DNA from: Winogradskyella algicola
Lineage (GTDB): Bacteria; Bacteroidota; Bacteroidia; Flavobacteriales; Flavobacteriaceae
DNA length: 64,000 nt
Assembly (NCBI RefSeq): GCF_005869935.1
Contig: NZ_SZQF01000002.1
Location: 62,001-126,000 of the forward strand
Reading direction: 5' to 3'
The position numbers were made by a program, and so were the translations under genes. Of the stretch, positions 1-64,000 are shown piece by piece; the first letter of the stretch is position 1; every line of letters begins with the position of its first letter. The notes beneath the pieces are model-generated. The model saw nothing but the letters and a program-made list of their open reading frames with translations. It was not told where the DNA came from and made no database searches.

Positions 1-14
1 ATTCAAATTTATAA

Positions 15-52
15 GAAAAAAAGAGAAACGCCCTAAAGCATTTCTCTTTTAA
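15..52 (-). terminator. Rho-independent terminator of typA
   Basis: Read on the minus strand this is a stem (AAAAGAGAAA at 19-28 with TTTCTCTTTT at 41-50) followed by a T-rich run. It lies about 60 bases after the typA stop codon. Confidence 0.7.
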
Positions 53-74
53 ATAGTACTCAATCATACCATTA

Positions 75-100
75 GATTCTGAAACAAGTTCAGAATGACA
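75..100. repeat. Dispersed CTGAA-N5-TTCAG hairpin
   Basis: ATTCTGAA and TTCAGAAT arms flank ACAAG and are followed by GACA. The same unit recurs at about 15647, 34219, 35390, 40177 and 47147, and as parts of larger elements. It is a REP-like short palindrome. Confidence 0.75.
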
Positions 101-109
101 GGTCTTTTT

Positions 110-1909
110 CTACAAACTCTTGTTTCGCTTACGATCTACCTCTTTCAATAAGATTTTACGTAGTCTTAAATGATTTGGTGTTACTTCAACGTATTCATCT
201 TTTTGTATGTATTCTAAAGCTTCTTCTAAAGAAAACTTAATTGCAGGTACAATCTTAGCTTTATCATCTGCACCTGCTGAACGTACGTTACTTAACTTTT
301 TAGTTTTAGTAACATTAACCGTCATATCATCGCCACGAGAATTCTCACCGATAACTTGTCCTTCGTAGATATCTTCTCCTGGATCTATAAAGAACTTTCC
401 TCTTTCTTGTAATTTATCAATTGAATACGGAATTGCAGTACCGTTTTCCATAGATACTAAAGAACCATTTAAGCGTTCAGGAATTCCACCTTTTAATGGT
501 TGATATTCCTTAAAACGATGCGCCATAATAGCTTCACCTGCTGTTGCTGTTAGTAATTGATTACGTAAACCTATAATACCACGAGAAGGTACTATAAATT
601 CACACACCATACGGTCGCCTTTGGCTTCCATACTTAGCATTTCACCTTTACGCATCGTTACCATTTCAATGGCTTTACCAGATACATTTTCTGGTAAATC
701 AATCGTCATTTCTTCAAAAGGCTCGCACTTTACACCGTCAATTTCTTTAATGATCACTTGTGGTTGACCGATTTGTAGCTCGTAACCTTCACGACGCATT
801 GTTTCAATTAAAACTGATAAGTGCAATACACCACGACCAAACACCATAAACTTATCAGCACTATCAGTCTCCTCTACTCTTAACGCCAAGTTCTTTTCTA
901 GCTCTTTAGTAAGGCGTTCTTTTATATGTCGAGAGGTTACATATTTACCATCTTTACCAAAGAAAGGCGAATCGTTAATGGTAAATAACATACTCATTGT
1001 AGGCTCATCAATAGCAATGGTTTTTAAACCTTCAGGATTTTCAAAATCTGCAACAGTATCACCAATTTCAAAACCTTCTAAACCAACAATGGCACAAATA
1101 TCCCCAGTCTGTACTTCGTCTACTTTTAAACGCCCTAAACCTTCAAAAGTGTGAAGCTCTTTAATCTTACTCTTTACGATAGAACCATCTCTCTTTACCA
1201 AAGAAATTGGTTGACCAGCCTTTAACGTTCCTCTAGTTAAACGACCAATAGCGATACGTCCTGTAAAGCTTGAAAAATCTAAAGAAGTAATTAGCATTTG
1301 AGTTGTACCTTCTTCAATTTTTGGCTCAGGAATATGCTCTATCACCATATCTAACAAAGGCTCAATATTTTCAGTTGGCTTTTGCCAGTCTTCACTCATC
1401 CAGTTGTTCTTTGCAGAACCATAAACTGTTGGGAAATCTAATTGCCACTCTTCTGCACCAAGTTCAAACATTAAATCAAACACTTTTTCGTGTACTTCTT
1501 CTGGTGTACAGTTTTCCTTGTCTACTTTATTTACCACGACACAAGGTTTTAAACCTAAATCGATAGCTTTTTGTAACACAAAACGTGTTTGAGGCATTGG
1601 TCCTTCAAAAGCATCTACTAAAAGTAATACACCATCAGCCATATTTAACACACGTTCTACCTCACCACCAAAATCGGCGTGACCAGGTGTATCAATAATA
1701 TTGATTTTAGTGTCTTTGTAAACCACAGAAACGTTCTTAGACGTAATGGTAATACCTCTTTCACGTTCCAAATCATTGTTATCAAGGATTAAATCTCCTG
1801 TATTTTCGTTTTCACGAAACAATTGACAATGGTACATAATCTTATCTACCAAGGTGGTTTTTCCGTGGTCTACGTGCGCAATAATTGCAATGTTTTTAAT
1901 CTTCGTCAT
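110..1909 (-). CDS. typA: Ribosome-associated GTPase TypA/BipA
   Basis: Translational GTPase of the EF-G/LepA superfamily that binds 70S ribosomes and supports growth under stress and 50S assembly. The 599 residues match the family length. Visible motifs are the P-loop AHVDHGKTT (11-19), switch I RERGIT (49-54), G3 DTPGH (73-77) and G4 NKVD (127-130). The rest fits the EF-G domain II, III and V homologues plus the TypA C-terminal domain. The gene stands alone on the minus strand, with a TACCTTTG -7 box just upstream of the ATG and a terminator after it. Identification is secure from the motif set and length. Confidence 0.97.
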   Translation of the reverse strand: MTKIKNIAIIAHVDHGKTTLVDKIMYHCQLFRENENTGDLILDNNDLERERGITITSKNVSVVYKDTKINIIDTPGHADFGGEVERVLNMADGVLLLVDAFEGPMPQTRFVLQKAIDLGLKPCVVVNKVDKENCTPEEVHEKVFDLMFELGAEEWQLDFPTVYGSAKNNWMSEDWQKPTENIEPLLDMVIEHIPEPKIEEGTTQMLITSLDFSSFTGRIAIGRLTRGTLKAGQPISLVKRDGSIVKSKIKELHTFEGLGRLKVDEVQTGDICAIVGLEGFEIGDTVADFENPEGLKTIAIDEPTMSMLFTINDSPFFGKDGKYVTSRHIKERLTKELEKNLALRVEETDSADKFMVFGRGVLHLSVLIETMRREGYELQIGQPQVIIKEIDGVKCEPFEEMTIDLPENVSGKAIEMVTMRKGEMLSMEAKGDRMVCEFIVPSRGIIGLRNQLLTATAGEAIMAHRFKEYQPLKGGIPERLNGSLVSMENGTAIPYSIDKLQERGKFFIDPGEDIYEGQVIGENSRGDDMTVNVTKTKKLSNVRSAGADDKAKIVPAIKFSLEEALEYIQKDEYVEVTPNHLRLRKILLKEVDRKRNKSL

Positions 1910-1932
1910 AACTGATGCTGATTTTAAGCGCG

Positions 1933-1940
1933 CAAAGGTA
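1933..1940 (-). promoter_or_regulatory. -7 promoter box of typA
   Basis: TACCTTTG on the minus strand matches the Bacteroidota consensus TAnnTTTG and lies 24 bases before the typA ATG. I see no TTG element at the usual spacing. Confidence 0.6.
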
Positions 1941-2097
1941 CATCATATTCCTTTCAAATCGTTAATTATATGTTATATTTTAAAAATGAGACAATTTCAG
2001 TTTGTATCTTGTAGTTATAGAATTGATTAATAGTAAAAGCCTTCTCATCAACCGCTAATTGGGCTATTTACGTCTGAACCCTTAATTTTTAAAACAG

Positions 2098-2457
2098 ATG
2101 AATGCAATTAGCAAGTACACCAAGTTTATTCCATATCTTTATTTTATTAGCATAGTTGCTTACTGGTTTACCATGGTTAATAGAAGCGAAGGTATTTCTG
2201 CATATCCTATTTTATTGTTTGCTATTCCATTTTTATGGCAACTTATAAAGCCCAATAGAAAACTTAATTTTTCTCTAGGCATTGTATTCGTTTGCTTATC
2301 TTCTTACTTAATACTTGCCTATTTGTTTAATATACTTAATATTATGAATTGGTCAGAATCAGCTCAACGCTTATTATTTTATGGTGGCGTTTTAGTTTTT
2401 GGAAACTTTGTAATGTCACTGTGGATTATACGAAATAGTATTAAAAAGGTTTTTTGA
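2098..2457 (+). CDS. Small integral membrane protein, unknown function
   Basis: A 119-residue protein with four apparent hydrophobic segments (about 12-28, 37-50, 56-80, 90-111) separated by short polar or basic stretches such as KPNRK. It has no catalytic motif that I recognise. It starts 190 bases from the divergent typA gene and ends 39 bases before a lipoprotein gene on the same strand, so the two may be cotranscribed. The ATG follows an A-rich leader typical of flavobacterial starts. The ORF and membrane topology are clear, but the function is unknown. Confidence 0.7.
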   Translation: MNAISKYTKFIPYLYFISIVAYWFTMVNRSEGISAYPILLFAIPFLWQLIKPNRKLNFSLGIVFVCLSSYLILAYLFNILNIMNWSESAQRLLFYGGVLVFGNFVMSLWIIRNSIKKVF

Positions 2458-2496
2458 TTTTTATATCTTTAAAGTCTAATAAACCCAAATTATACT

Positions 2497-3033
2497 TTGA
2501 AAAAAATCAATTTTCTTTCGAAAAAGTTAAAAATCTTATGCTTAAACATATTAATTATAACTTTTTTCGGATGCTCATCTGAAGATGAATGCACCAAAAC
2601 CATCACTTTACAACAAGTGTATTTAGTTGGCAATCAATATTACTACAATGATATTGAACAAGAAGTGCCTTGTAATTTTCCTGAGCCAGAAGACCCAGAG
2701 GTTATTGATCCTCCTAAACTTGAGAATTTTTCTTATCAAATTTTAAGTTTTAATTACGAGCCAGACACAGGAAACAATTCTTCGTTATTACAATTTGAAA
2801 TTCAATTAAATAACAATAACGATTTTGATGTTAATGGAATTCCATACTTTACTGTGTTTACTAATATTGAATTTTCTACGGCTTACTACATGAATGACGC
2901 TTCAAATTCTTGTCTAGAAATACCTGCAAATTCTAATTGTGTCTTTACGTATAATGTAGAAGAACCTACAAATAACGTTGGTGTATCGGATAACTTTGAA
3001 ATTTTAAATGTTGAATATATTATTACCAACTAA
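2497..3033 (+). CDS. Putative lipoprotein
   Basis: The 178-residue protein has a TTG start, since no upstream in-frame ATG fits. The N-terminus is basic and then hydrophobic and ends in a lipobox, FFGC, with the acylated Cys at about residue 26, followed by SSEDE, the usual flavobacterial lipoprotein linker. The mature part is acidic and rich in Asn and aromatic residues, with a Pro/Glu-rich stretch (PEPEDPEVIDPP) near 65-75. It resembles a beta-rich secreted domain but I recognise no family. It probably sits in the outer membrane or periplasm. The next gene, kdsA, has its own promoter. Confidence 0.65.
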   Translation: MKKINFLSKKLKILCLNILIITFFGCSSEDECTKTITLQQVYLVGNQYYYNDIEQEVPCNFPEPEDPEVIDPPKLENFSYQILSFNYEPDTGNNSSLLQFEIQLNNNNDFDVNGIPYFTVFTNIEFSTAYYMNDASNSCLEIPANSNCVFTYNVEEPTNNVGVSDNFEILNVEYIITN

Positions 3034-3076
3034 ATTAAGAAGATTATAAGAGCGCTATGCGTATACATATTAATAG

Positions 3077-3084
3077 TATCTTTG
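3077..3084 (+). promoter_or_regulatory. -7 promoter box of kdsA
   Basis: TATCTTTG matches TAnnTTTG and lies 26 bases before the TTG start of kdsA. There is no clear TTG at -33. Confidence 0.55.
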
Positions 3085-3109
3085 CAGCCTAACATTTAAG
3101 CCATAAGTT

Positions 3110-3922
3110 TTGACAACAATTCCTAAATTAAAACATACAAATTCTGATAATTTCTTTTTGCTTTGTGGCCCTTGTGCTATTGAAGGTGAAGATATGGCAT
3201 TGCGTATTGCAGAAAAAGTGGTTTCGATTACTGACAAACTAGAAATACCTTACGTTTTTAAAGGTAGCTTTAAAAAAGCCAATCGTAGTAGGATTGATAG
3301 TTTTACAGGAATTGGGGATGAAAAAGCCTTAAAAATATTGAAGAAAGTTTCGAAAACTTTCGATATCCCAACTGTAACAGACATCCATGAAGTTTCTGAT
3401 GCTGCTAAAGCTGCTGAATATGTTGATGTTTTACAAATTCCTGCTTTTTTAGTGAGACAAACAGATTTAGTTGTTGCGGCTGCTAAAACAGGTAAGGTTG
3501 TAAACCTTAAAAAAGGGCAGTTTATGAGTCCTGAATCTATGAAACACGCTGTACAAAAAATAAAAGATTCTGGTAGCGATAAAGCTTGGATTACCGATAG
3601 AGGCACTATGTTTGGGTACCAAGATATGATTGTAGATTTTAGAGGTATACCAACAATGCGTCAGTATGCACCTACGGTTTTGGATGTAACACATTCTCTA
3701 CAGCAACCTAACCAAACTGTTGGAGTCACTGGTGGACGACCAGATATGATAGAGACCATTGCAAGAGCTGGTGTGGTAAATAATGTAGATGGACTATTTA
3801 TAGAAACACATTTTGATCCTGCTAATGCTAAAAGTGATGGTGCTAATATGTTACATTTAGATAATCTTGAAGGGTTACTGACGCGTTTGGTCGCAATTAG
3901 GACGACCATTAATTCTTTATAA
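3110..3922 (+). CDS. kdsA: 3-deoxy-8-phosphooctulonate synthase (KDO-8-P synthase)
   Basis: Condenses phosphoenolpyruvate with arabinose-5-phosphate to give KDO-8-phosphate, the precursor of the LPS inner-core sugar KDO; cytoplasmic. The 270-residue length fits. Diagnostic segments are LLCGPCAIEGEDMA near the N-terminus and KGSFKKANRSR (51-61), the phosphate/PEP-binding loop of the DAHP/KDO-8-P synthase fold. DRGTMFGYQDMIVDFR and THFDPANAKSDG further on also fit. It uses a TTG start, supported by the TATCTTTG box 26 bases upstream and the lack of a nearby ATG. An acyltransferase gene follows 31 bases later with its own promoter-like box. Confidence 0.96.
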   Translation: MTTIPKLKHTNSDNFFLLCGPCAIEGEDMALRIAEKVVSITDKLEIPYVFKGSFKKANRSRIDSFTGIGDEKALKILKKVSKTFDIPTVTDIHEVSDAAKAAEYVDVLQIPAFLVRQTDLVVAAAKTGKVVNLKKGQFMSPESMKHAVQKIKDSGSDKAWITDRGTMFGYQDMIVDFRGIPTMRQYAPTVLDVTHSLQQPNQTVGVTGGRPDMIETIARAGVVNNVDGLFIETHFDPANAKSDGANMLHLDNLEGLLTRLVAIRTTINSL

Positions 3923-3924
3923 TC

Positions 3925-3932
3925 TACTTTTG
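3925..3932 (+). promoter_or_regulatory. -7 promoter box of acyltransferase gene
   Basis: TACTTTTG matches TAnnTTTG and lies 21 bases before the ATG at 3954, directly after the kdsA stop codon. Confidence 0.5.
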
Positions 3933-3953
3933 TACTGAGACATTAGTTGTTAA

Positions 3954-5054
3954 ATGGCAAATCAACTGTTTATGATAAAACCATTAACTTCTTTGCGATT
4001 TGTGTTTGCATTGATGGTTTTTGTCTCGCATCTTGGCTTTGTCAAAGAAAAAGATAGTACTCTAGCTTCTATATTTAATAATATATTTTATCAAGGTTAC
4101 ATAGGCGTAAGCTTCTTTTTTATTCTGAGTGGCTTCATACTCACTTATAGATACCAAGATGAATTGCTAAATGGTAAAACATCTAAAAAATCGTTTTACA
4201 ATGCTAGAATAGCAAGAATATTTCCTTTGCATTTGTTAACTTTTTTAATAGCTATACCTTTAACATTTTATGAGTTTGCACAAGATAAACTTCTATATGG
4301 TATACAAGCATTAACAAACGTCACTTTAACACAAAGCTTTGTTCCGAATAGATTTATCTATTATTCGTTTAATTCACCATCTTGGAGCATTTCAAACGAA
4401 ATGTTTTTTTACCTTCTTTTCCCTCTAATTATTGTATTCTTTTCAAAACATAAACAGTACTTCAAGGTTTTTGTACCGTTAATAATAATTCTCATACCTG
4501 CTTTATCGCTAATAATTCCTGAAACTTATCATCATCAACTATTTTATATAAACCCTTTATTTAGGATTGTTGATTTTATTATTGGAATACTTTTATACAT
4601 AGTTTTTAAACATTATAAAGAGACGAAAACGCACATTAATTTCACCTATTTAGAGATTATAACAATTCTGTTATTCGTTATATTTATAGCATTCCATAAA
4701 TTCATTCCAGAAGTTGCAAGATATTCCTATTATTATTGGATACCAATGAGCTTATTAATTATTGTATTTGCATTTCAAAGCGGAAGCTTATCTAAGCTAT
4801 TATCACACAAATTCTTTATGCATCTTGGACATATCAGTTTTAGTTTTTATTTATTTCATCAACTAATAATTAGATATACATTAAAAATCAATTCTAAGTT
4901 TTTTGATTTTGAGAACGACGTATTACTTATAGTCTTTATGTTTATAATGACTGTTGTAGTTAGTCATTTTAGTTTTATTTGGTTTGAAAAACCAATGAAT
5001 AGATACTCAAAAAATCTTTTACAAAAACTAAAATTAGGCTTTAAAACTAATTAA
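3954..5054 (+). CDS. Acyltransferase 3 family membrane protein (OafA/YrhL-like)
   Basis: A 366-residue polytopic membrane protein with about ten hydrophobic segments. RFVFALMVFVSHLGF carries the conserved His of the family near residue 22, FFILSGFILTYRY is the second hallmark (SGF), and SWSISNEMFFYLLFP the third. These enzymes transfer acetyl or other acyl groups to exported sugars such as O-antigen, exopolysaccharide or peptidoglycan. The acceptor cannot be told from sequence. The neighbouring kdsA makes an LPS substrate weakly attractive but is only context. A second ATG at 3972 (MIKPLTSLRF) is an alternative start. Confidence 0.9.
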   Translation: MANQLFMIKPLTSLRFVFALMVFVSHLGFVKEKDSTLASIFNNIFYQGYIGVSFFFILSGFILTYRYQDELLNGKTSKKSFYNARIARIFPLHLLTFLIAIPLTFYEFAQDKLLYGIQALTNVTLTQSFVPNRFIYYSFNSPSWSISNEMFFYLLFPLIIVFFSKHKQYFKVFVPLIIILIPALSLIIPETYHHQLFYINPLFRIVDFIIGILLYIVFKHYKETKTHINFTYLEIITILLFVIFIAFHKFIPEVARYSYYYWIPMSLLIIVFAFQSGSLSKLLSHKFFMHLGHISFSFYLFHQLIIRYTLKINSKFFDFENDVLLIVFMFIMTVVVSHFSFIWFEKPMNRYSKNLLQKLKLGFKTN

Positions 5055-5074
5055 TAACTATGACAAGTAGGTTT

Positions 5075-5452
5075 TTATTTTTTCTTACCGAGAATAAGCT
5101 TAAACGGATTCGTATTAATTTCTAATTGTTTTTCCAGCACATAGACTATTACCTCGTCATTAATATCTTCTACAGATTTGTAACGTAATGAGCGAATAGA
5201 TTTTCTATTTGTGTCAATGAAGTGCTCTGTATATTTTTCTAGTTTTTCAAAATGCCAAAAAGCAAAATCCACATAGTCTTTAGATTGGTTAAGGAAACAA
5301 ATAGGAATACCATTATTATAGTAAAATGGAATTCGCCATTTGTAAAGTAGTTCTGCATTTGGCAGCACTGCTTCAATGATGACTTGAAGTTGCAGCAAGA
5401 TAGATTTATAAGGCTCCTCTTGTTTTAGGATATAGGCTTCTGATGGATTCAA
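5075..5452 (-). CDS. DUF1801-like domain protein
   Basis: A 125-residue soluble protein that resembles the DUF1801/YdhG family: an N-terminal helix followed by IIEAVLPNAELLYKWRIPFYYNNGIPICFLNQSKDYVDFAFWHF, the AELLYKWRIPFYY-type core that I associate with that fold. The family is small, cytoplasmic and of uncertain function. The gene is on the opposite strand to both neighbours and diverges from the transglutaminase gene with only 31 bases between starts. Family assignment is from memory of the motif. Confidence 0.75.
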   Translation of the reverse strand: MNPSEAYILKQEEPYKSILLQLQVIIEAVLPNAELLYKWRIPFYYNNGIPICFLNQSKDYVDFAFWHFEKLEKYTEHFIDTNRKSIRSLRYKSVEDINDEVIVYVLEKQLEINTNPFKLILGKKK

Positions 5453-5483
5453 AATTGGAATAATTTTTGACTAATTTAGTAAT

Positions 5484-6422
5484 ATGAGAACAATCTTACT
5501 AGTCATATTTTTATTTTCAACTTGGTTTAGCTTCACACAGGACTATACTAAAATTGATTCTATAGTGTCTACATATCCTAACAAGTTTGAATCGATTGAA
5601 ATATTTACAAATAAAATCAAATCGGATTTTAAAACTGATTTAGAAAAGATTAGAGCAACCTATTATTGGATATCAAATAATGTAAGGTATGATTATAAAA
5701 GTGCTAATAACCAGAGAAATAGTTCTATGTCTTTCTCTAGTGAAGAAAGATTAAGTCAATACCAAAAAAATTATGCAGAGAAAGCTATAAGGAGAAGATT
5801 AGCTGTATGTGAAGGCTATTCTCAGTTATTAAAGTTTAGTTTAGAAAGATTAAATATTAAATGTGTAGTTATTTCTGGTTATGCTAAAACAACAATAAGA
5901 GATATTGGATGGATATCTAAAGACACTAACCATGCATGGAATGCGGTTTTCCTAGATAACAAATGGCAATTAATTGATGCTACTTGGTCTACAGGTAGTA
6001 GACCAGACCGACCTAATGAATTTAGTTTCAGGGACGTCTATTTTTTAATTAATCCTAAACAACTTATATGGAGCCACAGACCTGAAAATGATAAATGGCA
6101 ATTACTGGATATTATCATTAATCAATCAGCTTTCTTTTACGCACCAATTATTCATGCTGGTTATTATAATTCTGGCTTAGAACTAACAAAAATGCAAGGA
6201 CTAATAAAACCAAAAGAAAACATACTAATAGAATTCGATACAATAAATGAGGAAAATCAATACTACTATCAGTTTAGCGAAGATTCATTAAATCTAGAAC
6301 CAATAACATTTGTAAAAAAAGGCGAAAAGTACATCGCACAAATCCCTTACAATAAAACTAAGGGAGAAAAACTAGTAATTTTTAGTGACTATAAAGCTTG
6401 CCTATCATTTAAAATCATTTAA
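5484..6422 (+). CDS. Secreted transglutaminase-like cysteine protease domain protein
   Basis: The 312-residue protein begins with a signal peptide (MRTILLVIFLFSTWFSFTQ). The transglutaminase-like core is ATYYWISNNVRYDY near 58, then RRLAVCEGYSQL with the nucleophile Cys109, NHAW with His150 and LIDATW with Asp165, a complete Cys-His-Asp triad. The C-terminal 130 residues are beta-rich and of unknown role. Such KTSC/transglut-core proteins in flavobacteria are usually periplasmic peptidases or crosslinkers, and the substrate is unknown. Its last four bases overlap the convergent gene at 6419. Confidence 0.88.
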   Translation: MRTILLVIFLFSTWFSFTQDYTKIDSIVSTYPNKFESIEIFTNKIKSDFKTDLEKIRATYYWISNNVRYDYKSANNQRNSSMSFSSEERLSQYQKNYAEKAIRRRLAVCEGYSQLLKFSLERLNIKCVVISGYAKTTIRDIGWISKDTNHAWNAVFLDNKWQLIDATWSTGSRPDRPNEFSFRDVYFLINPKQLIWSHRPENDKWQLLDIIINQSAFFYAPIIHAGYYNSGLELTKMQGLIKPKENILIEFDTINEENQYYYQFSEDSLNLEPITFVKKGEKYIAQIPYNKTKGEKLVIFSDYKACLSFKII

Positions 6423-6763
6423 AACAATCCCAAAATTCCCAAAACCAAAAGTGCAATACCAATTATAGCCTTAAACGGCATTAACTTCTCAGATAACTTG
6501 CGTAGGCTTGATTCGAGAGCTGGCACTTTACCAAAAACATGAGTAAGCAACAATACACCTCCTAAAACACTCACAATACCAATTACGCTAAATTTTAAAA
6601 TTGGCAGCACAACAAGTGCACCTCCAATTACGGTCTGAAATGGCGTTAAAAACCCAGCTATTTTATTAAAAAAGTTACTCTCACCATCCCATTTATCTAA
6701 CGTTGCTAGTCCAAGTAGTATACCACCAGAAATATTTGCTATTGTTAAAAGAAGTCCTATCAT
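6419..6763 (-). CDS. Small hydrophobic membrane protein
   Basis: A 114-residue protein that is almost entirely hydrophobic and Gly-rich, with three or four membrane spans (about 3-20, 42-58, 60-75, 95-113). I recognise no family and see no catalytic residues. The short polar loops carry SNFFNK and ESSLRKLSEKL. It overlaps the convergent transglutaminase gene by four bases and diverges from the gene at 6874 across a 110-base spacer that holds the first of two matching operator sites. Confidence 0.65.
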   Translation of the reverse strand: MIGLLLTIANISGGILLGLATLDKWDGESNFFNKIAGFLTPFQTVIGGALVVLPILKFSVIGIVSVLGGVLLLTHVFGKVPALESSLRKLSEKLMPFKAIIGIALLVLGILGLF

Positions 6764-6821
6764 AATGTCCTAATTCTTAATTCTTAAAACATAAATTTAG
6801 TTAATATCTTCTAAAATTGTT

Positions 6822-6864
6822 TTGTTAAAATCAAATTTATTTATTTACTTTGTATTTCAAAGTA
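6822..6864 (+). promoter_or_regulatory. Promoter with operator TACTTTG-N5-CAAAGTA, copy 1
   Basis: TACTTTG (6846-6852), a five-base spacer TATTT, and CAAAGTA (6858-6864) form a perfect inverted repeat. The left arm overlaps the -7 box TTACTTTG (6845-6852), and a TTG at 6822-6824 lies 20 bases further upstream, so the palindrome would cover the -7 region and the transcription start. The ATG at 6874 follows. The same site occurs at 8233-8251. Confidence 0.7.
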
Positions 6865-6873
6865 CTTTTAATT

Positions 6874-7485
6874 ATGAGCAACGAAGACTATCTAAAAGAC
6901 ATTAGCGAGATTAAAGATTTAATGAATAAATCGTCGCGCTTCATATCACTAAGTGGCTTATCTGGCATTTTAGCAGGAGTATACGCTTTAATTGGTGCTG
7001 CTGTTGCCTATTGGTTAGTTATAAACCATAGCGGAGGTCTTCTTTACATTTTTCATGGTTGGGTATTTTGGACCTGTATGGCAGTGCTAGCAATGGTTGC
7101 TATTCTCAGTGTAATAACTGGAATTATACTTACAACACGTAAAGCAAAAAAAAACAATGAAAAAATTTGGGATAATTCATCGCGTAGACTCCTACTCAAC
7201 TTTTTAATACCACTTGTTGTAGGTGGTATATATTGCCTTATTATTTTAGATCAAGGAAGATATGGGCAAACTGGTGGCTTAATGCTCATATTTTATGGTT
7301 TAGCTTTAGTGAGTGCCTCAAAGTATAGTTTAGGTGATATTAGATATTTAGGATATATTCAAATCGTACTTGGATTAATTGCCAGTTATTATCCTGGTTA
7401 TGGCTTTTGGTTATGGGTTATAGGATTCGGAATAATGCATATTGTTTATGGTACTTGGATGCATTTTAAGTATGATTCTAAATAG
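6874..7485 (+). CDS. Polytopic membrane protein of a winged-helix-regulated unit
   Basis: Starting at ATG 6874 (MSNEDYLKDIS) gives 203 residues. A longer TTG start at 6850 would lie inside the operator and is rejected. The N-terminal helix DYLKDISEIKDLMNKSSRF is soluble, then come about five or six hydrophobic spans with Gly-rich loops (LSGLSGILAGVYALIGA). I know this arrangement from flavobacterial proteins of unknown function next to PF13601-type regulators but cannot name a function. The lipoprotein gene starts 8 bases after the stop and the regulator gene follows, so the three probably form one transcript under the operator. Confidence 0.75.
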   Translation: MSNEDYLKDISEIKDLMNKSSRFISLSGLSGILAGVYALIGAAVAYWLVINHSGGLLYIFHGWVFWTCMAVLAMVAILSVITGIILTTRKAKKNNEKIWDNSSRRLLLNFLIPLVVGGIYCLIILDQGRYGQTGGLMLIFYGLALVSASKYSLGDIRYLGYIQIVLGLIASYYPGYGFWLWVIGFGIMHIVYGTWMHFKYDSK

Positions 7486-7493
7486 AAATCTAT

Positions 7494-7862
7494 ATGAAAC
7501 GCTTCAAATCATTAATAGTACTAATGCTTTTTACCCTTATTTTTGCTTGTAATAGCAATACAGGGAAATTTTTAATTACTAACAAAAGTAATTTTGACGT
7601 AGATTCTTTATCAATATTACCAGATAGTGAGAAAGCATTAATAAGAATAAAACAAGGCGAAAGCTTAAGGCATAATATTAATATGAATGAAGTAAAAACT
7701 GATGGTAGCTATCTTATTTCTTTTAAAAATGAAACAACTAACCAAACAATAACAAGAGCTTTTGGCTATTATACCAATGGCTATCAAACTGAACATATTA
7801 TAAACATTAAAATAATGAATGATACCATTTTGATTAATAGTGAGTTTAAACATTTGTACTAA
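7494..7862 (+). CDS. Putative small lipoprotein
   Basis: The 122-residue protein has a lipoprotein signal peptide, MKRFKSLIVLMLFTLIFAC, with a lipobox IFAC and Cys19. The mature domain of about 100 residues looks beta-stranded (FLITNKSNFDVDSLSI, SYLISFKNETT) and has no motif that I recognise. It lies between a membrane protein gene (8 bases upstream) and the winged-helix regulator gene (33 bases downstream) and is likely cotranscribed with both. Confidence 0.65.
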   Translation: MKRFKSLIVLMLFTLIFACNSNTGKFLITNKSNFDVDSLSILPDSEKALIRIKQGESLRHNINMNEVKTDGSYLISFKNETTNQTITRAFGYYTNGYQTEHIINIKIMNDTILINSEFKHLY

Positions 7863-7895
7863 AAAACTGAGATTCCTGCCTACTCAGAAAATATT

Positions 7896-8189
7896 ATGAG
7901 CATCATCAATAACATAAATAAACTTTTTGATCATAGAATACGACTAGGTATTATGTCTGTTCTTATGGTAAATGAGTATGCTGATTTTAAAACATTAAAA
8001 GAATTATTAGGTGCTACAGATGGCAACTTGGCAAGCCATACAAAAGCATTAGAAAATGCAGAATACATATTAGTTGAAAAACAATTTATTGGCCGAAAAC
8101 CAAATACCAGATACAGCGCAACAAAACTGGGTAAAACCGAATTTAAAAAACATATTGAAGCTTTAGAAAAGCTTATAAAAAAGACATAA
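7896..8189 (+). CDS. Winged-helix transcriptional regulator (PF13601-like)
   Basis: A 97-residue one-domain DNA-binding protein. INKLFDHRIRLGIMSVLMVNEYADFKTLKELLGATDGNLASHTKALENAEYILVEKQFIGRKP has the layout of the MarR/ArsR-like winged helix with the recognition helix around GNLASHTKALE and a wing at GRKPNTRYS. The family (PF13601 as I recall) acts as small homodimeric regulators. The gene sits between two transcription units that both begin with TACTTTG-N5-CAAAGTA, and it is probably transcribed from the first, so autoregulation plus control of the DUF4173 unit is the natural reading. That link is inference from position. There are no Cys or His metal-sensing clusters. Confidence 0.88.
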   Translation: MSIINNINKLFDHRIRLGIMSVLMVNEYADFKTLKELLGATDGNLASHTKALENAEYILVEKQFIGRKPNTRYSATKLGKTEFKKHIEALEKLIKKT

Positions 8190-8231
8190 TATTTTGGGTG
8201 TGCTCAATACGACGCATATTTTTTTATCATT

Positions 8232-8251
8232 TTACTTTGTTTTTCAAAGTA
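8232..8251 (+). promoter_or_regulatory. Promoter-operator TACTTTG-N5-CAAAGTA, copy 2
   Basis: TACTTTG (8233-8239), spacer TTTTT, CAAAGTA (8245-8251). The left arm again coincides with a TTACTTTG-like -7 box. Bases on both sides are also shared with copy 1 (TTTACTTTG before, CTTTTAAT after), though the spacer differs by one base. It lies 19 bases before the ATG at 8270. Confidence 0.7.
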
Positions 8252-8269
8252 CTTTTAATAATAAAAACT

Positions 8270-9655
8270 ATGAAACAATTTCTTCTACTTACCTCAGCAT
8301 TTTTCTTTAGCATTTTGTTCTACGATAAGCAAATTGGGCTTAATCTTTTTTTATTCAGTTTGCTATCTGTCATTATTCTTGCCATAAATAATAGTGATGA
8401 TTTTAAGAGCAAAAAGAATATAGGCTTTGCTGGTATTTATCTTACAACAGGACTTGCAGTCTTTTTTCACGACTCTGCTCTTGCTATTATAGCAAATAGT
8501 GTATCATTCTTTACACTCATTGGATTATTGTCTCAAAATAACTCATCTATTTATGTAAACTGGCTCAATGGATTATATACAACTGTTGCGGGATTATTTC
8601 ATCGGAATTTCACAGTAAACGAGGCCAAGCAAACCGTAGAATCCCAAAAAGAAATTGATTACGTTCATTTGGCTAAAATCATTTTAATTCCTGCAGCGAT
8701 TGTCATCATATTTATTGGCCTGTACCAAAATGGAAATCCCATTTTTAATAACCTTATAGAAAAGATTGACTTTAGTTATATCAACATTCAATGGTTATTA
8801 GTTGCAGGCCTTGGTTATTATTTATTTTTAAATATTCACAACCCAATTGTAGTAGAGCCTGCAACATCACAGGACTTAAAAACTGGCAACCTTCTATTTA
8901 AAACAAAAGATTTTTCTATTCCAGTTTTAAAACAAGAAAACCAGCTAGGCATTATCCTAATTGCCTTACTCAACGTACTTATTGTTATTTTTCTAATAAC
9001 AGATATCGCCTTTATCTTAACAAACGAAGAAGTTCGTGGTTCGGTTTTCTCAAGTCAGGTGCATAGTGGCATTAACGCCTTAATTGCATCTATAGTTATT
9101 GCAATAATTATTCTGCTTTATGTTTTTAGAGGTAATCTTAATTTTTACAAAGAGAATAAGACGGTAAAACATTTAGCCTTTACATGGATTATTTTAAATG
9201 CAATATTAGTGCTAAGCATTGCAGTAAAAAACAGTCAATATATCTATTATTTTGGGTTAACCTATAAGCGTATTGGTGTTTTAGTCTACCTTATTTTAAC
9301 CTTAACAGGACTTGTTACTACACTTATAAAAATAGACAAAACAAAAAACATTTGGTATCTATTTCGATTAAATACTAAGGCAGCATTTATTGTATTGGTT
9401 ATCGCAGCAATGATTAATTGGGACTATCATATTACCAACTACAATTTTAACTACGCCAAATCAATGGATATTAATTATCTGATTGACTTGTCTGACAACA
9501 ACACATTACTATTAAAAGAAAAAATAGAAACTAAAGGAATTGAAAACAAAAGTATTCATCGCATTGAGGAAAAGTATAAAAACTACACTATGGAACTATA
9601 TACTAATTCCTGGCAAGAGCTTCAATACGATAACTTAAAACTAAACCGCAAGTAA
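8270..9655 (+). CDS. DUF4173-type polytopic membrane protein
   Basis: ATG 8270 (MKQFLLLTSAFFFSILFYDKQIGLN) gives 461 residues; the 24-residue extension upstream would translate the operator and is rejected. About ten hydrophobic spans surround a motif I associate with DUF4173/DUF4153 (LYQNGNPIFNNLIEKIDFSY). The last 70 residues are hydrophilic and face one side of the membrane (SMDINYLIDLSDNNTLLLKEK). The family has no established role. It heads an operon of five genes with overlaps or spacings of 1-4 bases, directly downstream of a probable regulator. Confidence 0.85.
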   Translation: MKQFLLLTSAFFFSILFYDKQIGLNLFLFSLLSVIILAINNSDDFKSKKNIGFAGIYLTTGLAVFFHDSALAIIANSVSFFTLIGLLSQNNSSIYVNWLNGLYTTVAGLFHRNFTVNEAKQTVESQKEIDYVHLAKIILIPAAIVIIFIGLYQNGNPIFNNLIEKIDFSYINIQWLLVAGLGYYLFLNIHNPIVVEPATSQDLKTGNLLFKTKDFSIPVLKQENQLGIILIALLNVLIVIFLITDIAFILTNEEVRGSVFSSQVHSGINALIASIVIAIIILLYVFRGNLNFYKENKTVKHLAFTWIILNAILVLSIAVKNSQYIYYFGLTYKRIGVLVYLILTLTGLVTTLIKIDKTKNIWYLFRLNTKAAFIVLVIAAMINWDYHITNYNFNYAKSMDINYLIDLSDNNTLLLKEKIETKGIENKSIHRIEEKYKNYTMELYTNSWQELQYDNLKLNRK

Positions 9656-9656
9656 C

Positions 9657-9974
9657 ATGGTTGCATTAATAATTTTTGGCATATCATTTATTTTGTTGGC
9701 AACTTATACCATCATAAGAATTAGTATTGCTTGTGTGTTTTGGTCGTTCAATACATCTACAAATGCCAAATACATTTTTAAACGCTGTTTCCCTTACTAC
9801 ATCATTGTTTTAACATCAATTTGTATAGGATTTATTATCACTTTCAACAATTCAATCCTTGTTATTTACTATTTCTCATCAGTTTATTTTTTAGCCTTAT
9901 TTCTGTGGAGAAGAAAAATTAAACCTTCTAAAAAATCTTTTGCCGTTGAACCAAATCAAACCCATCTACCATGA
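9657..9974 (+). CDS. Small membrane protein
   Basis: A 105-residue protein with three hydrophobic spans (about 2-25, 45-63, 67-85) and a basic C-terminal tail (RRKIKPSKKS). It starts one base after the DUF4173 gene and its last four bases overlap the next start (ATGA), so it belongs to the same operon. No family was recognised. Confidence 0.7.
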   Translation: MVALIIFGISFILLATYTIIRISIACVFWSFNTSTNAKYIFKRCFPYYIIVLTSICIGFIITFNNSILVIYYFSSVYFLALFLWRRKIKPSKKSFAVEPNQTHLP

Positions 9975-10483
9975 ACAACCTATTTAAAACAATAAAGCAC
10001 CTAAGAAAACAACTTATCATTTGGCTGTTTGAAAATTCCCAACGCATCTATACAAGGCTATTTAAACATCATGAATCATGGAATATCTCAAAACTCGATT
10101 TGCTTAAAATGCCTAAACCCTCTTTTGGAAGACATTTGGGTGAGTTTTTAGATAAAAATAATTTTGAACTGATTCCTAAAGTAGAACGTCATGATTGCTA
10201 CCATGTACTATGCGGTTATAGTACAACAGTTGAAGATGAAATTGCACTACAATGTCTGTGCTATGGTAATGGAAAACGAAGTCTTTATTTATATGGAGCA
10301 ATCATAATTGGTGTTACTACCCTACCAGATTATTATGCATACTATTACAGATCTTATAAAACTGGTAAGAGCGCTAATCCTTTTCATCATTTTGATTATA
10401 AAAAACTATTACATGTTTCTATTGAAGATTTTAGAAAAACTATTTTTTCTAAATCACAACGTATTCAACTTAAAATCAGCTAA
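9971..10483 (+). CDS. Coq4-like protein with HDxxH-x11-E motif
   Basis: A 170-residue protein that carries His74-Asp75-x-x-His78 and Glu90, matching the HDxxH(x)11E metal-binding signature of the COQ4 family. In ubiquinone-producing organisms COQ4 scaffolds the Q-synthesis complex and acts in head-group C1 decarboxylation/hydroxylation. Flavobacteria make menaquinone, so a role in ubiquinone synthesis is unlikely and the substrate is open. The surrounding sequence (PSFGRHLGEFLDKNNFE, YGAIIIGVTTLPDYYAYYYRSYKTGKSA) fits the helical fold with a hydrophobic lipid-binding segment. It is translationally coupled to the gene upstream and 2 bases from the SanA-like gene. Confidence 0.75.
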   Translation: MNNLFKTIKHLRKQLIIWLFENSQRIYTRLFKHHESWNISKLDLLKMPKPSFGRHLGEFLDKNNFELIPKVERHDCYHVLCGYSTTVEDEIALQCLCYGNGKRSLYLYGAIIIGVTTLPDYYAYYYRSYKTGKSANPFHHFDYKKLLHVSIEDFRKTIFSKSQRIQLKIS

Positions 10484-10485
10484 TC

Positions 10486-11100
10486 ATGAAGCTATTTAAA
10501 ATTACACTACTAATTATTATACTTATGAGCATTGGTATTTTTGGCACTTATCACTGGATGAGTTTCAAAACCAGACATCAAGTTTATGATAGTGTAAACG
10601 ACATTCCGAAAAACAAAGTTGGTTTATTACTTGGCACTGGAAAATATGCTACTAGTGGAACTATTAATCTATTCTATAAATATCGAATTGATGCCGCAGT
10701 AATGCTTTATAAGTCAGGAAAAATCGAATACATTTTGGTAAGTGGCGATAATAGTAGAAAAGATTACAACGAGCCTTCCGATTTTAAGAATGATTTAATA
10801 GCCAAAGGTATTCCTGAAGATAAAATCTTTTTGGACTATGCAGGTTTTAGAACTTTAGATTCTGTTGTGAGAGCCAAAGAAATTTTTGGTCAAACCAAAT
10901 TCACTATTATTTCACAGAAATTCCACAATCAACGTGCTATATACATTGCAAAACATTTTAGTATTGATGCTGTAGGCTTTAATGCCAAGGATGTTTACAA
11001 TTCTCATTTCAGAGAATATTTGGCGAGATCTAAAGCTAGTCTCGATTTAGTTTTTAATGTACAACCCAAGTTTTTAGGAGAAAAAATCGTTATAAAATGA
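10486..11100 (+). CDS. SanA/YdcF-like DUF218 membrane-anchored protein
   Basis: A 204-residue protein with one N-terminal membrane anchor (residues 6-24) and then the DUF218 fold: VGLLLGTGKYATSGTINLFYKYRIDAAVMLYKSGKIEYILVSGDN, DLIAKGIPEDKIFLDYAGFRTLDSVVRAKEIFG and IISQKFHNQRAIYIAKHF. E. coli SanA affects envelope permeability to vancomycin at high temperature, and the related ElyC affects peptidoglycan/lipid-carrier metabolism. An envelope role is therefore likely but not shown by the sequence. Its stop overlaps the next start (ATGA). Confidence 0.87.
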   Translation: MKLFKITLLIIILMSIGIFGTYHWMSFKTRHQVYDSVNDIPKNKVGLLLGTGKYATSGTINLFYKYRIDAAVMLYKSGKIEYILVSGDNSRKDYNEPSDFKNDLIAKGIPEDKIFLDYAGFRTLDSVVRAKEIFGQTKFTIISQKFHNQRAIYIAKHFSIDAVGFNAKDVYNSHFREYLARSKASLDLVFNVQPKFLGEKIVIK

Positions 11101-11504
11101 AACTTCAATTCAACAAATACTACCTAGCTATAGCTCATTTCTTATTATTAATTGAACTAGCGATAGCATTTATCATAAAAACCGGATTTATCCGCTACAC
11201 CTTTGGCGACTATCTCGTGGTTATTTTACTATACGCAATATTTAGAGGATGTACCAATATGAGTGTGAGGGCCTCAGCCTTGGTCGTTCTCTTTATTGCT
11301 TACGGTATAGAGTTGCTTCAGCTCACACCATTCTTAGCCTACTTTAATTTAGAAAACAGTACAGCTGCAAATCTCATATTTGGAAGCACGTTTCAATTTG
11401 GAGACTTAGTAGCTTACACCTTAGGAATTTCAACAGTTTTAATCATAGAATACTATTTACAATTAAAAAAAAGTGTCACTTCGAGTGAATGTTATGATTG
11501 CTAA
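11097..11504 (+). CDS. DUF2809-like membrane protein with repeat-derived C-terminus
   Basis: A 135-residue membrane protein with four or five hydrophobic spans. GDYLVVILLYAIFRG, GIELLQLTPFLAY and FQFGDLVAYTLGI are the pattern I associate with DUF2809. It overlaps the SanA-like gene by four bases and ends the operon. The last ten codons (SVTSSECYDC) are read from the GTCACTTCGAGTG end of a dispersed repeat, so the natural C-terminus has been replaced or extended by the repeat. Confidence 0.82.
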   Translation: MKLQFNKYYLAIAHFLLLIELAIAFIIKTGFIRYTFGDYLVVILLYAIFRGCTNMSVRASALVVLFIAYGIELLQLTPFLAYFNLENSTAANLIFGSTFQFGDLVAYTLGISTVLIIEYYLQLKKSVTSSECYDC

Positions 11505-11649
11505 TGAATAAAATTAGCACTTCGACAAGTGTCACACTGAGTATAGCCGAAGTGCTCAGTAGAACTATCGAGAAGTAAATTCTACCAAACTTGTTCTCGA
11601 TACAATTTTAATCACGAATATCTTCGAGATTAAAACCACTCGAACTGAC
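11475..11649. repeat. Composite MITE-like element ended by CACTTCGAGTG arms
   Basis: GTCACTTCGAGTG (11475-11487) and its near-complement CACTCGAACTGAC (11637-11649) bound about 175 bases. Internal parts include a CACTTCGACAAGTG palindrome, TATCGAGAAGT and TTCTCGATACAA. Fragments of the same parts occur at 30377-30430. No ORF of note and no transposase are present. Confidence 0.6.
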
Positions 11650-11866
11650 GTGTAAACAATAACATATGGAACTAATAAAAATACTCATACAATTAAAGTT
11701 TAAAACGCTGTAGAAGACAATAATTAAGAGGCAGATCTGTTAAAGCACATTACATTTTAACATTTAATGACTAAGACAATAAATCGTTTTAACTAACTTT
11801 ATCTGTAATAATCTTTTAAGCTTTAAGCATTTAGACTTCAATCTAACAACTAAAACCAATTTCATT
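11505..11866. other. Intergenic region, mostly repeat
   Basis: The first 145 bases are the inner and right part of the repeat element. Bases 11650-11866 are AT-rich without a credible ORF. Several short hairpins are possible, but I see no exact TAnnTTTG box. The promoter of the thioredoxin gene is presumably here. Confidence 0.5.
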
Positions 11867-13753
11867 ATGAAAAAAATAATTTTAGTACTATCAGTAATCG
11901 TCACTTTTGTATCATGTAAAAGTGAAAAAAAAGTTGAAAATGGTATCACTATTGGTGACTTTAACTTCTCTTCAAAAGAAATCACTCAAAATGAACCTTT
12001 TACTATAACATATGTTGGCACCGGAAACTTAGAAAATAGTTTTTACCATAAAATACAGCACAACAAAGCGTTTCCAGATGACTTAACATTTGTAGAAAAC
12101 AAAGCAACCATAACTATTGCAGATAGTATTTCTGGAGTTGCATTTAATTTCAAAATTGATAATAAATATAATCATAACAATAAAAAAGGCTTTTTGTTTA
12201 AGGTGAAAGATAAAAGCGGAAATCTCATTTCAGATTCTCAGGCTTCTTTAGCGTATTACACCATGACCTACGGTGAGCAATTTGGTTTAGAAAGTGACCC
12301 AAAAGAAATATTAAACACCTTAGATGAAACTCTAGACACCAATCCTAAGTTAATTGATAATTGGTATCAAAATCATATTTATTTAGCCAATGAAGTTGAT
12401 ATAGACAAAGGTAAAACTATTGGTAACAACTACATTTCTCACTATTCATCTAAAACAGAAATGACACTCAAAGATTATGAAGCTCTATCTAATACCTATA
12501 GAGCTTTAAGAGACAAAGCTAAAGCAGATAGCATTATTAGTTTTGTTTCTAAAAAGTATCCAGAAAGCGATTTGGCCCTAAGATCAAAAATTGATGCGTT
12601 TTTCGAGGTCAAAGAACTAAGCACCAAAGAAGCCCTCTTTGCGTCTAATAAGGACAGAATATTAAATTCTGATTATGCAAATTATATTGTTAGAGCATTA
12701 GCTATGGAACATTTCAATAAAGGGAATACCGAAGCTTTTTACAACTATACCGCCTTAATGAAAAACAATACGGACAAAGCTTCATTGTTCAATTCCATTG
12801 CATGGCCCAATGCAGAAAAGGGCCAAAATCTTGAAATTGCATCAGAGCTATCTCTAAAATCTCTTAGCTTAATCGAAGCAGAACAAAAAGAACTCAAAGA
12901 AAAACCAGATTATTACAGCCCTAACCAATACAAAAATAGCCTAGAAAACAGCTATAATATGTATGCAGATACATACGCCTTGTTAGCTTTTAAAAAAGGA
13001 GATCTTAAAGCGGCTATCAAATATCAAGCTAAAGCTGTAAGCAAAAATTCTAATCCCGAAATGAATGAGTGTTATATTGAATTTTTAGTAGCAGATCAAC
13101 AATACGATAAAGCCATAGAAATTGCTAAAACATACATAGAAGAGGGCAATAGTACAGCTAAACTCAAAACTTATTTTAAGGAGGCCCTATCAAAATCTGA
13201 TAATAAAACTAATCCCGAAACTCTTATTGCCGACTTAGAGGCAAAAGCCAAACAAAAGGAACTTGATAACTTAAGAAAAACATTATTAGACGAGGACGCT
13301 ATTGATTTTACATTAAAAAATTTAGATGGTGAAGAGATAACCCTATCATCTCTTGTAGGAAAAACTGTAGTGCTCGATTTTTGGGCAACATGGTGTGGCC
13401 CTTGTATACAGTCCTTTCCAGGTATGCAAAAAGTAGTGGATAAATACAAAGACAACGAAAATGTAGAATTTTTCTTCGTTGACACCTTTGAAGATGGTGA
13501 AACAAGGCTTAAAGATGTTGCCAAATTCATTGAGGATAATGATTATAATTTTAATGTTCTCATTGACCCTAAGGAAGAAAACAGCACTAAATATAAGGTG
13601 GCCAATGCCTATAAAATTTCTGGGATACCAACCAAAATTATAATTGGCCCTAGTGGAAAGATAAAATTTAAATCTGTTGGCTATAGTGGCTCAGCAGAAA
13701 AAATTGTGAGCGAGATAGATGCCATGGTAGCGTTACTAAAAACTAACCCTTAA
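11867..13753 (+). CDS. TlpA/thioredoxin-domain lipoprotein with TPR-like region
   Basis: The 628-residue protein has a lipoprotein signal ending FVSC (Cys17). Residues about 30-120 look like a beta-rich N-terminal domain. Residues about 150-460 are helical and TPR-like (YADTYALLAFKKGDLKAAIKYQAKAVSKNSN is a good TPR). The C-terminal 170 residues are a thioredoxin/TlpA domain with the redox pair WCGPC at 509-513 preceded by VVLDFWAT, and the cis-Pro segment GIPTKIIIG near 600. It is probably an envelope thiol-disulfide reductase tethered to the outer or inner membrane. Partners are unknown. It is monocistronic, with a bidirectional terminator after it. Confidence 0.88.
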   Translation: MKKIILVLSVIVTFVSCKSEKKVENGITIGDFNFSSKEITQNEPFTITYVGTGNLENSFYHKIQHNKAFPDDLTFVENKATITIADSISGVAFNFKIDNKYNHNNKKGFLFKVKDKSGNLISDSQASLAYYTMTYGEQFGLESDPKEILNTLDETLDTNPKLIDNWYQNHIYLANEVDIDKGKTIGNNYISHYSSKTEMTLKDYEALSNTYRALRDKAKADSIISFVSKKYPESDLALRSKIDAFFEVKELSTKEALFASNKDRILNSDYANYIVRALAMEHFNKGNTEAFYNYTALMKNNTDKASLFNSIAWPNAEKGQNLEIASELSLKSLSLIEAEQKELKEKPDYYSPNQYKNSLENSYNMYADTYALLAFKKGDLKAAIKYQAKAVSKNSNPEMNECYIEFLVADQQYDKAIEIAKTYIEEGNSTAKLKTYFKEALSKSDNKTNPETLIADLEAKAKQKELDNLRKTLLDEDAIDFTLKNLDGEEITLSSLVGKTVVLDFWATWCGPCIQSFPGMQKVVDKYKDNENVEFFFVDTFEDGETRLKDVAKFIEDNDYNFNVLIDPKEENSTKYKVANAYKISGIPTKIIIGPSGKIKFKSVGYSGSAEKIVSEIDAMVALLKTNP

Positions 13754-13767
13754 TTTAGATAGAGATA

Positions 13768-13812
13768 AATAACAAAAGTGAGTTTATATAAAAAAGCTCG
13801 CTTTTGTTATTT
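13768..13812. terminator. Bidirectional terminator between convergent genes
   Basis: AAATAACAAAAGTGAG pairs with CTCGCTTTTGTTATTT across an A/T-rich loop, with A and T runs on both sides. It serves the thioredoxin lipoprotein gene and the convergent dehydrogenase gene, whose stop codon lies in the right arm. Confidence 0.7.
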
Positions 13813-15012
13813 TCCATCCACATAATCCTGTAGATATTTAAAACGCTCTGTCAACTTACCATCTGCAGTTGTAATTTTTGCACGCTTTAAAATACCTCGT
13901 TCGTCATTATTGAAAAAAGCTGGTATAACATGCTCTACGAACGTTTCTCCAAAACCTTCGCTGGCATCTTTTGGCAATTCACAAGGCAAGTTATCTACTG
14001 CCATAACCGTAATAGCACCTTTAGCATCAAAAGCAACTTCTTGTTCGGTTTGTGGATTGTAACCATAAAATGGGTCTGCTATGGTTGATGGACGAATGGT
14101 TGAAGCCACAGGACCATCAATATCGCAAGACACATCAGCGACTAAATTAATCCTAAAATCTGGATGCTTGGCGTCTTCTCGTGTAAACAAATATGGTGCA
14201 TTATTACCATAAAAATGACCTGCTATAAAATAATCCGTTTGTTTAGCGTAAGGCATAAAATTACTCTCGTAACCTGTTGGGTCTTTGTAGAACTGTTGCT
14301 TATTTCCAACTTTACCATCCTTACGTTTGGCATATTCCATTACATCTGCCATGACATAAACTGGCTCTGTAAATTCAGATGTTAGATATAAAGCATCGCT
14401 TACTTCTTTTATTCCCAAATGATCTAAAATTTCTTTAGCTCCATAAGCTACTTTTCCGGTTCCAGTGAGTAATATTTTTATATTTGGAATTGTGATTTTA
14501 TCCAATTCAGCTTTTACTTCTTCCAAGTCAGCAAGTGTTTCAACTTTTGGCAGATTAAATAATCCGTCTCTAAGTCCTAAAGCTCTAAAACCGTTGTATG
14601 CACCAACCAAACCAGCGTAACGCCCAAAACCAATTAAACGAGCTCCGCTCTGCTTAACTATGGTTTCGTGGTCGTACATTTCTATATTTTTCTCAAGCAT
14701 TGCCTTTAGCAACTTTCGGTTGTATGGCTGCTTTTTAATGGTATGTGAAAAATAGAAATACTTTTTATTCGGAATTAAATTTTCAACTGGGACCTCTTTT
14801 ACACCAATCATCACATCTGCATCAGATACATCATCTGTTACCGTAAATCCTAATTTGGCATAAGCCTCATCTGGAAACACACGTATATTCGAAGACTCAA
14901 CAACAAACTCAGCTTCTGGAAACTTTTCTCTTGCTTCTGCTAAAGTTTCTGGTGAGAATACAACACGTCTGTCTGGTGGATTTTTACGTTCTTTTATGAT
15001 GGCGAATTTCAT
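13807..15012 (-). CDS. Alanine dehydrogenase/saccharopine dehydrogenase-like NAD(P)-dependent enzyme
   Basis: The 401-residue protein has an N-terminal AlaDH/PNT-type domain (MKFAIIKERKNPPDRRVVFSPETL, with the RRV motif that binds the carboxylate) and KYFYFSHTIKKQPYNRKLL. RLIGFGRYAGLVGAYNG follows, then a Rossmann part with ILLTGTGKVAYGAKEIL, a GxGxxA/G-type dinucleotide motif. Saccharopine dehydrogenase (lysine-forming) and alanine dehydrogenase share this architecture. The segment DVSCDIDGPVASTIRPSTIADPFYGY fits the saccharopine-type group. The substrate cannot be fixed from sequence. The gene is alone on its strand. Confidence 0.82.
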   Translation of the reverse strand: MKFAIIKERKNPPDRRVVFSPETLAEAREKFPEAEFVVESSNIRVFPDEAYAKLGFTVTDDVSDADVMIGVKEVPVENLIPNKKYFYFSHTIKKQPYNRKLLKAMLEKNIEMYDHETIVKQSGARLIGFGRYAGLVGAYNGFRALGLRDGLFNLPKVETLADLEEVKAELDKITIPNIKILLTGTGKVAYGAKEILDHLGIKEVSDALYLTSEFTEPVYVMADVMEYAKRKDGKVGNKQQFYKDPTGYESNFMPYAKQTDYFIAGHFYGNNAPYLFTREDAKHPDFRINLVADVSCDIDGPVASTIRPSTIADPFYGYNPQTEQEVAFDAKGAITVMAVDNLPCELPKDASEGFGETFVEHVIPAFFNNDERGILKRAKITTADGKLTERFKYLQDYVDGK

Positions 15013-15135
15013 ACTGATGTGGATTTGTTTAACCTTTTATTCGTTTACTTATTTTTTGTGACTGGAAACTGACACTGAAAACTATAAATGGAATAATTTT
15101 GCACGAAAATAAGTTTATTTAAAGGTGTTTACAAA

Positions 15136-15348
15136 TCAATCTGCGCGTTCTACTTCACTTTCACTTTTTAGTACGTAATCGCCATCATCTTGTTTAATGT
15201 ACAGTGCTTTATCGCCAGTTTCACCATCTCGCGTTACTTTGCTACCCTTAATGGTTTTTGTTACTTTTTCCGTGTAGGTTTCTTGCACCTCGCCTCTGGC
15301 TGTTCCGTTTCCCCATTTCCACTTTACTACTGTTCCTTTCTGTATCAT
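15136..15348 (-). CDS. DUF2945-like (hypervirulence-associated TUDOR domain) protein
   Basis: ATG 15348 (MIQKGTVVKWKWGNGTARGEV) gives 70 residues, which removes a 14-residue extension that lacks family character. GTVVKWKWGNGTARGEVQETYTEKVTKTIKGSKVTRDG and DDGDYVLKSESEVER match the small SH3/Tudor-like DUF2945 fold as I remember it. The function is unknown and the protein is cytoplasmic. It lies 123 bases upstream of the dehydrogenase gene on the same strand. Confidence 0.8.
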   Translation of the reverse strand: MIQKGTVVKWKWGNGTARGEVQETYTEKVTKTIKGSKVTRDGETGDKALYIKQDDGDYVLKSESEVERAD

Positions 15349-15465
15349 TGTTATTTTGATTTGCTTGAAAATAGATATTAATACTGACATTTTTTCTTAA
15401 TGCTTTGATAAAATAGTCTTGGTATGGCTTTTGATTTAATAATTTTAGTAATTTCGCACACCTTT

Positions 15466-15619
15466 GGGCAATGGTTACTGTTCATTGGTAGGTGCGTTAG
15501 GGATGGAAGCGGCATCCTTTTTTACTAATGGTCACTAAGCGTAGTCGAAGTGATTAAAGTAAAAAAGATACAGCGGACAGCCCGACTCTACGAAGTTGTA
15601 ACGTAGTAGAGTAACGCCC
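15466..15619 (+). ncRNA. Structured RNA resembling 6S-Flavo
   Basis: GGGC (15466-15469) and GTTAC (15474-15478) can pair with GTAAC and GCCC at 15611-15619, closing a long stem. Inside, CTTTTTTACT (15517-15526) pairs perfectly with AGTAAAAAAG (15558-15567). The strand segments GTTAGGGATGGAAGCGGCATCC and GATACAGCGGACAGCCCGAC look like a conserved Bacteroidota RNA that I associate, from memory, with the 6S-Flavo class. A CACCTTTG box (15459-15466) and TTG (15431-15433) could be its promoter. There is no ORF. The tip loop carries a dispersed repeat. Confidence 0.55.
15531..15553. repeat. CACTGAGCGCAGTCGAAGTG-type repeat in RNA loop
   Basis: Positions 15533-15552 differ at two of 20 bases from the unit near 36847 and also match the core of the repeat at 33095 in reverse. 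TCACT and AGTGA arms form a small hairpin that exactly fills the apical loop of the candidate RNA. Confidence 0.65.
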
Positions 15620-15646
15620 AAATTATTTTATCATTTAACGATGAGT

Positions 15647-15665
15647 CCCTGAAACAAGTTCAGGG
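15647..15665. repeat. Dispersed CTGAA-N5-TTCAG hairpin
   Basis: CCCTGAA ACAAG TTCAGGG, a perfect copy of the family, between the structured RNA and ssrA. Confidence 0.7.
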
Positions 15666-15686
15666 TTAATTCGATAGCTCAAAACA

Positions 15687-15694
15687 TAGTTTTG
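15687..15694 (+). promoter_or_regulatory. -7 promoter box of ssrA
   Basis: TAGTTTTG matches TAnnTTTG and lies 12 bases before the mature 5' end of tmRNA. It sits in the right half of a GATAGC/GCTATC inverted repeat (15673-15699). Confidence 0.5.
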
Positions 15695-15706
15695 CTATCT
15701 CATTAA

Positions 15707-16103
15707 GGGGTCGACTGGTTTTGACAGCGAGATTAATTAAATGGTAAGCACGTCGTGTAATGGTTTTGAAACACGTTAAAGGCTAGACCAAATTTTAAAC
15801 GGCGAGAATAACTACGCTTTAGCTGCTTAATCTGAATTATAGTAAGATTTCAAGCTACATTCCTACAAGGTAGGAAGGCTAAATGTCTCCAGAAAGCCTT
15901 GGTTAGTGGCGTTCTTTTTAGAGGCATCGTAAAAATTGACCAAGATTGGGTAGTGCTTTGATGCCCTTTTGAGATTAAAAAGCTAAGTGTAAAGTAGGCT
16001 GTCTTTAGCCAGCTTTGCATCGAAAAAACAAGAAAAGACTAAACGTGTAGAAAGCCCTTTGGTTACTTGTTTGGACGAGAGTTCGATTCTCTCCGACTCC
16101 ACC
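15707..16103 (+). ncRNA. ssrA: Transfer-messenger RNA
   Basis: tmRNA rescues stalled ribosomes and tags the nascent protein for proteolysis. The 5' end GGGGTCG pairs with CGACTCC at 16094-16100 to form the acceptor stem, and the T-arm GAGAGTTCGATTCTCTC lies just before it. The tag frame reads GENNYALAA and stops at TAA (15801-15830), a typical flavobacterial tag. The length of about 397 bases is normal. CCA is only partly encoded. SmpB and Ala-tRNA synthetase are its known partners. A hairpin at 16107-16150 may terminate it. Confidence 0.95.
15801..15830 (+). other. tmRNA tag-encoding frame (GENNYALAA, stop)
   Basis: GGC GAG AAT AAC TAC GCT TTA GCT GCT TAA. The first Ala of the tag comes from the charged tmRNA itself. 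The C-terminal ALAA is the protease recognition end. Confidence 0.92.
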
Positions 16104-16106
16104 TTC

Positions 16107-16150
16107 GCCCTACGAAGCTTTGAGGAAACGAAAAGCGAAGTAGGGCTTTA
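16107..16150 (+). terminator. Hairpin after ssrA
   Basis: GCCCTAC...GCTTT pairs with AAAGC...GTAGGGC with a short internal mismatch, followed by CTTTAATT. It is a plausible terminator or processing stop for tmRNA, but the T-run is weak. Confidence 0.45.
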
Positions 16151-16240
16151 ATTATACTTTTAAACTTAAACCATCAAACTTTTCTAGGGCTTCGGTGGAC
16201 TCGTCCACTATATTTCATAACTTTATTTAAACTAAATCTT

Positions 16241-16486
16241 ATGAAATTATCTTATTCTGTTTACATCCTAAAATGTTCAGACAATACCTATTACACTGGT
16301 TTCACTACAAATATCGATAATAGACTAAAAGCGCATAATAATAAGGAAGTCCTTTATACCAAAAGTCGACTTCCTATTAAATTAGTGAATCTCATAGAAT
16401 TTGAAAACAAACAAAAAGCTTATGACTTTGAACGTTATCTCAAAACTGGTTCTGGTATTGCTTTCAGAAACAAAAGGCTAGTTTAA
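16241..16486 (+). CDS. GIY-YIG domain protein (UPF0213/YhbQ-like)
   Basis: A single-domain GIY-YIG nuclease-fold protein of 81 residues. YSVYILKC (5-12) and YYTGFT (17-22) form the two-part signature in its VYxL...YxG form. R29 (NRLKAHN) is the conserved Arg, and a Glu in YDFERYLK falls where the metal-binding Glu is expected. Stand-alone members are common in Bacteroidota, where their DNA target is not established. It is unlinked to other genes, 137 bases after tmRNA. Confidence 0.88.
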   Translation: MKLSYSVYILKCSDNTYYTGFTTNIDNRLKAHNNKEVLYTKSRLPIKLVNLIEFENKQKAYDFERYLKTGSGIAFRNKRLV

Positions 16487-16574
16487 AATCTGTAAGAAAT
16501 TAATAAACACAACGACTATATTAATATCTTTATAAAAGCATATTATTAATTTAGAAAAGAAAGGAACCAACAGT

Positions 16575-17033
16575 ATGCTCACCTGGAAAGACATTATAAA
16601 TTTTGCAGTTAACGGTAACCCAACTCCAGATCAACGTGTTGAAAAATCGGATACAGAGTGGAAAGACCAATTAACACCAGAACAATACAGAATTACAAGA
16701 CAAAAGGGCACAGAACGACCTCACAGTGGCGCGCTTTGCACTACCTATGATGCTGGTAAATATAATTGTGTATGCTGTGGTACACCATTATTCGACTCAA
16801 CCATAAAGTTTAGCTCTGGCACTGGTTGGCCAAGTTTTACACAACCTATTAAGGAAAATGCTATTAAGTATGAAAAAGACGCGTCTTTTGGAATGGTACG
16901 TGTAGAGGTAATGTGCAATACTTGCGATGCGCATTTAGGTCATGTGTTTCCGGATGGTCCAGAACCAAGTGGTTTAAGGTATTGCATAAATTCAGAATCT
17001 ATGGTTTTAGAAAAAGAAAGTGTAAATGAGTAA
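16575..17033 (+). CDS. msrB: Peptide-methionine (R)-S-oxide reductase MsrB
   Basis: Reduces R-methionine sulfoxide in proteins. The 152 residues include zinc-binding pairs around Cys65/Cys68 and Cys114/Cys117 (CNTCDAHLGHVF), the SSGTGWPSFTQP substrate loop and the catalytic Cys137 in LRYCINS. It has no signal peptide, so it is cytoplasmic. The resolving Cys is likely Cys55 or another upstream Cys. It overlaps msrA by eight bases, so the pair is translationally coupled and repairs both stereoisomers. Confidence 0.96.
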   Translation: MLTWKDIINFAVNGNPTPDQRVEKSDTEWKDQLTPEQYRITRQKGTERPHSGALCTTYDAGKYNCVCCGTPLFDSTIKFSSGTGWPSFTQPIKENAIKYEKDASFGMVRVEVMCNTCDAHLGHVFPDGPEPSGLRYCINSESMVLEKESVNE

Positions 17034-17568
17034 GAACATACAGATTGCTACCGTTGGCGGTGGCTGCTTTTGGTGTACAGAAGCTGTTTTTGAAGAAGTA
17101 AAAGGTGTAGAAAAAGTAGTTTCGGGTTACATGGGAGGAACTGTTCCTGGCAGACCAACCTACAGAGAAGTTTGTTCAGGTTTAACAGGGCATGCTGAAG
17201 TGGTGCAGATTACATTTGATGCCAATGTAATTTCATTTCAAGATATACTACTAGTTTTTATGACAACGCATGACCCAACAACGTTAAATCAGCAAGGTGC
17301 AGATAGAGGTACGCAATACCGTTCTGTGATTTTTTATCATAATGAAGAACAGAAAAAAACTGCTAAACTCATTCTTAATGAATTAGCGGTTTATTTTGAA
17401 AAGCCTATAGTAACGGAAATTACTGAAGCTCAAACATTTTTTGAAGCCGAAAAAGAACATCAGGATTTCTATAAAAATAATCCTGATTATGGCTATTGTA
17501 CCTTTGTAATAGACCCTAAATTATCTAAATTACGTAAATTACATTCAGATAAATTAAAAGATGTTTAG
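17026..17568 (+). CDS. msrA: Peptide-methionine (S)-S-oxide reductase MsrA
   Basis: Reduces S-methionine sulfoxide. The 180 residues carry the GGGCFWCTEA active site with nucleophile Cys14, the YRSVIFYHNEEQ segment and EHQDFYKNNPDYGYC near the C-terminus. There is no signal peptide. It overlaps msrB upstream and the next small membrane gene by eight bases, an operon of three. Confidence 0.96.
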   Translation: MSKNIQIATVGGGCFWCTEAVFEEVKGVEKVVSGYMGGTVPGRPTYREVCSGLTGHAEVVQITFDANVISFQDILLVFMTTHDPTTLNQQGADRGTQYRSVIFYHNEEQKKTAKLILNELAVYFEKPIVTEITEAQTFFEAEKEHQDFYKNNPDYGYCTFVIDPKLSKLRKLHSDKLKDV

Positions 17569-17800
17569 AATATATCTTATAGGAATTGCCATACTTGTGA
17601 TTGCTATTTTAGCCAATGGCATTGTCTTAAAACTGGGTATAAAATCGTGGTACAGTTTTATTGATTTAATCTCAAGTGACGGATTCTCAGCCTTTAAATC
17701 CTTAACATTTATAGATGCATTATGGTTGTTCTTAGGCTACCCTATGGTTTTAGGCCTTGGTTATTGGATAGGTGACAAGTTTTACAATTTTATTTTTTAA
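17561..17800 (+). CDS. Small membrane protein coupled to msrA
   Basis: A 79-residue protein with two membrane spans (about 3-22 and 52-75) and an amphipathic link. The start overlaps the msrA end by eight bases, and its own end overlaps the convergent aldehyde dehydrogenase gene by eleven. I recognise no family, and its link to methionine sulfoxide repair is positional only. Confidence 0.65.
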   Translation: MFRIYLIGIAILVIAILANGIVLKLGIKSWYSFIDLISSDGFSAFKSLTFIDALWLFLGYPMVLGLGYWIGDKFYNFIF

Positions 17801-19151
17801 TATATACCGTTTTAGCATTCACAAATTCCATAATGCCTTCTTTAGAAAGTTCTCTTCCATAACCAGAAGCTTTTGTTCCACCAAAAGGTAATCTAGGGTC
17901 GGATTTTACAAGTTCGTTAATAAAGAATGCTCCATCAGCGATGTCTCCTATTCGTTTTTTGGCTTTATCTATGTTCTTGGTAAATACCATACTACCCAGA
18001 CCAAATCTAGATTTTGATGCCATGTCATATGCTTCATCTTCATCTTTAACTTTTATAATTGCAGCCACGGGACCAAAAACCTCTTCTTTAAAAACCGGCA
18101 TTTCTGCAGTGACATTTTCTAAAATTGTAGGTTGGTAGCGTGCATCTTCTCGTTTATTTCCATAAAGAACTTTAGCACCTTTGTCTAGAGATTTTTTCAC
18201 TTGTTCTCCTACATCTTCAGCCGAACCAACAGAAGCCATTGTTGCTATTTCTGTTTTTTTATCCATTGGGTTTCCTACGACATAAGATTCTACTTTAGCT
18301 TTAAATTTAGATAAGAACTCGCCATAAATATCCTCAACAACTATAAAGCGCTTGGCTGCAATACAACTCTGACCAGCGTTTTGCATACGTGCCCAAGCCA
18401 TAGTCTCTATATGCTTATCTAAATCTGCATCCTTAAGAACGATGCAGGCATTGTTTCCACCAAGTTCTAAAACTACTTTCTTTAGATTTTTACCTGCTAT
18501 TTCAGCAATTTTGCGACCTACCCCTTCGCTTCCGGTAAGACTTACAGCCTTTACAATATCATCGCTTATAATAGTTTCAATCTGACTGTGCGAAACCAAT
18601 AAGGTTTGGAAACAACCTTCAGGAAAACCTGCATCTTCAAACAGCTTCTGAATTTCTAAAGCACACTGCGTGGTACTTGACGCGTGTTTTAACAGCGCTG
18701 TGTTACCAGCCATTAGTGTTGGTGCTGCAAAACGCATAACTTGCCAAAACGGATAATTCCAAGGCATAATTGCTAAAATAACTCCCAACGGATCGTAACT
18801 AATAAAGCTTTCTTCAGCTTCTGTTTCTATTAATTGATCAGCTAAAAAGTCTTCGGCATTTTTAGCATAAAAGTCACATACCCAAGCGCACTTTTCGATT
18901 TCAGAAATACCTTGGGTTATCGGTTTACCCATTTCTTTAGCCATTAGTTTGGCATAGGTTTCTTTTCGTTCTATTAAAAGTTCTGCAACTTTATACATTA
19001 GGCTGCACCTATCTTGAATTTCAGTTGTTTTCCAACTTTGAAATTGCTTATCTGCAAGATTTAACTTCTGTTTTAAATCGGCATCACCAATTAGATTATA
19101 TGTTTTTAATTCTTCTTGCGTGTACGGATTTATGGTTGTTATTGTGCTCAT
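17790..19151 (-). CDS. NAD(P)-dependent succinate-semialdehyde dehydrogenase-like aldehyde dehydrogenase
   Basis: ATG 19151 (MSTITTINPYTQEELK) gives 453 residues, and the 15-residue extension upstream is not family-like. The aldehyde dehydrogenase core is clear: AIMPWNYPFWQVMRFAAP, SLTGSEGVGRKIAEIAGKNLKKVVLELGGNN with the general base Glu, and GQSCIAAKRFIV with the catalytic Cys. The short N-terminus and the sequence NPYTQEE are typical of the short succinate-semialdehyde dehydrogenase group (Sad/GabD-like). It would oxidise succinate semialdehyde to succinate, though other aldehydes are possible. No GABA aminotransferase is nearby. Confidence 0.88.
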   Translation of the reverse strand: MSTITTINPYTQEELKTYNLIGDADLKQKLNLADKQFQSWKTTEIQDRCSLMYKVAELLIERKETYAKLMAKEMGKPITQGISEIEKCAWVCDFYAKNAEDFLADQLIETEAEESFISYDPLGVILAIMPWNYPFWQVMRFAAPTLMAGNTALLKHASSTTQCALEIQKLFEDAGFPEGCFQTLLVSHSQIETIISDDIVKAVSLTGSEGVGRKIAEIAGKNLKKVVLELGGNNACIVLKDADLDKHIETMAWARMQNAGQSCIAAKRFIVVEDIYGEFLSKFKAKVESYVVGNPMDKKTEIATMASVGSAEDVGEQVKKSLDKGAKVLYGNKREDARYQPTILENVTAEMPVFKEEVFGPVAAIIKVKDEDEAYDMASKSRFGLGSMVFTKNIDKAKKRIGDIADGAFFINELVKSDPRLPFGGTKASGYGRELSKEGIMEFVNAKTVYIKK

Positions 19152-19247
19152 AATTTTCTTTTTAAAATAAGAGATTTTTGAATTCTTAAAGCACAAACTC
19201 TGACATTTAGTATAACTTTAGTATTTTGAAAGCTAAATGTTAATTAA

Positions 19248-19976
19248 ATGGAAAAAACGGTTTCTGAAGCTATAGCGTATAGAAGATCTACACGTGTATA
19301 TAAAGATGAAGTTATTGATACAAACAAGGTAAAACAGTGCTTGGTTAATGCTTCTTTAGCACCTACAAGCAGTAATCTTCAACTTTGGGAATTTTATCAT
19401 ATCACTAATAAAGATGTATTGGAAAAATTAGCTAAAGCTTGTTTTAACCAAAGTGCAGCAAAAACAGCGCAGCAATTAGTTGTTGTGATTACCAGAAAAG
19501 ATCTATGGAGACAACGCGCTAAGGCCAATGTTGCCTTTTTAAATAAGGTATATGATAAAGAAAATCTAACTGAACGAGAATCAAAACGAAAAAAGATGGC
19601 TACCAACTATTACAAGAAATTAATACCAACAGTTTATGCTGACTTTTTTGGTGTTCTTGGAATTCTAAAATATATCATCTTTCAGATTGTTGGACTTTTT
19701 AAACCTATTTACAGGCAAGTTAGACAAAGCGATATGCGTATTGTAGCACATAAAAGTGCTGGTTTAGCTGCTCAAAATTTTATGACTAGTATGGCTGCTA
19801 TCGGTTATGATACCTGCCCTATGGAAGGTAGTGACACACTTAGAGTAAAACGTATCTTAAATCTTCCTAGAGGTGCTGAAATCAACATGATTATTGGCTG
19901 CGGCATTAGAGACGACAAAGGCATCTACGGTCCTCGTTTTAGAGTTCCGTTTGAAGATGTTTATTTTGAAGTATAA
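19248..19976 (+). CDS. Nitroreductase family flavoprotein
   Basis: A 242-residue FMN-dependent oxidoreductase fold. RRSTRVYKDEVID at 12-25 holds the FMN-phosphate Arg/Ser residues, LAPTSSNLQLWEFY the second FMN site, and AGLAAQNFMTSMAAIGYDTCPMEG the third. The insert of about 35 residues around YADFFGVLGILKYIIFQIVGLFKPIYRQV is hydrophobic and unusual for small nitroreductases. Members reduce nitroaromatics, quinones or enones with NAD(P)H. The substrate is unknown. It diverges from the aldehyde dehydrogenase gene. Confidence 0.88.
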   Translation: MEKTVSEAIAYRRSTRVYKDEVIDTNKVKQCLVNASLAPTSSNLQLWEFYHITNKDVLEKLAKACFNQSAAKTAQQLVVVITRKDLWRQRAKANVAFLNKVYDKENLTERESKRKKMATNYYKKLIPTVYADFFGVLGILKYIIFQIVGLFKPIYRQVRQSDMRIVAHKSAGLAAQNFMTSMAAIGYDTCPMEGSDTLRVKRILNLPRGAEINMIIGCGIRDDKGIYGPRFRVPFEDVYFEV

Positions 19977-19979
19977 TTA

Positions 19980-21956
19980 CTACTTCCTAAAATTCTCTAA
20001 ACCGGTTTTTAACCATTCGTAATAAGCATCTGCATCTGGCTCGTATGCTTTTGTAGAATTTAGCAATTCAAAATTATGATCTAGTAATGCGTAATATGGC
20101 TGAGAGTTGTTCTTAAAATTAATAGTTTGTAGTGTTTGCCACTTGTCACCAACAGTTTCTATTTCTTTTACAGTCCCATTACTTCTTAAGTATTGAAATT
20201 GCTCATCTTCTGGTAGTTTCTTTTTATCATCCACATAAAGCGAAATGATAACATAGTCTTCCATTAAAATATCATACACTTGGGATGTACTCCAAACTTG
20301 TTCTTCCATTTTACGGCAATTTACACAAGCCCAACCTGTAAAGTCTAATAAAATTGGTTTGTTTTCTGCCTTAGCTAATGCCAAACCACTCTCTAAATCT
20401 TTATCGCAATTAAGGTCTAGAGGACACTCTGATGTTTTTTCATAAATACTATAAAACATTGGTGGAGGAAAACCACTTAGCAGCTTCAAATTCGCCCATT
20501 TTGTATTGGTTAATCCCGGTACTAAGTAAATGACAAAAGCTATTACTAAAAACGCTGTAGTTAATCTTCCTTTACTCAATTTTTGCAAAGAACCATCATG
20601 TGGAAACTTAATTTTTCCAAATAGATACAAGGACAATCCTATGCCTATTATTATCCAAATTCCGATAAATATTTCACGTTTTAAAAGTCCCCAATGTTGA
20701 ACTAAATCTGCATTAGATAAAAATTTAAGTGCTAATGCCAATTCTATAAATCCTAAAACAACTTTGACGGTATTTAACCAACCACCAGATTTTGGTAAAG
20801 AATTTAACCACTTTGGAAACATTGCAAAAAGCGTAAAAGGTAAAGCTAAGGCTAAACCAAAACCACTCATTCCCATGGTAAGTTGAGTTGCACCACCATC
20901 TGCTGTTAATGAGCTACCCAAAAGCGTTCCTAAGATTGGACCTGTACACGAAAATGACACAATTGCAAGTGTTAGCGCCATAAAAAAGATACCGATAAAA
21001 CCTCCAATTTTATTTGCTCTACTATCCATAGCAGCACTCCATGATTGTGGTAGGGTTAATTCGTAGTATCCAAAAAAGGAAAAAGCAAATCCAATAAAAA
21101 TAGCGAAGAAGATAAGATTAAGCGTAACGTTTGTTGAAATGTTATTCAAAATTCCAGGATCTAAAGTATCTAGTAAATGAAATGGAATACTTAACAGAGC
21201 ATAGATTAAAAAGATGAAGAATCCATATAATAACGAGTTGAACAAGCCCTTTTTTGGGTCACCTGCACTTTTTGTAAAAAATGAAACCGTTAAAGGAATC
21301 ATAGGAAATACACATGGAGTCAACAAGGCTATTAAACCTCCTATAAAACCAAGAAAGAAAATTGATAGATTACTTTTCTCTTCAATAACTTCCGCTTTGT
21401 AATTATCCCAACCCGTTACGTTTAGGTTAAGACCTTCTGATAGCTGTTTACTTTTTTCGTCAATAACAATGTCTTCTTTAACGATTTCTGAACCATCTAA
21501 AGAAAAATTAAATAGAAAATCACTAGGTATACATTTTGAATCATCACAGGTTTGATAATCTACCTTGACGTCAATCTGTTTTAAGTCTTTATTAATTAGG
21601 CTTACTCTTTGCTTAAAAATAACCTCGTCTTTAAACTTTTTTACTTCTTCTTGAAAAATCTTATCATAAATTGTTGGCACATCTGGTTCGGAGGTTTTTC
21701 CTTCTAATTGATAGTTACCTTCAACATTTTGAAATTCAAAATAGGTTGTTGGAGCAAAGCTTTCTTCAGATGGTTGCTCTTGTGAGTAGATATACCAACC
21801 TTTATCTACATTGGCTTTAAAAATTAGTATAAATTCTGTGTCAGAAACTTTTTCAACTTCATAATCCCATTTAACAGGTTCTAATTCCTGAGAAAATAAA
21901 TTGAATGAAAAAAATAAGGATAGTAGGCTAAATAGAAAGACTTTTTTTGCTGTCAT
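19980..21956 (-). CDS. dsbD: Thiol:disulfide interchange protein DsbD
   Basis: Carries electrons from cytoplasmic thioredoxin to periplasmic thiol proteins. ATG 21956 gives 658 residues; the earlier ATG at 21977 would lie in the promoter box. The order is a signal peptide (MTAKKVFLFSLLSLFFSFNLFSQ), an N-terminal DsbD-alpha-like beta domain with DSKCIPS, an eight-span CcdA-like core with the redox cysteines in TPCVFPMIPLTV and SCTGPILG, and a C-terminal thioredoxin domain with CVNC. A block of redoxin, TlpA and rhodanese genes follows upstream on the same strand and likely contains its clients. Confidence 0.93.
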   Translation of the reverse strand: MTAKKVFLFSLLSLFFSFNLFSQELEPVKWDYEVEKVSDTEFILIFKANVDKGWYIYSQEQPSEESFAPTTYFEFQNVEGNYQLEGKTSEPDVPTIYDKIFQEEVKKFKDEVIFKQRVSLINKDLKQIDVKVDYQTCDDSKCIPSDFLFNFSLDGSEIVKEDIVIDEKSKQLSEGLNLNVTGWDNYKAEVIEEKSNLSIFFLGFIGGLIALLTPCVFPMIPLTVSFFTKSAGDPKKGLFNSLLYGFFIFLIYALLSIPFHLLDTLDPGILNNISTNVTLNLIFFAIFIGFAFSFFGYYELTLPQSWSAAMDSRANKIGGFIGIFFMALTLAIVSFSCTGPILGTLLGSSLTADGGATQLTMGMSGFGLALALPFTLFAMFPKWLNSLPKSGGWLNTVKVVLGFIELALALKFLSNADLVQHWGLLKREIFIGIWIIIGIGLSLYLFGKIKFPHDGSLQKLSKGRLTTAFLVIAFVIYLVPGLTNTKWANLKLLSGFPPPMFYSIYEKTSECPLDLNCDKDLESGLALAKAENKPILLDFTGWACVNCRKMEEQVWSTSQVYDILMEDYVIISLYVDDKKKLPEDEQFQYLRSNGTVKEIETVGDKWQTLQTINFKNNSQPYYALLDHNFELLNSTKAYEPDADAYYEWLKTGLENFRK

Positions 21957-21974
21957 AAATAAAGCATTAATAGG

Positions 21975-21982
21975 CAAATGTA
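21975..21982 (-). promoter_or_regulatory. -7 promoter box of dsbD
   Basis: TACATTTG on the minus strand, 18 bases before the chosen ATG at 21956. It decides against the ATG at 21977. Confidence 0.6.
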
Positions 21983-22053
21983 AACTTTGCGCTTTTATTT
22001 TTTCTTAAGAGTCGTCTAATTTATAAAAACCTTAAGAATTATGACCAAGGAAT

Positions 22054-22087
22054 AAAAAAAACCGAACAAATGTTCGGTTTTAATTTT
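22054..22087 (-). terminator. Terminator after rhodanese lipoprotein gene
   Basis: AAAACCGAACA (22058-22068) and TGTTCGGTTTT (22071-22081) form a near-perfect palindrome followed by T8 on the minus strand. It separates the rhodanese gene from dsbD. Confidence 0.8.
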
Positions 22088-22503
22088 TATGACTTTACTT
22101 CAATCTTTAGTTTATCTGAATGCTTCCATTTTGAAAGTCCACCTTCTAAATCATAAATTTTCTGAAAGCCAGCATCTTTAAGTTTTCGCGCACATTTTGC
22201 ACTTCTTACACCACCTTTACAATATAAAATTACAGGTTTTGCTTTATCTAATTTTGCTATGTCTTCTTCAAAAGTAGGAGAATTATAATCTATATTTTGA
22301 GAATTAGCTATGCGCTCTTCTTCATGCTCTTTTGGAGTACGAACATCTACTAATTGCACATCTTCTAACTCTAGTATAGATTGCATCTCTTCTGCGGTTA
22401 CAAGTTTTACCTCAGCATCTTCTATTTTGCTGTCCACGCAGCTCGTACCAAAACTAACAGCCATTAACAAACAGCCTATTATTACTAATCTTTTCATATG
22501 CAA
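22087..22503 (-). CDS. Rhodanese-domain lipoprotein
   Basis: The 138-residue protein has a lipoprotein signal peptide ending GTSC (about residue 22). The single rhodanese domain has LVDVRTPKEHEEERI and the active loop YCKGGVRSAKCARKL, whose Cys is the sulfur-accepting nucleophile, followed by GFQKIYDLEGGLSKW. It is probably a periplasmic sulfurtransferase. The start at MHMKR is ambiguous by two codons (ATG at 22503 or 22497). A second, cytoplasmic rhodanese gene lies 24 bases upstream. Confidence 0.9.
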   Translation of the reverse strand: MHMKRLVIIGCLLMAVSFGTSCVDSKIEDAEVKLVTAEEMQSILELEDVQLVDVRTPKEHEEERIANSQNIDYNSPTFEEDIAKLDKAKPVILYCKGGVRSAKCARKLKDAGFQKIYDLEGGLSKWKHSDKLKIEVKS

Positions 22504-22526
22504 ACAGCTTTTTTAGATTAATTTTA

Positions 22527-22850
22527 TTACTTAAAGGTTACCTCGCCTTGCCAATCTGTGATACCTCCAACCAAATTATAAGCATTTTTAAAACCCAATT
22601 GATTCATTATGGCACATGCTTGTGCGCTCCTACCTCCAGATTTACAGTATACATAATAATTCTTGGATTTATCTAATTGATCTATTTCATGGATAAAACC
22701 TTGACCTCTGTATATGTCTATATGAATAGCATTTGGGATAATGCCTTCATTAACTTCGTCTTGCGTTCTAACATCTAAAACAACAGAATTATTGTCTTCC
22801 TCTAGTTGTTTTGTCCAATCTTTTTGAGATAAATTCAATTTTTTTAGCAA
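22527..22850 (-). CDS. Rhodanese-like protein
   Basis: A 107-residue stand-alone rhodanese domain without a signal peptide: VVLDVRTQDEVNEGIIPNAIHIDI, then the active loop YCKSGGRSAQACAIM with the nucleophilic Cys, then GFKNAYNLVGGITDWQG. It may accept sulfane sulfur in the cytoplasm. It precedes the lipoprotein rhodanese on the same strand and probably shares its transcript. Confidence 0.9.
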   Translation of the reverse strand: MLKKLNLSQKDWTKQLEEDNNSVVLDVRTQDEVNEGIIPNAIHIDIYRGQGFIHEIDQLDKSKNYYVYCKSGGRSAQACAIMNQLGFKNAYNLVGGITDWQGEVTFK

Positions 22851-22894
22851 TTTTGATTAGACAAAATTAACATTTCCTTATGATATAGACGTAA

Positions 22895-22926
22895 AAAAAT
22901 CCGAAGTGTTACAACTTCGGATTTAA
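22895..22926 (-). terminator. Terminator of the tlpA-redoxin operon
   Basis: AAATCCGAAGT and ACTTCGGATTT arms, then T7 on the minus strand. It lies between the redoxin gene and the rhodanese pair. Confidence 0.8.
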
Positions 22927-22966
22927 TTTTAACATATTTTCTGTTTTTTTTACAGTTCTATTATAC

Positions 22967-23578
22967 CTAAACTTTTATGGTACAACCAATTGCGCGTGTT
23001 TCTTTAACTTCAATTTCTTTACCTTGTAATAAAGCGTCTACAGCATTTTCTACATACTTAGTTTTTACTGCACTAGCATCTTTATAATTGTCATCTATAG
23101 CACCAATGTACTTAACAATATTTCCTTTTTTAGTTTTTTCTAATAAATATACATGTGGTGTTTTTGTAGCACCATATTGCGGATATATTTTTTGACCCTT
23201 ATCCATTAAGTACGGAAAGGTAAATCCTTTTGCTTTTGCTCTTGCCTTCATAGCTTCCATATTGTCACCAGGTTTTACATCTGTGTTGTTTGGCATAATT
23301 GCAATTACAGGATAACCTTTAGATGCATATTTTTTATTTAGAGCTTCTACTCTATCTTCATAAGCTACAGCATATGGACAAGTGTTACAAGTAAAAACTA
23401 CAATAAAACCTTTTGCGTCTTTAAAATCTGACAAAGACACCATTTTACCGTCAATATTTTCTAAACTAAAATCGGTGGCAACATCACCAATTTTATAACC
23501 ACCTTCTTCTGTGGTTAAAGATAAAGCAGATAGTGTAAGCGTTAACACCATTACTGCAAGTAATTTTAGTGTATTCAT
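22967..23578 (-). CDS. Secreted redoxin (thioredoxin-like)
   Basis: The 203-residue protein has a signal peptide (MNTLKLLAVMVLTLTLSALS). The redoxin domain shows GKMVSLSDFKDAKGFIVVFTCNTCPYAVAYEDRV with a CxxC redox pair, then IIAIMPNNTDVKPGDNMEAMKARAKAKGFTFPYLMDKGQKIYPQYGATKTPHVYLL containing the cis-Pro. It resembles the AhpC/TSA-related redoxins. It is likely a periplasmic thiol reductase or peroxidase reduced by DsbD. It starts eight bases after the TlpA gene. Confidence 0.88.
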   Translation of the reverse strand: MNTLKLLAVMVLTLTLSALSLTTEEGGYKIGDVATDFSLENIDGKMVSLSDFKDAKGFIVVFTCNTCPYAVAYEDRVEALNKKYASKGYPVIAIMPNNTDVKPGDNMEAMKARAKAKGFTFPYLMDKGQKIYPQYGATKTPHVYLLEKTKKGNIVKYIGAIDDNYKDASAVKTKYVENAVDALLQGKEIEVKETRAIGCTIKV

Positions 23579-23585
23579 AGTCTTA

Positions 23586-24134
23586 TTAATTTAAAAATTG
23601 TTTTAGTTCTGTTTCTAATTCTTCTTTAGTGAACGACCTTTCATAAAACAGTCGTTTTTCTTTATTATAGATTATTGTAGCTGGTATAGCACCAGACCAG
23701 TCTTTATGAATTGCAGGTATCCACTTATTTTGATCTACATCATCAAAGGCTACAACTTCTGACTGTAAATCTCTTTTCGCAATAAATGGTATCAATTTAG
23801 ATTCATAATTCCTCGGAAAATCTAAGCTTACTAAAAGCACCTCTACATTTTTATCTTTATACTCTTGGTTAATTTCTTCAAAAAATGGTAATTCTTTTAC
23901 ACAAGGAGCACACCAAGTTGCCCAAAAGTTAACCACATGTACTTTATCGTCGCTTTTATTGATTAATGGTTCTAAGCCATCGTAGTCATAAATTTCTAAA
24001 TCAAAATCTACAGTGTTCTTGGTTTTCTTTTCTGTAATTAAAACACTCTTAGATTTATCTGATAAACTTACATCCTTGTCCTTGTTCTTACAAGAACAAA
24101 TAATTAAAAGAGATAATATGATTAATCGCTTCAT
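23586..24134 (-). CDS. TlpA-family thiol-disulfide reductase lipoprotein
   Basis: The 182-residue protein begins with a lipoprotein-type signal (MKRLIILSLLIICSC, Cys13 or Cys15). The thioredoxin fold has VHVVNFWATWCAPCVKELPFFEEINQEYK with the WCAPC redox site, and SGAIPATIIYNK as the cis-Pro loop. It probably reduces periplasmic disulfides, fed by DsbD, for example in cytochrome c maturation. It is the first gene of a two-gene operon with the redoxin and diverges from marR. Confidence 0.92.
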   Translation of the reverse strand: MKRLIILSLLIICSCKNKDKDVSLSDKSKSVLITEKKTKNTVDFDLEIYDYDGLEPLINKSDDKVHVVNFWATWCAPCVKELPFFEEINQEYKDKNVEVLLVSLDFPRNYESKLIPFIAKRDLQSEVVAFDDVDQNKWIPAIHKDWSGAIPATIIYNKEKRLFYERSFTKEELETELKQFLN

Positions 24135-24188
24135 TTTATAAAGTTATTAATAGAATTATTTAAGATTGAATAATTAACAAAATATTAA

Positions 24189-24218
24189 TTGTAAATATAA
24201 AACAAGACCATATATTTG
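24189..24218 (+). promoter_or_regulatory. Promoter of marR-yceI (TTG-N19-TATATTTG)
   Basis: TTG at 24189-24191 and TATATTTG at 24211-24218 are separated by 19 bases, a full match to the Bacteroidota promoter. Confidence 0.75.
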
Positions 24219-24219
24219 T

Positions 24220-24238
24220 ATATACAATTATTGTATAT
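24220..24238. promoter_or_regulatory. Probable MarR operator over the marR start codon
   Basis: ATATACAATTATTGTATAT is a perfect 8-bp inverted repeat with a TTA spacer. It begins right after the -7 box and ends inside the ATG at 24237, so a bound MarR dimer would block the transcription start of its own operon. Confidence 0.65.
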
Positions 24239-24695
24239 GGAAGAGTTAAAAAAAATATTAAAATCTAACGCAGATATACCTTTAGCCAAAGCAAGTATTA
24301 TTAATATTTTTCACACATCCATGTGGATTAAAGACGAAATTCTACTACAATTAAAACCTTATGATTTATCTATAGAACAATTTAATGTTTTAAGGATACT
24401 GAGAGGTCAAAAGGGAAATCCTATCAATCTTCAAGACATTCAAGAACGCATGGTTAGTAAAATGAGTAATACAACACGATTGGTAGATAAGCTTATAAAA
24501 AAGGGATTTGTAGATCGTAATATATGCCCAACCAATCGTAGAAAGGTTGAAATAATAATTACAAAAAACGGCCTAAATGCTTTAAAAGAAGTTGATCCAA
24601 TTGTAGAGGCTACTGAAAACAAGTTAACCAATAATCTTACACACGAAGAACTAGAACAATTAAATAAACTTTTAATAAAACTTAAAAACAAATAA
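24237..24695 (+). CDS. MarR-family transcriptional regulator
   Basis: ATG 24237 (MEELKKILKSNADIP) gives 152 residues; the 7-residue extension upstream would begin in the promoter. The MarR layout is clear: dimerisation helix IINIFHTSMWIKDEILLQLKPYDLSIEQFNVLRILR, winged HTH with LQDIQERMVSKMSNTTRLVDKLIKKGFVDRNICPTNRRKVEIIITKNG, then C-terminal helix LTHEELEQLNKLLIKLK. It is probably autoregulatory through the palindrome at 24220-24238. yceI follows after five bases. The signal (oxidant, phenolic, lipid) is unknown. A single Cys in the wing (RNICPTNRR) could be redox-sensing. Confidence 0.92.
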   Translation: MEELKKILKSNADIPLAKASIINIFHTSMWIKDEILLQLKPYDLSIEQFNVLRILRGQKGNPINLQDIQERMVSKMSNTTRLVDKLIKKGFVDRNICPTNRRKVEIIITKNGLNALKEVDPIVEATENKLTNNLTHEELEQLNKLLIKLKNK

Positions 24696-24700
24696 TTATT

Positions 24701-25270
24701 ATGAAAAACAGAAATTCAAAATTCGCCATGCTATTTGTCTTAGCATTATCTTTTATGTCATTTACAATCTTAAAAGACAAAAAAGTAGATGTATCAACAA
24801 GTAAAGTAACATGGAAAGGTTACAAAGTTGGTGGTGAGCACGAAGGAACAATTAAACTAAAAGAAGGTTCTTTATCATTTAATGGAGAGGCTTTAGAAGG
24901 TGGCACTTTTACTATCGACATGACTTCTATTAACACTACAGATTTATCTGGTGACTATAAAGCGAAGTTAGATGGTCATTTAAAATCCGATGATTTCTTC
25001 GGTGTAGAAGAATATCCAACAGCGACTTTAACAATCACTTCGGTGAGTGGTGACAACGGAGAATACAATGTTAAAGGCGACATTACCATAAAAGGAATAA
25101 CAGAATCTATTTCTTTTCCTATGACTGTTACTGAAAACTCTGCAACCGCAAATTTAAAAATCGACAGAACAAAGCACAAAATCACTTACAAATCGCCTTC
25201 ATTATTAGAAACATTAAAAGATAAAGCTATCTATGATGAATTTGATATAAACGTAGAATTAAAGTTTTAA
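24701..25270 (+). CDS. YceI-family periplasmic lipid-binding protein
   Basis: The 189-residue protein has a signal peptide (about 1-24) and the YceI lipocalin-like barrel: VDVSTSKVTWKGYKVGGEHEGTIKLKEGSLSFNGE, GTFTIDMTSINTTDLSGDYKAKLDGHLKSDDFFGVEEYPTATLTITS and DITIKGITESISFPMTV are all family hallmarks. Members bind polyisoprenoids or other amphiphiles in the periplasm. It is in one operon with marR and ends at a strong terminator. Confidence 0.94.
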   Translation: MKNRNSKFAMLFVLALSFMSFTILKDKKVDVSTSKVTWKGYKVGGEHEGTIKLKEGSLSFNGEALEGGTFTIDMTSINTTDLSGDYKAKLDGHLKSDDFFGVEEYPTATLTITSVSGDNGEYNVKGDITIKGITESISFPMTVTENSATANLKIDRTKHKITYKSPSLLETLKDKAIYDEFDINVELKF

Positions 25271-25301
25271 TTCCCTGAGGATTAATAGTAATCCTTGTTA
25301 T

Positions 25302-25350
25302 AAAGATTCTTGTCTTAGTAAATAATTTACATGAAGACAAGAATCTTTTT
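25302..25350 (+). terminator. Terminator of marR-yceI operon
   Basis: AAAGATTCTTGTCTT (25302-25316) and AAGACAAGAATCTTT (25334-25348) form a 15-bp perfect stem followed by T6. It insulates the trp promoter, which begins just after. Confidence 0.9.
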
Positions 25351-25361
25351 TATGATATAGT

Positions 25362-25391
25362 TTGAAATAAAGATTTTCATTTCTATATTTG
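25362..25391 (+). promoter_or_regulatory. trp operon promoter
   Basis: TTG (25362-25364), 19 bases, TATATTTG (25384-25391), a full match to the Bacteroidota promoter. The transcription start would fall near 25396, only a few bases before the leader ATG at 25400, so the leader is nearly leaderless. Confidence 0.8.
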
Positions 25392-25399
25392 ATGCATCA

Positions 25400-25456
25400 A
25401 TGAAAACAATAACAAATCATACTTGGTGGTGGAATTTTGCAAACGCGCGTTCGTGA
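25400..25456 (+). CDS. trpL: trp operon leader peptide
   Basis: An 18-codon ORF, MKTITNHTWWWNFANARS, with three consecutive Trp codons (25424-25432). It lies directly after a consensus promoter and before a terminator hairpin and trpE. It is the classic ribosome-mediated attenuation leader: ribosome stalling at scarce Trp-tRNA would change the folding of the downstream RNA. It is too short for standard gene calling. Confidence 0.9.
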   Translation: MKTITNHTWWWNFANARS

Positions 25457-25516
25457 AAGAAACCTTGTATGTAATATTATAGAAAAAGGCTTGTCATTCA
25501 CGACAAGCCTTTTTTA
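25451..25516 (+). terminator. trp attenuator (terminator and alternative stem)
   Basis: GGCTTGTC (25488-25495) pairs with GACAAGCC (25502-25509) over a six-base loop, flanked by A5 and T6: an intrinsic terminator 15 bases before trpE. TCGTGAA at 25451-25457, across the leader stop codon, is exactly complementary to TTCACGA at 25497-25503, which spans the terminator loop and right arm, giving a competing antiterminator. Confidence 0.82.
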
Positions 25517-25530
25517 ATTTTAAATCATAA

Positions 25531-26931
25531 ATGAAAACATTCAGTCTATACACACATTACAAAAAAATACTTGCAGATACCATTACTCCCGTAAGCATTT
25601 ATCTTAAGATTAGAGATAAATTTCCTAATAGCATTTTGCTAGAGAGTAGCGACTATCATGCCAATGACAATAGTTTTTCTTATATCTGTTGCAACCCAAT
25701 TGCTTCCATTAAAGTTAAGGATGGTTTAATTTCACAAACTTATCCAGACGGAAGTTCTAAAAACAACTTTGCAGAATCTATAGGTGTGGTAGAAGAAATC
25801 AACAAATTTACCCGACGATTTAAGGTAGATTCTAATGAAGACTTCAAATTTATAAATAACGGCATCTTTGGCTATACCGCTTACGATGCCGTAAAGTATT
25901 TTGAAGATATTGAAATTTCTAAGAAAGAAAATTCTATTGATATTCCAGATATTTATTATGCTGTATATCAAAACATCATTGCCATTAACCATTTTAAAAA
26001 CGAAGCTTACATTTTTGCACATTGTTTTGATACTGATAATAATATTGATGAGATACATCAAATTATTCAGACAAGGCAATATGCATCTTATAACTTCAAT
26101 GAAAAAGGAGATATTCAATCTAACCTAACCGATGAAGAATATAAACACCATGTTGATCTAGCTAAAAAACATTGTGCCAGAGGCGATGTCTTTCAACTGG
26201 TATTATCTAAACAATTTTCCCAAGAATTTAGTGGAGATGAATTTAATGTGTACAGAGCATTAAGAAGCATTAACCCTTCCCCTTACCTATTCTATTTTGA
26301 TTACGGAAGTTTTAAAATCTTCGGAAGTTCGCCAGAAGCACAACTAATCGTTAAAGAAGGGAAAGCCGAAATACATCCTATCGCAGGTACCTTTAAACGA
26401 ACAGGAAATGACCTTAAAGATGCAGAACTGGCAGAAAAGCTTATTAACGACGACAAAGAAAACAGCGAACATGTAATGTTGGTTGACCTCGCAAGAAACG
26501 ATCTTAGTAGGCATGGTTCTAATGTTACGGTAGAAAATTACAGAGAGGTGCAATTCTTTTCGCACGTTATTCACTTAGTAAGCAAGGTTACTGGAACCAA
26601 AAATAAAGAAACTGATACTATGCAAATCGTGGCAGATACATTCCCTGCAGGAACATTGAGTGGTGCACCAAAACACATGGCAATGCAACTCATAGAAAAA
26701 TACGAAAAAACAAGCCGTAGTTTTTACGGTGGTGCTATTGGTTTTATGGATTTTGAAGGCAATTTTAACCATGCCATTATGATTAGAACATTTTTAAGTA
26801 AAAACCACAAACTATTCTGGCAAGCAGGTGCCGGATTGGTCGCAAAATCCAGTCCGGAAAACGAACTACAGGAAGTCTATAATAAGTTAGGTGCTTTAAC
26901 AAAAGCTATTGAACTTGCTAAAGAAATATGA
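25531..26931 (+). CDS. trpE: Anthranilate synthase component I
   Basis: First committed step of tryptophan synthesis: chorismate plus ammonia (from TrpG) gives anthranilate. The 466 residues carry LLESS (about 34-38), the feedback-inhibition Trp pocket, and a C-terminal chorismate-binding domain with DEEYKHHVDLAKKHCARGDVFQLVLSKQF, PSPYLFYFDYGSFKIFGSSPEAQL, IAGTFKRTG, DLARNDLSRHG and FPAGTLSGAPKHMAMQLI. It is the first structural gene after the attenuator. Its stop codon TGA is the first unit of a TGATTAG tandem repeat. Confidence 0.97.
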   Translation: MKTFSLYTHYKKILADTITPVSIYLKIRDKFPNSILLESSDYHANDNSFSYICCNPIASIKVKDGLISQTYPDGSSKNNFAESIGVVEEINKFTRRFKVDSNEDFKFINNGIFGYTAYDAVKYFEDIEISKKENSIDIPDIYYAVYQNIIAINHFKNEAYIFAHCFDTDNNIDEIHQIIQTRQYASYNFNEKGDIQSNLTDEEYKHHVDLAKKHCARGDVFQLVLSKQFSQEFSGDEFNVYRALRSINPSPYLFYFDYGSFKIFGSSPEAQLIVKEGKAEIHPIAGTFKRTGNDLKDAELAEKLINDDKENSEHVMLVDLARNDLSRHGSNVTVENYREVQFFSHVIHLVSKVTGTKNKETDTMQIVADTFPAGTLSGAPKHMAMQLIEKYEKTSRSFYGGAIGFMDFEGNFNHAIMIRTFLSKNHKLFWQAGAGLVAKSSPENELQEVYNKLGALTKAIELAKEI

Positions 26932-26963
26932 TTAGTGATTAGTGATTAGTGATTAGTGATTAG
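26929..26963 (+). repeat. Tandem repeat (TGATTAG)x5
   Basis: Five exact 7-base units begin with the trpE stop codon. Because seven is not a multiple of three and each unit holds TGA and TAG, the array puts stop codons in all three frames. It lies in the trpE-trpG spacer. Confidence 0.85.
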
Positions 26964-27019
26964 TGAAAAATTGATTAAGGATGACAATAAAAACAAATAT
27001 TAATATATCAAAAAACAAA

Positions 27020-27054
27020 TTCCCTTTCCTCTGGAAAGGGTTAGGGATAGGCTT
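27020..27054 (+). repeat. CCCTTTCC/GGAAAGGG hairpin repeat before trpG
   Basis: CCCTTTCC-TCT-GGAAAGGG is followed by TTAGGGATAGGCTT and then immediately the trpG ATG. A near-identical copy precedes trpD at 27716-27750. The AGGGATAGG tail may act as a ribosome binding site. Confidence 0.8.
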
Positions 27055-27621
27055 ATGAAAAAGGTTTTAGTAATCGACAATTACGATAGTTTCACTTACA
27101 ATTTAGTTCATTATTTAGAAGACTTAAATTGTGAAGTCACTGTAAAACGAAATGACAAATTAACACTTGAAGACGTAGATGCATTTGATAAAATAGTGCT
27201 CTCACCTGGTCCTGGAATACCAGAAGAAGCCGGACTTTTAAAAGACATTATTACTAAATACGCACCAACAAAAAGTATACTCGGTGTTTGTTTAGGACAA
27301 CAAGCTATTGGTGAAGTTTTTGGTGGCACACTAGAAAATCTAGATACAGTTTATCATGGTGTTGCAACACATGTAACGCTTTCTGTTGATGATGAGCCAT
27401 TATTTAAAGGCATAGATAAAACCTTTGAAGTTGGCAGATATCACTCTTGGGTAGTGAGCAACAATTTACCAGAGGTATTAGAAGCTACTTCATTTGATAC
27501 CAATGGGCAAATTATGTCATTAAGGCACAAAGTTTATGATGTAAAGGGTGTACAATATCATCCCGAATCTGTATTAACACCTGATGGGAAAAAGATTTTA
27601 GAAAATTGGGTGAATAGTTAA
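27055..27621 (+). CDS. trpG: Anthranilate synthase component II (glutamine amidotransferase)
   Basis: Supplies ammonia from glutamine to TrpE. The 188 residues form a class I amidotransferase: LVIDNYDSFTYNLVHYL at the start, LSPGPGIPEEAG as the oxyanion strand region, nucleophile Cys79 in GVCLGQQAIG, and His169/Glu171 in YHPESVLTP. The size fits a stand-alone TrpG. The CCCTTTCC hairpin repeat ends at the base before the ATG. Confidence 0.97.
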   Translation: MKKVLVIDNYDSFTYNLVHYLEDLNCEVTVKRNDKLTLEDVDAFDKIVLSPGPGIPEEAGLLKDIITKYAPTKSILGVCLGQQAIGEVFGGTLENLDTVYHGVATHVTLSVDDEPLFKGIDKTFEVGRYHSWVVSNNLPEVLEATSFDTNGQIMSLRHKVYDVKGVQYHPESVLTPDGKKILENWVNS

Positions 27622-27623
27622 AA

Positions 27624-27657
27624 GCCCTTCCTAAATCCTTCCCAAAGGGAAGGACTT
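27624..27657 (-). repeat. Inverted copy of the CCCTTTCC hairpin family
   Basis: CCTTCC, CCTTCCC-AAA-GGGAAGG: related in reverse orientation to the units at 27020 and 27716. It lies in the trpG-trpD spacer. Confidence 0.6.
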
Positions 27658-27715
27658 AAAAAGACAAAAAGATGGAAAAAATTGACTTAAATAATATTTA
27701 ATTAAACAAACTAAA

Positions 27716-27750
27716 TTCCCTTTCCTTCGGAAAGGGTTAGGGATAGGCCT
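27716..27750 (+). repeat. CCCTTTCC/GGAAAGGG hairpin repeat before trpD
   Basis: CCCTTTCC-TTC-GGAAAGGG followed by TTAGGGATAGGCCT and the trpD ATG. It matches the unit before trpG except at about three bases. Confidence 0.8.
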
Positions 27751-28746
27751 ATGAAAGAAATTTTAAACAGACTAATAAATCAAGAAAGCATCTCAGCAGA
27801 AGAAGCCAAAAGCGTTTTAGTGAATATTTCAAGTGGTGTATACAATCAAAGCCAGATTGCTTCTTTTTTAACCGTCTACATGATGCGAAGTATTACTACA
27901 GAAGAACTTCGTGGTTTTAGAGATGCCTTATTAGAACTATGTATTCCTGTTGAATTAGATGGTTATAATACTATTGATTTATGTGGTACAGGTGGTGATG
28001 GTAAAAATACGTTTAATATATCAACCCTATCCTCGTTTGTCACTGCTGGTGCTGGAGTACACGTAACAAAACATGGAAATTATGGTGTCTCATCTGCATC
28101 AGGATCCTCTAACGTTATGGAGCATTTAGGTATAAAATTTTCTAATGACATCGATTTTTTAAAACGCAGTTTAGATAAAGCAGGCATTTGTGTTTTGCAT
28201 GCACCTCTTTTTCACCCTGCCATGAAAAATGTGGCACCAATACGTAAGGAGCTTGGTGTAAAAACCTTTTTTAATATGCTAGGTCCAATGGTAAATCCTG
28301 CATTTCCAAAAAATCAAATGGTTGGAGTTTTTAATTTAGAATTACTCAGACTCTATGGTTATTTATACCAAGAAACTGATAAAAATTACGCTATAGTACA
28401 TGCTTTGGATGGTTATGATGAAATTTCGTTAACGGGAAAAACAAAAACAATTACCAATACTTCCGAAACTTTATTTGAAGCTCAAGACATTGGCTTAGAA
28501 CAAATCGATGCTTCAGATATTTATGGCGGATCTACTGTAAAAGAAGCAGCTAAAATTTTCAAAAAAATTATTAACGGAAAGGGAACCAAAGCTCAAAATA
28601 ACGTAGTCTGCGCAAATGCTGGTTTGGCCATAGCAACGGTAAAACAAATTACACACAAAGAAGGTATTGCAATGGCTGAAGAATCCTTAAAAAGTGGTCT
28701 TGCAAAATCTAGCCTTGAAAAATTGATTACGTTGAGCGATAAATAA
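27751..28746 (+). CDS. trpD: Anthranilate phosphoribosyltransferase
   Basis: Transfers phosphoribosyl from PRPP to anthranilate. The 331 residues show the class signature DLCGTGGDGKNTFNIST (PRPP-binding glycine-rich loop), VTKHGNYGVSSASGSSNVMEHLG, and the DEISLTGKT segment near 232 with acidic metal ligands. The length is that of a stand-alone TrpD (about 330-340). It follows trpG after 129 bases of repeat-filled spacer. Confidence 0.97.
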   Translation: MKEILNRLINQESISAEEAKSVLVNISSGVYNQSQIASFLTVYMMRSITTEELRGFRDALLELCIPVELDGYNTIDLCGTGGDGKNTFNISTLSSFVTAGAGVHVTKHGNYGVSSASGSSNVMEHLGIKFSNDIDFLKRSLDKAGICVLHAPLFHPAMKNVAPIRKELGVKTFFNMLGPMVNPAFPKNQMVGVFNLELLRLYGYLYQETDKNYAIVHALDGYDEISLTGKTKTITNTSETLFEAQDIGLEQIDASDIYGGSTVKEAAKIFKKIINGKGTKAQNNVVCANAGLAIATVKQITHKEGIAMAEESLKSGLAKSSLEKLITLSDK

Positions 28747-28806
28747 GAAATCTGTGTATAGTAAGTAATAAGAACATAATACACTGATTGCTAAATACTT
28801 AGTACC

Positions 28807-28838
28807 GAACACTGAACACTGAATACTGAATACTGAAA
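28807..28838 (+). repeat. Tandem ACTGAATACTGAA repeats before trpC
   Basis: Degenerate 9-base units (CTGAACA, CTGAATA) repeat three to four times up to the trpC ATG. Similar text (ACTGACACTGAAAACT) occurs near 15068. Confidence 0.6.
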
Positions 28839-28839
28839 C

Positions 28840-29628
28840 ATGAACATCCTAGATAAAATAGTCATTGACAAACGCAAAGAAGTTGCACTTCGAAAAAGCC
28901 TGATTCCTTTAAAACAATTGGAAACTTCAGTGCTTTTTGAAAGATCAACAATTTCACTTTCTAAAAGTCTAAAAAACAGCACTTCTGGTATTATTGCAGA
29001 ACATAAAAGACGTTCACCATCTAAAGCTGTGATCAACCAAAACTTGGATGTGCAAGATGTTGCTAAGGGTTATGAAGATGCTGGTGTTTGTGGCATGTCT
29101 GTGCTTACAGATGGAAAATATTTTGGTGGTTCTTTAGACGATTTATTATTAGCTAGAGCCAGTTGCAATTTGCCACTATTACGCAAAGAATTTATTATTG
29201 ACACCTATCAAATCTTAGAAGCCAAAGCTTACGGTGCAGATGTCATTTTATTGATTGCTGCAATCCTGACTAAGGAAGAAATAAAGCAATTTTCAGAATT
29301 CGCGAAAAGCTTAAAGCTAAATGTTTTACTTGAGGTTCATGATTTAGAAGAGCTTCAAAAATCCATTATGCCATCTATTGATATGTTAGGAGTTAATAAT
29401 AGAAATTTAAAAACTTTTGAAGTAAGCTTAGAAACATCAAAAACATTGAGCAACCACATACCAGATGATTTTGTAAAAGTTTCAGAAAGTGGTATCAGTT
29501 CTATTGAAGCCATAAAGGAATTACAACCTTATGGTTATAAAGGGTTTTTAATTGGTGAAAATTTTATGAAAACTGATAATCCAGGAGAGAGTGCAACAAA
29601 ATTTATAAAAGACCTAGCAGGTTTTTAA
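28840..29628 (+). CDS. trpC: Indole-3-glycerol-phosphate synthase
   Basis: Converts carboxyphenylamino-deoxyribulose phosphate to indole-3-glycerol phosphate; (beta/alpha)8 barrel, 262 residues. MNILDKIVIDKRKEV at the start and GIIAEHKRRSPSKA carry the conserved catalytic Lys/Ser. LLRKEFIIDTYQILEAKAYGADVILLIAA, LLEVHDLEEL, LGVNNRNLKTFEV and VSESGISSIEAIKELQ complete the signature. It is separate from trpF, as usual in Bacteroidota. Confidence 0.97.
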   Translation: MNILDKIVIDKRKEVALRKSLIPLKQLETSVLFERSTISLSKSLKNSTSGIIAEHKRRSPSKAVINQNLDVQDVAKGYEDAGVCGMSVLTDGKYFGGSLDDLLLARASCNLPLLRKEFIIDTYQILEAKAYGADVILLIAAILTKEEIKQFSEFAKSLKLNVLLEVHDLEELQKSIMPSIDMLGVNNRNLKTFEVSLETSKTLSNHIPDDFVKVSESGISSIEAIKELQPYGYKGFLIGENFMKTDNPGESATKFIKDLAGF

Positions 29629-29655
29629 AACCTAGCATGTCTAAAACAAAACAAA

Positions 29656-29680
29656 GATTCCTGCCTTTGCAGCAATGACA
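29656..29680 (+). repeat. GATTCCTGCC...GCAATGAC repeat before trpF
   Basis: It contains a spurious in-frame ATG at 29675. Its reverse complement is the second repeat inside trpF at 30262-30285, and related units occur near 7871 and 31784. Confidence 0.6.
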
Positions 29681-29686
29681 GAAATT

Positions 29687-30397
29687 ATGAAAATCAAAAT
29701 CTGTGGAATGAAATATAATACAGCCGAAGTTGCAGCACTGCAACCAGACTATCTTGGCTTTATATTTTACGACAAATCACCTCGTAATTTTGAAGGTGTC
29801 ATTCCAGATTTGCCAAAGTCAATCAAAAAAGTTGGTGTTTTTGTTGATGAAACAATTGACGTTATTATTCAGAAAATTAAAAAATTTGGACTTGATGCGA
29901 TTCAGTTGCATGGTAATGAATCTCCTGATTATTGTAAAATCCTAAAACGTCATTACGAGAAGCGGAGCGACGAAGTAATCTCATCAAAAGAGACAGATTG
30001 CCAAGCCCTGACAAAAAGCGTCAGGACTCGCAATGACAGACCAATTGAAATCATCAAAGTCTTCAGCATCAAAGATAAATTCGACTTTAGTCAACTGCAA
30101 CCTTATGAAGATGTAGTAGATTATTTTCTATTCGACACCAAAGGAAAATTACCTGGTGGAAACGGATACACCTTTAATTGGGATGTATTAAAAGCGTATC
30201 CATCAACAAAACCATATTTTTTAAGTGGTGGTATTGGCTTAGAAGAAATGGACAAGGTTTTGTCATTCATGCGAAGGCAGGAATCTAAATATTGCTATGC
30301 TATAGACATCAATAGCAAATTTGAAATTAAGCCTGGTTTGAAGGCTTTTGAAGAACTAGAAGAATTTAAAAAATACGTCACTTCGAGTGATTTTTGA
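29687..30397 (+). CDS. trpF: Phosphoribosylanthranilate isomerase with repeat insertions
   Basis: Isomerises N-phosphoribosylanthranilate. ATG 29687 (MKIKICGMKY) is chosen because the earlier ATG at 29675 lies in a repeat. The 236 residues are about 30 longer than usual. The core is intact: KICGMK with the catalytic Cys, DYLGFIFYDKSPR, KKVGVFVDE, AIQLHGNESPDYC, DYFLFDTKG with the catalytic Asp, FLSGGIG and AIDINSKFEIKPGLK. Between CKILK and IEIIKVFSI an in-frame insert from a dispersed repeat adds about 30 residues. A second repeat encodes SFMRRQES near the C-terminal helices, and a third provides the last residues VTSSDF. Confidence 0.93.
   Translation: MKIKICGMKYNTAEVAALQPDYLGFIFYDKSPRNFEGVIPDLPKSIKKVGVFVDETIDVIIQKIKKFGLDAIQLHGNESPDYCKILKRHYEKRSDEVISSKETDCQALTKSVRTRNDRPIEIIKVFSIKDKFDFSQLQPYEDVVDYFLFDTKGKLPGGNGYTFNWDVLKAYPSTKPYFLSGGIGLEEMDKVLSFMRRQESKYCYAIDINSKFEIKPGLKAFEELEEFKKYVTSSDF
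29949..30037. repeat. Repeat element inserted in frame in trpF
   Basis: Bounded by GTCATTACGAG (29949-29959) and its near-complement CTCGCAATGAC (30027-30037). The interior holds AGCGACGAAGTAATCT and AGATTGCCAAG as further inverted parts. It resembles the widespread GTCATTGCGAG palindromic element. The reading frame stays open throughout. Confidence 0.8.
30262..30285 (-). repeat. Second repeat inside trpF
   Basis: GTCATTCATGCGAAGGCAGGAATC is close to the reverse complement of the unit at 29656-29680. In the trpF frame it encodes SFMRRQES. Confidence 0.6.
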
Positions 30398-30535
30398 AGA
30401 ATGAAAAAATTGTATCGAGAAGTATTTGGTTCTGATATAAAATTCCATCAGATTTAATTCGATCTGACAAAATAAAATAAGATCCTGAAACAACACTTCG
30501 ACAAGCTCAGTGTGACAGTTCAGGCTAACAAAAAA
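30377..30535. repeat. Repeat cluster at trpF-trpB junction
   Basis: GTCACTTCGAGTG overlaps the trpF stop codon, TATCGAGAAGT follows at about 30413, and 30483-30523 is the CTGAAACAACACTTCGACAAGCTCAGTGTGACAGTTCAG-type double hairpin (also at 33095 and reversed at 36833). There is no ORF here. Confidence 0.65.
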
Positions 30536-30537
30536 CT

Positions 30538-31725
30538 ATGAAAAACACATACAACATCAACGACAAGGGTTACTACGGTGAATTTGGTGGTGCCTTTATT
30601 CCAGAAATGCTCTACCCTAATGTAGAAGAACTACGCCAAAACTATCTAAAAGTAATGGCAGAACCATCTTTTCAAGAAGAGTTTAATCAATTACTTAAGG
30701 ATTATGTTGGTCGTCCTTCCCCTCTCTATTTTGCCAAACGCCTTTCTGAAAAGTACAATACCAAGGTGTATTTAAAACGTGAAGATCTCAATCACACTGG
30801 TGCACATAAGGTTAATAATACCATAGGACAAATTCTTATGGCAAAACGCTTGGGCAAAAACAGAATTATTGCCGAAACTGGTGCAGGACAACATGGTGTT
30901 GCTACAGCCACAGTTTGTGCACTAATGGGAATGGAATGTATTGTTTACATGGGAGAAATTGACATTGCCAGACAAGCTCCAAACGTTGCTCGTATGAAAA
31001 TGCTAGGTGCAGAAGTGAGACCTGCATTGTCAGGAAGTAGAACACTAAAAGATGCAACCAACGAAGCGATTAGGGATTGGATTAATAATCCAGTTGATAC
31101 ACATTACATTATTGGCTCAGCTATTGGTCCACATCCCTATCCTGATATGGTGACGCGATTTCAATCTGTTATTTCAGAAGAAATAAAATGGCAACTCAAA
31201 GAAAAAGAAGGTAAAGAAAATCCTGATTATGTGGTGGCTTGTATTGGTGGCGGCAGTAATGCTGCAGGCACATATTATCACTTTTTAGACGATGAAAACA
31301 TTGGTATCATTGCTGTTGAAGCTGCAGGTAAAGGCATTCATACTGGTGAAAGCGCTGCGACTTCAGCATTAGGCAAAGAAGGTATAATTCATGGTTGCAA
31401 AACCTTATTAATGCAAACTGACGATGGTCAAATCACAGAACCTTACTCTATTTCTGCAGGATTAGATTATCCTGGTGTTGGTCCATTACATTCGCATTTA
31501 TACAAATCTGGTCGTGGTGAATTTTACTCTGCAACAGATGACGAAGCCATGCAAGCAGGATTAGAATTGACCAAGCTAGAAGGTATAATACCAGCCATAG
31601 AAACAAGCCACGCTTTAGCTGTATTTAAACACAAGACCTTTAAACCAGAAGATATTGTTGTCATCAGCTTATCTGGCCGTGGTGATAAAGATTTACAAAA
31701 CTATATTGATTATTTCGGACTTTAG
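30538..31725 (+). CDS. trpB: Tryptophan synthase beta chain
   Basis: PLP-dependent condensation of indole with serine. The 395 residues show GEFGGAFIPEML, REDLNHTGAHKVNNTIGQ with the PLP Lys91, AETGAGQHGVATA, the phosphate-binding CIGGGSNAAGTYY and SLSGRGDKDL near the C-terminus. The length is that of a TrpB1-type subunit that pairs with TrpA. trpA follows after 82 bases. Confidence 0.98.
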   Translation: MKNTYNINDKGYYGEFGGAFIPEMLYPNVEELRQNYLKVMAEPSFQEEFNQLLKDYVGRPSPLYFAKRLSEKYNTKVYLKREDLNHTGAHKVNNTIGQILMAKRLGKNRIIAETGAGQHGVATATVCALMGMECIVYMGEIDIARQAPNVARMKMLGAEVRPALSGSRTLKDATNEAIRDWINNPVDTHYIIGSAIGPHPYPDMVTRFQSVISEEIKWQLKEKEGKENPDYVVACIGGGSNAAGTYYHFLDDENIGIIAVEAAGKGIHTGESAATSALGKEGIIHGCKTLLMQTDDGQITEPYSISAGLDYPGVGPLHSHLYKSGRGEFYSATDDEAMQAGLELTKLEGIIPAIETSHALAVFKHKTFKPEDIVVISLSGRGDKDLQNYIDYFGL

Positions 31726-31728
31726 TCC

Positions 31729-31805
31729 GAATGCTGAACTAGATTCAGCATCTTATGAATTGAAGTTAGAGTTTAATTAAAAAGATACCTGCTTTCGCAG
31801 GCATA
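31729..31805 (+). repeat. Two short hairpins at trpB-trpA junction
   Basis: ATGCTGAA-CTAGA-TTCAGCAT (about 31731-31751) is a CTGAA-N5-TTCAG family member. GATACCTGCTTTCGCAGGCAT (31784-31804) is the CCTGC/GCAGG family and ends four bases before the trpA ATG. Confidence 0.65.
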
Positions 31806-31807
31806 AA

Positions 31808-32578
31808 ATGAACAGAATAAACCAAAAACTAAACGAAGACAAAAAACTACTGTCTATATACTTTACAGCAGGTTACCCAAATATTGATGATACCGTTTCT
31901 ATTATTCAAAATTTAGAACAAAGTGGTGTTGATATGATTGAAATCGGCCTACCTTTTAGCGATCCACTTGCTGATGGACCAACCATACAAGCCAGCTCGA
32001 CAGCTGCACTAAAAAATGGTATGACTACTGAAAAACTATTCGAACAACTTAAGGATATACGGCAGTCTGTATCGATACCGTTAATCATTATGGGCTATTT
32101 TAATCCTGTGTTGCAATATGGTGTTGAAGCCTTTTGTAAAAAATGCCAAGAGATCGGTATCGATGGATTAATTCTTCCAGATTTACCTGCAGATGTTTAT
32201 GACGAGGCATACAAAGCTATCTTTGAAAAATATGGTCTTATCAATGTGTTTTTAATTACACCTCAAACTTCAGAAGAACGTATTAGATATATCGATTCTA
32301 TTTCAAATGGATTTATTTATATGGTAAGCTCTGCGAGTACAACCGGTGCGCAATCTGGGTTTGGAGAAACACAAACCAATTATTTTGAACGTATTTCAAA
32401 AATGAACTTAAACAATCCGCAAATTGTTGGATTCGGAATATCAAATAACGACACATTCACCCAAGCTATAACTCATACCAAAGGTGCTATTATTGGTAGC
32501 GCTTTTATTAAATATATTTCTGAAAACGGGATAAACTATTTAAACAACTTTGTTAACCCTATACTTGGCAAGAATTAA
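31808..32578 (+). CDS. trpA: Tryptophan synthase alpha chain
   Basis: Cleaves indole-3-glycerol phosphate to indole and glyceraldehyde-3-phosphate; (beta/alpha)8 barrel, 256 residues. It shows SIYFTAGYPNIDDT, MIEIGLPFSDPLADGPTIQ with the catalytic Glu and Asp region, GLILPDLPADVYDEA, FLITPQTSEERI and VSSASTTGAQSGFG, and it ends with GFGISN and GAIIGSAFIKYI. It is the last gene of the operon. I see no strong terminator directly after it. Confidence 0.98.
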   Translation: MNRINQKLNEDKKLLSIYFTAGYPNIDDTVSIIQNLEQSGVDMIEIGLPFSDPLADGPTIQASSTAALKNGMTTEKLFEQLKDIRQSVSIPLIIMGYFNPVLQYGVEAFCKKCQEIGIDGLILPDLPADVYDEAYKAIFEKYGLINVFLITPQTSEERIRYIDSISNGFIYMVSSASTTGAQSGFGETQTNYFERISKMNLNNPQIVGFGISNNDTFTQAITHTKGAIIGSAFIKYISENGINYLNNFVNPILGKN

Positions 32579-32677
32579 TAGTTTTTAACAATTAAAACTT
32601 AGATTTTAAGATGCTTTTGGGACCTAAAAATGCTATAATTCCTTAAATTAAAAAAGAACACAAAAAACAAATAAATT

Positions 32678-32821
32678 ATGGGAATTATAGCAGATAAGAG
32701 AAAGTTTAAACCAACAAAAGAACAAAACAATCCAACAAATCCTACTGGTAATGTCAATCAATCAACAAATGAATTTGATATTGATGAAAGTACCATTAAG
32801 GATCAACAGAAGAAAAAATAA
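32678..32821 (+). CDS. Short ORF, 47 residues, Asn/Lys-rich
   Basis: Reads MGIIADKRKFKPTKEQNNPT and continues to a Lys-rich end with QQKKK. ATG 32678 follows AAAACAAATAAATT, a typical flavobacterial start context. The peptide is polar, low in complexity, and has no membrane segment. It fills the gap between trpA and a hairpin at 32845-32870. I do not recognise it and support it only by context and frame. Confidence 0.45.
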   Translation: MGIIADKRKFKPTKEQNNPTNPTGNVNQSTNEFDIDESTIKDQQKKK

Positions 32822-32844
32822 GGATTAAACCATAAAAATAATAG

Positions 32845-32875
32845 AGCCTGTTCATATCTTTGAACAGGCTTTCTT
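32845..32875 (+). terminator. Hairpin with -7 box in its loop
   Basis: AGCCTGTTCA (32845-32854) and TGAACAGGCT (32861-32870) form a 10-bp stem followed by TTCTT. The loop plus the first bases of the right arm spell TATCTTTG (32855-32862), a perfect -7 box 16 bases before the next ATG. It could be a terminator, a promoter, or both. Confidence 0.6.
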
Positions 32876-32877
32876 AT

Positions 32878-33093
32878 ATGAAAAAAATAATAAACGACTG
32901 GAAATTAGTTATTCTTCTATGTCTAACACTTGGCTTAGCTCCATTTTTCCCAGAGCCACATATTGTTGGTAAGCTAAGATGGCTTATAGGAGGTGCTAAT
33001 GGTATGACTGCAATGGATTATTTTGATGTATTGCTCCATGGATTTCCTTTTGTATTATTGTTGAGATTGATAATCGTTAAACTTAAAAAGTAA
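32878..33093 (+). CDS. Small membrane protein
   Basis: ATG 32878 (MKKIINDWKLVILLCLTLGL) gives 71 residues; a TTG start at 32860 would lie in the hairpin. Two membrane spans (about 8-25 and 50-66) flank a loop with PEPHIVGKLRWLIGGANGMTAMDYFD, a conserved-looking motif. I have the impression that such proteins are often mis-annotated as RND-transporter fragments; the function is unknown. Confidence 0.65.
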   Translation: MKKIINDWKLVILLCLTLGLAPFFPEPHIVGKLRWLIGGANGMTAMDYFDVLLHGFPFVLLLRLIIVKLKK

Positions 33094-33094
33094 G

Positions 33095-33143
33095 GTTCTG
33101 AAACAACACTCCGACTGCGCTCAGTGTGACAGTTCAGAATGAC
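33095..33143 (+). repeat. Double-hairpin repeat before trmL
   Basis: TTCTGAA...CACTCCGACTGCGCTCAGTG...TTCAGAATGAC: nested inverted repeats of the same family as 30483-30523 and 36833-36878. It contains a misleading ATG at 33139. Confidence 0.75.
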
Positions 33144-33150
33144 AATTATT

Positions 33151-33603
33151 ATGGCATTAAACATTGTCCTTGTAGAACCCGAAATACCAAACAACACAGG
33201 CAATATTGGTCGTTTAGCTTTGGCTACAGGATCTCGACTGCACTTGGTAAAACCTTTTGGTTTTGAAATTGATGACAAGCGCCTAAAACGTGCTGGACTT
33301 GATTATTGGCAACATCTTGAAGTTATTTATTACGAAAACAAAGAAGAATTCTTCAACCAAAATGAAGATAAAAAAATGGCTTTTCTGAGCAGTCATGGCA
33401 CCAAATCGCATTGGGATATTAATTTTGAAGATGATATGTTTCTTGTTTTTGGTAAAGAATCTGTTGGTCTTCCAAAACCTTTAATTAAAGAACGAAAAGA
33501 AGACTTGTTCAAAATACCAATGTACAGTGAAAACATTAGAAGTCTTAATCTATCAAATGCCGTGAGCATTATCGTATACGAAGGTCTAAGGCAACTTCGT
33601 TAA
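33151..33603 (+). CDS. trmL: tRNA (cytidine/uridine-34 2'-O)-methyltransferase TrmL
   Basis: Methylates the wobble-base ribose of certain Leu tRNAs. ATG 33151 (MALNIVLVEPEIPNNTGNIGR) gives 150 residues, the normal size; the ATG at 33139 is in a repeat. SPOUT-fold motifs are EIPNNTGNIGRLALAT (motif 1), FLVFGKESVGLP (motif 2) and SLNLSNAVSIIVYEGLRQL (motif 3), which forms the knotted SAM site. It is monocistronic. Confidence 0.95.
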   Translation: MALNIVLVEPEIPNNTGNIGRLALATGSRLHLVKPFGFEIDDKRLKRAGLDYWQHLEVIYYENKEEFFNQNEDKKMAFLSSHGTKSHWDINFEDDMFLVFGKESVGLPKPLIKERKEDLFKIPMYSENIRSLNLSNAVSIIVYEGLRQLR

Positions 33604-33711
33604 AAATATCACAAAATAAACCTAACAATTAAACGCTTTTAAAACTAGGAAGTCATAGTAGTGTTCATTAACATATACTGAGCGTGTTTCAGTATTTAAA
33701 CACAAAAAAAT

Positions 33712-34131
33712 ATGATTTCAAAAACATTAAAATTAGGCGTATTAGTTATCGCAATTTGCGCTGTATCATTTACAGAGGCACAAGAAAGACAACGTAAACA
33801 CAAACCAAGTCCTGAAGAGTTATTTCAAAAATTAGATGCTAATGATGATGGCGCATTATCATTAGATGAATTTAAAGACAAACGTCAGCGAGAAGAAATA
33901 AAGGAAGAAACAATTGGCGAACACTTTAAAGAATTAGACACCGATTCTAATGGCTCATTATCAGAAGAAGAATTTACTGCCAGAAAAGAAGTAATGAAGC
34001 AAAAACGCATTGAAGAACGTTTTTCAGAAATGGACAAGGATGGTAACGGAACTATTGATTTAGACGAGTATAAAGCCTTTGTAGAAAACCATAAAAAAGA
34101 AAGACCAAAGCGCAAGCATGGTAAACACTAA
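33712..34131 (+). CDS. Secreted EF-hand calcium-binding protein
   Basis: The 139-residue protein has a signal peptide (about 1-22). Three EF-hand loops are visible: DANDDGALSLDEF (41-53), DTDSNGSLSEEEF (77-89) and DKDGNGTIDLDEY (about 107-119), each with D-x-D/N-x-D/N-G spacing and a Glu or acidic residue at position 12. It has basic ends (RQRKHKP, KKERPKRKHGKH). It probably binds Ca2+ in the periplasm or outside the cell, and its partner is unknown. A tandem hairpin ATACTGA/TCAGTAT precedes it. Confidence 0.9.
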   Translation: MISKTLKLGVLVIAICAVSFTEAQERQRKHKPSPEELFQKLDANDDGALSLDEFKDKRQREEIKEETIGEHFKELDTDSNGSLSEEEFTARKEVMKQKRIEERFSEMDKDGNGTIDLDEYKAFVENHKKERPKRKHGKH

Positions 34132-34140
34132 ATGTATTTT

Positions 34141-34270
34141 AAGAGGCTATCTAAAAAGTAGGAGAATCTGGTCATTCTGAATTTATTTCAGAATCTCAAC
34201 AAGCTGATTTTTTTTAAGAATCTGAAACGAGTTCAGATTGACAAAACATTAACTTTTTAGGTAGCTTCTT
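34141..34270. repeat. MITE-like element with 19-base terminal inverted repeats
   Basis: AAGAGGCTATCTAAAAAGT at the left and ACTTTTTAGGTAGCTTCTT at the right pair at 17 of 19 positions. Inside are two CTGAA hairpins (about 34174-34193 and 34219-34239). There is no ORF. Confidence 0.65.
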
Positions 34271-34351
34271 TCTTTTTTAACCAATTAATTGTTTTGATTT
34301 TGTACCTTTTAGTTTTAATAAAAATAGGAATTATTGAAACACGCAAAATCC

Positions 34352-35224
34352 ATGAAAATTATTTCAGAATATGTTCAAATTATTTTTGGTATCATATTAG
34401 CAAGTATTGGTTTAAAAGCTTTTTTATTGCCTAATGGTTTTTTAGATGGTGGTGTTACTGGTATCGCACTTTTAATAAGTTCTGTTTTAGACATTAATAT
34501 TTCTATACTACTGATACTTTTCAGCATACCTTTTTTAATCTTAGGTTTTTATACGGTTTCAAAACGAATTGTCATAAAATCCATAATTAGTATTCTAGGC
34601 TTAGCGCTTTTTATTCAATTTGAAAACTTTAGTACAATTACAGAGGATAAGCTCTTAATATCCATTTTTGGTGGTTTATTTCTTGGAGCTGGTATCGGGA
34701 TTGCCATAAGAAATGGTTCTGTTTTAGACGGTTCTGAAATTTTGGGTATTTATCTAAATGATAAATTTGGTATTAGTATTGGCCAAATTATCTTAATTTT
34801 CAATATAGTTTTATTTAGTATTACCGCGTTGGTACTTTCAGTAGAAGTTGCGCTCTACTCCATATTAACCTACATCGTGACTGCAAAAGTTACAGATCTA
34901 ATCATAGAAGGATTTGAAGATTTTATTGGTGTGACTATTGTTTCAAAAAAATTTGAAGCAATTGAAGTTGCTATAACAGAAGAATTGGGTACTGGTATGA
35001 CACTTTATAAAGGAACAAGAGGCTTAGGCAGTTCTGGAAAAACAGAAGACTTTGACATTATACATACTATTGTTAATCGTATAGATATAAAAAAATTGTA
35101 TCGTGTTGTCGATAAGATAGATCCAAAAGCTTTTATTGTTGAGTTTGATGTTAATACTGTAAAAGGTGGTGTTCTACGTCATTATCTTGATAAGAAAAAG
35201 AACAAAGTACTACCTAAGTTATAA
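34352..35224 (+). CDS. YitT-family membrane protein (DUF161 plus DUF2179)
   Basis: ATG 34352 (MKIISEYVQIIFG) gives 290 residues; a TTG at 34334 six codons earlier is possible. There are five or six membrane spans in the first 190 residues with the family signature LPNGFLDGGVTGIALLIS. The C-terminal cytosolic DUF2179-like domain follows (GVTIVSKKFEAIEVAITEELGTGMTLYKGTRGLGSSGKTEDFDII). The substrate is not known. It overlaps the convergent UDG-like gene by six bases. Confidence 0.92.
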   Translation: MKIISEYVQIIFGIILASIGLKAFLLPNGFLDGGVTGIALLISSVLDINISILLILFSIPFLILGFYTVSKRIVIKSIISILGLALFIQFENFSTITEDKLLISIFGGLFLGAGIGIAIRNGSVLDGSEILGIYLNDKFGISIGQIILIFNIVLFSITALVLSVEVALYSILTYIVTAKVTDLIIEGFEDFIGVTIVSKKFEAIEVAITEELGTGMTLYKGTRGLGSSGKTEDFDIIHTIVNRIDIKKLYRVVDKIDPKAFIVEFDVNTVKGGVLRHYLDKKKNKVLPKL

Positions 35225-35908
35225 ATACTCAGAATATTGCATCACTCTAAAATCAAACGTATTAAACTCAGGATTACTGGCCTTTAACTGTCTATATAAT
35301 GGTAGTCTGCTTATTGATATATTCGCTGCTCCAGATGCTGAAGTTAGTGAGACGGTTTTTATAGTTCTCTCATGCTCTTTAGGAGATCCTGAAGCGAGTT
35401 CAGGATGACATAGCGTAAATTTATGGATTCTTGGCACTTCATTGGTAACTAATTCAAGTTTTAACTTGTAGTCTCTTAAATGCTTTCTAAAGAAATATTC
35501 TGGTCCATTTTTGCTGTTCCCACCTGTGAATAAGATTGTTTTAATATTTGGATAGTGTTTTATGTAACCAACAAGGTCTCTCAATTTCACATTATTCATT
35601 CCTAAATCTGAGGCATCAATTTTTTCACGTTCGCATGATGCTACAATATCGCAAACACCTATTTTGTTTTTAATCAAAAACTGTTTGCGTTGTGTTATGG
35701 CTTCTTCAGAATTGTCGTATCTAAAATTAAGGTTATGAATCTTCTCTATAAACAGCCACAACGAATTGTAATAACTTCCATAACAAAAATCAACATCTTG
35801 TTCTAATAAATCTCCTGTAGAAAATCTTGGAGGTGGTAAAGTGCCAACAATTAGTTTTTCGGTATCATGGTTTATAAATGGTGAATATGGATGTTTGTGA
35901 AGAAACAC
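35219..35908 (-). CDS. Uracil-DNA glycosylase superfamily-like protein with repeat insertion
   Basis: The 229-residue protein resembles the UDG/Mug superfamily: LIVGTLPPPRFSTGDLLEQDVDFCYGSYYNSLWLFIE holds the motif-1-like GTLPPPxF and the FCYGSxxNxxW region, IGVCDIVASCEREKIDASD the middle, and KTILFTGG a late strand. It starts with GTG (35908), which overlaps the yaaA stop by one base, so the genes are coupled. Residues HPELASGSPKEHE are encoded by the dispersed hairpin repeat at 35390-35412 and interrupt the domain in frame. Substrate specificity is unknown. Confidence 0.78.
   Translation of the reverse strand: MFLHKHPYSPFINHDTEKLIVGTLPPPRFSTGDLLEQDVDFCYGSYYNSLWLFIEKIHNLNFRYDNSEEAITQRKQFLIKNKIGVCDIVASCEREKIDASDLGMNNVKLRDLVGYIKHYPNIKTILFTGGNSKNGPEYFFRKHLRDYKLKLELVTNEVPRIHKFTLCHPELASGSPKEHERTIKTVSLTSASGAANISISRLPLYRQLKASNPEFNTFDFRVMQYSEYL
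35390..35412. repeat. CTGAA-N5-TTCAG hairpin inside the UDG-like gene
   Basis: GATCCTGAAGCGAGTTCAGG, followed by ATGAC, is the same unit as at 40177 and 47147. Read on the minus strand in the gene frame it gives HPELASGSP without a stop. Confidence 0.75.
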
Positions 35909-36666
35909 TATCTCGTAAACACTAGCTCTTTTTCAGAGGATAATTCTTCGCTATAACCATAGTTTTCATAGTTAAACCCTTTAACGTCGTCTAATGTTTT
36001 TGCATCTGTGTCAATAATGTACCTTGTCATTAATCCACGCGCTAATTTTGCAAAAATGGCAATGGTTTTATACTTACCATCTTTAAACTCTTTAAAGTTT
36101 ACATCAATTACAGGTACTTTCAATGCTTTTTTATCCACGGCTTTTGAGTACTCGTTACTAGCAAGATTTAAAAACAGTTCGTCTTCGTCCAACTCGTCAT
36201 TAAGTGCTTTAGTCACTTTCTTTTGCCAAAAATCGTAAAGATTTTTATTCTTACCAACAGGCATTTTCGTTCCCATTTCTAATCGGTACGGCTGTATTAA
36301 ATCCAAAGGTTTTAAAATACCATACAAACCAGAAATTATACGAACCGTATCCTGTACCTTATCCAACTTTTCTGTGTCAATTGTATAAGCGTCTAAACCT
36401 CTATACACATCGCCATTAAAAGCATAAATGGCTTGCCTGGCATTATCTTTTGTAAATGGTAATTCCCATTCTTGGTTACGCTCATAATTAAGCTGACCTA
36501 AATTGTCTGAAATATGCATGAGTTTAGACAAACTCTTTGCAGACTTCTTTTTCAGTAACTTATTTAGTCTTTCTGCTTCTGCTAAAAAACAACCTTCAGA
36601 AGTTTTTGTAGTTGGCAATTTGCTTTCGTAATCTAAAGATTTTGCTGGTGATAGTATTAGTTTCAT
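35908..36666 (-). CDS. yaaA: Peroxide stress protein YaaA (UPF0246)
   Basis: Lowers intracellular free iron after hydrogen peroxide in E. coli. ATG 36666 ([14 protein letters not shown]) gives 252 residues; a GTG two codons earlier is possible. The family hallmarks are visible: [67 protein letters not shown] and [14 protein letters not shown]. The UDG-like gene follows with a one-base overlap. Confidence 0.95.
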
Positions 36667-36827
36667 CGACACTATTTTGTCGTTCCCATAACAACGGGAA
36701 ACGCATTAATTAAACAATTTCATTCAAGAGTAAAAATACGATGTAATTAGAATAGTTTCAAGTATTATCAACAACTAATCTAGATAGTTCAATAAGGAAT
36801 GTCTATTCCTTAAAAGTCCAATGTAAA

Positions 36828-36921
36828 TTGTCTTTCTGAACTGTCACACTGAGCGCAGTCGAAGTGTTGTTTCAGAATCTCGTTCTAAAATTTAATAAAA
36901 TGCTGAAATAAATTCAGCATG
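36828..36921. repeat. Double-hairpin repeat plus CTGAA hairpin
   Basis: TTCTGAACTGTCACACTGAGCGCAGTCGAAGTGTTGTTTCAGAA is the reverse-orientation relative of the unit at 33095, and GCTGAAATAAATTCAGC (about 36902-36918) is a further family member. They fill the yaaA-rluD spacer. Confidence 0.7.
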
Positions 36922-36938
36922 ATAAAAAACTTACGTCC

Positions 36939-37973
36939 TTACTGACTTTGATGCTTGGTATAGCTTCTCCACTTCTCTATGCACTGCTGCATATCTTCAG
37001 GTATTTCGGTTGAAAAGCTTAACCATTCGCCAGTTGTTGGGTGCTCAAAACCAAGGGTTTTAGCGTGGAGTGCTTGTCTCGGCAATACCTTAAATGCGTT
37101 TTCTACAAATTGCTTATACTTGGTAAAGGTTGTGCCTTTTAAGATTTTTTCTCCACCATAACGCTCGTCATTAAAAAGCGTGTGCCCAATATGCTTCATG
37201 TGTACACGGATTTGGTGCGTACGCCCTGTTTCGAGCTTACAACTCACCAAGGTAACATAACCTAAGCGTTCTAAAACTTTATAATGTGTTACTGCTGGTT
37301 TCCCTTTATAAGCTTCGTCTCCTTCATAAACCGTATTTTGAAGTCGGTTTTTGGGATGACGACCAATATTACCTTCAACCGTTCCGCTTTCTTCTTCAAT
37401 ATTTCCCCAAACTATAGCCACATATTCGCGTTCACTAGTTTTTTCTGCAAACTGATTAGACAAATGTGCCATAGCATGTTCGGTTTTAGCAACTACTAAA
37501 AGTCCGCTTGTATCTTTATCTATACGATGTACCAAACCAGGACGATTGCTAGAATTGTTTGGTAAATTTTCAAAATGATAGATTAATCCATTGATTAATG
37601 TGCCAGAATAATTACCATGACCAGGATGCACTACCATACCTGCAGGTTTATTAACCACCAACAACTCATCATCTTCATAAACTATATCAATAGAAATATC
37701 CTCTGCAACCAACAAATACTCATGTGGTGGATGCTCGAATTTTACAGTTATATGATCGTTTGGTTTTACCTTGTAATTGGATTTTACAGGTGTTCCGTTT
37801 ACAAAAATACTGCCGTCTTTTGCTGCTTGTTGAATTTTATTTCGTGTGGCATTTTCAACAAAATTCATTAGGTATTTATCAATACGAAGTGGTTGCTGTC
37901 CTTTCTCAACCTTAAAAGCATAATGCTCATAAAGCTCGTCTTCTGCCTCAGACATATCTACGATATCTGCCAT
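36939..37973 (-). CDS. rluD: 23S rRNA pseudouridine synthase, RluD-type
   Basis: The 344-residue protein has an N-terminal S4 RNA-binding domain (PLRIDKYLMNFVENATRNKIQQAAKDGSIFVNG, about 28-60) and the RluA-family catalytic domain: LLVVNKPAGMVVHPGHGNYSGTLINGL, then RPGLVHRIDKDTSGLLVVAK with catalytic Asp152 (R-I-D), then LETGRTHQIRVHMKHIGHTLFNDERYGG. RluD modifies U1911/1915/1917 in helix 69 in E. coli. The order S4-RluA and HPGHGN loop support RluD over RluA/C, but not with certainty. A PASTA-protein gene lies three bases upstream. Confidence 0.92.
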   Translation of the reverse strand: MADIVDMSEAEDELYEHYAFKVEKGQQPLRIDKYLMNFVENATRNKIQQAAKDGSIFVNGTPVKSNYKVKPNDHITVKFEHPPHEYLLVAEDISIDIVYEDDELLVVNKPAGMVVHPGHGNYSGTLINGLIYHFENLPNNSSNRPGLVHRIDKDTSGLLVVAKTEHAMAHLSNQFAEKTSEREYVAIVWGNIEEESGTVEGNIGRHPKNRLQNTVYEGDEAYKGKPAVTHYKVLERLGYVTLVSCKLETGRTHQIRVHMKHIGHTLFNDERYGGEKILKGTTFTKYKQFVENAFKVLPRQALHAKTLGFEHPTTGEWLSFSTEIPEDMQQCIEKWRSYTKHQSQ

Positions 37974-37976
37974 ATT

Positions 37977-38528
37977 TTAGCGCTTTCCATTTCCTAACAC
38001 TACATCTATTGTAGATGTTAGCGGTAATAGTGTACCTGGTTTTAAGGTTTTTCCTTTGTGTTTTAGACCTAAAACAACATCCTTTCCGATGTTATCAATG
38101 TAAGTAATGTTTCCTATTTTAAACTCTAGTGCTTCTAACTGAGGTTTTGCTTGTCTAAAGGTACGTTTTAAAATATTTGGAACCTCGACTTTACGGTAAC
38201 CAGAAGGGTTGAGAATTAAATAAATCTTTCTATTCTCTTTTACCTGTGCACCTGCCACAGGGTTTTGCTCTATCACTGAATACTTGGGATAATTAGGATT
38301 ATAATTTGCAGAATCTTGAATCTCCATTCTTAAATCGTTGTCATTTAATTCTATTTCAACAGTTTCTAATGATTTTCCTTTTAAGTCAGGTACTGTTACA
38401 AACTCACCATGGTTAGTACAACTTTTTAGAGATGTCAAGATTAGTAAACATAAAACAACAATTGCAACAATAGCCAATGCTAATTGCTTAAAAAACACTT
38501 TACTGGTTAAAAATTTCACAATACTCAT
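37977..38528 (-). CDS. PASTA-domain membrane-anchored protein
   Basis: The 183-residue protein has an N-terminal transmembrane anchor (about 12-33) followed by an extracytoplasmic part with PASTA repeats: FVTVPDLKGKSLETVEIELNDNDLRMEIQDS and PKYSVIEQNPVAGAQVKENRKIYLILNPSG, then VEVPNILKRTFRQAKPQLEALEFKIG. PASTA domains bind peptidoglycan stems or beta-lactams. No kinase or transpeptidase domain is attached. It is first in a two-gene operon with rluD and lies opposite to ddl, a peptidoglycan enzyme. Confidence 0.9.
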   Translation of the reverse strand: MSIVKFLTSKVFFKQLALAIVAIVVLCLLILTSLKSCTNHGEFVTVPDLKGKSLETVEIELNDNDLRMEIQDSANYNPNYPKYSVIEQNPVAGAQVKENRKIYLILNPSGYRKVEVPNILKRTFRQAKPQLEALEFKIGNITYIDNIGKDVVLGLKHKGKTLKPGTLLPLTSTIDVVLGNGKR

Positions 38529-38546
38529 AGGCTGTTATCTTGTTGA

Positions 38547-38554
38547 CAAATCTA
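38547..38554 (-). promoter_or_regulatory. -7 promoter box of PASTA-rluD operon
   Basis: TAGATTTG on the minus strand, 19 bases before the ATG at 38528. Confidence 0.55.
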
Positions 38555-38680
38555 AATAAATAATCTAACGTTATAAAATTAATATACGTGTGCTGTGTTT
38601 CATTTAGATTATTGAAAATAAATGATACTTTTACGTTATATCTTGTTCAACTTACATTGCCTAGTTTTTAGGTCTTAAAT

Positions 38681-39658
38681 ATGAAAAAAAATATCGCCAT
38701 AATTATGGGAGGCTACTCTAGCGAATATCAGATTTCGTTAAAGAGTGGCAATGTTGTTTTCGAAACTTTAGATAAAGAATCGTACAACGCATATCGCATC
38801 CATATTTTTAAAAACAAGTGGGTTTACGTTGATGAAAATGATAACGAATTCCCAATTGATAAAAATGACTTTTCAGTTATGGTGAATAACAGTAAAATTA
38901 ATTTTGATTGTGTTTTTAATGCCATTCATGGCTCACCTGGCGAAGATGGCTACATGCAAGCTTATTTTAAATTACTCAATATACCGCAAACCAGCTGTAA
39001 CATGTATCAAGCAGCGTTAACGTTTAACAAACGAGACCTACTATCAACATTAAAACCTTATGGCATTAAAACAGCTGAAAGCTATTACCTTAATCTAGGA
39101 GATGCTATTAATGAAGATGCTATAATAACTAAAGTTGGCCTACCTTGTTTTGTAAAAGCCAATAAAGCTGGTAGTAGTTTTGGCATTTCTAAAGTGTATA
39201 AAAAAGAAGATTTAAAAGCTGCAATTGAAAACTCATTTAAGGAAGATAATGAAATAATTATTGAGCAGTTTTTAGAAGGTACGGAAGTTTCCGTTGGTGT
39301 GATTTCGTATAAAGGTAAAATTACTGTTCTACCAATAACAGAGATTGTATCTGAAAATGACTTTTTTGATTATCAAGCTAAATATGAAGGTAAATCTCAA
39401 GAAATAACGCCTGCTAGAATTTCTGAAGACTATAAAACTAAAGTTGAAACTGTAGCCAAGAAAATATATAAAGTTTTAGGTATGGCAGGGTTTTCTAGAA
39501 GTGAATTTATTTTTAAAGATGATGAACCTCATCTTCTCGAAGTAAATACTGTACCTGGATTAACTAAAGAAAGTATTTTACCGCAACAAGCCGAAGCTGC
39601 TGGCATAAGTATGGCAGATTTGTTTAGTAACGCTATTGATGAAGCTATGAAGAATTAA
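38681..39658 (+). CDS. ddl: D-alanine--D-alanine ligase
   Basis: ATP-grasp enzyme that makes the D-Ala-D-Ala end of the peptidoglycan precursor, 325 residues. It shows KNIAIIMGGYSSEYQISLKSG (N-terminal motif), NAIHGSPGEDGYMQAYFKLLNIPQTSCN, FVKANKAGSSFGISKV, EQFLEGTEVSVGVI, and LEVNTVPGLTKESILPQQAEAAGISM with the C-terminal metal ligands. coaD follows after 35 bases with its own promoter-like box. Confidence 0.97.
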   Translation: MKKNIAIIMGGYSSEYQISLKSGNVVFETLDKESYNAYRIHIFKNKWVYVDENDNEFPIDKNDFSVMVNNSKINFDCVFNAIHGSPGEDGYMQAYFKLLNIPQTSCNMYQAALTFNKRDLLSTLKPYGIKTAESYYLNLGDAINEDAIITKVGLPCFVKANKAGSSFGISKVYKKEDLKAAIENSFKEDNEIIIEQFLEGTEVSVGVISYKGKITVLPITEIVSENDFFDYQAKYEGKSQEITPARISEDYKTKVETVAKKIYKVLGMAGFSRSEFIFKDDEPHLLEVNTVPGLTKESILPQQAEAAGISMADLFSNAIDEAMKN

Positions 39659-39662
39659 TAAC

Positions 39663-39670
39663 TATCTTTG
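39663..39670 (+). promoter_or_regulatory. -7 promoter box of coaD
   Basis: TATCTTTG, four bases after the ddl stop and 24 bases before the coaD ATG. It may add independent expression to ddl readthrough. Confidence 0.55.
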
Positions 39671-39693
39671 AGACAACAAAAGAAGTATCATAA

Positions 39694-40152
39694 ATGAAAC
39701 GTGCGCTTTTTCCTGGATCTTTTGACCCAATAACCAATGGACATTACGATATTATTAAACGAGGTGTGAAACTCTTTGATGAAGTTGTGGTTGCTATTGG
39801 TATAAATGCTGATAAAAAATATATGTTTTCGTTAGAAGAACGTAAAGCCTTTATTGAAAAAGCATTTGAAAACCAACCAAAAGTAAAAGTTACTACATAT
39901 GAAGGCCTTACCGTAGATTATTGCAAAGAAATAAATGCTAAATTTATTTTAAGAGGTCTAAGAAATCCTGCTGATTTTGAGTTTGAAAAAGCGATTGCAC
40001 ATACTAATAGAAAGCTCTCGAAAATTGAAACGGTTTTTCTTTTAACAGCTGCCAAAACCTCTTACATCTCATCTTCTATAGTAAGAGATGTTATTAGAAA
40101 TAATGGTGATTATACAGTTTTAGTTCCTGAGAGTGTTAGGGTAAAATCTTAA
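39694..40152 (+). CDS. coaD: Phosphopantetheine adenylyltransferase
   Basis: Fourth step of coenzyme A synthesis: 4'-phosphopantetheine plus ATP gives dephospho-CoA. The 152 residues include the nucleotidyltransferase motif FPGSFDPITNGHYDII (T14-x-x-H17), RGLRNPADFEFE, and TAAKTSYISSSIVRDV near the C-terminus. Small hexameric enzyme of the cytoplasm. A CTGAA hairpin repeat lies between this gene and the convergent response regulator. Confidence 0.97.
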   Translation: MKRALFPGSFDPITNGHYDIIKRGVKLFDEVVVAIGINADKKYMFSLEERKAFIEKAFENQPKVKVTTYEGLTVDYCKEINAKFILRGLRNPADFEFEKAIAHTNRKLSKIETVFLLTAAKTSYISSSIVRDVIRNNGDYTVLVPESVRVKS

Positions 40153-40176
40153 AAATTTAAACTTGTTTTATCTTGA

Positions 40177-40200
40177 GATCCTGAAACAAGTTCAGGATGG
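40177..40200. repeat. Dispersed CTGAA-N5-TTCAG hairpin
   Basis: GATCCTGAAACAAGTTCAGG followed by ATGG. It sits between two convergent genes, where it could serve as a bidirectional transcript end. Confidence 0.75.
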
Positions 40201-40219
40201 TAACAATTATTTATTGTAG

Positions 40220-40864
40220 TCAAATAATATTATTTCGTTTAGCTTTTTGTACAGCTTCTAATTTGTTATGAACTTGTAGCTTGCGATAAATATTCTCAAT
40301 ATGCTTTCTAATAGTTCCTGTAGAAAGGATTAAATTTTCTGCAACCGCATTATAGCTTAAGCCTTTACTTAATTGCTCTAAAACATCTACTTCTCTACTC
40401 GTTAATTTTATTTCCTCTTTTTCTTTTTCTTCAACAAAAGGGTTTCTAAGAAGTTTTAGTGTTTTTAAAGCTATAGAAGGATTCATTGCTGCACCTCCAT
40501 TCAAAGTTTCTAAAATACCAGAATGTAAGTCTCCTGCATTAATTTCTTTTAATAAATAGCCATCTGCTCCTGCTTTTATAGCATTAAAAATGTTTTCGTC
40601 ATTATCAAAAACAGTAAGCATTATAATCTTAATATGAGGATACTTTTGTTTTACCTGTTCTGTAGCTTCAATACCATTGATTACAGGCATTTCAATATCC
40701 ATTAGTATTAAATCTACATTATTGTTTTCTTCTAATTTTATAAGAAGATCCTTGCCATTCATAGCTATAAACCTAACCTCTAAATCTTCAAAAAAAGAAA
40801 GTTTCTCTTCGACTGCTCTTATAAGAAAAGTATTATCGTCTACTATAGCTATTCTTGTAATCAT
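40220..40864 (-). CDS. NarL/LuxR-type response regulator
   Basis: The 214-residue protein has a receiver domain (1-120) with acidic pocket IVDDN (D9/D10), phospho-acceptor Asp56 in LILMDIEMP, Thr near IIMLTVFD and Lys in KAGADGYLLKE. A GerE-type HTH follows: LTSREVDVLEQLSKGLSYNAVAENLILSTGTIRKHIENIYRKLQV. It lies 67 bases downstream of the histidine kinase on the same strand and is its obvious partner. The target genes are unknown. Confidence 0.95.
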   Translation of the reverse strand: MITRIAIVDDNTFLIRAVEEKLSFFEDLEVRFIAMNGKDLLIKLEENNNVDLILMDIEMPVINGIEATEQVKQKYPHIKIIMLTVFDNDENIFNAIKAGADGYLLKEINAGDLHSGILETLNGGAAMNPSIALKTLKLLRNPFVEEKEKEEIKLTSREVDVLEQLSKGLSYNAVAENLILSTGTIRKHIENIYRKLQVHNKLEAVQKAKRNNII

Positions 40865-40930
40865 TTGGTTTTTATTAGATTTTAAATATCCTCAAAAAAA
40901 TTGTTAAATACTATACGCACTTTATCGTAT

Positions 40931-42871
40931 TTATACCTGTAATATTATGTCTGTGCCTTCATTAATACTAGATTGTATTGCAAATTGTGCATTAATATCA
41001 TCAGCACGTTTCTTCATATTATTTATTCCGTTACCAAGTTTTACGTTATTTTCATCAAAGCCCTTTCCGTTATCTTTTATACTAATAAACATCTTATTAT
41101 CAATTTTTGAAAGATTGACATTTATGGTTGATGCATCTGCATATTTAACAGCGTTATTTATAGCTTCTTGTATTATTCTATAAATATTCATGCCCTTTAC
41201 AGAAGAGAAAGCCATAGTATTATCTACTGAATCCTCTACATTGAAATTAAATTTTATGTTCTGGGCAGCAAGATTTGCATGATCTATAAAATTTGAGATA
41301 CGAATCTGTAAGTCTTCAAAAGTAATTTTATCCTTATTCATTGCCCAGATGGTATCTCTTAATTCATAAATAGTGCCTGATGTAAAATCGCTTATCGTCT
41401 TAAGTTTATGAGTTAGCTTTTCATCTTTAATATCAAAGCCATATTTTAAATTGTCTATAGATGAAATAATAAAAGTGAGTTGTGCTCCTATATTATCATG
41501 CAAATCCCTACTAATACGCAAACGCTGTTCCTGTAGCTTATTTTGAGTTTCAATTTTTATTAAAGCGTCTTTAAGCTCATTTTCTTTTTGTAGCTGATGA
41601 TTTTTTAGCTTCTGTTGGTTGTAGAACAGGAAACCTACTAAGCCTAGTATTAATGTTAACAGGGCTAATCCGTATAGTTGATAGTTTCGCTTCTGAATGA
41701 CCAAATCTTGCTCTGCTAATTCTGCACGTTGTATAAGAATCTCTTTTTCCTTTTTTTCAGTTTCATATTTTACTTCTAAATCTGCTATTTTTTGGGCATT
41801 TTTTTCTGAGAATATTGAGTCTTTTAATTTTATATAGGTTCGCTTTTGCTGTCTGGCTTTGTCGTAGTTTCCAAGCATGTAATTGCTTTCTGCGAGTGTT
41901 AAGTACAAATCTGCGGAAACCAATTCTATTTCTGGATATTTCTTTACCAAATTAAAGCCTTCTCCTACGTAATGTTTGGCTATTTTTGGTAAACTTTTTT
42001 CGTTATAAAGTGTTGCTATATTATTGTACGTAGAGAGCATTCCACGCTCATCACCATTATAATTTTCTTTCTTTTTTAAAGCTTCTAAATATGTTTCTAA
42101 TGCTAAATCTTTATTCCCTTTATCGTAGTATGCATTAGCCAGATTATCTAAAATTTTATAGTACTCTATTCGGTTATCGAGTTTTTTGGCCAACGCTAAT
42201 CCTTTTTTATAAGACAATATCGCTTCATCTATTCTACCTAAATCCTTTAGGTTAATACCTATGTTGTTATGTGATGCTATTTGCTCATTTTCAAGGTTAT
42301 ACTTTTCCCTGACCTTTAATGCTTTTTTATGATATTCAAGAGCTTTGCCGTTAAGATTCATTTCTTGATAAATAAGCCCAATATTATTTAATGATGTGGA
42401 TGTGGATTTTTCACTTTGTTGAGCTTCATCCATTTTTAAGGATTGAAAGAAGTAATCTAAAGCTTCATCGTAGTTGCCTCTATTCCAATTAAACATTCCC
42501 AAATTATTGATACACATGGATTCAATGTTCTTAAACCCAAAATCTCTACTCATCGTTAGTGCCTTTTCAAAATAATAAGCTGCAGAGTCCGATTTACCAG
42601 TAACATCCATATATATACCATAAGTATTTACTAACTCTGTTAGACCGAAATTAAAACCTGCAGCCTTGGCAGATTCTTTTCCTTCATTAAGTACTTTAAG
42701 TGCCATGTCTGTATTATTAAAAATATACCCAAAAGCTATTTTATTGTACATTCTAATTTTAACAGAATCGTTTTTTGTTTGGCGTGCAACGGTAAGTAAA
42801 CTATCTAGATTTTGAGAGTAAGTTACTAGGCTAAAAAAGAAACACAGTAAAAGGATGAATTTTTTCTTCAT
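40931..42871 (-). CDS. TPR-containing two-component sensor histidine kinase
   Basis: ATG 42871 (MKKKFILLLCFFFSLVTYSQ) starts with a signal peptide and gives 646 residues; a 63-residue upstream extension would read through a terminator hairpin and is rejected. Residues about 20-350 are TPR repeats (for example STSLNNIGLIYQEMNLNGKALEYHKKALKV). One transmembrane helix follows (LYGLALLTLILGLVGFLFY), then the HisKA_3 dimerisation helix with ISRDLHDNIGAQLTF containing the phospho-His and a short HATPase with NNAVKYADAS, DNGKGFD and GNGINNMKKRA. It pairs with the NarL-type regulator. The TPR part is periplasmic, so it likely senses a protein or envelope cue. Confidence 0.92.
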   Translation of the reverse strand: MKKKFILLLCFFFSLVTYSQNLDSLLTVARQTKNDSVKIRMYNKIAFGYIFNNTDMALKVLNEGKESAKAAGFNFGLTELVNTYGIYMDVTGKSDSAAYYFEKALTMSRDFGFKNIESMCINNLGMFNWNRGNYDEALDYFFQSLKMDEAQQSEKSTSTSLNNIGLIYQEMNLNGKALEYHKKALKVREKYNLENEQIASHNNIGINLKDLGRIDEAILSYKKGLALAKKLDNRIEYYKILDNLANAYYDKGNKDLALETYLEALKKKENYNGDERGMLSTYNNIATLYNEKSLPKIAKHYVGEGFNLVKKYPEIELVSADLYLTLAESNYMLGNYDKARQQKRTYIKLKDSIFSEKNAQKIADLEVKYETEKKEKEILIQRAELAEQDLVIQKRNYQLYGLALLTLILGLVGFLFYNQQKLKNHQLQKENELKDALIKIETQNKLQEQRLRISRDLHDNIGAQLTFIISSIDNLKYGFDIKDEKLTHKLKTISDFTSGTIYELRDTIWAMNKDKITFEDLQIRISNFIDHANLAAQNIKFNFNVEDSVDNTMAFSSVKGMNIYRIIQEAINNAVKYADASTINVNLSKIDNKMFISIKDNGKGFDENNVKLGNGINNMKKRADDINAQFAIQSSINEGTDIILQV

Positions 42872-42881
42872 AAAATTTAAT

Positions 42882-42937
42882 AAAAAAAGCACCAGAAATA
42901 TTCTACGTATCGTAGTTAGTATAACTGGTGCTTTTTT
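42882..42937 (-). terminator. Terminator/attenuator hairpin before the histidine kinase
   Basis: GCACCAG and CTGGTGC arms with inner CTACG/CGTAG pairing are flanked by A and T runs. On the minus strand it ends 11 bases before the kinase ATG. It terminates the PQQ-protein transcript or controls readthrough into the kinase. Confidence 0.7.
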
Positions 42938-43076
42938 AAAGAAATTGATTAATAGCATTATCAATATATAGGTTTTTATTAATAATCTGATTTTTATTCG
43001 ATTAAGACACATTTTAAGAAGATTAAGCGTAACTAATATTGCTACGCTTAATCTCAACACACCTTAACGATGATTT

Positions 43077-44978
43077 TTATTTTTTAAGATTATACGCATA
43101 AATGGTTTTGTCATTTGCCTTGTAGTAAAGATAACCACCATAATCATCTACTTTATACTCTGGCTTTTTGTCTTTTAGCAAAATTTCTTTATCTATTTCG
43201 CCAGTGTCTTTATTTACTTTAACCAAGCCTACTCCACTATCTAATTTTGTTAAAACAAATTGTGAATCTTCTGTAGCAGCAGACGCTTTAAAACGTTGAG
43301 ACATCATATCAAAAGATGCACCTGCTATAGAGGCAAACATATCAGAAGCACGCTTGGCTTCTTTTCCATAGTCGTTATAATTTCTTAAGTTATTTATTCC
43401 TATACCATTATTATTCATTCCTGCTGCATAAGCCGTAGAGACTGTTGCTACAAGTGATGCTGCTGCTACAACTCCACCAACAATCTTCATAAATCCACTT
43501 TTACCTGGAGATTTGTAATATTTATGATACATTTCTGAGCCATTACTATCTAATGCCATTAGATTTTGAGAAGAGCTTAAAAAGATATTTCCATTTCTTA
43601 TCTCCATGGTATTTGGTGACTCTTTTTCTTCAAATTTCACTTCAGAAAGCTCTGATACATCTCCAGAATTAGCATCTATAGCATATAAGACATTTCCGGC
43701 TGCAATAAGGTATCTATTGCTAGTTGCATCGTAAGTAGAAGCTACAGAAGCAGAATTTTTATATTTTAGTGGTTTGTCCCAAACCTGTTCGCCTGTTTCT
43801 AGATTTACAATGTTTGCATCTTCACCTGTAATATAAATTAATCCTTGTGGTGTGTGTGCCATCATCATAATATTTTCACCTGTTTTTAAAGGTTTTTTAA
43901 ACAGTGTTTTTCCATCAAATGAAATTTTATTTATTCCGCCAGAGTAGATTCCAAACAAAATACCATCTTCCATGATATAAAAATGCTGCACATAGCCCTT
44001 TGTTTTTGGTGCCTTTTCCCAAAGGTCTTCTCCTGTTGCTGCACTAAACATGGTTATTTTAGATTCGGATTTGGCAGCAAATGCACCATCTCCACCTGCA
44101 ACATCACTTACAACAGCCAAGCCTTGAGGTAAAATTTCAAATTTAGATACAATCCCTTTTACTTTTCGGTCGTCTTCCCAAAGTTCTTCACCTTTAACAC
44201 CAATTTTGTGTATTCTTGTGTTTTTTCCGTTGGTAGTAGTTTCAAAACCATAAATTTCTTGTTCGGTTTTGTCTGCTACCAGCCAAGTAACACGTTTAAT
44301 TTTATTGGTCCAAAGATCTTCTCCTGAGTGTGACTTTGCAATTAGACCTTGAGCTGTTGGTATAATTAAGAAATCCTTTAATAATAAAGGTGTTCCTGTT
44401 ACACTAAAATCTTTTGCAACACCAACACGTCCTGGTTTATCCAAAAAGAAACTATAATCTAATTTTGATGTATTAAGATCATAGACTGCAACCTTTGGAG
44501 TCATCTTCTCGGCTTTGCTTCCTATTTTTTGAATTCCACTTACAATAAGTTTATTCTGAGGTAGTACAACATCACATGTATAAATCTGGTTCCAGCTGTC
44601 GTCATCTGAATTAAAAATCACTTTACCTTGCATGTAGTCTATAACTGCACGTTTGGTTTTTGAAACACCTGCAAATTTTGATCCTGCTCCTTGAGAAACA
44701 ACAATGTAAGGTGATCCTGCAATAAAGTTAGTTTCTTCTGGTTTCAGTTTCCCAAAATTGTTAAAGGTAAATACTGGCTGGCTCTGCTCTGGTTTTATAC
44801 CTGTAAGACCATCGTTAGTAGCTACAACAAGCACACCGCCTACTGTTAATGTCATCTCATTTATCTTTGCTCCAAGATCATAACTTTGGTCTGGATTTTC
44901 TTGAGCAAGCAATGATGTAGTACTTACAAAAAATACTAACATCATTAAAGTTTTAATTTGAGTCAATAGTGTTTTCAT
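43077..44978 (-). CDS. Secreted PQQ-like beta-propeller protein
   Basis: The 633-residue protein has a signal peptide (about 1-25). Repeated blades with EDLWTNKIKR, GEDLWEKAPKTKG, GEQVWDKPLKY and YAIDANSGDV follow the PQQ/beta-propeller repeat (structural motif A-x-D-x-x-T-G-x-x-x-W in degenerate form). Residues about 505-570 carry a hydrophobic Gly/Ala-rich stretch (GFMKIVGGVVAAASLVATVSTAYAAGMNNNG), unusual for a propeller and perhaps a membrane-associated loop. No enzyme active site is visible. A lipoprotein gene lies 11 bases upstream in the same direction. Confidence 0.8.
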   Translation of the reverse strand: MKTLLTQIKTLMMLVFFVSTTSLLAQENPDQSYDLGAKINEMTLTVGGVLVVATNDGLTGIKPEQSQPVFTFNNFGKLKPEETNFIAGSPYIVVSQGAGSKFAGVSKTKRAVIDYMQGKVIFNSDDDSWNQIYTCDVVLPQNKLIVSGIQKIGSKAEKMTPKVAVYDLNTSKLDYSFFLDKPGRVGVAKDFSVTGTPLLLKDFLIIPTAQGLIAKSHSGEDLWTNKIKRVTWLVADKTEQEIYGFETTTNGKNTRIHKIGVKGEELWEDDRKVKGIVSKFEILPQGLAVVSDVAGGDGAFAAKSESKITMFSAATGEDLWEKAPKTKGYVQHFYIMEDGILFGIYSGGINKISFDGKTLFKKPLKTGENIMMMAHTPQGLIYITGEDANIVNLETGEQVWDKPLKYKNSASVASTYDATSNRYLIAAGNVLYAIDANSGDVSELSEVKFEEKESPNTMEIRNGNIFLSSSQNLMALDSNGSEMYHKYYKSPGKSGFMKIVGGVVAAASLVATVSTAYAAGMNNNGIGINNLRNYNDYGKEAKRASDMFASIAGASFDMMSQRFKASAATEDSQFVLTKLDSGVGLVKVNKDTGEIDKEILLKDKKPEYKVDDYGGYLYYKANDKTIYAYNLKK

Positions 44979-44989
44979 TATACAAACTA

Positions 44990-45526
44990 TTACTGAACTT
45001 GTTTATTCAGATTAAACGAACCATCTGTGATTGTTTTTACAGACTGATCTCCATTAAGATTTTTGCAGGTAAACTCAAAAGTTCCTATTAATTTATCATC
45101 TGTTTCTTCAGAAACACTTAATGATCCTACCATAGAATTATCGTATGGTGCTTGCCAAATTTCTGTAGTTGAATTTTGTGGATTATTAAGATCTACATCA
45201 GTTTCTGTGTAAGAAGCTACATTTACGTTACTAATGTTAGAACCGTCTAAATCATAAGTTCCTACACCTTCATAACCCCAAATTGTAAACGAAAACGCAT
45301 TACCATCGCTATTAGAAGCTATAATTATTAAGTTATTTCCGTTGTTTGCTATAGTAGCTGAAGAAGATATTTCCCAAGATTCGTAGTTTGTACCATCTAC
45401 TTTTGCGACTAAAGTTCCTGATGGAGCATTACCACCATTTCCACCGTCATCATCACTGCTACATGATGTAAATGTTGCTAATGATAATGTCAATACTAAT
45501 AACATAAAGTTTTTTAAAGTTCTCAT
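44990..45526 (-). CDS. Putative lipoprotein
   Basis: The 178-residue protein has a lipoprotein signal ending FTSC (about residue 22), then SSDDDGGNGGN, a flexible acidic-Gly linker. The mature domain of about 140 residues is beta-rich (GTLVAKVDGTNYESWEISSSATIANNGNNLIIIASN...) with a pattern I associate with flavobacterial DUF6252-like lipoproteins, though that is uncertain. It precedes the propeller gene by 11 bases, so the two are probably cotranscribed. Confidence 0.72.
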   Translation of the reverse strand: MRTLKNFMLLVLTLSLATFTSCSSDDDGGNGGNAPSGTLVAKVDGTNYESWEISSSATIANNGNNLIIIASNSDGNAFSFTIWGYEGVGTYDLDGSNISNVNVASYTETDVDLNNPQNSTTEIWQAPYDNSMVGSLSVSEETDDKLIGTFEFTCKNLNGDQSVKTITDGSFNLNKQVQ

Positions 45527-45724
45527 TGTTGATTTAATTTATTGGTTAATTCTGAGGCAAATCTCAACAATAAGATGATGGCAAAACATACGATGAATTA
45601 CGTATGTTTTTTCAAAACACTGATTTTTAATTATTTAAATTGTTAAAACGAAACTATTCAGCCTTATATTTGATAATCTTTATGTAACAAAACTCAGGAA
45701 TCTACTACCTATAATTAACCAAAA

Positions 45725-46180
45725 ATGTTAGTTATGTTTTATCAGTTTTCATATTGGTTATTAAAAATGAAACTTTCTCAACCTTCAGAGAAGGTTATAA
45801 ACTATTGGATTGGTACAAACTCGGTTAATAAGCTAGAATATGCATTAATTCATGGCAATTATAAAACAAGGCAGCTAGCTGCTGAAGCTTTAGAATTTGT
45901 TGGTCAACCTTCTTCCATTCCTGTATTATTAATTGCTATTGATGACAAAATTAAAAATGTATCTATTGCTGCCCTAAACACACTAGAACAGTTACAAAAC
46001 AGTGATGAATTGATTAAATCAATTGTAAGAAAACGTTTTGATTGGCTTAAAATACTTCGAGAAAAAGAGGAAAAACAAAACAACACAAAAACAAAAAAGT
46101 ATAACATTTATCGTTGGGAACGTGCAAGCAAAAAGTCTTTTGAGATGGTAAAAGAAAGATTGAAACTACCTATTCGGTAA
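45725..46180 (+). CDS. HEAT-repeat-like protein
   Basis: A 151-residue helical protein. YALIHGNYKTRQLAAEALEFVGQPSSIPVLLIAIDDKIKNVSIAALNTLEQLQNSDELIKSIVRK reads as two or three HEAT repeats. The N-terminus (MLVMFYQFSYWLLKMKLSQ) is hydrophobic; the start may instead be the ATG at 45767. The C-terminal part is basic. It likely mediates protein contacts. It converges with the GSCFA gene, three bases apart. Confidence 0.75.
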   Translation: MLVMFYQFSYWLLKMKLSQPSEKVINYWIGTNSVNKLEYALIHGNYKTRQLAAEALEFVGQPSSIPVLLIAIDDKIKNVSIAALNTLEQLQNSDELIKSIVRKRFDWLKILREKEEKQNNTKTKKYNIYRWERASKKSFEMVKERLKLPIR

Positions 46181-46183
46181 TAT

Positions 46184-47137
46184 TTAATCGAATTTAATAT
46201 GAGGAAATTCTTTCTGAATCTGTGCTATCTCTTCTTGAAGATTATCTAAAAAATTTTGATGTGCTTTAGAATTTGGATTAAACGGACGATGCGCTTTTTT
46301 AGTTTGAATACTAGCTATCCTTTCTGAGATTTCTACGGCATCTTCCGCTAGCCAAACGGTTTTAAACGTTTCCCAAATGTAGTCTATCGCTAAATCATTT
46401 GGGTGAATCATATCTTGATTGTAAAACCTGTAATCTCTCAATTCGTCCATCATAATTTCATACGATGGAAAGTAAAACAGTTGATTTCTGGGCTCTATAA
46501 TCTGATGAATTGCTGACAATAAATGGGCTTTACTTCTATTGTTTTCTACAAAACCATCTTTGAGATGCCTTACTGGAGATACCGTGAAAATGAAATTGAC
46601 TTTTGGATTTACACTTCGTACTAAAGCAATTATACGTTCTAATGAGGCAACAATATCTTCAACAGACATCAACTCTTTTAGAAACTGTTTTTGAGGTATT
46701 TTATGGCAATTAGCAACAATTTTATCAGTTGCTTTATTTCTATAAACCCAAGCTGTACCAAGTGTAATTATTATGTGCGATGCAGATTTAACCTGATCTA
46801 ATGTTTCACTTAATTGCGTGTTTAAACTCTTAAGTAATTGTGATTTAGAAAGCGTATTTAATTTTGAATGCGCATCGAAACAGCTATAAATTTCATTCTG
46901 ACTTACAATCTCTAGGTCACTATAAAAATCTTCGTTTATACTTCTAGTGATTAGGTTTTCTATAGCCATAGGATGAAATAAAATACCGAATGGATTTACC
47001 TCTGATTGAAACTTATGATACTCGAACTTACTACCAATATTCTCAGAAAAACATGAGCCTAACAACATCAATCTAGACGTGTAATCTATTTGATGATGTG
47101 GTTGTTTTTGTAGTTTTATGTTGGTTTGTAGCTTCAT
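46184..47137 (-). CDS. GSCFA-domain protein
   Basis: The 317-residue protein has the family-naming motif in LLGSCFSENIGSKFEYHKF (about residues 31-49), then NPFGILFHPMAI, HIIITLGTAWVYR, FIFTVSPVRHLKDGFVENNRSKAHL and DMIHPNDLAIDYIWE, consistent with an SGNH-hydrolase-like fold (Ser in GSCFS, Asp/His in DMIHPN). Such proteins are typical of Bacteroidota; the substrate is unknown. It follows alaS on the same strand after a hairpin repeat. Confidence 0.93.
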   Translation of the reverse strand: MKLQTNIKLQKQPHHQIDYTSRLMLLGSCFSENIGSKFEYHKFQSEVNPFGILFHPMAIENLITRSINEDFYSDLEIVSQNEIYSCFDAHSKLNTLSKSQLLKSLNTQLSETLDQVKSASHIIITLGTAWVYRNKATDKIVANCHKIPQKQFLKELMSVEDIVASLERIIALVRSVNPKVNFIFTVSPVRHLKDGFVENNRSKAHLLSAIHQIIEPRNQLFYFPSYEIMMDELRDYRFYNQDMIHPNDLAIDYIWETFKTVWLAEDAVEISERIASIQTKKAHRPFNPNSKAHQNFLDNLQEEIAQIQKEFPHIKFD

Positions 47138-47146
47138 AAATTATGA

Positions 47147-47171
47147 GATCCTGAAACAAGTTCAGGATGAC
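47147..47171. repeat. Dispersed CTGAA-N5-TTCAG hairpin
   Basis: GATCCTGAAACAAGTTCAGG followed by ATGAC, between the alaS stop codon and the start of the GSCFA gene. Confidence 0.75.
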
Positions 47172-47173
47172 AA

Positions 47174-49786
47174 CTATAGATAATTCTTTGCAGCTTCTAA
47201 AGCCTCCTCAATACCTGCAGGATTTTTACCACCTGCTGTTGCAAAGAAAGGCTGGCCTCCGCCTCCTCCTTGAATGTGCTTACCTAATTCCCTAACAATC
47301 TGACCTGCATTTAAATCTTTTTCTGAAACTAGGTTTTTAGATATGTAGCAAGATAAGAGTGCCTTTCCGTTATTATCTGCGCCAAACAAAGCAAAAAGAT
47401 TATCTACTTCACCGCCTAACTCAAAACATAAGTCTTTAATACCAGAAGCATCTAAATCTACTTTTTTGGCAATGAAATTCACGCCATTAAGCGCTGTGAT
47501 TTCATTTTTAAGATCACTTTTTAAGTTCTTAGCTTTATCCTTTAATAATTGTTCTATCTGCTTTTTTAAACTCGCATTTTCGTCCTGTAAATTTTGAAGT
47601 GCTTTTACAGGTTCTTGAGCATTGTTTAATAGATCTTTCATTTCAAAATACGCTCTGTTATTTTCAAAATAAAAGTCTTTAACAGCATCATAAGTTATTG
47701 CTTCTATACGGCGAATTCCGGCTGCAACTGCACCTTCAGATACAATTTTAAAATGCCAAATATCTCCTGTATTCTTCACATGTGTACCTCCACAAAGCTC
47801 TATGGATTGTCCAAATCTCACAGTTCGAACTGTATCGCCATATTTTTCACCGAAAAGCGCCATTGCGCCATCAGAAATTGCTTGATCCATTGGTACATTT
47901 CTTTGCTCTTCCAATGCTAATTTTCCGTCGATACGTGCATTTACAAAGTTTTCAACATCTCTTAATTCTTCAACTGTTAGTTTAGAAAAATGAGAAAAAT
48001 CAAATCGTAAATATTTAGAATGTACTGCAGATCCTTTTTGCTCAACATGTGTTCCTAACACTTCTCTTAATGCTTGGTGCAATAAGTGTGTTGCTGTATG
48101 GTTACACTCGGTTCTAAAACGTTGTTTTTGGTCTACAACAGCTTTAAACGTATCGTTAAGATCGTCTGGTAAATTTTTAGTAAAGTGAATAATGACGTTA
48201 TTCTCTTTCTTGGTGTCTACGATGTAAACTGTATCTCCATGATTGTCTTGCAAATACCCTTTATCACCAACTTGTCCACCTCCTTCTGCATAGAATGGAG
48301 TGAGATTAAACACCAACTGATACAAATCACCTTCTTTTTTTGAAGTGACTTTTCTGTAGCGTGTAATTTTTACATTTGCTTCAAGCGCATCATAACCGAT
48401 AAATTCTTGCTCAGCATCGTCAACTAAAATCGTCCAATCTTCAGTAGAAGTTTCACTTGCTTTACGCGAACGATTTTTTTGAATTTGAAGTTGTTCTTCA
48501 AATCCCTTTTCATCTAATTTTAAATTCTTTTCAGATAAAATTAAAGCCGTTAAATCTATAGGAAAACCATAAGTATCGTACAATTCAAATGCCTTCTCGC
48601 CCGAAACTGTATCGCCTTTTGTTTCTTCAACAATACCATTCAGCAAAATAAGACCTTGCTCTAGTGTTCTTAAAAAAGAGGCTTCTTCTTCCTTAATTAC
48701 GTTTTCAATCAATTGTTTTTGAGCTTTAATCTCAGGAAACGCAGTTCCCATTTTTTTGCTCAACACATCTACTAAACGGTAAATAAATGGTTCTTTTTTA
48801 TCTAAAAATGTAAAACCATATCTCACTGCTCTACGTAAAATTCGACGTATAACGTAACCTGCGCCTGTGTTACTTGGTAACTGACCATCTGCTATAGAAA
48901 ACGCTACAGCTCTTACGTGGTCTGAAATAACCCTAATGGCTACATCTATTTTTTCATCCTTACCATAATCCTTGTTGGTAATGGTTTCAATCTCACGAAT
49001 TATTGGTGTAAACACATCTGTATCGTAATTAGATTGCACGCCTTGTAACACCATACACAAACGTTCAAAGCCCATTCCTGTATCGATATGCTTATTTGGC
49101 AGTACTTCTAGAGATCCATTGGCTTTACGGTTGTATTGCATAAATACCAAGTTCCAGATTTCTACCACCTGAGGATGATCCATGTTTACCAAAGACTTAC
49201 CATCAACTTTAGCTTTTTCTTCAGCCAAACGAATATCTACGTGGATTTCACTACATGGTCCACATGGTCCTTGGTCTCCCATTTCCCAGAAATTGTCCTT
49301 CTTATTTCCCATAAGAATACGATCTTCAGAAATGTATTGTTTCCAAATATCGTAAGCCTCTTGGTCCATTTTTAGTTTATCGCTATCATCGCTCCCTTCA
49401 AAAACAGTGACATATAAAATACCTTTGTCTATACCATAAACTTCGGTTAGTAACTCCCAAGCCCAAGCAATGGCTTCTTTCTTAAAGTAGTCTCCAAAAC
49501 TCCAGTTACCAAGCATTTCAAAAAGTGTGTGATGATACGTATCGTAACCCACTTCTTCTAAGTCATTATGCTTACCAGAAACTCTTAAACATTTTTGAGT
49601 ATCTGCAATTCTGTTATTTTTTGGTTCACTATTACCAAGAAAAAATTCTTTAAAAGGTGCCATACCAGAATTTACAAACATTAAGGTAGGGTCATTTTTT
49701 AAGACCATTGGTGCAGATGGCACTACAAGGTGTTTTTTACCTTCAAAAAAACTTAAAAACTTAGAACGAATATCTTGAGACGTCAT
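47174..49786 (-). CDS. alaS: Alanyl-tRNA synthetase
   Basis: Charges tRNA-Ala and tmRNA. The 870 residues follow the family order: class II catalytic core ([58 protein letters not shown]), the tRNA-recognition region, the editing domain with [16 protein letters not shown] and [12 protein letters not shown] (zinc ligands), and the C-Ala domain with a coiled coil ([23 protein letters not shown]) and a Gly-rich [14 protein letters not shown] end. It is complete. Confidence 0.98.
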
Positions 49787-49902
49787 ATACTGAAATTATG
49801 CTAATTATTATGTTATTGTCGCAAATGCAAAACAATTTTTTATCTTTTCTCTGCTAATTTTTAATATAATTTTTTTGTCAGAGAAAACCTTCTACAAATA
49901 TA

Positions 49903-49989
49903 TTTCATTACTTTATTAAATTTGTAATGAAAATATTTTTGTAGGTTTGGTCGTTTCACTAATGTAATTAAGCTGTTACACTAGTGTAA
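49903..49989. promoter_or_regulatory. Cluster of palindromes between alaS and M23 peptidase gene
   Basis: TTTCATTAC (49903-49911) and GTAATGAAA (49924-49932) are a 9-bp inverted repeat. TTACACTAGTGTAA (49976-49989) is a perfect 14-base palindrome, and TTTCACTAATGTAA (49954-49967) is a two-mismatch copy exactly 22 bases upstream. They look like paired operator sites 29-64 bases before the peptidase ATG. Confidence 0.45.
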
Positions 49990-50017
49990 TTGCTGCAAAA
50001 ATAGTATAAATTAGAAC

Positions 50018-50989
50018 ATGGCTAAGGTAAAATATTATTATGACGCTGAGACGCTTTCTTATCGTAAGATAAAGCGAAAAAAGCGCACAACATTTAAGTA
50101 CGCTTTTGTCTTTTTAGTAGCCTCTGCACTTTTTGCCTTTTTATTCGTCTTTATTGCAGGCCAATACATTGAATCTCCTAAAGAGCGTCAGTTGGCGCGA
50201 GAGCTTCAAAACATGCAAATTCAATATGAATTATTGAACAAACGTATGGATGATGCTATTGCAGCTCTAGAAAATGTTGAAGAACGCGATAATGCCATAT
50301 ACAGATTGTATTTTGAAGCTAATCCTATTCCTGAAGAACAACGACGCGCAGGATTTGGTGGTGTGAACCGTTATAAAAAATTTGAAGGCTATGACAACTC
50401 TCAACTTATTGCAGAGAGTAACAAACGCTTAGATATATTAGAAAAAGCTATTGTTGTACAATCTAAATCATTAGATGAAATTGCAAAATTAGCTGAAGAC
50501 AAAGAAAAATTTTTAGAAGCCATACCTGCCATACAACCCGTAAGAAATGAAAACCTTACGCGGATGGCTTCAGGTTATGGTTACAGAACAGACCCTTTTA
50601 CTAAAGCAAGAAAGTTCCATTTTGGGATGGACTTTACAGCACCAAGAGGGACACCAATCTATGCTACTGGAAACGGCATTGTAAAACGTGCAGATAATAG
50701 TTCTTCTGGTTATGGTAAACACATTCGTATAGACCATGGTTATGGTTATATATCTTTATATGCACATTTATATAAGTATAATGTACGTGTTAATCAACGT
50801 GTAAAACGTGGTGATTTAATCGGTTATGTTGGTAGTACAGGTCGTTCAGAAGCACCTCATTTACATTACGAAGTTTTTAAAGATGGTGAACGTATAAATC
50901 CTATTAACTTCTATTATGGCAACCTATCTGCAACCGAATTTAATGAATTGCTAAGAAAAGCCTCTCTAGAAAACCAATCCCTCGATTAA
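50018..50989 (+). CDS. M23 family metallopeptidase (LytM-type)
   Basis: The 323-residue protein has a basic cytoplasmic start, one transmembrane segment (about 28-48), a coiled coil (about 55-165) and a C-terminal M23 domain with zinc ligands His201 and Asp205 (FHFGMDF), catalytic His250 (LYAHLY) and His283 in HLHYE. It is an inner-membrane-anchored peptidoglycan endopeptidase or amidase activator. The MerR gene starts one base after its stop. Confidence 0.94.
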   Translation: MAKVKYYYDAETLSYRKIKRKKRTTFKYAFVFLVASALFAFLFVFIAGQYIESPKERQLARELQNMQIQYELLNKRMDDAIAALENVEERDNAIYRLYFEANPIPEEQRRAGFGGVNRYKKFEGYDNSQLIAESNKRLDILEKAIVVQSKSLDEIAKLAEDKEKFLEAIPAIQPVRNENLTRMASGYGYRTDPFTKARKFHFGMDFTAPRGTPIYATGNGIVKRADNSSSGYGKHIRIDHGYGYISLYAHLYKYNVRVNQRVKRGDLIGYVGSTGRSEAPHLHYEVFKDGERINPINFYYGNLSATEFNELLRKASLENQSLD

Positions 50990-50990
50990 A

Positions 50991-51320
50991 ATGCATATAG
51001 ATTTACCAGAAAAACGCTATTACGGTATTGGTGAAGTGGCTAAAGCTTTTAAAGTGAATGCCTCTTTAATTCGGTTTTGGGAAAAGGAATTTGATATTAT
51101 TAAGCCTAAAAAAAATGCTAAAGGCAATAGAAAGTTCACTCCAGAGGACATAAAAAATCTTAAGTTTATTTACCATCTTGTTAAAGAAAGAGGCTTTACG
51201 CTTGAAGGAGCAAAAACTCACCTAAAAGAAGAAAAGAAGCAATCGCTCGAAAAATTTGAAATTATTGAAAAGCTAGAAAGCATAAAAGCACAGCTTATCA
51301 AAATAAAAACACAACTTTAA
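50991..51320 (+). CDS. MerR-family transcriptional regulator
   Basis: The 109-residue protein begins with the winged MerR HTH: KRYYGIGEVAKAFKVNASLIRFWEKEFDIIKPKKNAKGNRKFTPEDIKNLKFIYHLVKERGFTLEGAK. The C-terminal helix (LEKFEIIEKLESIKAQLIKIK) would form the dimer coiled coil; there is no Cys effector site. It lies between the M23 peptidase (1 base) and LemA (12 bases) and is presumably cotranscribed. Confidence 0.93.
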   Translation: MHIDLPEKRYYGIGEVAKAFKVNASLIRFWEKEFDIIKPKKNAKGNRKFTPEDIKNLKFIYHLVKERGFTLEGAKTHLKEEKKQSLEKFEIIEKLESIKAQLIKIKTQL

Positions 51321-51332
51321 AACTTATCAATT

Positions 51333-51929
51333 ATGAAAAAATGGTTAATCCCTCTGATTGTTATTGCTATAATTGGATTTGGTATCTACCAATGGGCAGT
51401 TGGCATTAACAATACATCAGTAGAGCTAGAAGCAAATGCTAAAACAGCTTGGTCTAATGTAGAAAGTACTTACCAAAGAAGAAATGATCTTTATAGTACA
51501 GTAATTAAAACAGTACAAGGTGCTGCCGATTTTGAAAGAAAAACATTAAATGAAGTTATAGAAGCGAGATCTAAGGCTACCTCGATGAATATTAATGTTG
51601 ATGATTTAACACCAGAAAATTTAGAGAAATTTCAACAAGCCCAAAGTCAATTAAGTGGTTCTTTTAGCCGATTGATAGCTTCTTTTGAACGTTACCCAGA
51701 CTTAAAAGCTTCTCAGCAATTTAGAGATTTTCAAGCGCAACAAGAAGGCACAGAAAACCGAATCAACATTGCAAGAGATCGTTATAATGAAGCTGTAAAT
51801 AAGTATGATATATACACAACTAAATTCCCAAATAAACTTTTAGCAAGTTGGTTTGGTTTTAAAGAGATGGCTAGATATAAAGCAGATCCTGGAAGTGAAA
51901 AAGTTCCAGATGTAGAATTTAACTTTTAA
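51333..51929 (+). CDS. LemA family protein
   Basis: The 198-residue protein has an N-terminal membrane anchor (about 3-20) and the LemA helical bundle: VELEANAKTAWSNVESTYQRRNDLYSTVIKTVQGAADFERKTLNEVIEARSKA and LSRLIASFERYPDLKASQQFRDFQAQQEGTENRINIARDRYNEAVNKYD. In bacteria LemA usually sits beside TPM-domain proteins, as here. Its biochemical role is unsettled. Confidence 0.96.
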   Translation: MKKWLIPLIVIAIIGFGIYQWAVGINNTSVELEANAKTAWSNVESTYQRRNDLYSTVIKTVQGAADFERKTLNEVIEARSKATSMNINVDDLTPENLEKFQQAQSQLSGSFSRLIASFERYPDLKASQQFRDFQAQQEGTENRINIARDRYNEAVNKYDIYTTKFPNKLLASWFGFKEMARYKADPGSEKVPDVEFNF

Positions 51930-51940
51930 CCTTTCATAAC

Positions 51941-52378
51941 ATGCCACACATTGAAGATTTCCTAACACAGCAAGAAGAGCAGGAAATCATTGAAGCTATT
52001 CGTATTGCAGAACGTGAGACTTCTGGTGAAATCCGTGTACACATAGAACAAAAGTGCAACATGGATATATACGAACATGCCCTGGAAGTTTTTCATTACT
52101 TAAAAATGGACAACACAAAGGAACAGAATGGAGTGCTCATTTATGTGGCAGTAGACAATAAGGCCTTTGTTATTTATGGAGACAAAGGCATCAATGATAT
52201 TGTTGGTGAGGACTTTTGGAATTCTACAAGAGATAAGATTGTTTTTCAATTTAAAAATGGCAACTTTAAACAAGGGCTTATAGATGGTGTTATTGAAGCT
52301 GGTAAAGCTCTTGCTTTACATTTTCCTTGGAAACATGGTGATCATAACGAATTAGATAATTCAATTTCTAAAGGATAA
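51941..52378 (+). CDS. TPM-domain protein, soluble
   Basis: The 145-residue protein is a TPM (TLP18.3/Psb32/MOLO-1) domain: FLTQQEEQEIIEAIRIAERETSGEIRVHIEQKCNMDIYEHALEVFHYLKMDNTKEQNGVLIYVAVDNKAFVIYGDKGINDIVGEDFWNSTRDKIVFQFKNGNF. There is no signal peptide, so it is probably cytoplasmic. It is 11 bases after LemA and 8 before the second TPM gene. Confidence 0.93.
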   Translation: MPHIEDFLTQQEEQEIIEAIRIAERETSGEIRVHIEQKCNMDIYEHALEVFHYLKMDNTKEQNGVLIYVAVDNKAFVIYGDKGINDIVGEDFWNSTRDKIVFQFKNGNFKQGLIDGVIEAGKALALHFPWKHGDHNELDNSISKG

Positions 52379-52386
52379 AATGTAGT

Positions 52387-53238
52387 ATGCAGTTTTTAGT
52401 AAACAGTAAACAGTTAGCCCTAAGCTTAAAAGTGATATGCTTTTTCACACTTCTTTTTGCTTGCCAACTTATTGAAGCCCAATACGAAATTCCTCCTGTC
52501 CCTAAATTTCAAACAAGTGTTTATGACGAAATTGGACTACTAAGTACTGCTCAAAAAAAGAGTTTAGAAGATAAACTTATACGATATTCCGATACAACCT
52601 CAACACAAATTGTAGTTGTAATAATTAATTCTACAGAAGGAGAATATATAAATTATCTTGGTGCACAATGGGGCGAAAAATGGGGAATCGGACAAGAAAA
52701 GGAAGATAATGGCATACTTATTCTTTTAGCAAAAAACGATAGAAAAATCGCTATTAACACTGGTAAAGGTGTAGAACACTTACTTACAGATGCTTTAAGC
52801 AAACGTATAATCGATAGAGAAATTATCCCTTACTTTAAACGCAATGACTATTACGGTGGACTAAACAGAGGTGCTGATGTCATTTTTGAAGTCATGAAAG
52901 GTGAATACAAAAGCTCTAGAAAAAGTAACAATAGTGAGTTTCCGGTTGCTTTTTTCATCATACTACTTATCTTTTTTATAATTTTTATTATAGCTATCTC
53001 AAAAACACGAGGTGGTGGACGAGGTGGCAATAAAGGCAACCGAAGAGATGACGATGCCAGAAGTATCCTTGAAGCTATAATACTAAGCAATATGGGACGT
53101 GGGAGCTACTCTCGAGGATCATCTGGAGGAGGTATCTTTGGTGGTTCTTCTTCTGGCGGAAGTTTTGGTGGTGGAGGCTTTGGTGGTGGCTTCGGAGGCG
53201 GAAGCTTTGGTGGAGGTGGTGCCTCTGGTGGTTGGTAA
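52387..53238 (+). CDS. Secreted TPM-domain protein with Gly-rich tail (YgcG-like)
   Basis: The 283-residue protein has a signal peptide (about 15-31, ending IEAQ), a periplasmic TPM domain (YDEIGLLSTAQKKSLEDKLIRYSDTTSTQIVVVIINSTEGEYINYLGAQWGEKWGIGQEKEDNGILILLAKNDRKIAINTGKGVEHLL), one transmembrane helix (about 184-204) and a Gly/Ser-rich tail of about 50 residues (repeats of FGGG) ending GGW. This is the YgcG layout. The first 12 residues come from a GTAAACA tandem stretch. Confidence 0.93.
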   Translation: MQFLVNSKQLALSLKVICFFTLLFACQLIEAQYEIPPVPKFQTSVYDEIGLLSTAQKKSLEDKLIRYSDTTSTQIVVVIINSTEGEYINYLGAQWGEKWGIGQEKEDNGILILLAKNDRKIAINTGKGVEHLLTDALSKRIIDREIIPYFKRNDYYGGLNRGADVIFEVMKGEYKSSRKSNNSEFPVAFFIILLIFFIIFIIAISKTRGGGRGGNKGNRRDDDARSILEAIILSNMGRGSYSRGSSGGGIFGGSSSGGSFGGGGFGGGFGGGSFGGGGASGGW

Positions 53239-53259
53239 TTTTTATATTGTTTTAGATTT

Positions 53260-53769
53260 ATGCTTCAGACTTTAAACAGCAGGTTATTTATTCTATGTTT
53301 TATTTCTTTTATTCTATTGAATTGCAAGGAAGCTAAAACGAGTCTTATTACAGATACACCTAAAAACCTTAATGAAAATGTAGTTTATGATACTGCTGAA
53401 TTGTTTTCTAAAAGACAGCAAGATTCGTTAACTAATAAAATAATTCTTTTTGAACAGGAAACTATTAATCAAACTGTTATTCTAACTGTAGATTCTATCC
53501 CAAAACATATGAATATCATGGAGTTTGGTAAAGAAGTGTCAAATTCTTGGGGAATTGGCACTATGGAAAAAGATAATGGGCTGCTCATTACAATTTCTAA
53601 GTATGATAGAAAAATTGCTATCAATACTGGTTTAGGCACAGAAAAAACAATTTCAGACTATGAATGTAAAATCATAATAGATAGTATTATGATCCCTAAG
53701 TTTAAAGAAAACAAATACTATGATGGTGTTAACAAAGCTATAGACTCACTTTTTTTGTTGTGGAATTAA
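53260..53769 (+). CDS. TPM-domain lipoprotein
   Basis: The 169-residue protein has a lipoprotein signal (MLQTLNSRLFILCFISFILLNC, Cys22) and one TPM domain: VYDTAELFSKRQQDSLTNKIILFEQETINQTVILTVDSIPKHMNIMEFGKEVSNSWGIGTMEKDNGLLITISKYDRKIAINTGLGTEKTISD. It has no transmembrane helix or Gly-rich tail. It closely resembles the TPM domain of the preceding protein and likely arose from it by duplication. It ends one base before the convergent outer-membrane protein gene. Confidence 0.9.
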   Translation: MLQTLNSRLFILCFISFILLNCKEAKTSLITDTPKNLNENVVYDTAELFSKRQQDSLTNKIILFEQETINQTVILTVDSIPKHMNIMEFGKEVSNSWGIGTMEKDNGLLITISKYDRKIAINTGLGTEKTISDYECKIIIDSIMIPKFKENKYYDGVNKAIDSLFLLWN

Positions 53770-56547
53770 CTAGAATAAAAAGAAATCGTCATCACTAGTT
53801 TCTCCTTTTGAGCCCAAGCTATTAAACTTATAACTAAAACCTAGCATAAAGTATTGTCTTAAGACTGTACTTTGAGAATCTTGTATATAATCTTGCGTTG
53901 CTACACGTCTTGCATTGGTGTTTTGGTTAAGTAAATCATATACCTTTAAAGAAATCAAGCCTTTATCTTTAAGAATGCTATAGGTTAAGGATGAGTTCCA
54001 AAACCAAGCACTTTTTTGAAATCCTTCAGCAACGTCTGGATTATAATTAAATCTAATATCGTTTTCCCATTCAAACTTTTTGGGTAGATATGTTGCTGTT
54101 CTTAATCCTGCGTTATGGCGTGTAAAGTTTCTATCTTCAAAAGCATCAATATCATAAGAATTGTTAGATATATTAATCTCGTAATATGGCTTTATTTCCA
54201 TCACCTTATTCCAGATAAAATCCACTCCCAATCTAGGAGTAATTGTATTTACCCTACTTGCATATTGTACATCATTATTAAAGTTGATGTTTTTACTTCT
54301 GTTGTAGCGTGTCCGAAAGTTGAACTTTACAGATTTTAAGGTGTCTAATTTTATTTCTTTGCTATATGTCGCAGACACACCAAAATTAGAATTACCATCA
54401 ACATTCTCATACGTTGTTGTTCTTACTAAAGTCTCAGGATTTATAACCGTTTTAGAAACCACTTGATTATTTGTGAAATTAGCATTTATATTGGCATAAA
54501 ATCCTGTTCGTTTTTGCCAATCGAACCCATTATAACCTGCATAAAAACTATGTCTGTTTGAAGGCTCTAAGTTAGGATTACCAATTATAACACTTAGAGG
54601 ATTAGATACATCTGTAAATGCCTGTAGCTGTCTTAAAGCTGGCGGATTGTTTCTAAGCCAATAACTACCATAAATTGATGCCTTAGGGCTGAATCTATAG
54701 TTTACTCTATAACTCGCTTGTAAATTTTTGAATTGACGTTCTACATTAAACTGAGGACGTAATAAATCGTTATTTTCTAAGGTACGAATATTATAACCTA
54801 TATCTAATCTTGAATAGAATTTTTCTCCGCTATAGGTTGCACCAATTCTAGGTATACTTCTTGAATCTGTATATTCAAAATCGGTACTTAAGGCAGTATT
54901 AAAATCATCAAAACCTTGCGAAATCTCATTGTAATCAAAAGTGCTCTGTCTGTTATTCTCTTTATCTCTTGAATACTCGTACTCAAAATTTAGAAATAAC
55001 TTTTTAGCTATAATTGGTAGTCTATAGGTTAATTCTGTCGAAAAACCATAACTATCATTTACACCATCTGTAAACTGATCTCTTATTATTGTTTCAGGAT
55101 TTGTACCAAAAATCTCTGCTATCGAATTGAGAAAATCGTCACTTTCTTGCTTACTTACTTGTGTTCCTATCTCTGCCCTTATAAACGCACCTCTGCTTCC
55201 AAATCGTTTTGTTGCCGAGATATCTGCGGAAAAATCGCGAGCATAGCGTTCTACATCAGAATTAACCGAAGATTGATTGGTAAGCACAAAGTCTTCATCT
55301 AAGGTTTCGTCATTACTATTAAAAAAAGTTCTGGTTTTAGAATATCCAAACGAAGGCTCTATATTAAGTTGAAATGTAGAATCTGTTTCTATTTCAAATT
55401 CGAGATTTGCCGAATGGCTGTCTGTATCATTATTTGACTTAGATCTTGTATTTGTAAAAAACCTTGAGTCTGCCAAAATTGTCTCACGCTCTGTTAAGGT
55501 TTCATTCTCAGAATTACTAGAAGAATTAAAATAATCTGCCGAAACATCTACGGTTTCACCAATAACATCTGCATAATTTAACCCTGTACTTCTGGATGTT
55601 GTAATACCTTGCCCTCCACCAAAAGATCTGCCATCAAAGTTAAAAGAACCGTTGCTATTTATAGATATAGAATTAGCACCACCAAACATTTTATTTAACT
55701 CACCAAAACTGAATCCGGGTGAATTAATATTGTTTCCACCAGAAAGTACACTCAGTCGTCTGTCATTGTCAAAAAAGTTGACCATACCTGCGTACTCGTA
55801 GCGCTCATCTGTTCCTGCACCAGCAGCAACACGACCAAAAACACCTTTATTATTCTCTTCTTTTATGGTAAGGTTAATGGTTTTATTCTCGCTATTTCCT
55901 GCTTCACCAGAGAATGCTTCAGATTTGGTCTTAGTATCTACAATCTGAATTTTTTCTACGATATCTTTGGTTAAATTTTTTGTAGTAATAGTTGGATCGT
56001 CACCAAAAAACGGTTTTCCATTTACTAAAATCTTATTCACTTCTTTACCATTTACTGTTATCTTACCTTCTTCATCTACTTCTACTCCTGGTAATTTTTT
56101 TAAAAGATCTTCTACTGTAGCATCTCTCTTTGTTTTAAAAGACTTTACATTAAATTCTAGAGTATCTTTTTTTATGGTTATAGGGGCAGTAGACTTTATA
56201 AGTACTTCTTTGAGTTGATTATCTAACTGCATAGAGATAGTTTTTAAGTCTATTTTATCCTTATCAATATCTATTTTCTTTACATAAGTACCATAACCTA
56301 CATAAGAAGCAAAGAAATTAAGTTGATCATCAAAGGTTCTTCCTTCTACTTTAAAAAAACCATTTTTATCTGAAATGGTATAAGTAACAACGCTACTGTC
56401 CTTAATTCGTTCTAAGTAAATAGTTGCAGATTCTATGGGTAGATTAGAGTCTTCGGCGATGAGTGTACCTGTGATTTCAAAAGTTTTTTCTTGAGAGAAT
56501 ATAAAACATGTAAAGATTAGTGCAAAAACTAAACTTAGTTTTTTCAT
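53770..56547 (-). CDS. Outer-membrane beta-barrel protein with carboxypeptidase-like plug (TonB-receptor-like)
   Basis: The 925-residue protein has a signal peptide (1-18), a carboxypeptidase-regulatory-like domain (FEITGTLIAEDSNLPIESATIYLERIKDSSVV, about 23-105) and a plug-like region (LLKKLPGVEVDEEGKITVNGKEVNKILVNGKPFFGDDP, about 148-185). The C-terminal half is a large aromatic and polar beta-barrel of the PF14905-type outer-membrane family, with end motif LRQYFMLGFSYKF. No SusD partner is adjacent, so the substrate is unknown. Confidence 0.88.
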   Translation of the reverse strand: MKKLSLVFALIFTCFIFSQEKTFEITGTLIAEDSNLPIESATIYLERIKDSSVVTYTISDKNGFFKVEGRTFDDQLNFFASYVGYGTYVKKIDIDKDKIDLKTISMQLDNQLKEVLIKSTAPITIKKDTLEFNVKSFKTKRDATVEDLLKKLPGVEVDEEGKITVNGKEVNKILVNGKPFFGDDPTITTKNLTKDIVEKIQIVDTKTKSEAFSGEAGNSENKTINLTIKEENNKGVFGRVAAGAGTDERYEYAGMVNFFDNDRRLSVLSGGNNINSPGFSFGELNKMFGGANSISINSNGSFNFDGRSFGGGQGITTSRSTGLNYADVIGETVDVSADYFNSSSNSENETLTERETILADSRFFTNTRSKSNNDTDSHSANLEFEIETDSTFQLNIEPSFGYSKTRTFFNSNDETLDEDFVLTNQSSVNSDVERYARDFSADISATKRFGSRGAFIRAEIGTQVSKQESDDFLNSIAEIFGTNPETIIRDQFTDGVNDSYGFSTELTYRLPIIAKKLFLNFEYEYSRDKENNRQSTFDYNEISQGFDDFNTALSTDFEYTDSRSIPRIGATYSGEKFYSRLDIGYNIRTLENNDLLRPQFNVERQFKNLQASYRVNYRFSPKASIYGSYWLRNNPPALRQLQAFTDVSNPLSVIIGNPNLEPSNRHSFYAGYNGFDWQKRTGFYANINANFTNNQVVSKTVINPETLVRTTTYENVDGNSNFGVSATYSKEIKLDTLKSVKFNFRTRYNRSKNINFNNDVQYASRVNTITPRLGVDFIWNKVMEIKPYYEINISNNSYDIDAFEDRNFTRHNAGLRTATYLPKKFEWENDIRFNYNPDVAEGFQKSAWFWNSSLTYSILKDKGLISLKVYDLLNQNTNARRVATQDYIQDSQSTVLRQYFMLGFSYKFNSLGSKGETSDDDFFLF

Positions 56548-56640
56548 AGAGATTGATTGATGGTTAATGTAACAGCTAATGCTTTAACGCAATTAAAGCA
56601 TAAATCGTATGAATTTTCTTAAAAGAATAATAAAATTCAG

Positions 56641-56895
56641 TTAACGTTTTAATGCAAAGTGTCCCTTAAACGTTCTTCCGTCAGCTAAATTACAACCTGT
56701 AGCAATCTGAACAAAAATCTCATCTAAAGTTACTTCTCCTCCACTTATACTAATATCTGTAATTATAGGCATTGGTGCTTCGCCACAGTATAGTTGTTCG
56801 CCTTCAAAATCAATCTGCGGAGGACTCTGTGCCATACCAACAAAACAGTTAGCAATGCAAAACAACAAAAACCAGTATTGCACAAGCTTTATCAT
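56641..56895 (-). pseudogene. Truncated N-terminus of a T9SS/gliding-type secreted protein
   Basis: The 84 residues begin with a signal peptide (about 1-22) followed by PPQIDFEGEQLYCGEAPMPIITDISISGGEVTLDEIFVQIATG, which from memory looks like the start of very large type-9-secretion (type B sorting domain) proteins often found next to der. Here the frame ends after CNLADGRTFKGHFALKR, and no continuation is visible downstream in any frame. It is probably a deletion remnant; a real short protein cannot be excluded. It begins 15 bases after the der stop. Confidence 0.55.
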
Positions 56896-56910
56896 AGCAA
56901 AGTAAAGATA

Positions 56911-58215
56911 CTACTTTTTACGCATGTACACGCTTACTGGCACGCCTGTAAAATCAAAATGATCTCTTAATTGGTTTTCTAAAAATCGCCTGTATGGATC
57001 TTTTATATATTGAGGCAAATTACAGAAAAATGCAAACTGAGGCTGTGGAGTTGGCAACTGCATTATATACTTTATCTTCACATACTTTCCTTTGTAAGCA
57101 GGTGGAGGGTTGTGTTCTATAATTGGCAACAGTGTTTCATTTAGCACACTTGTTTTAATGCGTTTAGTTCGGTTTTTATAGACCTCAACAGCAGTTTCTA
57201 TAGCCTTAAAAATACGTTGTTTATTCAATACCGAAATAAATACTATTGGCACATCTGTAAAAGGAGCAATTTCTTGTTTTATATGCTTTTCGAATTCCTT
57301 GACAGTTTTATTATCTTTTTCAACCAAGTCCCATTTATTCACAAGGATTACAATTCCTTTTCTGTTGCGCTCAGCTAACCAAAAAATATTTTGTACTTGT
57401 CCATCAAACCCTCGTGTTGCATCTAAAACCAATAAACACACATCACAATGTTCAATAGCTCTAACACTACGCATTACAGAGTAAAACTCTAAATCTTCCT
57501 TTACTTTAGATTTACGACGAATACCAGCAGTATCAACCAGATTAAACTCAAATCCAAAACGGTTATACTTGGTATCTATAGAATCTCTTGTTGTACCTGC
57601 AATATCTGTAACGATATAGCGATCTTCACCTATTAAAGCATTTATAAATGATGATTTACCAGCATTAGGACGGCCTACAACAGCAAACCTTGGTAACTCC
57701 TCTTCTTCAATGTCCTCCTTTTCAGGCAAGGCTTCCACAACAGCATCTAACAGATCACCTGTTCCACTACCATTTATACTAGCAATGGTATAATAGTCAC
57801 CTAAACCAAGCGAATAAAATTCAACAGCATCCTCTGCACGTTTATTATTATCTACTTTATTTACAACAAGGAAAACAGGTTTTTCCACTTTTCGCAATAG
57901 TTTAGCCACATCCTCGTCCATACCAGTAACACCAGTTTCTACATCGACCATAAAAATGATAGCATCAGCTTCATCTATTGCTAGCTCTACCTGCTTATCA
58001 ATTTCGGCTTCAAAGATGTCATCGCTTCCCACTACGTATCCACCTGTGTCAATGATAGAAAACTCTCTTCCATTCCAATCGGTTTTACCATAATGACGAT
58101 CTCTTGTTACACCACTAACGGCATCAACTATAGCTTCGCGTCTTTTAATTAAGCGATTAAAAAATGTTGATTTACCAACGTTTGGCCTTCCTACTATTGC
58201 AACTATATTTCCCAT
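56911..58215 (-). CDS. der: Ribosome-biogenesis GTPase Der (EngA)
   Basis: The 434-residue protein has two tandem GTPase domains, the Der hallmark: [12 protein letters not shown] (about 9-20) with DTGGY and NKVD, and [12 protein letters not shown] with DTAGI and NKWD, plus a C-terminal KH-like domain. It acts in 50S subunit maturation. It has its own TACCTTTG -7 box. Confidence 0.98.
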
Positions 58216-58258
58216 AAATTTTTTATTTAATCTGCATTACATATCCTGTAAGCGGTAG

Positions 58259-58266
58259 CAAAGGTA
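58259..58266 (-). promoter_or_regulatory. -7 promoter box of der
   Basis: TACCTTTG on the minus strand, 44 bases before the der ATG. Confidence 0.55.
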
Positions 58267-58373
58267 GGGTTTAATTTTAGATTTACTATTTATGATTTCC
58301 GAATTCGGAATTGGAAATTCAGTTTTGAGTTTAACCAAGAAAATATGTACATTGGTTCTTATATCTTTTTGCA

Positions 58374-58895
58374 ATGGAACTTTCTAACGAAATTGTTTTA
58401 AGACCTCGATTTAAATTCAATGTTAGTCATAGCAATGAAAGCCTGCTGTCACTATTTGAAAAAGAAGGGAAAAGTCAATCTGAATTTATCGTGACTCGTG
58501 TTGATGACCATGTGTTTATAAAGATACCTAAAGCTAAGCAGCACTTTTGGTCTCCACAGTTACATCTTGAAATTAATGAGGATTATGACAATAAACAGCT
58601 AAGTACCATTTATGGTCTATTTGGTCCTAACCCAACGGTTTGGACCATGTTTATGTTTCTTCATTTTGCTGTTGCTGGTTTCTTTATTGGCTTTGGAATT
58701 TGGGCTTACGTTAATTGGTCTTTAGGAAGTAGTTTTGCCATACAACTTTTTGTTACCTTACTTATGGTAGTGGTATGGTTTGCTCTTTATTTTAGTGGAA
58801 GACTTGGTAAAAAAGCTGGTATGGAGCAAATGCATCAGCTACACCACTTTATGCGAGATACGTTGCGAAGTAAAGATATACACGCTATAACCTAA
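58374..58895 (+). CDS. Membrane protein, unknown function
   Basis: The 173-residue protein has a soluble N-terminal part of about 90 residues (RPRFKFNVSHSNESLLSLFEKEGKSQSEFIVTRVDDHVFIKIPKAKQHFWSPQLHLEI), two membrane spans (about 97-116 and 121-141) and a short C-terminal helix with HQLHHFM. I do not recognise the family. TATCTTTTTG ends only three bases before the ATG, so the mRNA may be leaderless. The gene lies between der and era and converges with era, one base apart. Confidence 0.72.
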   Translation: MELSNEIVLRPRFKFNVSHSNESLLSLFEKEGKSQSEFIVTRVDDHVFIKIPKAKQHFWSPQLHLEINEDYDNKQLSTIYGLFGPNPTVWTMFMFLHFAVAGFFIGFGIWAYVNWSLGSSFAIQLFVTLLMVVVWFALYFSGRLGKKAGMEQMHQLHHFMRDTLRSKDIHAIT

Positions 58896-58896
58896 A

Positions 58897-59778
58897 CTAC
58901 TTTTGGTTATAACCAAAACGTTTTAATTGTTTTTGATTAGATCTCCAGTTTTTGTTCACCTTTACATACAGCTCTAAGTGAATTTGCTTACCAAAAAACT
59001 TTTCTAAATCTTTTCTGGCTTCTACTCCAACACGTTTTAAAGCTGAACCTTTATGACCAATAATAATTCCTTTTTGCGTATCGCGTTCTACCATAATAAC
59101 AGAACGAATTCTGATGATATTTTCCTCTTCAAAAAACTCTTCAGTATCTACTTCAACAGAATATGGGATTTCCTTTTTATAGTGAAGCAATATTTTTTCT
59201 CTAATAGCCTCATTAACAAAAAAACGTTCTGGCTTATCTGTTAATTGGTCTTTAGGATAAAATGGTGGAGACTCTGGTAATAATTCAATAATTCTTTGAA
59301 ATACGTTCTTAACATTAAATCCGTTAAGTGCAGAAATTGGATAAAACTCAGCATTTGGCACCTTACTCTGCCACAGCTCTGCTTGTTCTTCTAGTTGTTC
59401 TTGATTAGAAGTATCTATTTTATTCAGCAGTAATAATACTGGTATTTTAGAGTTGGTAATTTTCTTAAAAAAGGCTTCATCCTTAAGTTCCTTCTCGCCT
59501 ATTTCTACCATGTAAATCAATACATCAGCATCTTCAAAAGCAGATTTCACAAAATCCATCATAGAGGCTTGCAACTCATAAGCTGGTTTCATGATGCCTG
59601 GAGTATCACTTAACAACATTTGAAAATCTTCACCATTGACGATTCCCAAAATTCTATGTCTAGTCGTTTGTGCTTTAGAGGTTATAATGGACAGCTTTTC
59701 TCCAACAAAAGCATTCATTAAGGTAGATTTACCCACATTTGGATTACCAATAATATTTACAAAACCAGCTTTATGCAT
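58897..59778 (-). CDS. era: GTPase Era
   Basis: The 293-residue protein has an N-terminal GTPase domain with GNPNVGKSTLMN (11-22), TTRHRILG (switch I), DTPGIM (G3) and NKID (G4), and a C-terminal KH type-2 domain with VMVERDTQKGIIIGHKGSALKRVGVEARKDLEKFF. It binds 16S rRNA and helps 30S maturation. Its -7 box is TACCTTTG. Confidence 0.98.
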   Translation of the reverse strand: MHKAGFVNIIGNPNVGKSTLMNAFVGEKLSIITSKAQTTRHRILGIVNGEDFQMLLSDTPGIMKPAYELQASMMDFVKSAFEDADVLIYMVEIGEKELKDEAFFKKITNSKIPVLLLLNKIDTSNQEQLEEQAELWQSKVPNAEFYPISALNGFNVKNVFQRIIELLPESPPFYPKDQLTDKPERFFVNEAIREKILLHYKKEIPYSVEVDTEEFFEEENIIRIRSVIMVERDTQKGIIIGHKGSALKRVGVEARKDLEKFFGKQIHLELYVKVNKNWRSNQKQLKRFGYNQK

Positions 59779-59793
59779 GTATTAAAATTTTAA

Positions 59794-59801
59794 CAAAGGT
59801 A
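59794..59801 (-). promoter_or_regulatory. -7 promoter box of era
   Basis: TACCTTTG on the minus strand, 16 bases before the era ATG. Confidence 0.6.
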
Positions 59802-59833
59802 ATATTATTAATGATGACATTTTAAAATAACGA

Positions 59834-59875
59834 CGATACATAAGAAATGAATCAAAAACCATTTCTTATGTATCG
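59834..59875 (+). promoter_or_regulatory. Perfect 16-bp inverted repeat over a translation start
   Basis: CGATACATAAGAAATG (59834-59849) and CATTTCTTATGTATCG (59860-59875) are exact complements with a 10-base spacer AATCAAAAAC. Both candidate start codons of the lipoprotein gene (59847 and 59868) lie in the arms. As RNA it would fold into a stable stem that hides the start. Confidence 0.7.
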
Positions 59876-60626
59876 CTTTAAAACCCTAATCTTATTAATT
59901 TTAATATGTGTTCTAACAGCCTGCTCGTCGGATGACAACAACAATACCCAGAATATTGACAATCGCGAATCCTCATGTATCAATGCTGTAGGTTACACGG
60001 GTTTATATTGGGATTTCGCCAATGCTAGACCAACTGGTTTATCGCAGGTACCTATAATTCAAAATCCAGGTCAGCAATTTATCCATAGCCTACAACCACT
60101 CTTAGGTTTCACCATTCCACAAGGCTTTACTGCTTTTGAGTTAACAGATCCGCAAACCCAAACCATTGGTGTTAATGTATTTAGAAATGATAATGAAGTT
60201 CTCTTTCGTTGGGTACCTTTGAGCTCAGTGATTGGACAACAAATTCCATCTCAAAATTTTATAGCCAATGAGATTGATACCATGTTCAATTTTTATAATT
60301 TTAATGGTACTCCAGAAGTCCTTTGTTCGGAATTCAAACAGCAGGTTTTTGCTACAATTCCCATGGAATTTAATGCGAGACTGCTTCGCTTTGATGGTCG
60401 TATAGCACAAGTTTGGGTTATTACAACTTATGCTGCAAGCTCAACTTACATTACAGTTTCTGTAGTTACTGCACCAGAAGCTGAATACGATGCTCAAGTT
60501 GCCAATACATTTTTACCTATTAACTATCAACTCTACGTTAACGAAAGTGGTGGTATTGTAGATAATGACATGGATGGATTTGATATTCTAAGAGATCCTG
60601 ATGATAACGATCCTAACGTACCGTAA
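59868..60626 (+). CDS. Putative lipoprotein
   Basis: The start at ATG 59868 (MYRFKTLILLILICVLTAC) gives 252 residues with a regular lipoprotein signal, Cys19 and the SSDDN linker; ATG 59847 adds seven residues. The mature part has a pattern of beta strands, QIPSQNFIANEIDTMFNFYNFNGTPE and a DNDMDGFDILRDPDDNDPN end that looks like a calcium-binding Asp-rich motif. No family was recognised. It is first of four same-strand genes for exported proteins. Confidence 0.72.
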   Translation: MYRFKTLILLILICVLTACSSDDNNNTQNIDNRESSCINAVGYTGLYWDFANARPTGLSQVPIIQNPGQQFIHSLQPLLGFTIPQGFTAFELTDPQTQTIGVNVFRNDNEVLFRWVPLSSVIGQQIPSQNFIANEIDTMFNFYNFNGTPEVLCSEFKQQVFATIPMEFNARLLRFDGRIAQVWVITTYAASSTYITVSVVTAPEAEYDAQVANTFLPINYQLYVNESGGIVDNDMDGFDILRDPDDNDPNVP

Positions 60627-60654
60627 CAAATAATCACAAATAACTATTTTAACA

Positions 60655-62265
60655 ATGAAAAAACTAGCCGTACCACTAGCTGTATTCTTAATCGGTCTTG
60701 CTCTAACCGCTTTTAGCTTTTTTGGATCTAAAAAAGGGAATGCTGATGATATTGACATTAGCATTGAGAAATCTGCCTTTATAATGCCTGCCGCACACAG
60801 AGTATATTCTAACCCAGAAGCTATGGATGGGAAATACTACCTCTTTAAAGCAAAAATCACAAATAATTCATCTGAAACTTTAGAAGATGTAACAGTTAAG
60901 TATCGTATTCCAAATTACATCGAGTGGACAGAATTAACAGTTTCTGGTGAGATGTTTCCTGGGCAAACCTTAGTAGTGCCGTGCTACCCAAAATTTAAAA
61001 ATGAAATTACCGAGAAAACTACTGAATCTGTTGAAAAGGCAGAAATAGAAATTTCTTGGGATGGTGCCGCTGAGGATGATGTGATAGAGGAAGATTTCAC
61101 ATTTAAACTCACTAACCGAAATGAGTATGTGTACACAGGAATTAAAGCAGAAGAAATAAGTTCTTATGCGGACATCTATGATAATGATGCTCTTATTGCC
61201 TGTTTTGTAACTCCCAATGATCCAGTTGTAAAATATTACACTCAGAATCTTCAAGAAAAAATATTAAAAGGAGAAGCGGCAGGCATCTCTAAAAGCGAGA
61301 AGGATGCTGTTAGGTTTTTAATGGGCATCTATGAAGCCACAAGACTATCGCATATGGTGTACAGCAGTACTAAAGGTGTACCAAAAAGTACCGAAGATGT
61401 GCAGTCTTTAGTGCAACAAGTAAGATTGCCGCGCGAGGTAATCACTGGCAACACAGGCTTGTGTATAGAATTAAGCACCCTATATGCAAGCATTTTATCT
61501 AATGCTGGGATAGATCCAGTAATATTTTTTATCCCAGGACATGCCTATCCAGGTTTTAGAATGAACGGCCAATACTATGCTATTGAAGCTACAGGAATTA
61601 ATGGTGAAGGTTTAGGCGGAATAGCAAGTGCTGAAGCTGCTTTTAAGAAAGGACAAGAGCAGTTGCAAGAGTTTATGAAGTATGCACAAATGGGAGATCC
61701 AAGATATACCTTTGTTGATATTCATAATGTTAATAATCAAGGCGTAACTTCTATGGATTTAAAGGATAATGATTTTATGCGAAAAAAAGTAGATGATATC
61801 GTGGCGTCTTGGTCTGGTGGACAGCAAGTAAGCTCCAATAACCAAGGAAATGACATTAGATTATCCGATAACAACCTTCGTACAAATAATCCGCTTTCTT
61901 TTTCAATACCAGCGGGTTGGCAAACCATGATGAATCCCGTTCCGCAAATACCAATTGTTACTGCACAGGTTGTAGCACCAGACCAAATGACAACAGTTAC
62001 AATTTATGATATTCCTGTTTCCAACACTCAACAAGGTATGGCTACCGTCAACCAATATTTAACAAACTTTGGTATGCAAATGCAATATCAAATCAATGGG
62101 AATTCCATCTCTGGAGTAACCTATTCTGCCAATGGAAATTTCAATTGGATTGGTAAAGCCGTTAGACGACAGGGAGGCATCAGAATTGTGGCCGTAGGTG
62201 CACCAGATTACCTATACAATCAAAATTCAGGAATAATTAATCAAGTGTATAACAGTATCCAATAA
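60655..62265 (+). CDS. Membrane-anchored transglutaminase-like protein
   Basis: The 536-residue protein begins with a hydrophobic anchor or signal (about 5-24). Residues about 30-160 resemble a beta-sandwich (SETLEDVTVKYRIPNYIEWTELTV). A transglutaminase core follows: NTGLCIELSTLYASIL with Cys270, GHAYPGF with His296 and AIEATG with Glu311. The C-terminal domain (about 410-536, SFSIPAGWQTMMNPVPQIPIVTAQVVAPDQMTT) is separate and of unknown role. It lies 28 bases after the lipoprotein gene and 11 bases before the next exported protein. Confidence 0.84.
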   Translation: MKKLAVPLAVFLIGLALTAFSFFGSKKGNADDIDISIEKSAFIMPAAHRVYSNPEAMDGKYYLFKAKITNNSSETLEDVTVKYRIPNYIEWTELTVSGEMFPGQTLVVPCYPKFKNEITEKTTESVEKAEIEISWDGAAEDDVIEEDFTFKLTNRNEYVYTGIKAEEISSYADIYDNDALIACFVTPNDPVVKYYTQNLQEKILKGEAAGISKSEKDAVRFLMGIYEATRLSHMVYSSTKGVPKSTEDVQSLVQQVRLPREVITGNTGLCIELSTLYASILSNAGIDPVIFFIPGHAYPGFRMNGQYYAIEATGINGEGLGGIASAEAAFKKGQEQLQEFMKYAQMGDPRYTFVDIHNVNNQGVTSMDLKDNDFMRKKVDDIVASWSGGQQVSSNNQGNDIRLSDNNLRTNNPLSFSIPAGWQTMMNPVPQIPIVTAQVVAPDQMTTVTIYDIPVSNTQQGMATVNQYLTNFGMQMQYQINGNSISGVTYSANGNFNWIGKAVRRQGGIRIVAVGAPDYLYNQNSGIINQVYNSIQ

Positions 62266-62276
62266 ATCTAATCATC

Positions 62277-62900
62277 ATGAAAATTTTAATAAAAATCATA
62301 ATCGTTTGCATATTGTTTTTCAGTACAAACAGTAATGCTCAATCTCAGCAAAAAATAGAAATGCGAATAGACTCTATTGGTAATGCTAAACTAACGGTTT
62401 CCATGACTATGAATGCCCAACAATGGCAGGTATGGAACAGTAACTACGGTAATAACCCTTCAGCATTAAAACGCGATATAGAACGCTCTATGCCAGCCTA
62501 TTTCTTGGATGATTTTAAATTAGACAAAGACGATATGAACCGTTCTTTTAACCTTAGCCTTAATGCTTATGGAGTATGTGAAATTAACAAACGTGGAAAA
62601 TGGATCGTAGATACTGACCAAAAAAATGCACAGCTTACTGAATTAACAGAAAACAAGTATATGTTAGTAAGTAGTCCTATTGAATATAGTGGCAACCTAC
62701 AACAGACCTTCATAATTGAACTTCCAAATGATGCCAAAAACATCAAAGTAGATAAGGACGCTTATGGAAAATCTGTTTTTGAATTTGATATGGATGCACC
62801 AACTTCTAGTTTTAACTTCGTGCAACTGTCTGGTATTTTATTATTGGTTATTGGAGGTACCTGGTTTGGCAAGAACACAATCTCAAAAAAGAAATTATGA
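62277..62900 (+). CDS. Exported protein with C-terminal membrane anchor
   Basis: The 207-residue protein has a signal peptide (MKILIKIIIVCILFFSTNSNAQ), an extracytoplasmic domain of about 150 residues (KIEMRIDSIGNAKLTVSMTMNAQQWQVWNSNYG...) and a C-terminal membrane helix (about 184-198) followed by KNTISKKKL. I do not recognise the fold. It is 11 bases after the transglutaminase gene and may be part of the same complex. Confidence 0.7.
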   Translation: MKILIKIIIVCILFFSTNSNAQSQQKIEMRIDSIGNAKLTVSMTMNAQQWQVWNSNYGNNPSALKRDIERSMPAYFLDDFKLDKDDMNRSFNLSLNAYGVCEINKRGKWIVDTDQKNAQLTELTENKYMLVSSPIEYSGNLQQTFIIELPNDAKNIKVDKDAYGKSVFEFDMDAPTSSFNFVQLSGILLLVIGGTWFGKNTISKKKL

Positions 62901-62959
62901 TGACATTATTAGCACTTTTCGATTAAAAAGAAAGAAAATAAACCTCAAAATCAATCATT

Positions 62960-63673
62960 ATGAAAAAACACAATTACCTTTTTATTCTCTTAGCATTTCT
63001 ATTAATGACATGTTCTGATAATGGTGATGATATAAACAATACAGCTCCAGGTATTTTCTCAGCAAATACAATAGAAACTAGATTTGATGGTGCAACGATA
63101 GAATGGACCGAATCTCTAGATCCAGATGGAGACGATGTTACCTATGCTATAATTTTAGAAGGACAAGAAATAGCATCCGGAGGAACGACTTTATCCTATA
63201 GCTTTTCAGGTCTAGAACCTGAAACATTATACGAAGGCTATGTCGAAGCAAGAGACGGCAATGGCGGTACATCACAAGCATCATACTTTTTTACAACAGA
63301 ACCTGAGGTAATAATTTATGAGGTAGATATTGAATGCAGATGGTGGGAAGGTGCAGGCGGTTATGGCATAGTTAATTATTTTGAAATAAATGCTGTTGAA
63401 GATGCTATTAGCTATCATGTAGAAATTTTAGATTATGCTCCAGACCCTATACCATCTAATGTAGGAAGAACATATTCTTGGACACCAGAATCTAACTTGC
63501 CAACTGGAAATAATGTAGGTTCTGGCTCTAGCCATCTAACAGAATATTCGCCAGGTGTTTACCATGCAAATACTAGTACTGGAAGTGGTTCGCTAATTTA
63601 CTTAGATGATGCAATAGCCAACTGTGAAGCTGTTGTTGCTACAGCTAGAGTTACCATAATTGTTGGTGAATGA
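62960..63673 (+). CDS. Lipoprotein with fibronectin type III-like domain
   Basis: The 237-residue protein has a lipoprotein signal ending LLMTC (Cys19) and SDNGDD linker. Residues about 30-110 read as a fibronectin type III domain (ETRFDGATIEWTESLDPDGDDVTYAIILEGQEIASGGTTLSYSFSGLEPETLYEGYVEARDGNGG). The C-terminal part is of unknown type. It is exported to the outer membrane or surface. A hairpin terminator follows. Confidence 0.82.
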   Translation: MKKHNYLFILLAFLLMTCSDNGDDINNTAPGIFSANTIETRFDGATIEWTESLDPDGDDVTYAIILEGQEIASGGTTLSYSFSGLEPETLYEGYVEARDGNGGTSQASYFFTTEPEVIIYEVDIECRWWEGAGGYGIVNYFEINAVEDAISYHVEILDYAPDPIPSNVGRTYSWTPESNLPTGNNVGSGSSHLTEYSPGVYHANTSTGSGSLIYLDDAIANCEAVVATARVTIIVGE

Positions 63674-63701
63674 TAATGATTTTAAAACAGATTTAATAAC
63701 G

Positions 63702-63738
63702 AATTTAATCAGATAGAATTATTTTATCTGATTAAATT
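63702..63738 (+). terminator. Hairpin after the fibronectin-like lipoprotein gene
   Basis: AATTTAATCAGATA (63702-63715) and TATCTGATTAAATT (63725-63738) are an exact 14-bp stem with a nine-base loop. The T-run after it is short. Confidence 0.65.
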
Positions 63739-63807
63739 GTTGTTTGACCTAACAGCTATTTGTGTTAAAATGAAATAATCGTATCTTTCTCATGATTAGC
63801 TATTAAC

Positions 63808-64000
63808 ATGAGGGAAACATTAAAAACCAACAATACACTACAAGTGGTTGATGCCATAAAGCGTAATGATACGATTACACTAAAACGCATTTACGCCAAT
63901 AACTACCCGAAAATAGAAATTCTGGTTTTAAAAAATAATGGCACTAAAGAATATGCAAAAGACATATATCAAGAAGCTTTTTTGGTGGTTTGGCAAAATG
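63808..64000 (+). CDS. RNA polymerase sigma-70 family factor, partial (cut by window end)
   Basis: ATG 63808 opens a frame to the window end: MRETLKTNNTLQVVDAIKRN, then TLKRIYANNYPKIEILVLKN, then AKDIYQEAFLVVWQN. The last part matches sigma region 2 (DIYQEAFLVVWQ, the A/E-x-D-(I/L)-x-Q-E-x-F motif of ECF factors). 64 codons are visible and the remainder is outside. Its anti-sigma partner, if any, is not seen. Confidence 0.85.
   Translation, partial: MRETLKTNNTLQVVDAIKRNDTITLKRIYANNYPKIEILVLKNNGTKEYAKDIYQEAFLVVWQN

Follow-up and report, generated by a model that had tools for sequence, protein, structure and literature searches.

The trp locus and its leader region

We analysed a stretch of 64,000 nucleotides from Winogradskyella algicola, hereafter the window, in which matches to NCBIfam profiles place a complete trpEGDCFBA operon downstream of a short leader region. 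For TrpG (at the subfamily level), TrpD, TrpC, TrpB and TrpA at least one Trp family scored above its cut-off; none did so for TrpF, and both TrpE and TrpF scored under the curated cut-offs of their best families. The trpF gene carries an apparent in-frame insert of ∼30 amino acids (HYEKRSDEVISSKETDCQALTKSVRTRNDRP, window 29951-30045). Several TrpF profile matches were broken into two stretches, and a second copy of the insert was not found in 643 kb of the genome. The terminator of the gene upstream leaves ∼50 bp as room for a promoter of the leader's own. The features of the region, in window coordinates, are as follows.

25303..25351, forward strand: intrinsic terminator of the upstream gene (fold of 25300-25352 at −19.8 kcal/mol, then a T-run)
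25361..25364, forward strand: −33 element TTTG, read from the sequence, N19 to the −7 box
25377..25495, forward strand: match to Rfam RF01692 (Bacteroid-trp), model positions 1-131
25384..25391, forward strand: −7 box TATATTTG, a perfect match
25396..25397, forward strand: predicted transcription start, 4-5 nt past the box (calibrated on F. johnsoniae and F. psychrophilum), giving a 5'UTR of 3-4 nt
25400..25456, forward strand: leader peptide ORF MKTITNHTWWWNFANARS and stop, ATG at 25400, 18 codons, from sequence and conservation
25418..25471, forward strand: sequestering hairpins of the MFE fold, which bury most of the antiterminator 5' strand, CAUAC/GUAUG and GGU/ACC, with inner UUUUGC/GUGAAA and AAC/GUU
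25424..25432, forward strand: three Trp codons TGGTGGTGG
25451..25466, forward strand: antiterminator 5' strand, UCGUGAA followed by GA and CCUU (duplex of −13.5 kcal/mol with 25486-25503)
25482..25515, forward strand: intrinsic terminator, 14-bp stem, 6-nt loop and U-tract (−19.7 kcal/mol)
25486..25503, forward strand: antiterminator 3' strand, AAGG (terminator 5' arm), UC, and UUCACGA (loop and base of the 3' arm)
25531..26931, forward strand: trpE, anthranilate synthase component I, the first controlled gene (TIGR00564, E 4.5e-127, below the curated cut-off)
27055..32578, forward strand: trpG, trpD, trpC, trpF, trpB and trpA (NCBIfam matches)

When the coordinates were rechecked, the promoter, the 18-codon ORF, the three Trp codons and the complementary 7-mers that a first-pass annotation had described at this locus were all in place. 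TCGTGAA (25451-25457) spans the TGA stop of the leader ORF, TTCACGA lies at 25497-25503, and the trpE ATG at 25531 is 15 nt past the attenuator terminator.

Membership of the RF01692 family

Of 4227 Rfam families compared with the locus by cmscan, RF01692 alone reached its gathering score, with 64.1 bits against a gathering score of 49 over the full model. The E. coli-type Trp leader (RF00513) was absent among the matches up to an E value of 5 in 20000-33500. Besides a score that extends over the whole model, the window leader shares with the family its phylum, trp biosynthesis genes downstream, and a short ORF with consecutive Trp codons within the consensus helix. As a member of RF01692, the attenuator is not new as a switch, and the first-pass term "unannotated" can apply only to gene tables, since the element is a named Rfam family. 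Nor is there support for calling attenuation unexpected in the Bacteroidota. RF01692 was published in 2010 in a table of Weinberg et al. (PMC2864571), and a term search of the main text of that paper finds the Bacteroid-trp motif in the table only. A 2019 paper notes the family upstream of the trp operon of F. psychrophilum (PMC6414381), and transcript maps of this species are described as giving strong clues for leader-peptide attenuation of amino-acid operons (PMC9723704).

Genome surveys, run with stricter filters under which weak matches are lost, found RF01692 at an E value of 0.001 or better in 275 of 397 Flavobacteriaceae genomes (241 over the cut-off), and matches in 79 of 395 genomes of the order and 42 of 395 of the phylum. 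The Rfam model takes in the −7 box and some sequence ahead of it, which makes its first part probably promoter DNA and not RNA. At the other end it stops after the terminator's 5' arm, so that it lacks the loop and the 3' arm, and the antiterminator present in the window is not shown. The model's consensus helix corresponds in outline to the sequestering hairpins of the MFE fold, and many of the consensus pairs are non-standard in the window.

Conservation of the leader ORF

Among the 80 TrpE loci nearest to that of the window (the best 80 of 577 confirmed loci, chosen without reference to the leader), 79 possess the leader, so the attenuator is not a chance occurrence; the lone exception, L102, has only 168 nt of upstream sequence. 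The nearest 22 TrpE relatives listed are Winogradskyella records, and in a TrpE tree (FastTree) the window falls in a set of 22 rows with 99% local support, all other members of which are Winogradskyella. Pooling yielded 221 loci, of which 214 were parsed and 200 were distinct over the leader; the seven unparsed loci (L102, L136-L139, L191 and L223) were read by eye, except for L102.

The 200 distinct leaders are strongly alike. Exactly 8 codons precede the first Trp in 190 of them, 196 have a run of three Trp codons and the other 4 have two, and the start codon is ATG in 192, TTG in 6 and GTG in 2. Where an ATG occurs between box and Trp codons it is in frame in 203 of 213 cases. Since the 8-codon distance, the frame and the start codons are kept in relatives, we place the start codon at 25400, and to judge from conservation the leader ORF is translated. 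In some relatives (L055, L056, L073, L067 and L194) a TTG or GTG start stands in frame upstream of WWW. Outside the Flavobacteriaceae we also noted the same leader before trpB or trpD, rather than trpE (L112, L117, L133, L136, L138 and L139).

Promoter and predicted length of the 5'UTR

A perfect TAnnTTTG box is found upstream of 198 of the 200 distinct leaders. Of these 198, 181 also have a TTG whose end is 17-23 nt upstream of the box; at positions displaced by 12, 24 or 36 nt, which served as controls, the figure was 51 of 594. In the window the box ends 8 nt before the ATG. Start sites of many F. johnsoniae transcripts lie 4-5 nt downstream of the −7 box, which together with this spacing predicts a 5'UTR of ∼3-4 nt, in keeping with the start about four bases before ATG 25400 put forward in the first-pass annotation. 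The near-leaderless reading, with its predicted start, is thereby supported. In F. psychrophilum the box is reported at −12 to −5 and leaderless mRNAs make up 5.5% (PMC9723704), and ∼3.7% of the 5'UTRs of B. thetaiotaomicron are given as shorter than 10 nt (PMC7366714).

We compared this arrangement with the ordinary genes of the genome, taking the first ATG of each ORF of at least 120 amino acids as its putative start. In 643 kb, 73 of 456 such ORFs have a perfect box within 60 nt. Their spacings are 4-5 nt in nine cases, 6-7 in three, 8-11 in none, 12 in one and at least 14 in sixty, so that the trp leader of the window falls where its own genome has almost no ordinary genes. With nine ordinary genes at a spacing of 4-5, the genome seems to hold a leaderless gene class there. 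These candidate leaderless genes, whose first ATG follows a perfect box by 4-5 nt, are L142, L144, L151, L154, L260, L263, L270, L276 and L277.

Spacing classes among relatives

The distance from box to ATG was collected for 221 leaders, a set that differs from the 221 pooled loci. It is an uneven sample, made up of the 80 nearest TrpE loci plus best-scoring or hand-picked RF01692 hits. Where two in-frame ATGs were present, the one 8 codons before Trp was taken as intended. Twenty-one values, including those of L137 and L223, were taken by reading rather than by script; the spacings of L019 and L232 were set by hand (a box with a mismatch or with G), and L136, L138, L139, L191 and L281 were left out because they lacked a perfect box or an ATG, or because the box was ambiguous. 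Raw counts are 37 leaders at 6 nt or less, 45 at 7-11, 3 at 12-13 and 136 at 14 or more. L195 was scored 2 by script and has a spacing of 8 from its 8-codon start, and with this correction the counts become 36, 46, 3 and 136; L166, scored 4, has a second possible box farther upstream.

Three spacing classes stand out, at exactly 5 nt, at 7-11 and at 14 or more, and few leaders lie between them. Within the shortest group there is a sharp mode at exactly 5 nt (32 of the 221 leaders), found in two families; in one genus of the other family all seven species with a match have this spacing (L137, L280 and L282-L286). A spacing of 5 implies a predicted 5'UTR of 0-1 nt, and a truly leaderless mRNA probably encodes the leader peptide in these relatives. 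The leaderless class, with 22 of the 147 rows of the TrpE tree, calls for at least 3 changes and the near-leaderless class (here 7-13 nt, 39 rows) for at least 8; the starred branches force 2 and 7 of these, respectively. Eight of 154 candidate loci were skipped in building the tree: L004, L112, L117 and L133 (insufficient TrpE), L011, L018 and L044 (duplicates), and L102 (without leader).

The same attenuator could nevertheless work with ordinary leadered initiation, either because transcription starts farther upstream or because the short 5'UTR is mere promoter drift without function. The spacing does vary between 7 and 11 nt within Winogradskyella, and the 8 nt of the window is off the genome's own leaderless peak of 4-5; the switch can do without a short leader, since 136 of 221 leaders have 14 nt or more. 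Against this, the terminator of the upstream gene ends at 25351, and TATATTTG is the sole box candidate between 25335 and the ATG with fewer than two mismatches. Moreover, the genus supplies 23 distinct leaders (that of the window, 21 from named Winogradskyella and L140), each of them within 7-11 nt, as opposed to 2 of the 73 ordinary genes whose box is no more than 60 nt away, and the mode at exactly 5 recurs in two families. We therefore consider leadered initiation, or drift, unlikely here, and proceed on the near-leaderless reading.

Folding and the proposed antiterminator/terminator switch

Folding of the leader RNA, suggested as a check in the first-pass annotation, bore out a stable structure: region 25396-25530 folds at −32.6 kcal/mol (z −3.94), a value matched by 1 of 200 shuffles. 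An inner hairpin of the unbound fold takes up most of UCGUGAA, and this hairpin lies within a helix to which the Trp codons also belong. The antiterminator (25451-25466 with 25486-25503) and the terminator are alternatives that share a segment. The pairing between them had been proposed beforehand as a classic switch, and this is real and right in outline. It was incomplete in its target, in that TTCACGA consists of five bases of the terminator loop and the first two of the 3' arm, not the 5' arm, which is reached in the window by the weaker extra pairs CCUU/AAGG.

We modelled a partial transcript ending at TTCACGA. With a ribosome at the first Trp codon the antiterminator forms at −14.0 kcal/mol, UCGUGAA, GA and CCUU being paired to UUCACGA, UC and AAGG; with the ribosome at the stop codon it cannot form (−1.9). 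The partial transcript without a ribosome also forms the antiterminator (−16.1), which is a weak point of the model. The full-length transcript in the model always prefers the terminator (−26.2 kcal/mol, versus −16.4 with the antiterminator forced). If the model is right, this second weak point means that the switch must be kinetic.

Pairing kept in relatives

In the Flavobacteriaceae UCGUGA has a conserved partner that consists chiefly of the terminator loop and the base of the 3' arm. Core positions 1-6 each form standard pairs in 50 to 55 of 55 distinct combinations, compared with only 27 and 26 of 55 for outer positions 0 and 7. The core varies little within the family, and position 3 is invariant in these combinations, so the evidence of covariation comes mostly from divergent leaders. 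In L137 and L280, which belong to another family, CAAAGUCUU stands in place of the core and has the terminator 5' arm itself (AAGACUUUG) as its partner. L138 pairs GGCAGCCU with GGGUUGCC, L195 has GUCGAU in place of GUCGUGA with a partner that changed along with the core, and L191, L281, L288, L292 and L297 have their own matched versions of the antiterminator.

We also compared matched with permuted partners. For 88 distinct, mostly close pairs the matched value was −9.07 and the swapped value −8.80 ± 0.08 (0 of 200 permutations as low); as this effect was small, divergent families were added. Nine leaders including divergent families gave −13.51 against −10.93 ± 0.82 (0 of 2000 as low). In a set of 21 leaders, picked for divergence plus three ordinary ones (W, L006 and L119), matched duplexes averaged −12.92 kcal/mol and permuted ones −10.32 ± 0.57, with 0 of 5000 as low when relatedness is ignored. 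L117, L289 and L295 were weaker than their own swapped means in this test; L295, for which the script chose the wrong hairpin, was kept in. In a 13-leader matrix a foreign partner, mostly a G+C-rich one, often beat the leader's own, so the evidence lies in the average. Conservation in relatives, the other comparison named in the first-pass annotation, extends to both the Trp codons and the pairing.

The 7-base complementarity might instead be a loop contact, a pseudoknot that stabilises or times the terminator, as its conserved Flavobacteriaceae partner, mainly loop and 3'-arm base rather than 5' arm, would allow. We regard this as improbable: CCUU/AAGG extends the pairing to the 5' arm in the window, the partner in L137 and L280 is the 5' arm itself, and UUCACGA directly abuts the rest of the 3' arm, so that both helices could hardly coexist. 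An antiterminator is the reading that we carry forward.

Proposed mechanism

We are highly confident that the locus holds a Bacteroid-trp (RF01692) ribosome-dependent transcription attenuator of trpEGDCFBA with a predicted 5'UTR of only 3-4 nt. This builds directly on the anatomy of the locus, its conservation, the pairing kept between partners and the promoter-to-start spacing. The ribosome-dependent trp attenuation put forward at first pass gains support from the conserved ORF and Trp codons, from the pairing and from the switch model. We infer a start site, ribosome stalling, a kinetic switch and a tryptophan response that would act together as follows. RNA polymerase would start at 25396/25397 and the ribosome would load almost at the 5' end. 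When charged tRNA-Trp is plentiful, the ribosome would get to the UGA at 25454 and cover UCGUGAA and much of the downstream extension, and the terminator would form. When tRNA-Trp is uncharged, the ribosome would stall at the Trp codons and melt the hairpin that hides UCGUGAA; the freed strand would pair with 25486-25503 once this is transcribed, ahead of the remaining 3' arm of the terminator, and trpE would be transcribed. That a protein or tRNA binds the leader in a TRAP-like or T-box-like response to tryptophan, with the ORF incidental, is compatible with the folding alone and very unlikely, since relatives keep the Trp codons, their 8-codon distance from the start, the start codon and the frame, and no Rfam family but RF01692 reached its gathering score.

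Search for other leaders

In 643 kb of the genome (the window included, plus L156-L158) a search for further leader peptides returned only the trp leader and one His-rich short ORF (window 45398-45526, box-like site at 45398). The latter lies antisense inside an ORF at 44990-45526 and is probably due to chance. Regions of ∼3.5 kb around hisG and two homoserine dehydrogenase genes, which may miss the operon starts, held no convincing leader, and the ILVD_EDD_N family had no match in the genome.

Comparison with known leaders

The trpL leader of E. coli has Trp codons, a stop near the antiterminator strand and a choice between antiterminator and terminator. A Shine-Dalgarno site lies in its long 5'UTR, and most of the antiterminator pairing involves the 5' arm of the terminator. 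In the window the antiterminator partner comprises the loop and a portion of each arm, and the 5'UTR is predicted to be far shorter. The view that a leaderless trp leader peptide is without precedent is not supported. Streptomyces lividans trpL1 (MFAHSTRNWWWTAHPAAH), with 18 amino acids and WWW, lies upstream of trpE and is reported to be transcribed leaderless; like the window leader it has 8 codons before the first Trp (PMC8079986). According to the same source this actinobacterium has 17% leaderless transcripts (PMC8079986); the likeness to our leader is one of the peptide. In the leaderless polycysteine attenuators of mycobacteria (Canestrari 2020), the elongation speed of a short ORF is described as controlling downstream genes (PMC9031893); a short ORF, leaderless there and predicted to be nearly so in the window, is common to both systems, which differ in the use of cysteine and in the mycobacterial host. 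The ilvBNC leader of Corynebacterium glutamicum is reportedly formed without a ribosome binding site, as the title of a cited reference has it, and the trpE leader of this species is said to have three consecutive Trp (PMC4046766). These too are leader peptides, of another phylum, and are likened to ours by description. The structured 5' regions of F. psychrophilum belong to flavobacterial amino-acid operons with the reported clues to attenuation (PMC9723704).

Leaderless leader peptides are thus already known elsewhere, namely in Streptomyces and mycobacteria, with C. glutamicum ilvBNC reported to lack a ribosome binding site. In the literature searched, with supplements and subscription journals outside the search, none was reported from the Bacteroidota. 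What this analysis adds is the short, lineage-fixed 5'UTR (as predicted), the sharp spacing classes, and an antiterminator that is missing from the Rfam model.

Significance

In the Bacteroidota most mRNAs are leadered, and Shine-Dalgarno pairing is hardly used by ribosomes. It is quite possible, if a little short of probable, that selection has made leaderless or near-leaderless initiation a device of attenuators in this phylum. In at least two lineages of the Flavobacteriaceae and in one further family the promoter would have shifted to one of a few set distances from the AUG of the leader (exactly 5 nt, or 7-11 nt). If so, a ribosome would load on the nascent RNA right at its 5' end and its coupling to RNA polymerase would be immediate, in cells with hardly any use of Shine-Dalgarno sites; conserved 5'UTRs of ∼2-7 nt, a length that ordinary genes of the genome almost never show, would then be a separate initiation class. 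The analysis also shows an RF01692 model that goes without the terminator loop, the 3' arm and the antiterminator. One regulatory peptide, nearly always with 8 codons before Trp, occurs in related species in natural versions predicted to be leaderless, near-leaderless and leadered. This natural series offers a means to ask in what way Bacteroidota ribosomes initiate at an AUG placed at the 5' end, and how the timing of attenuation depends on the length of the leader.
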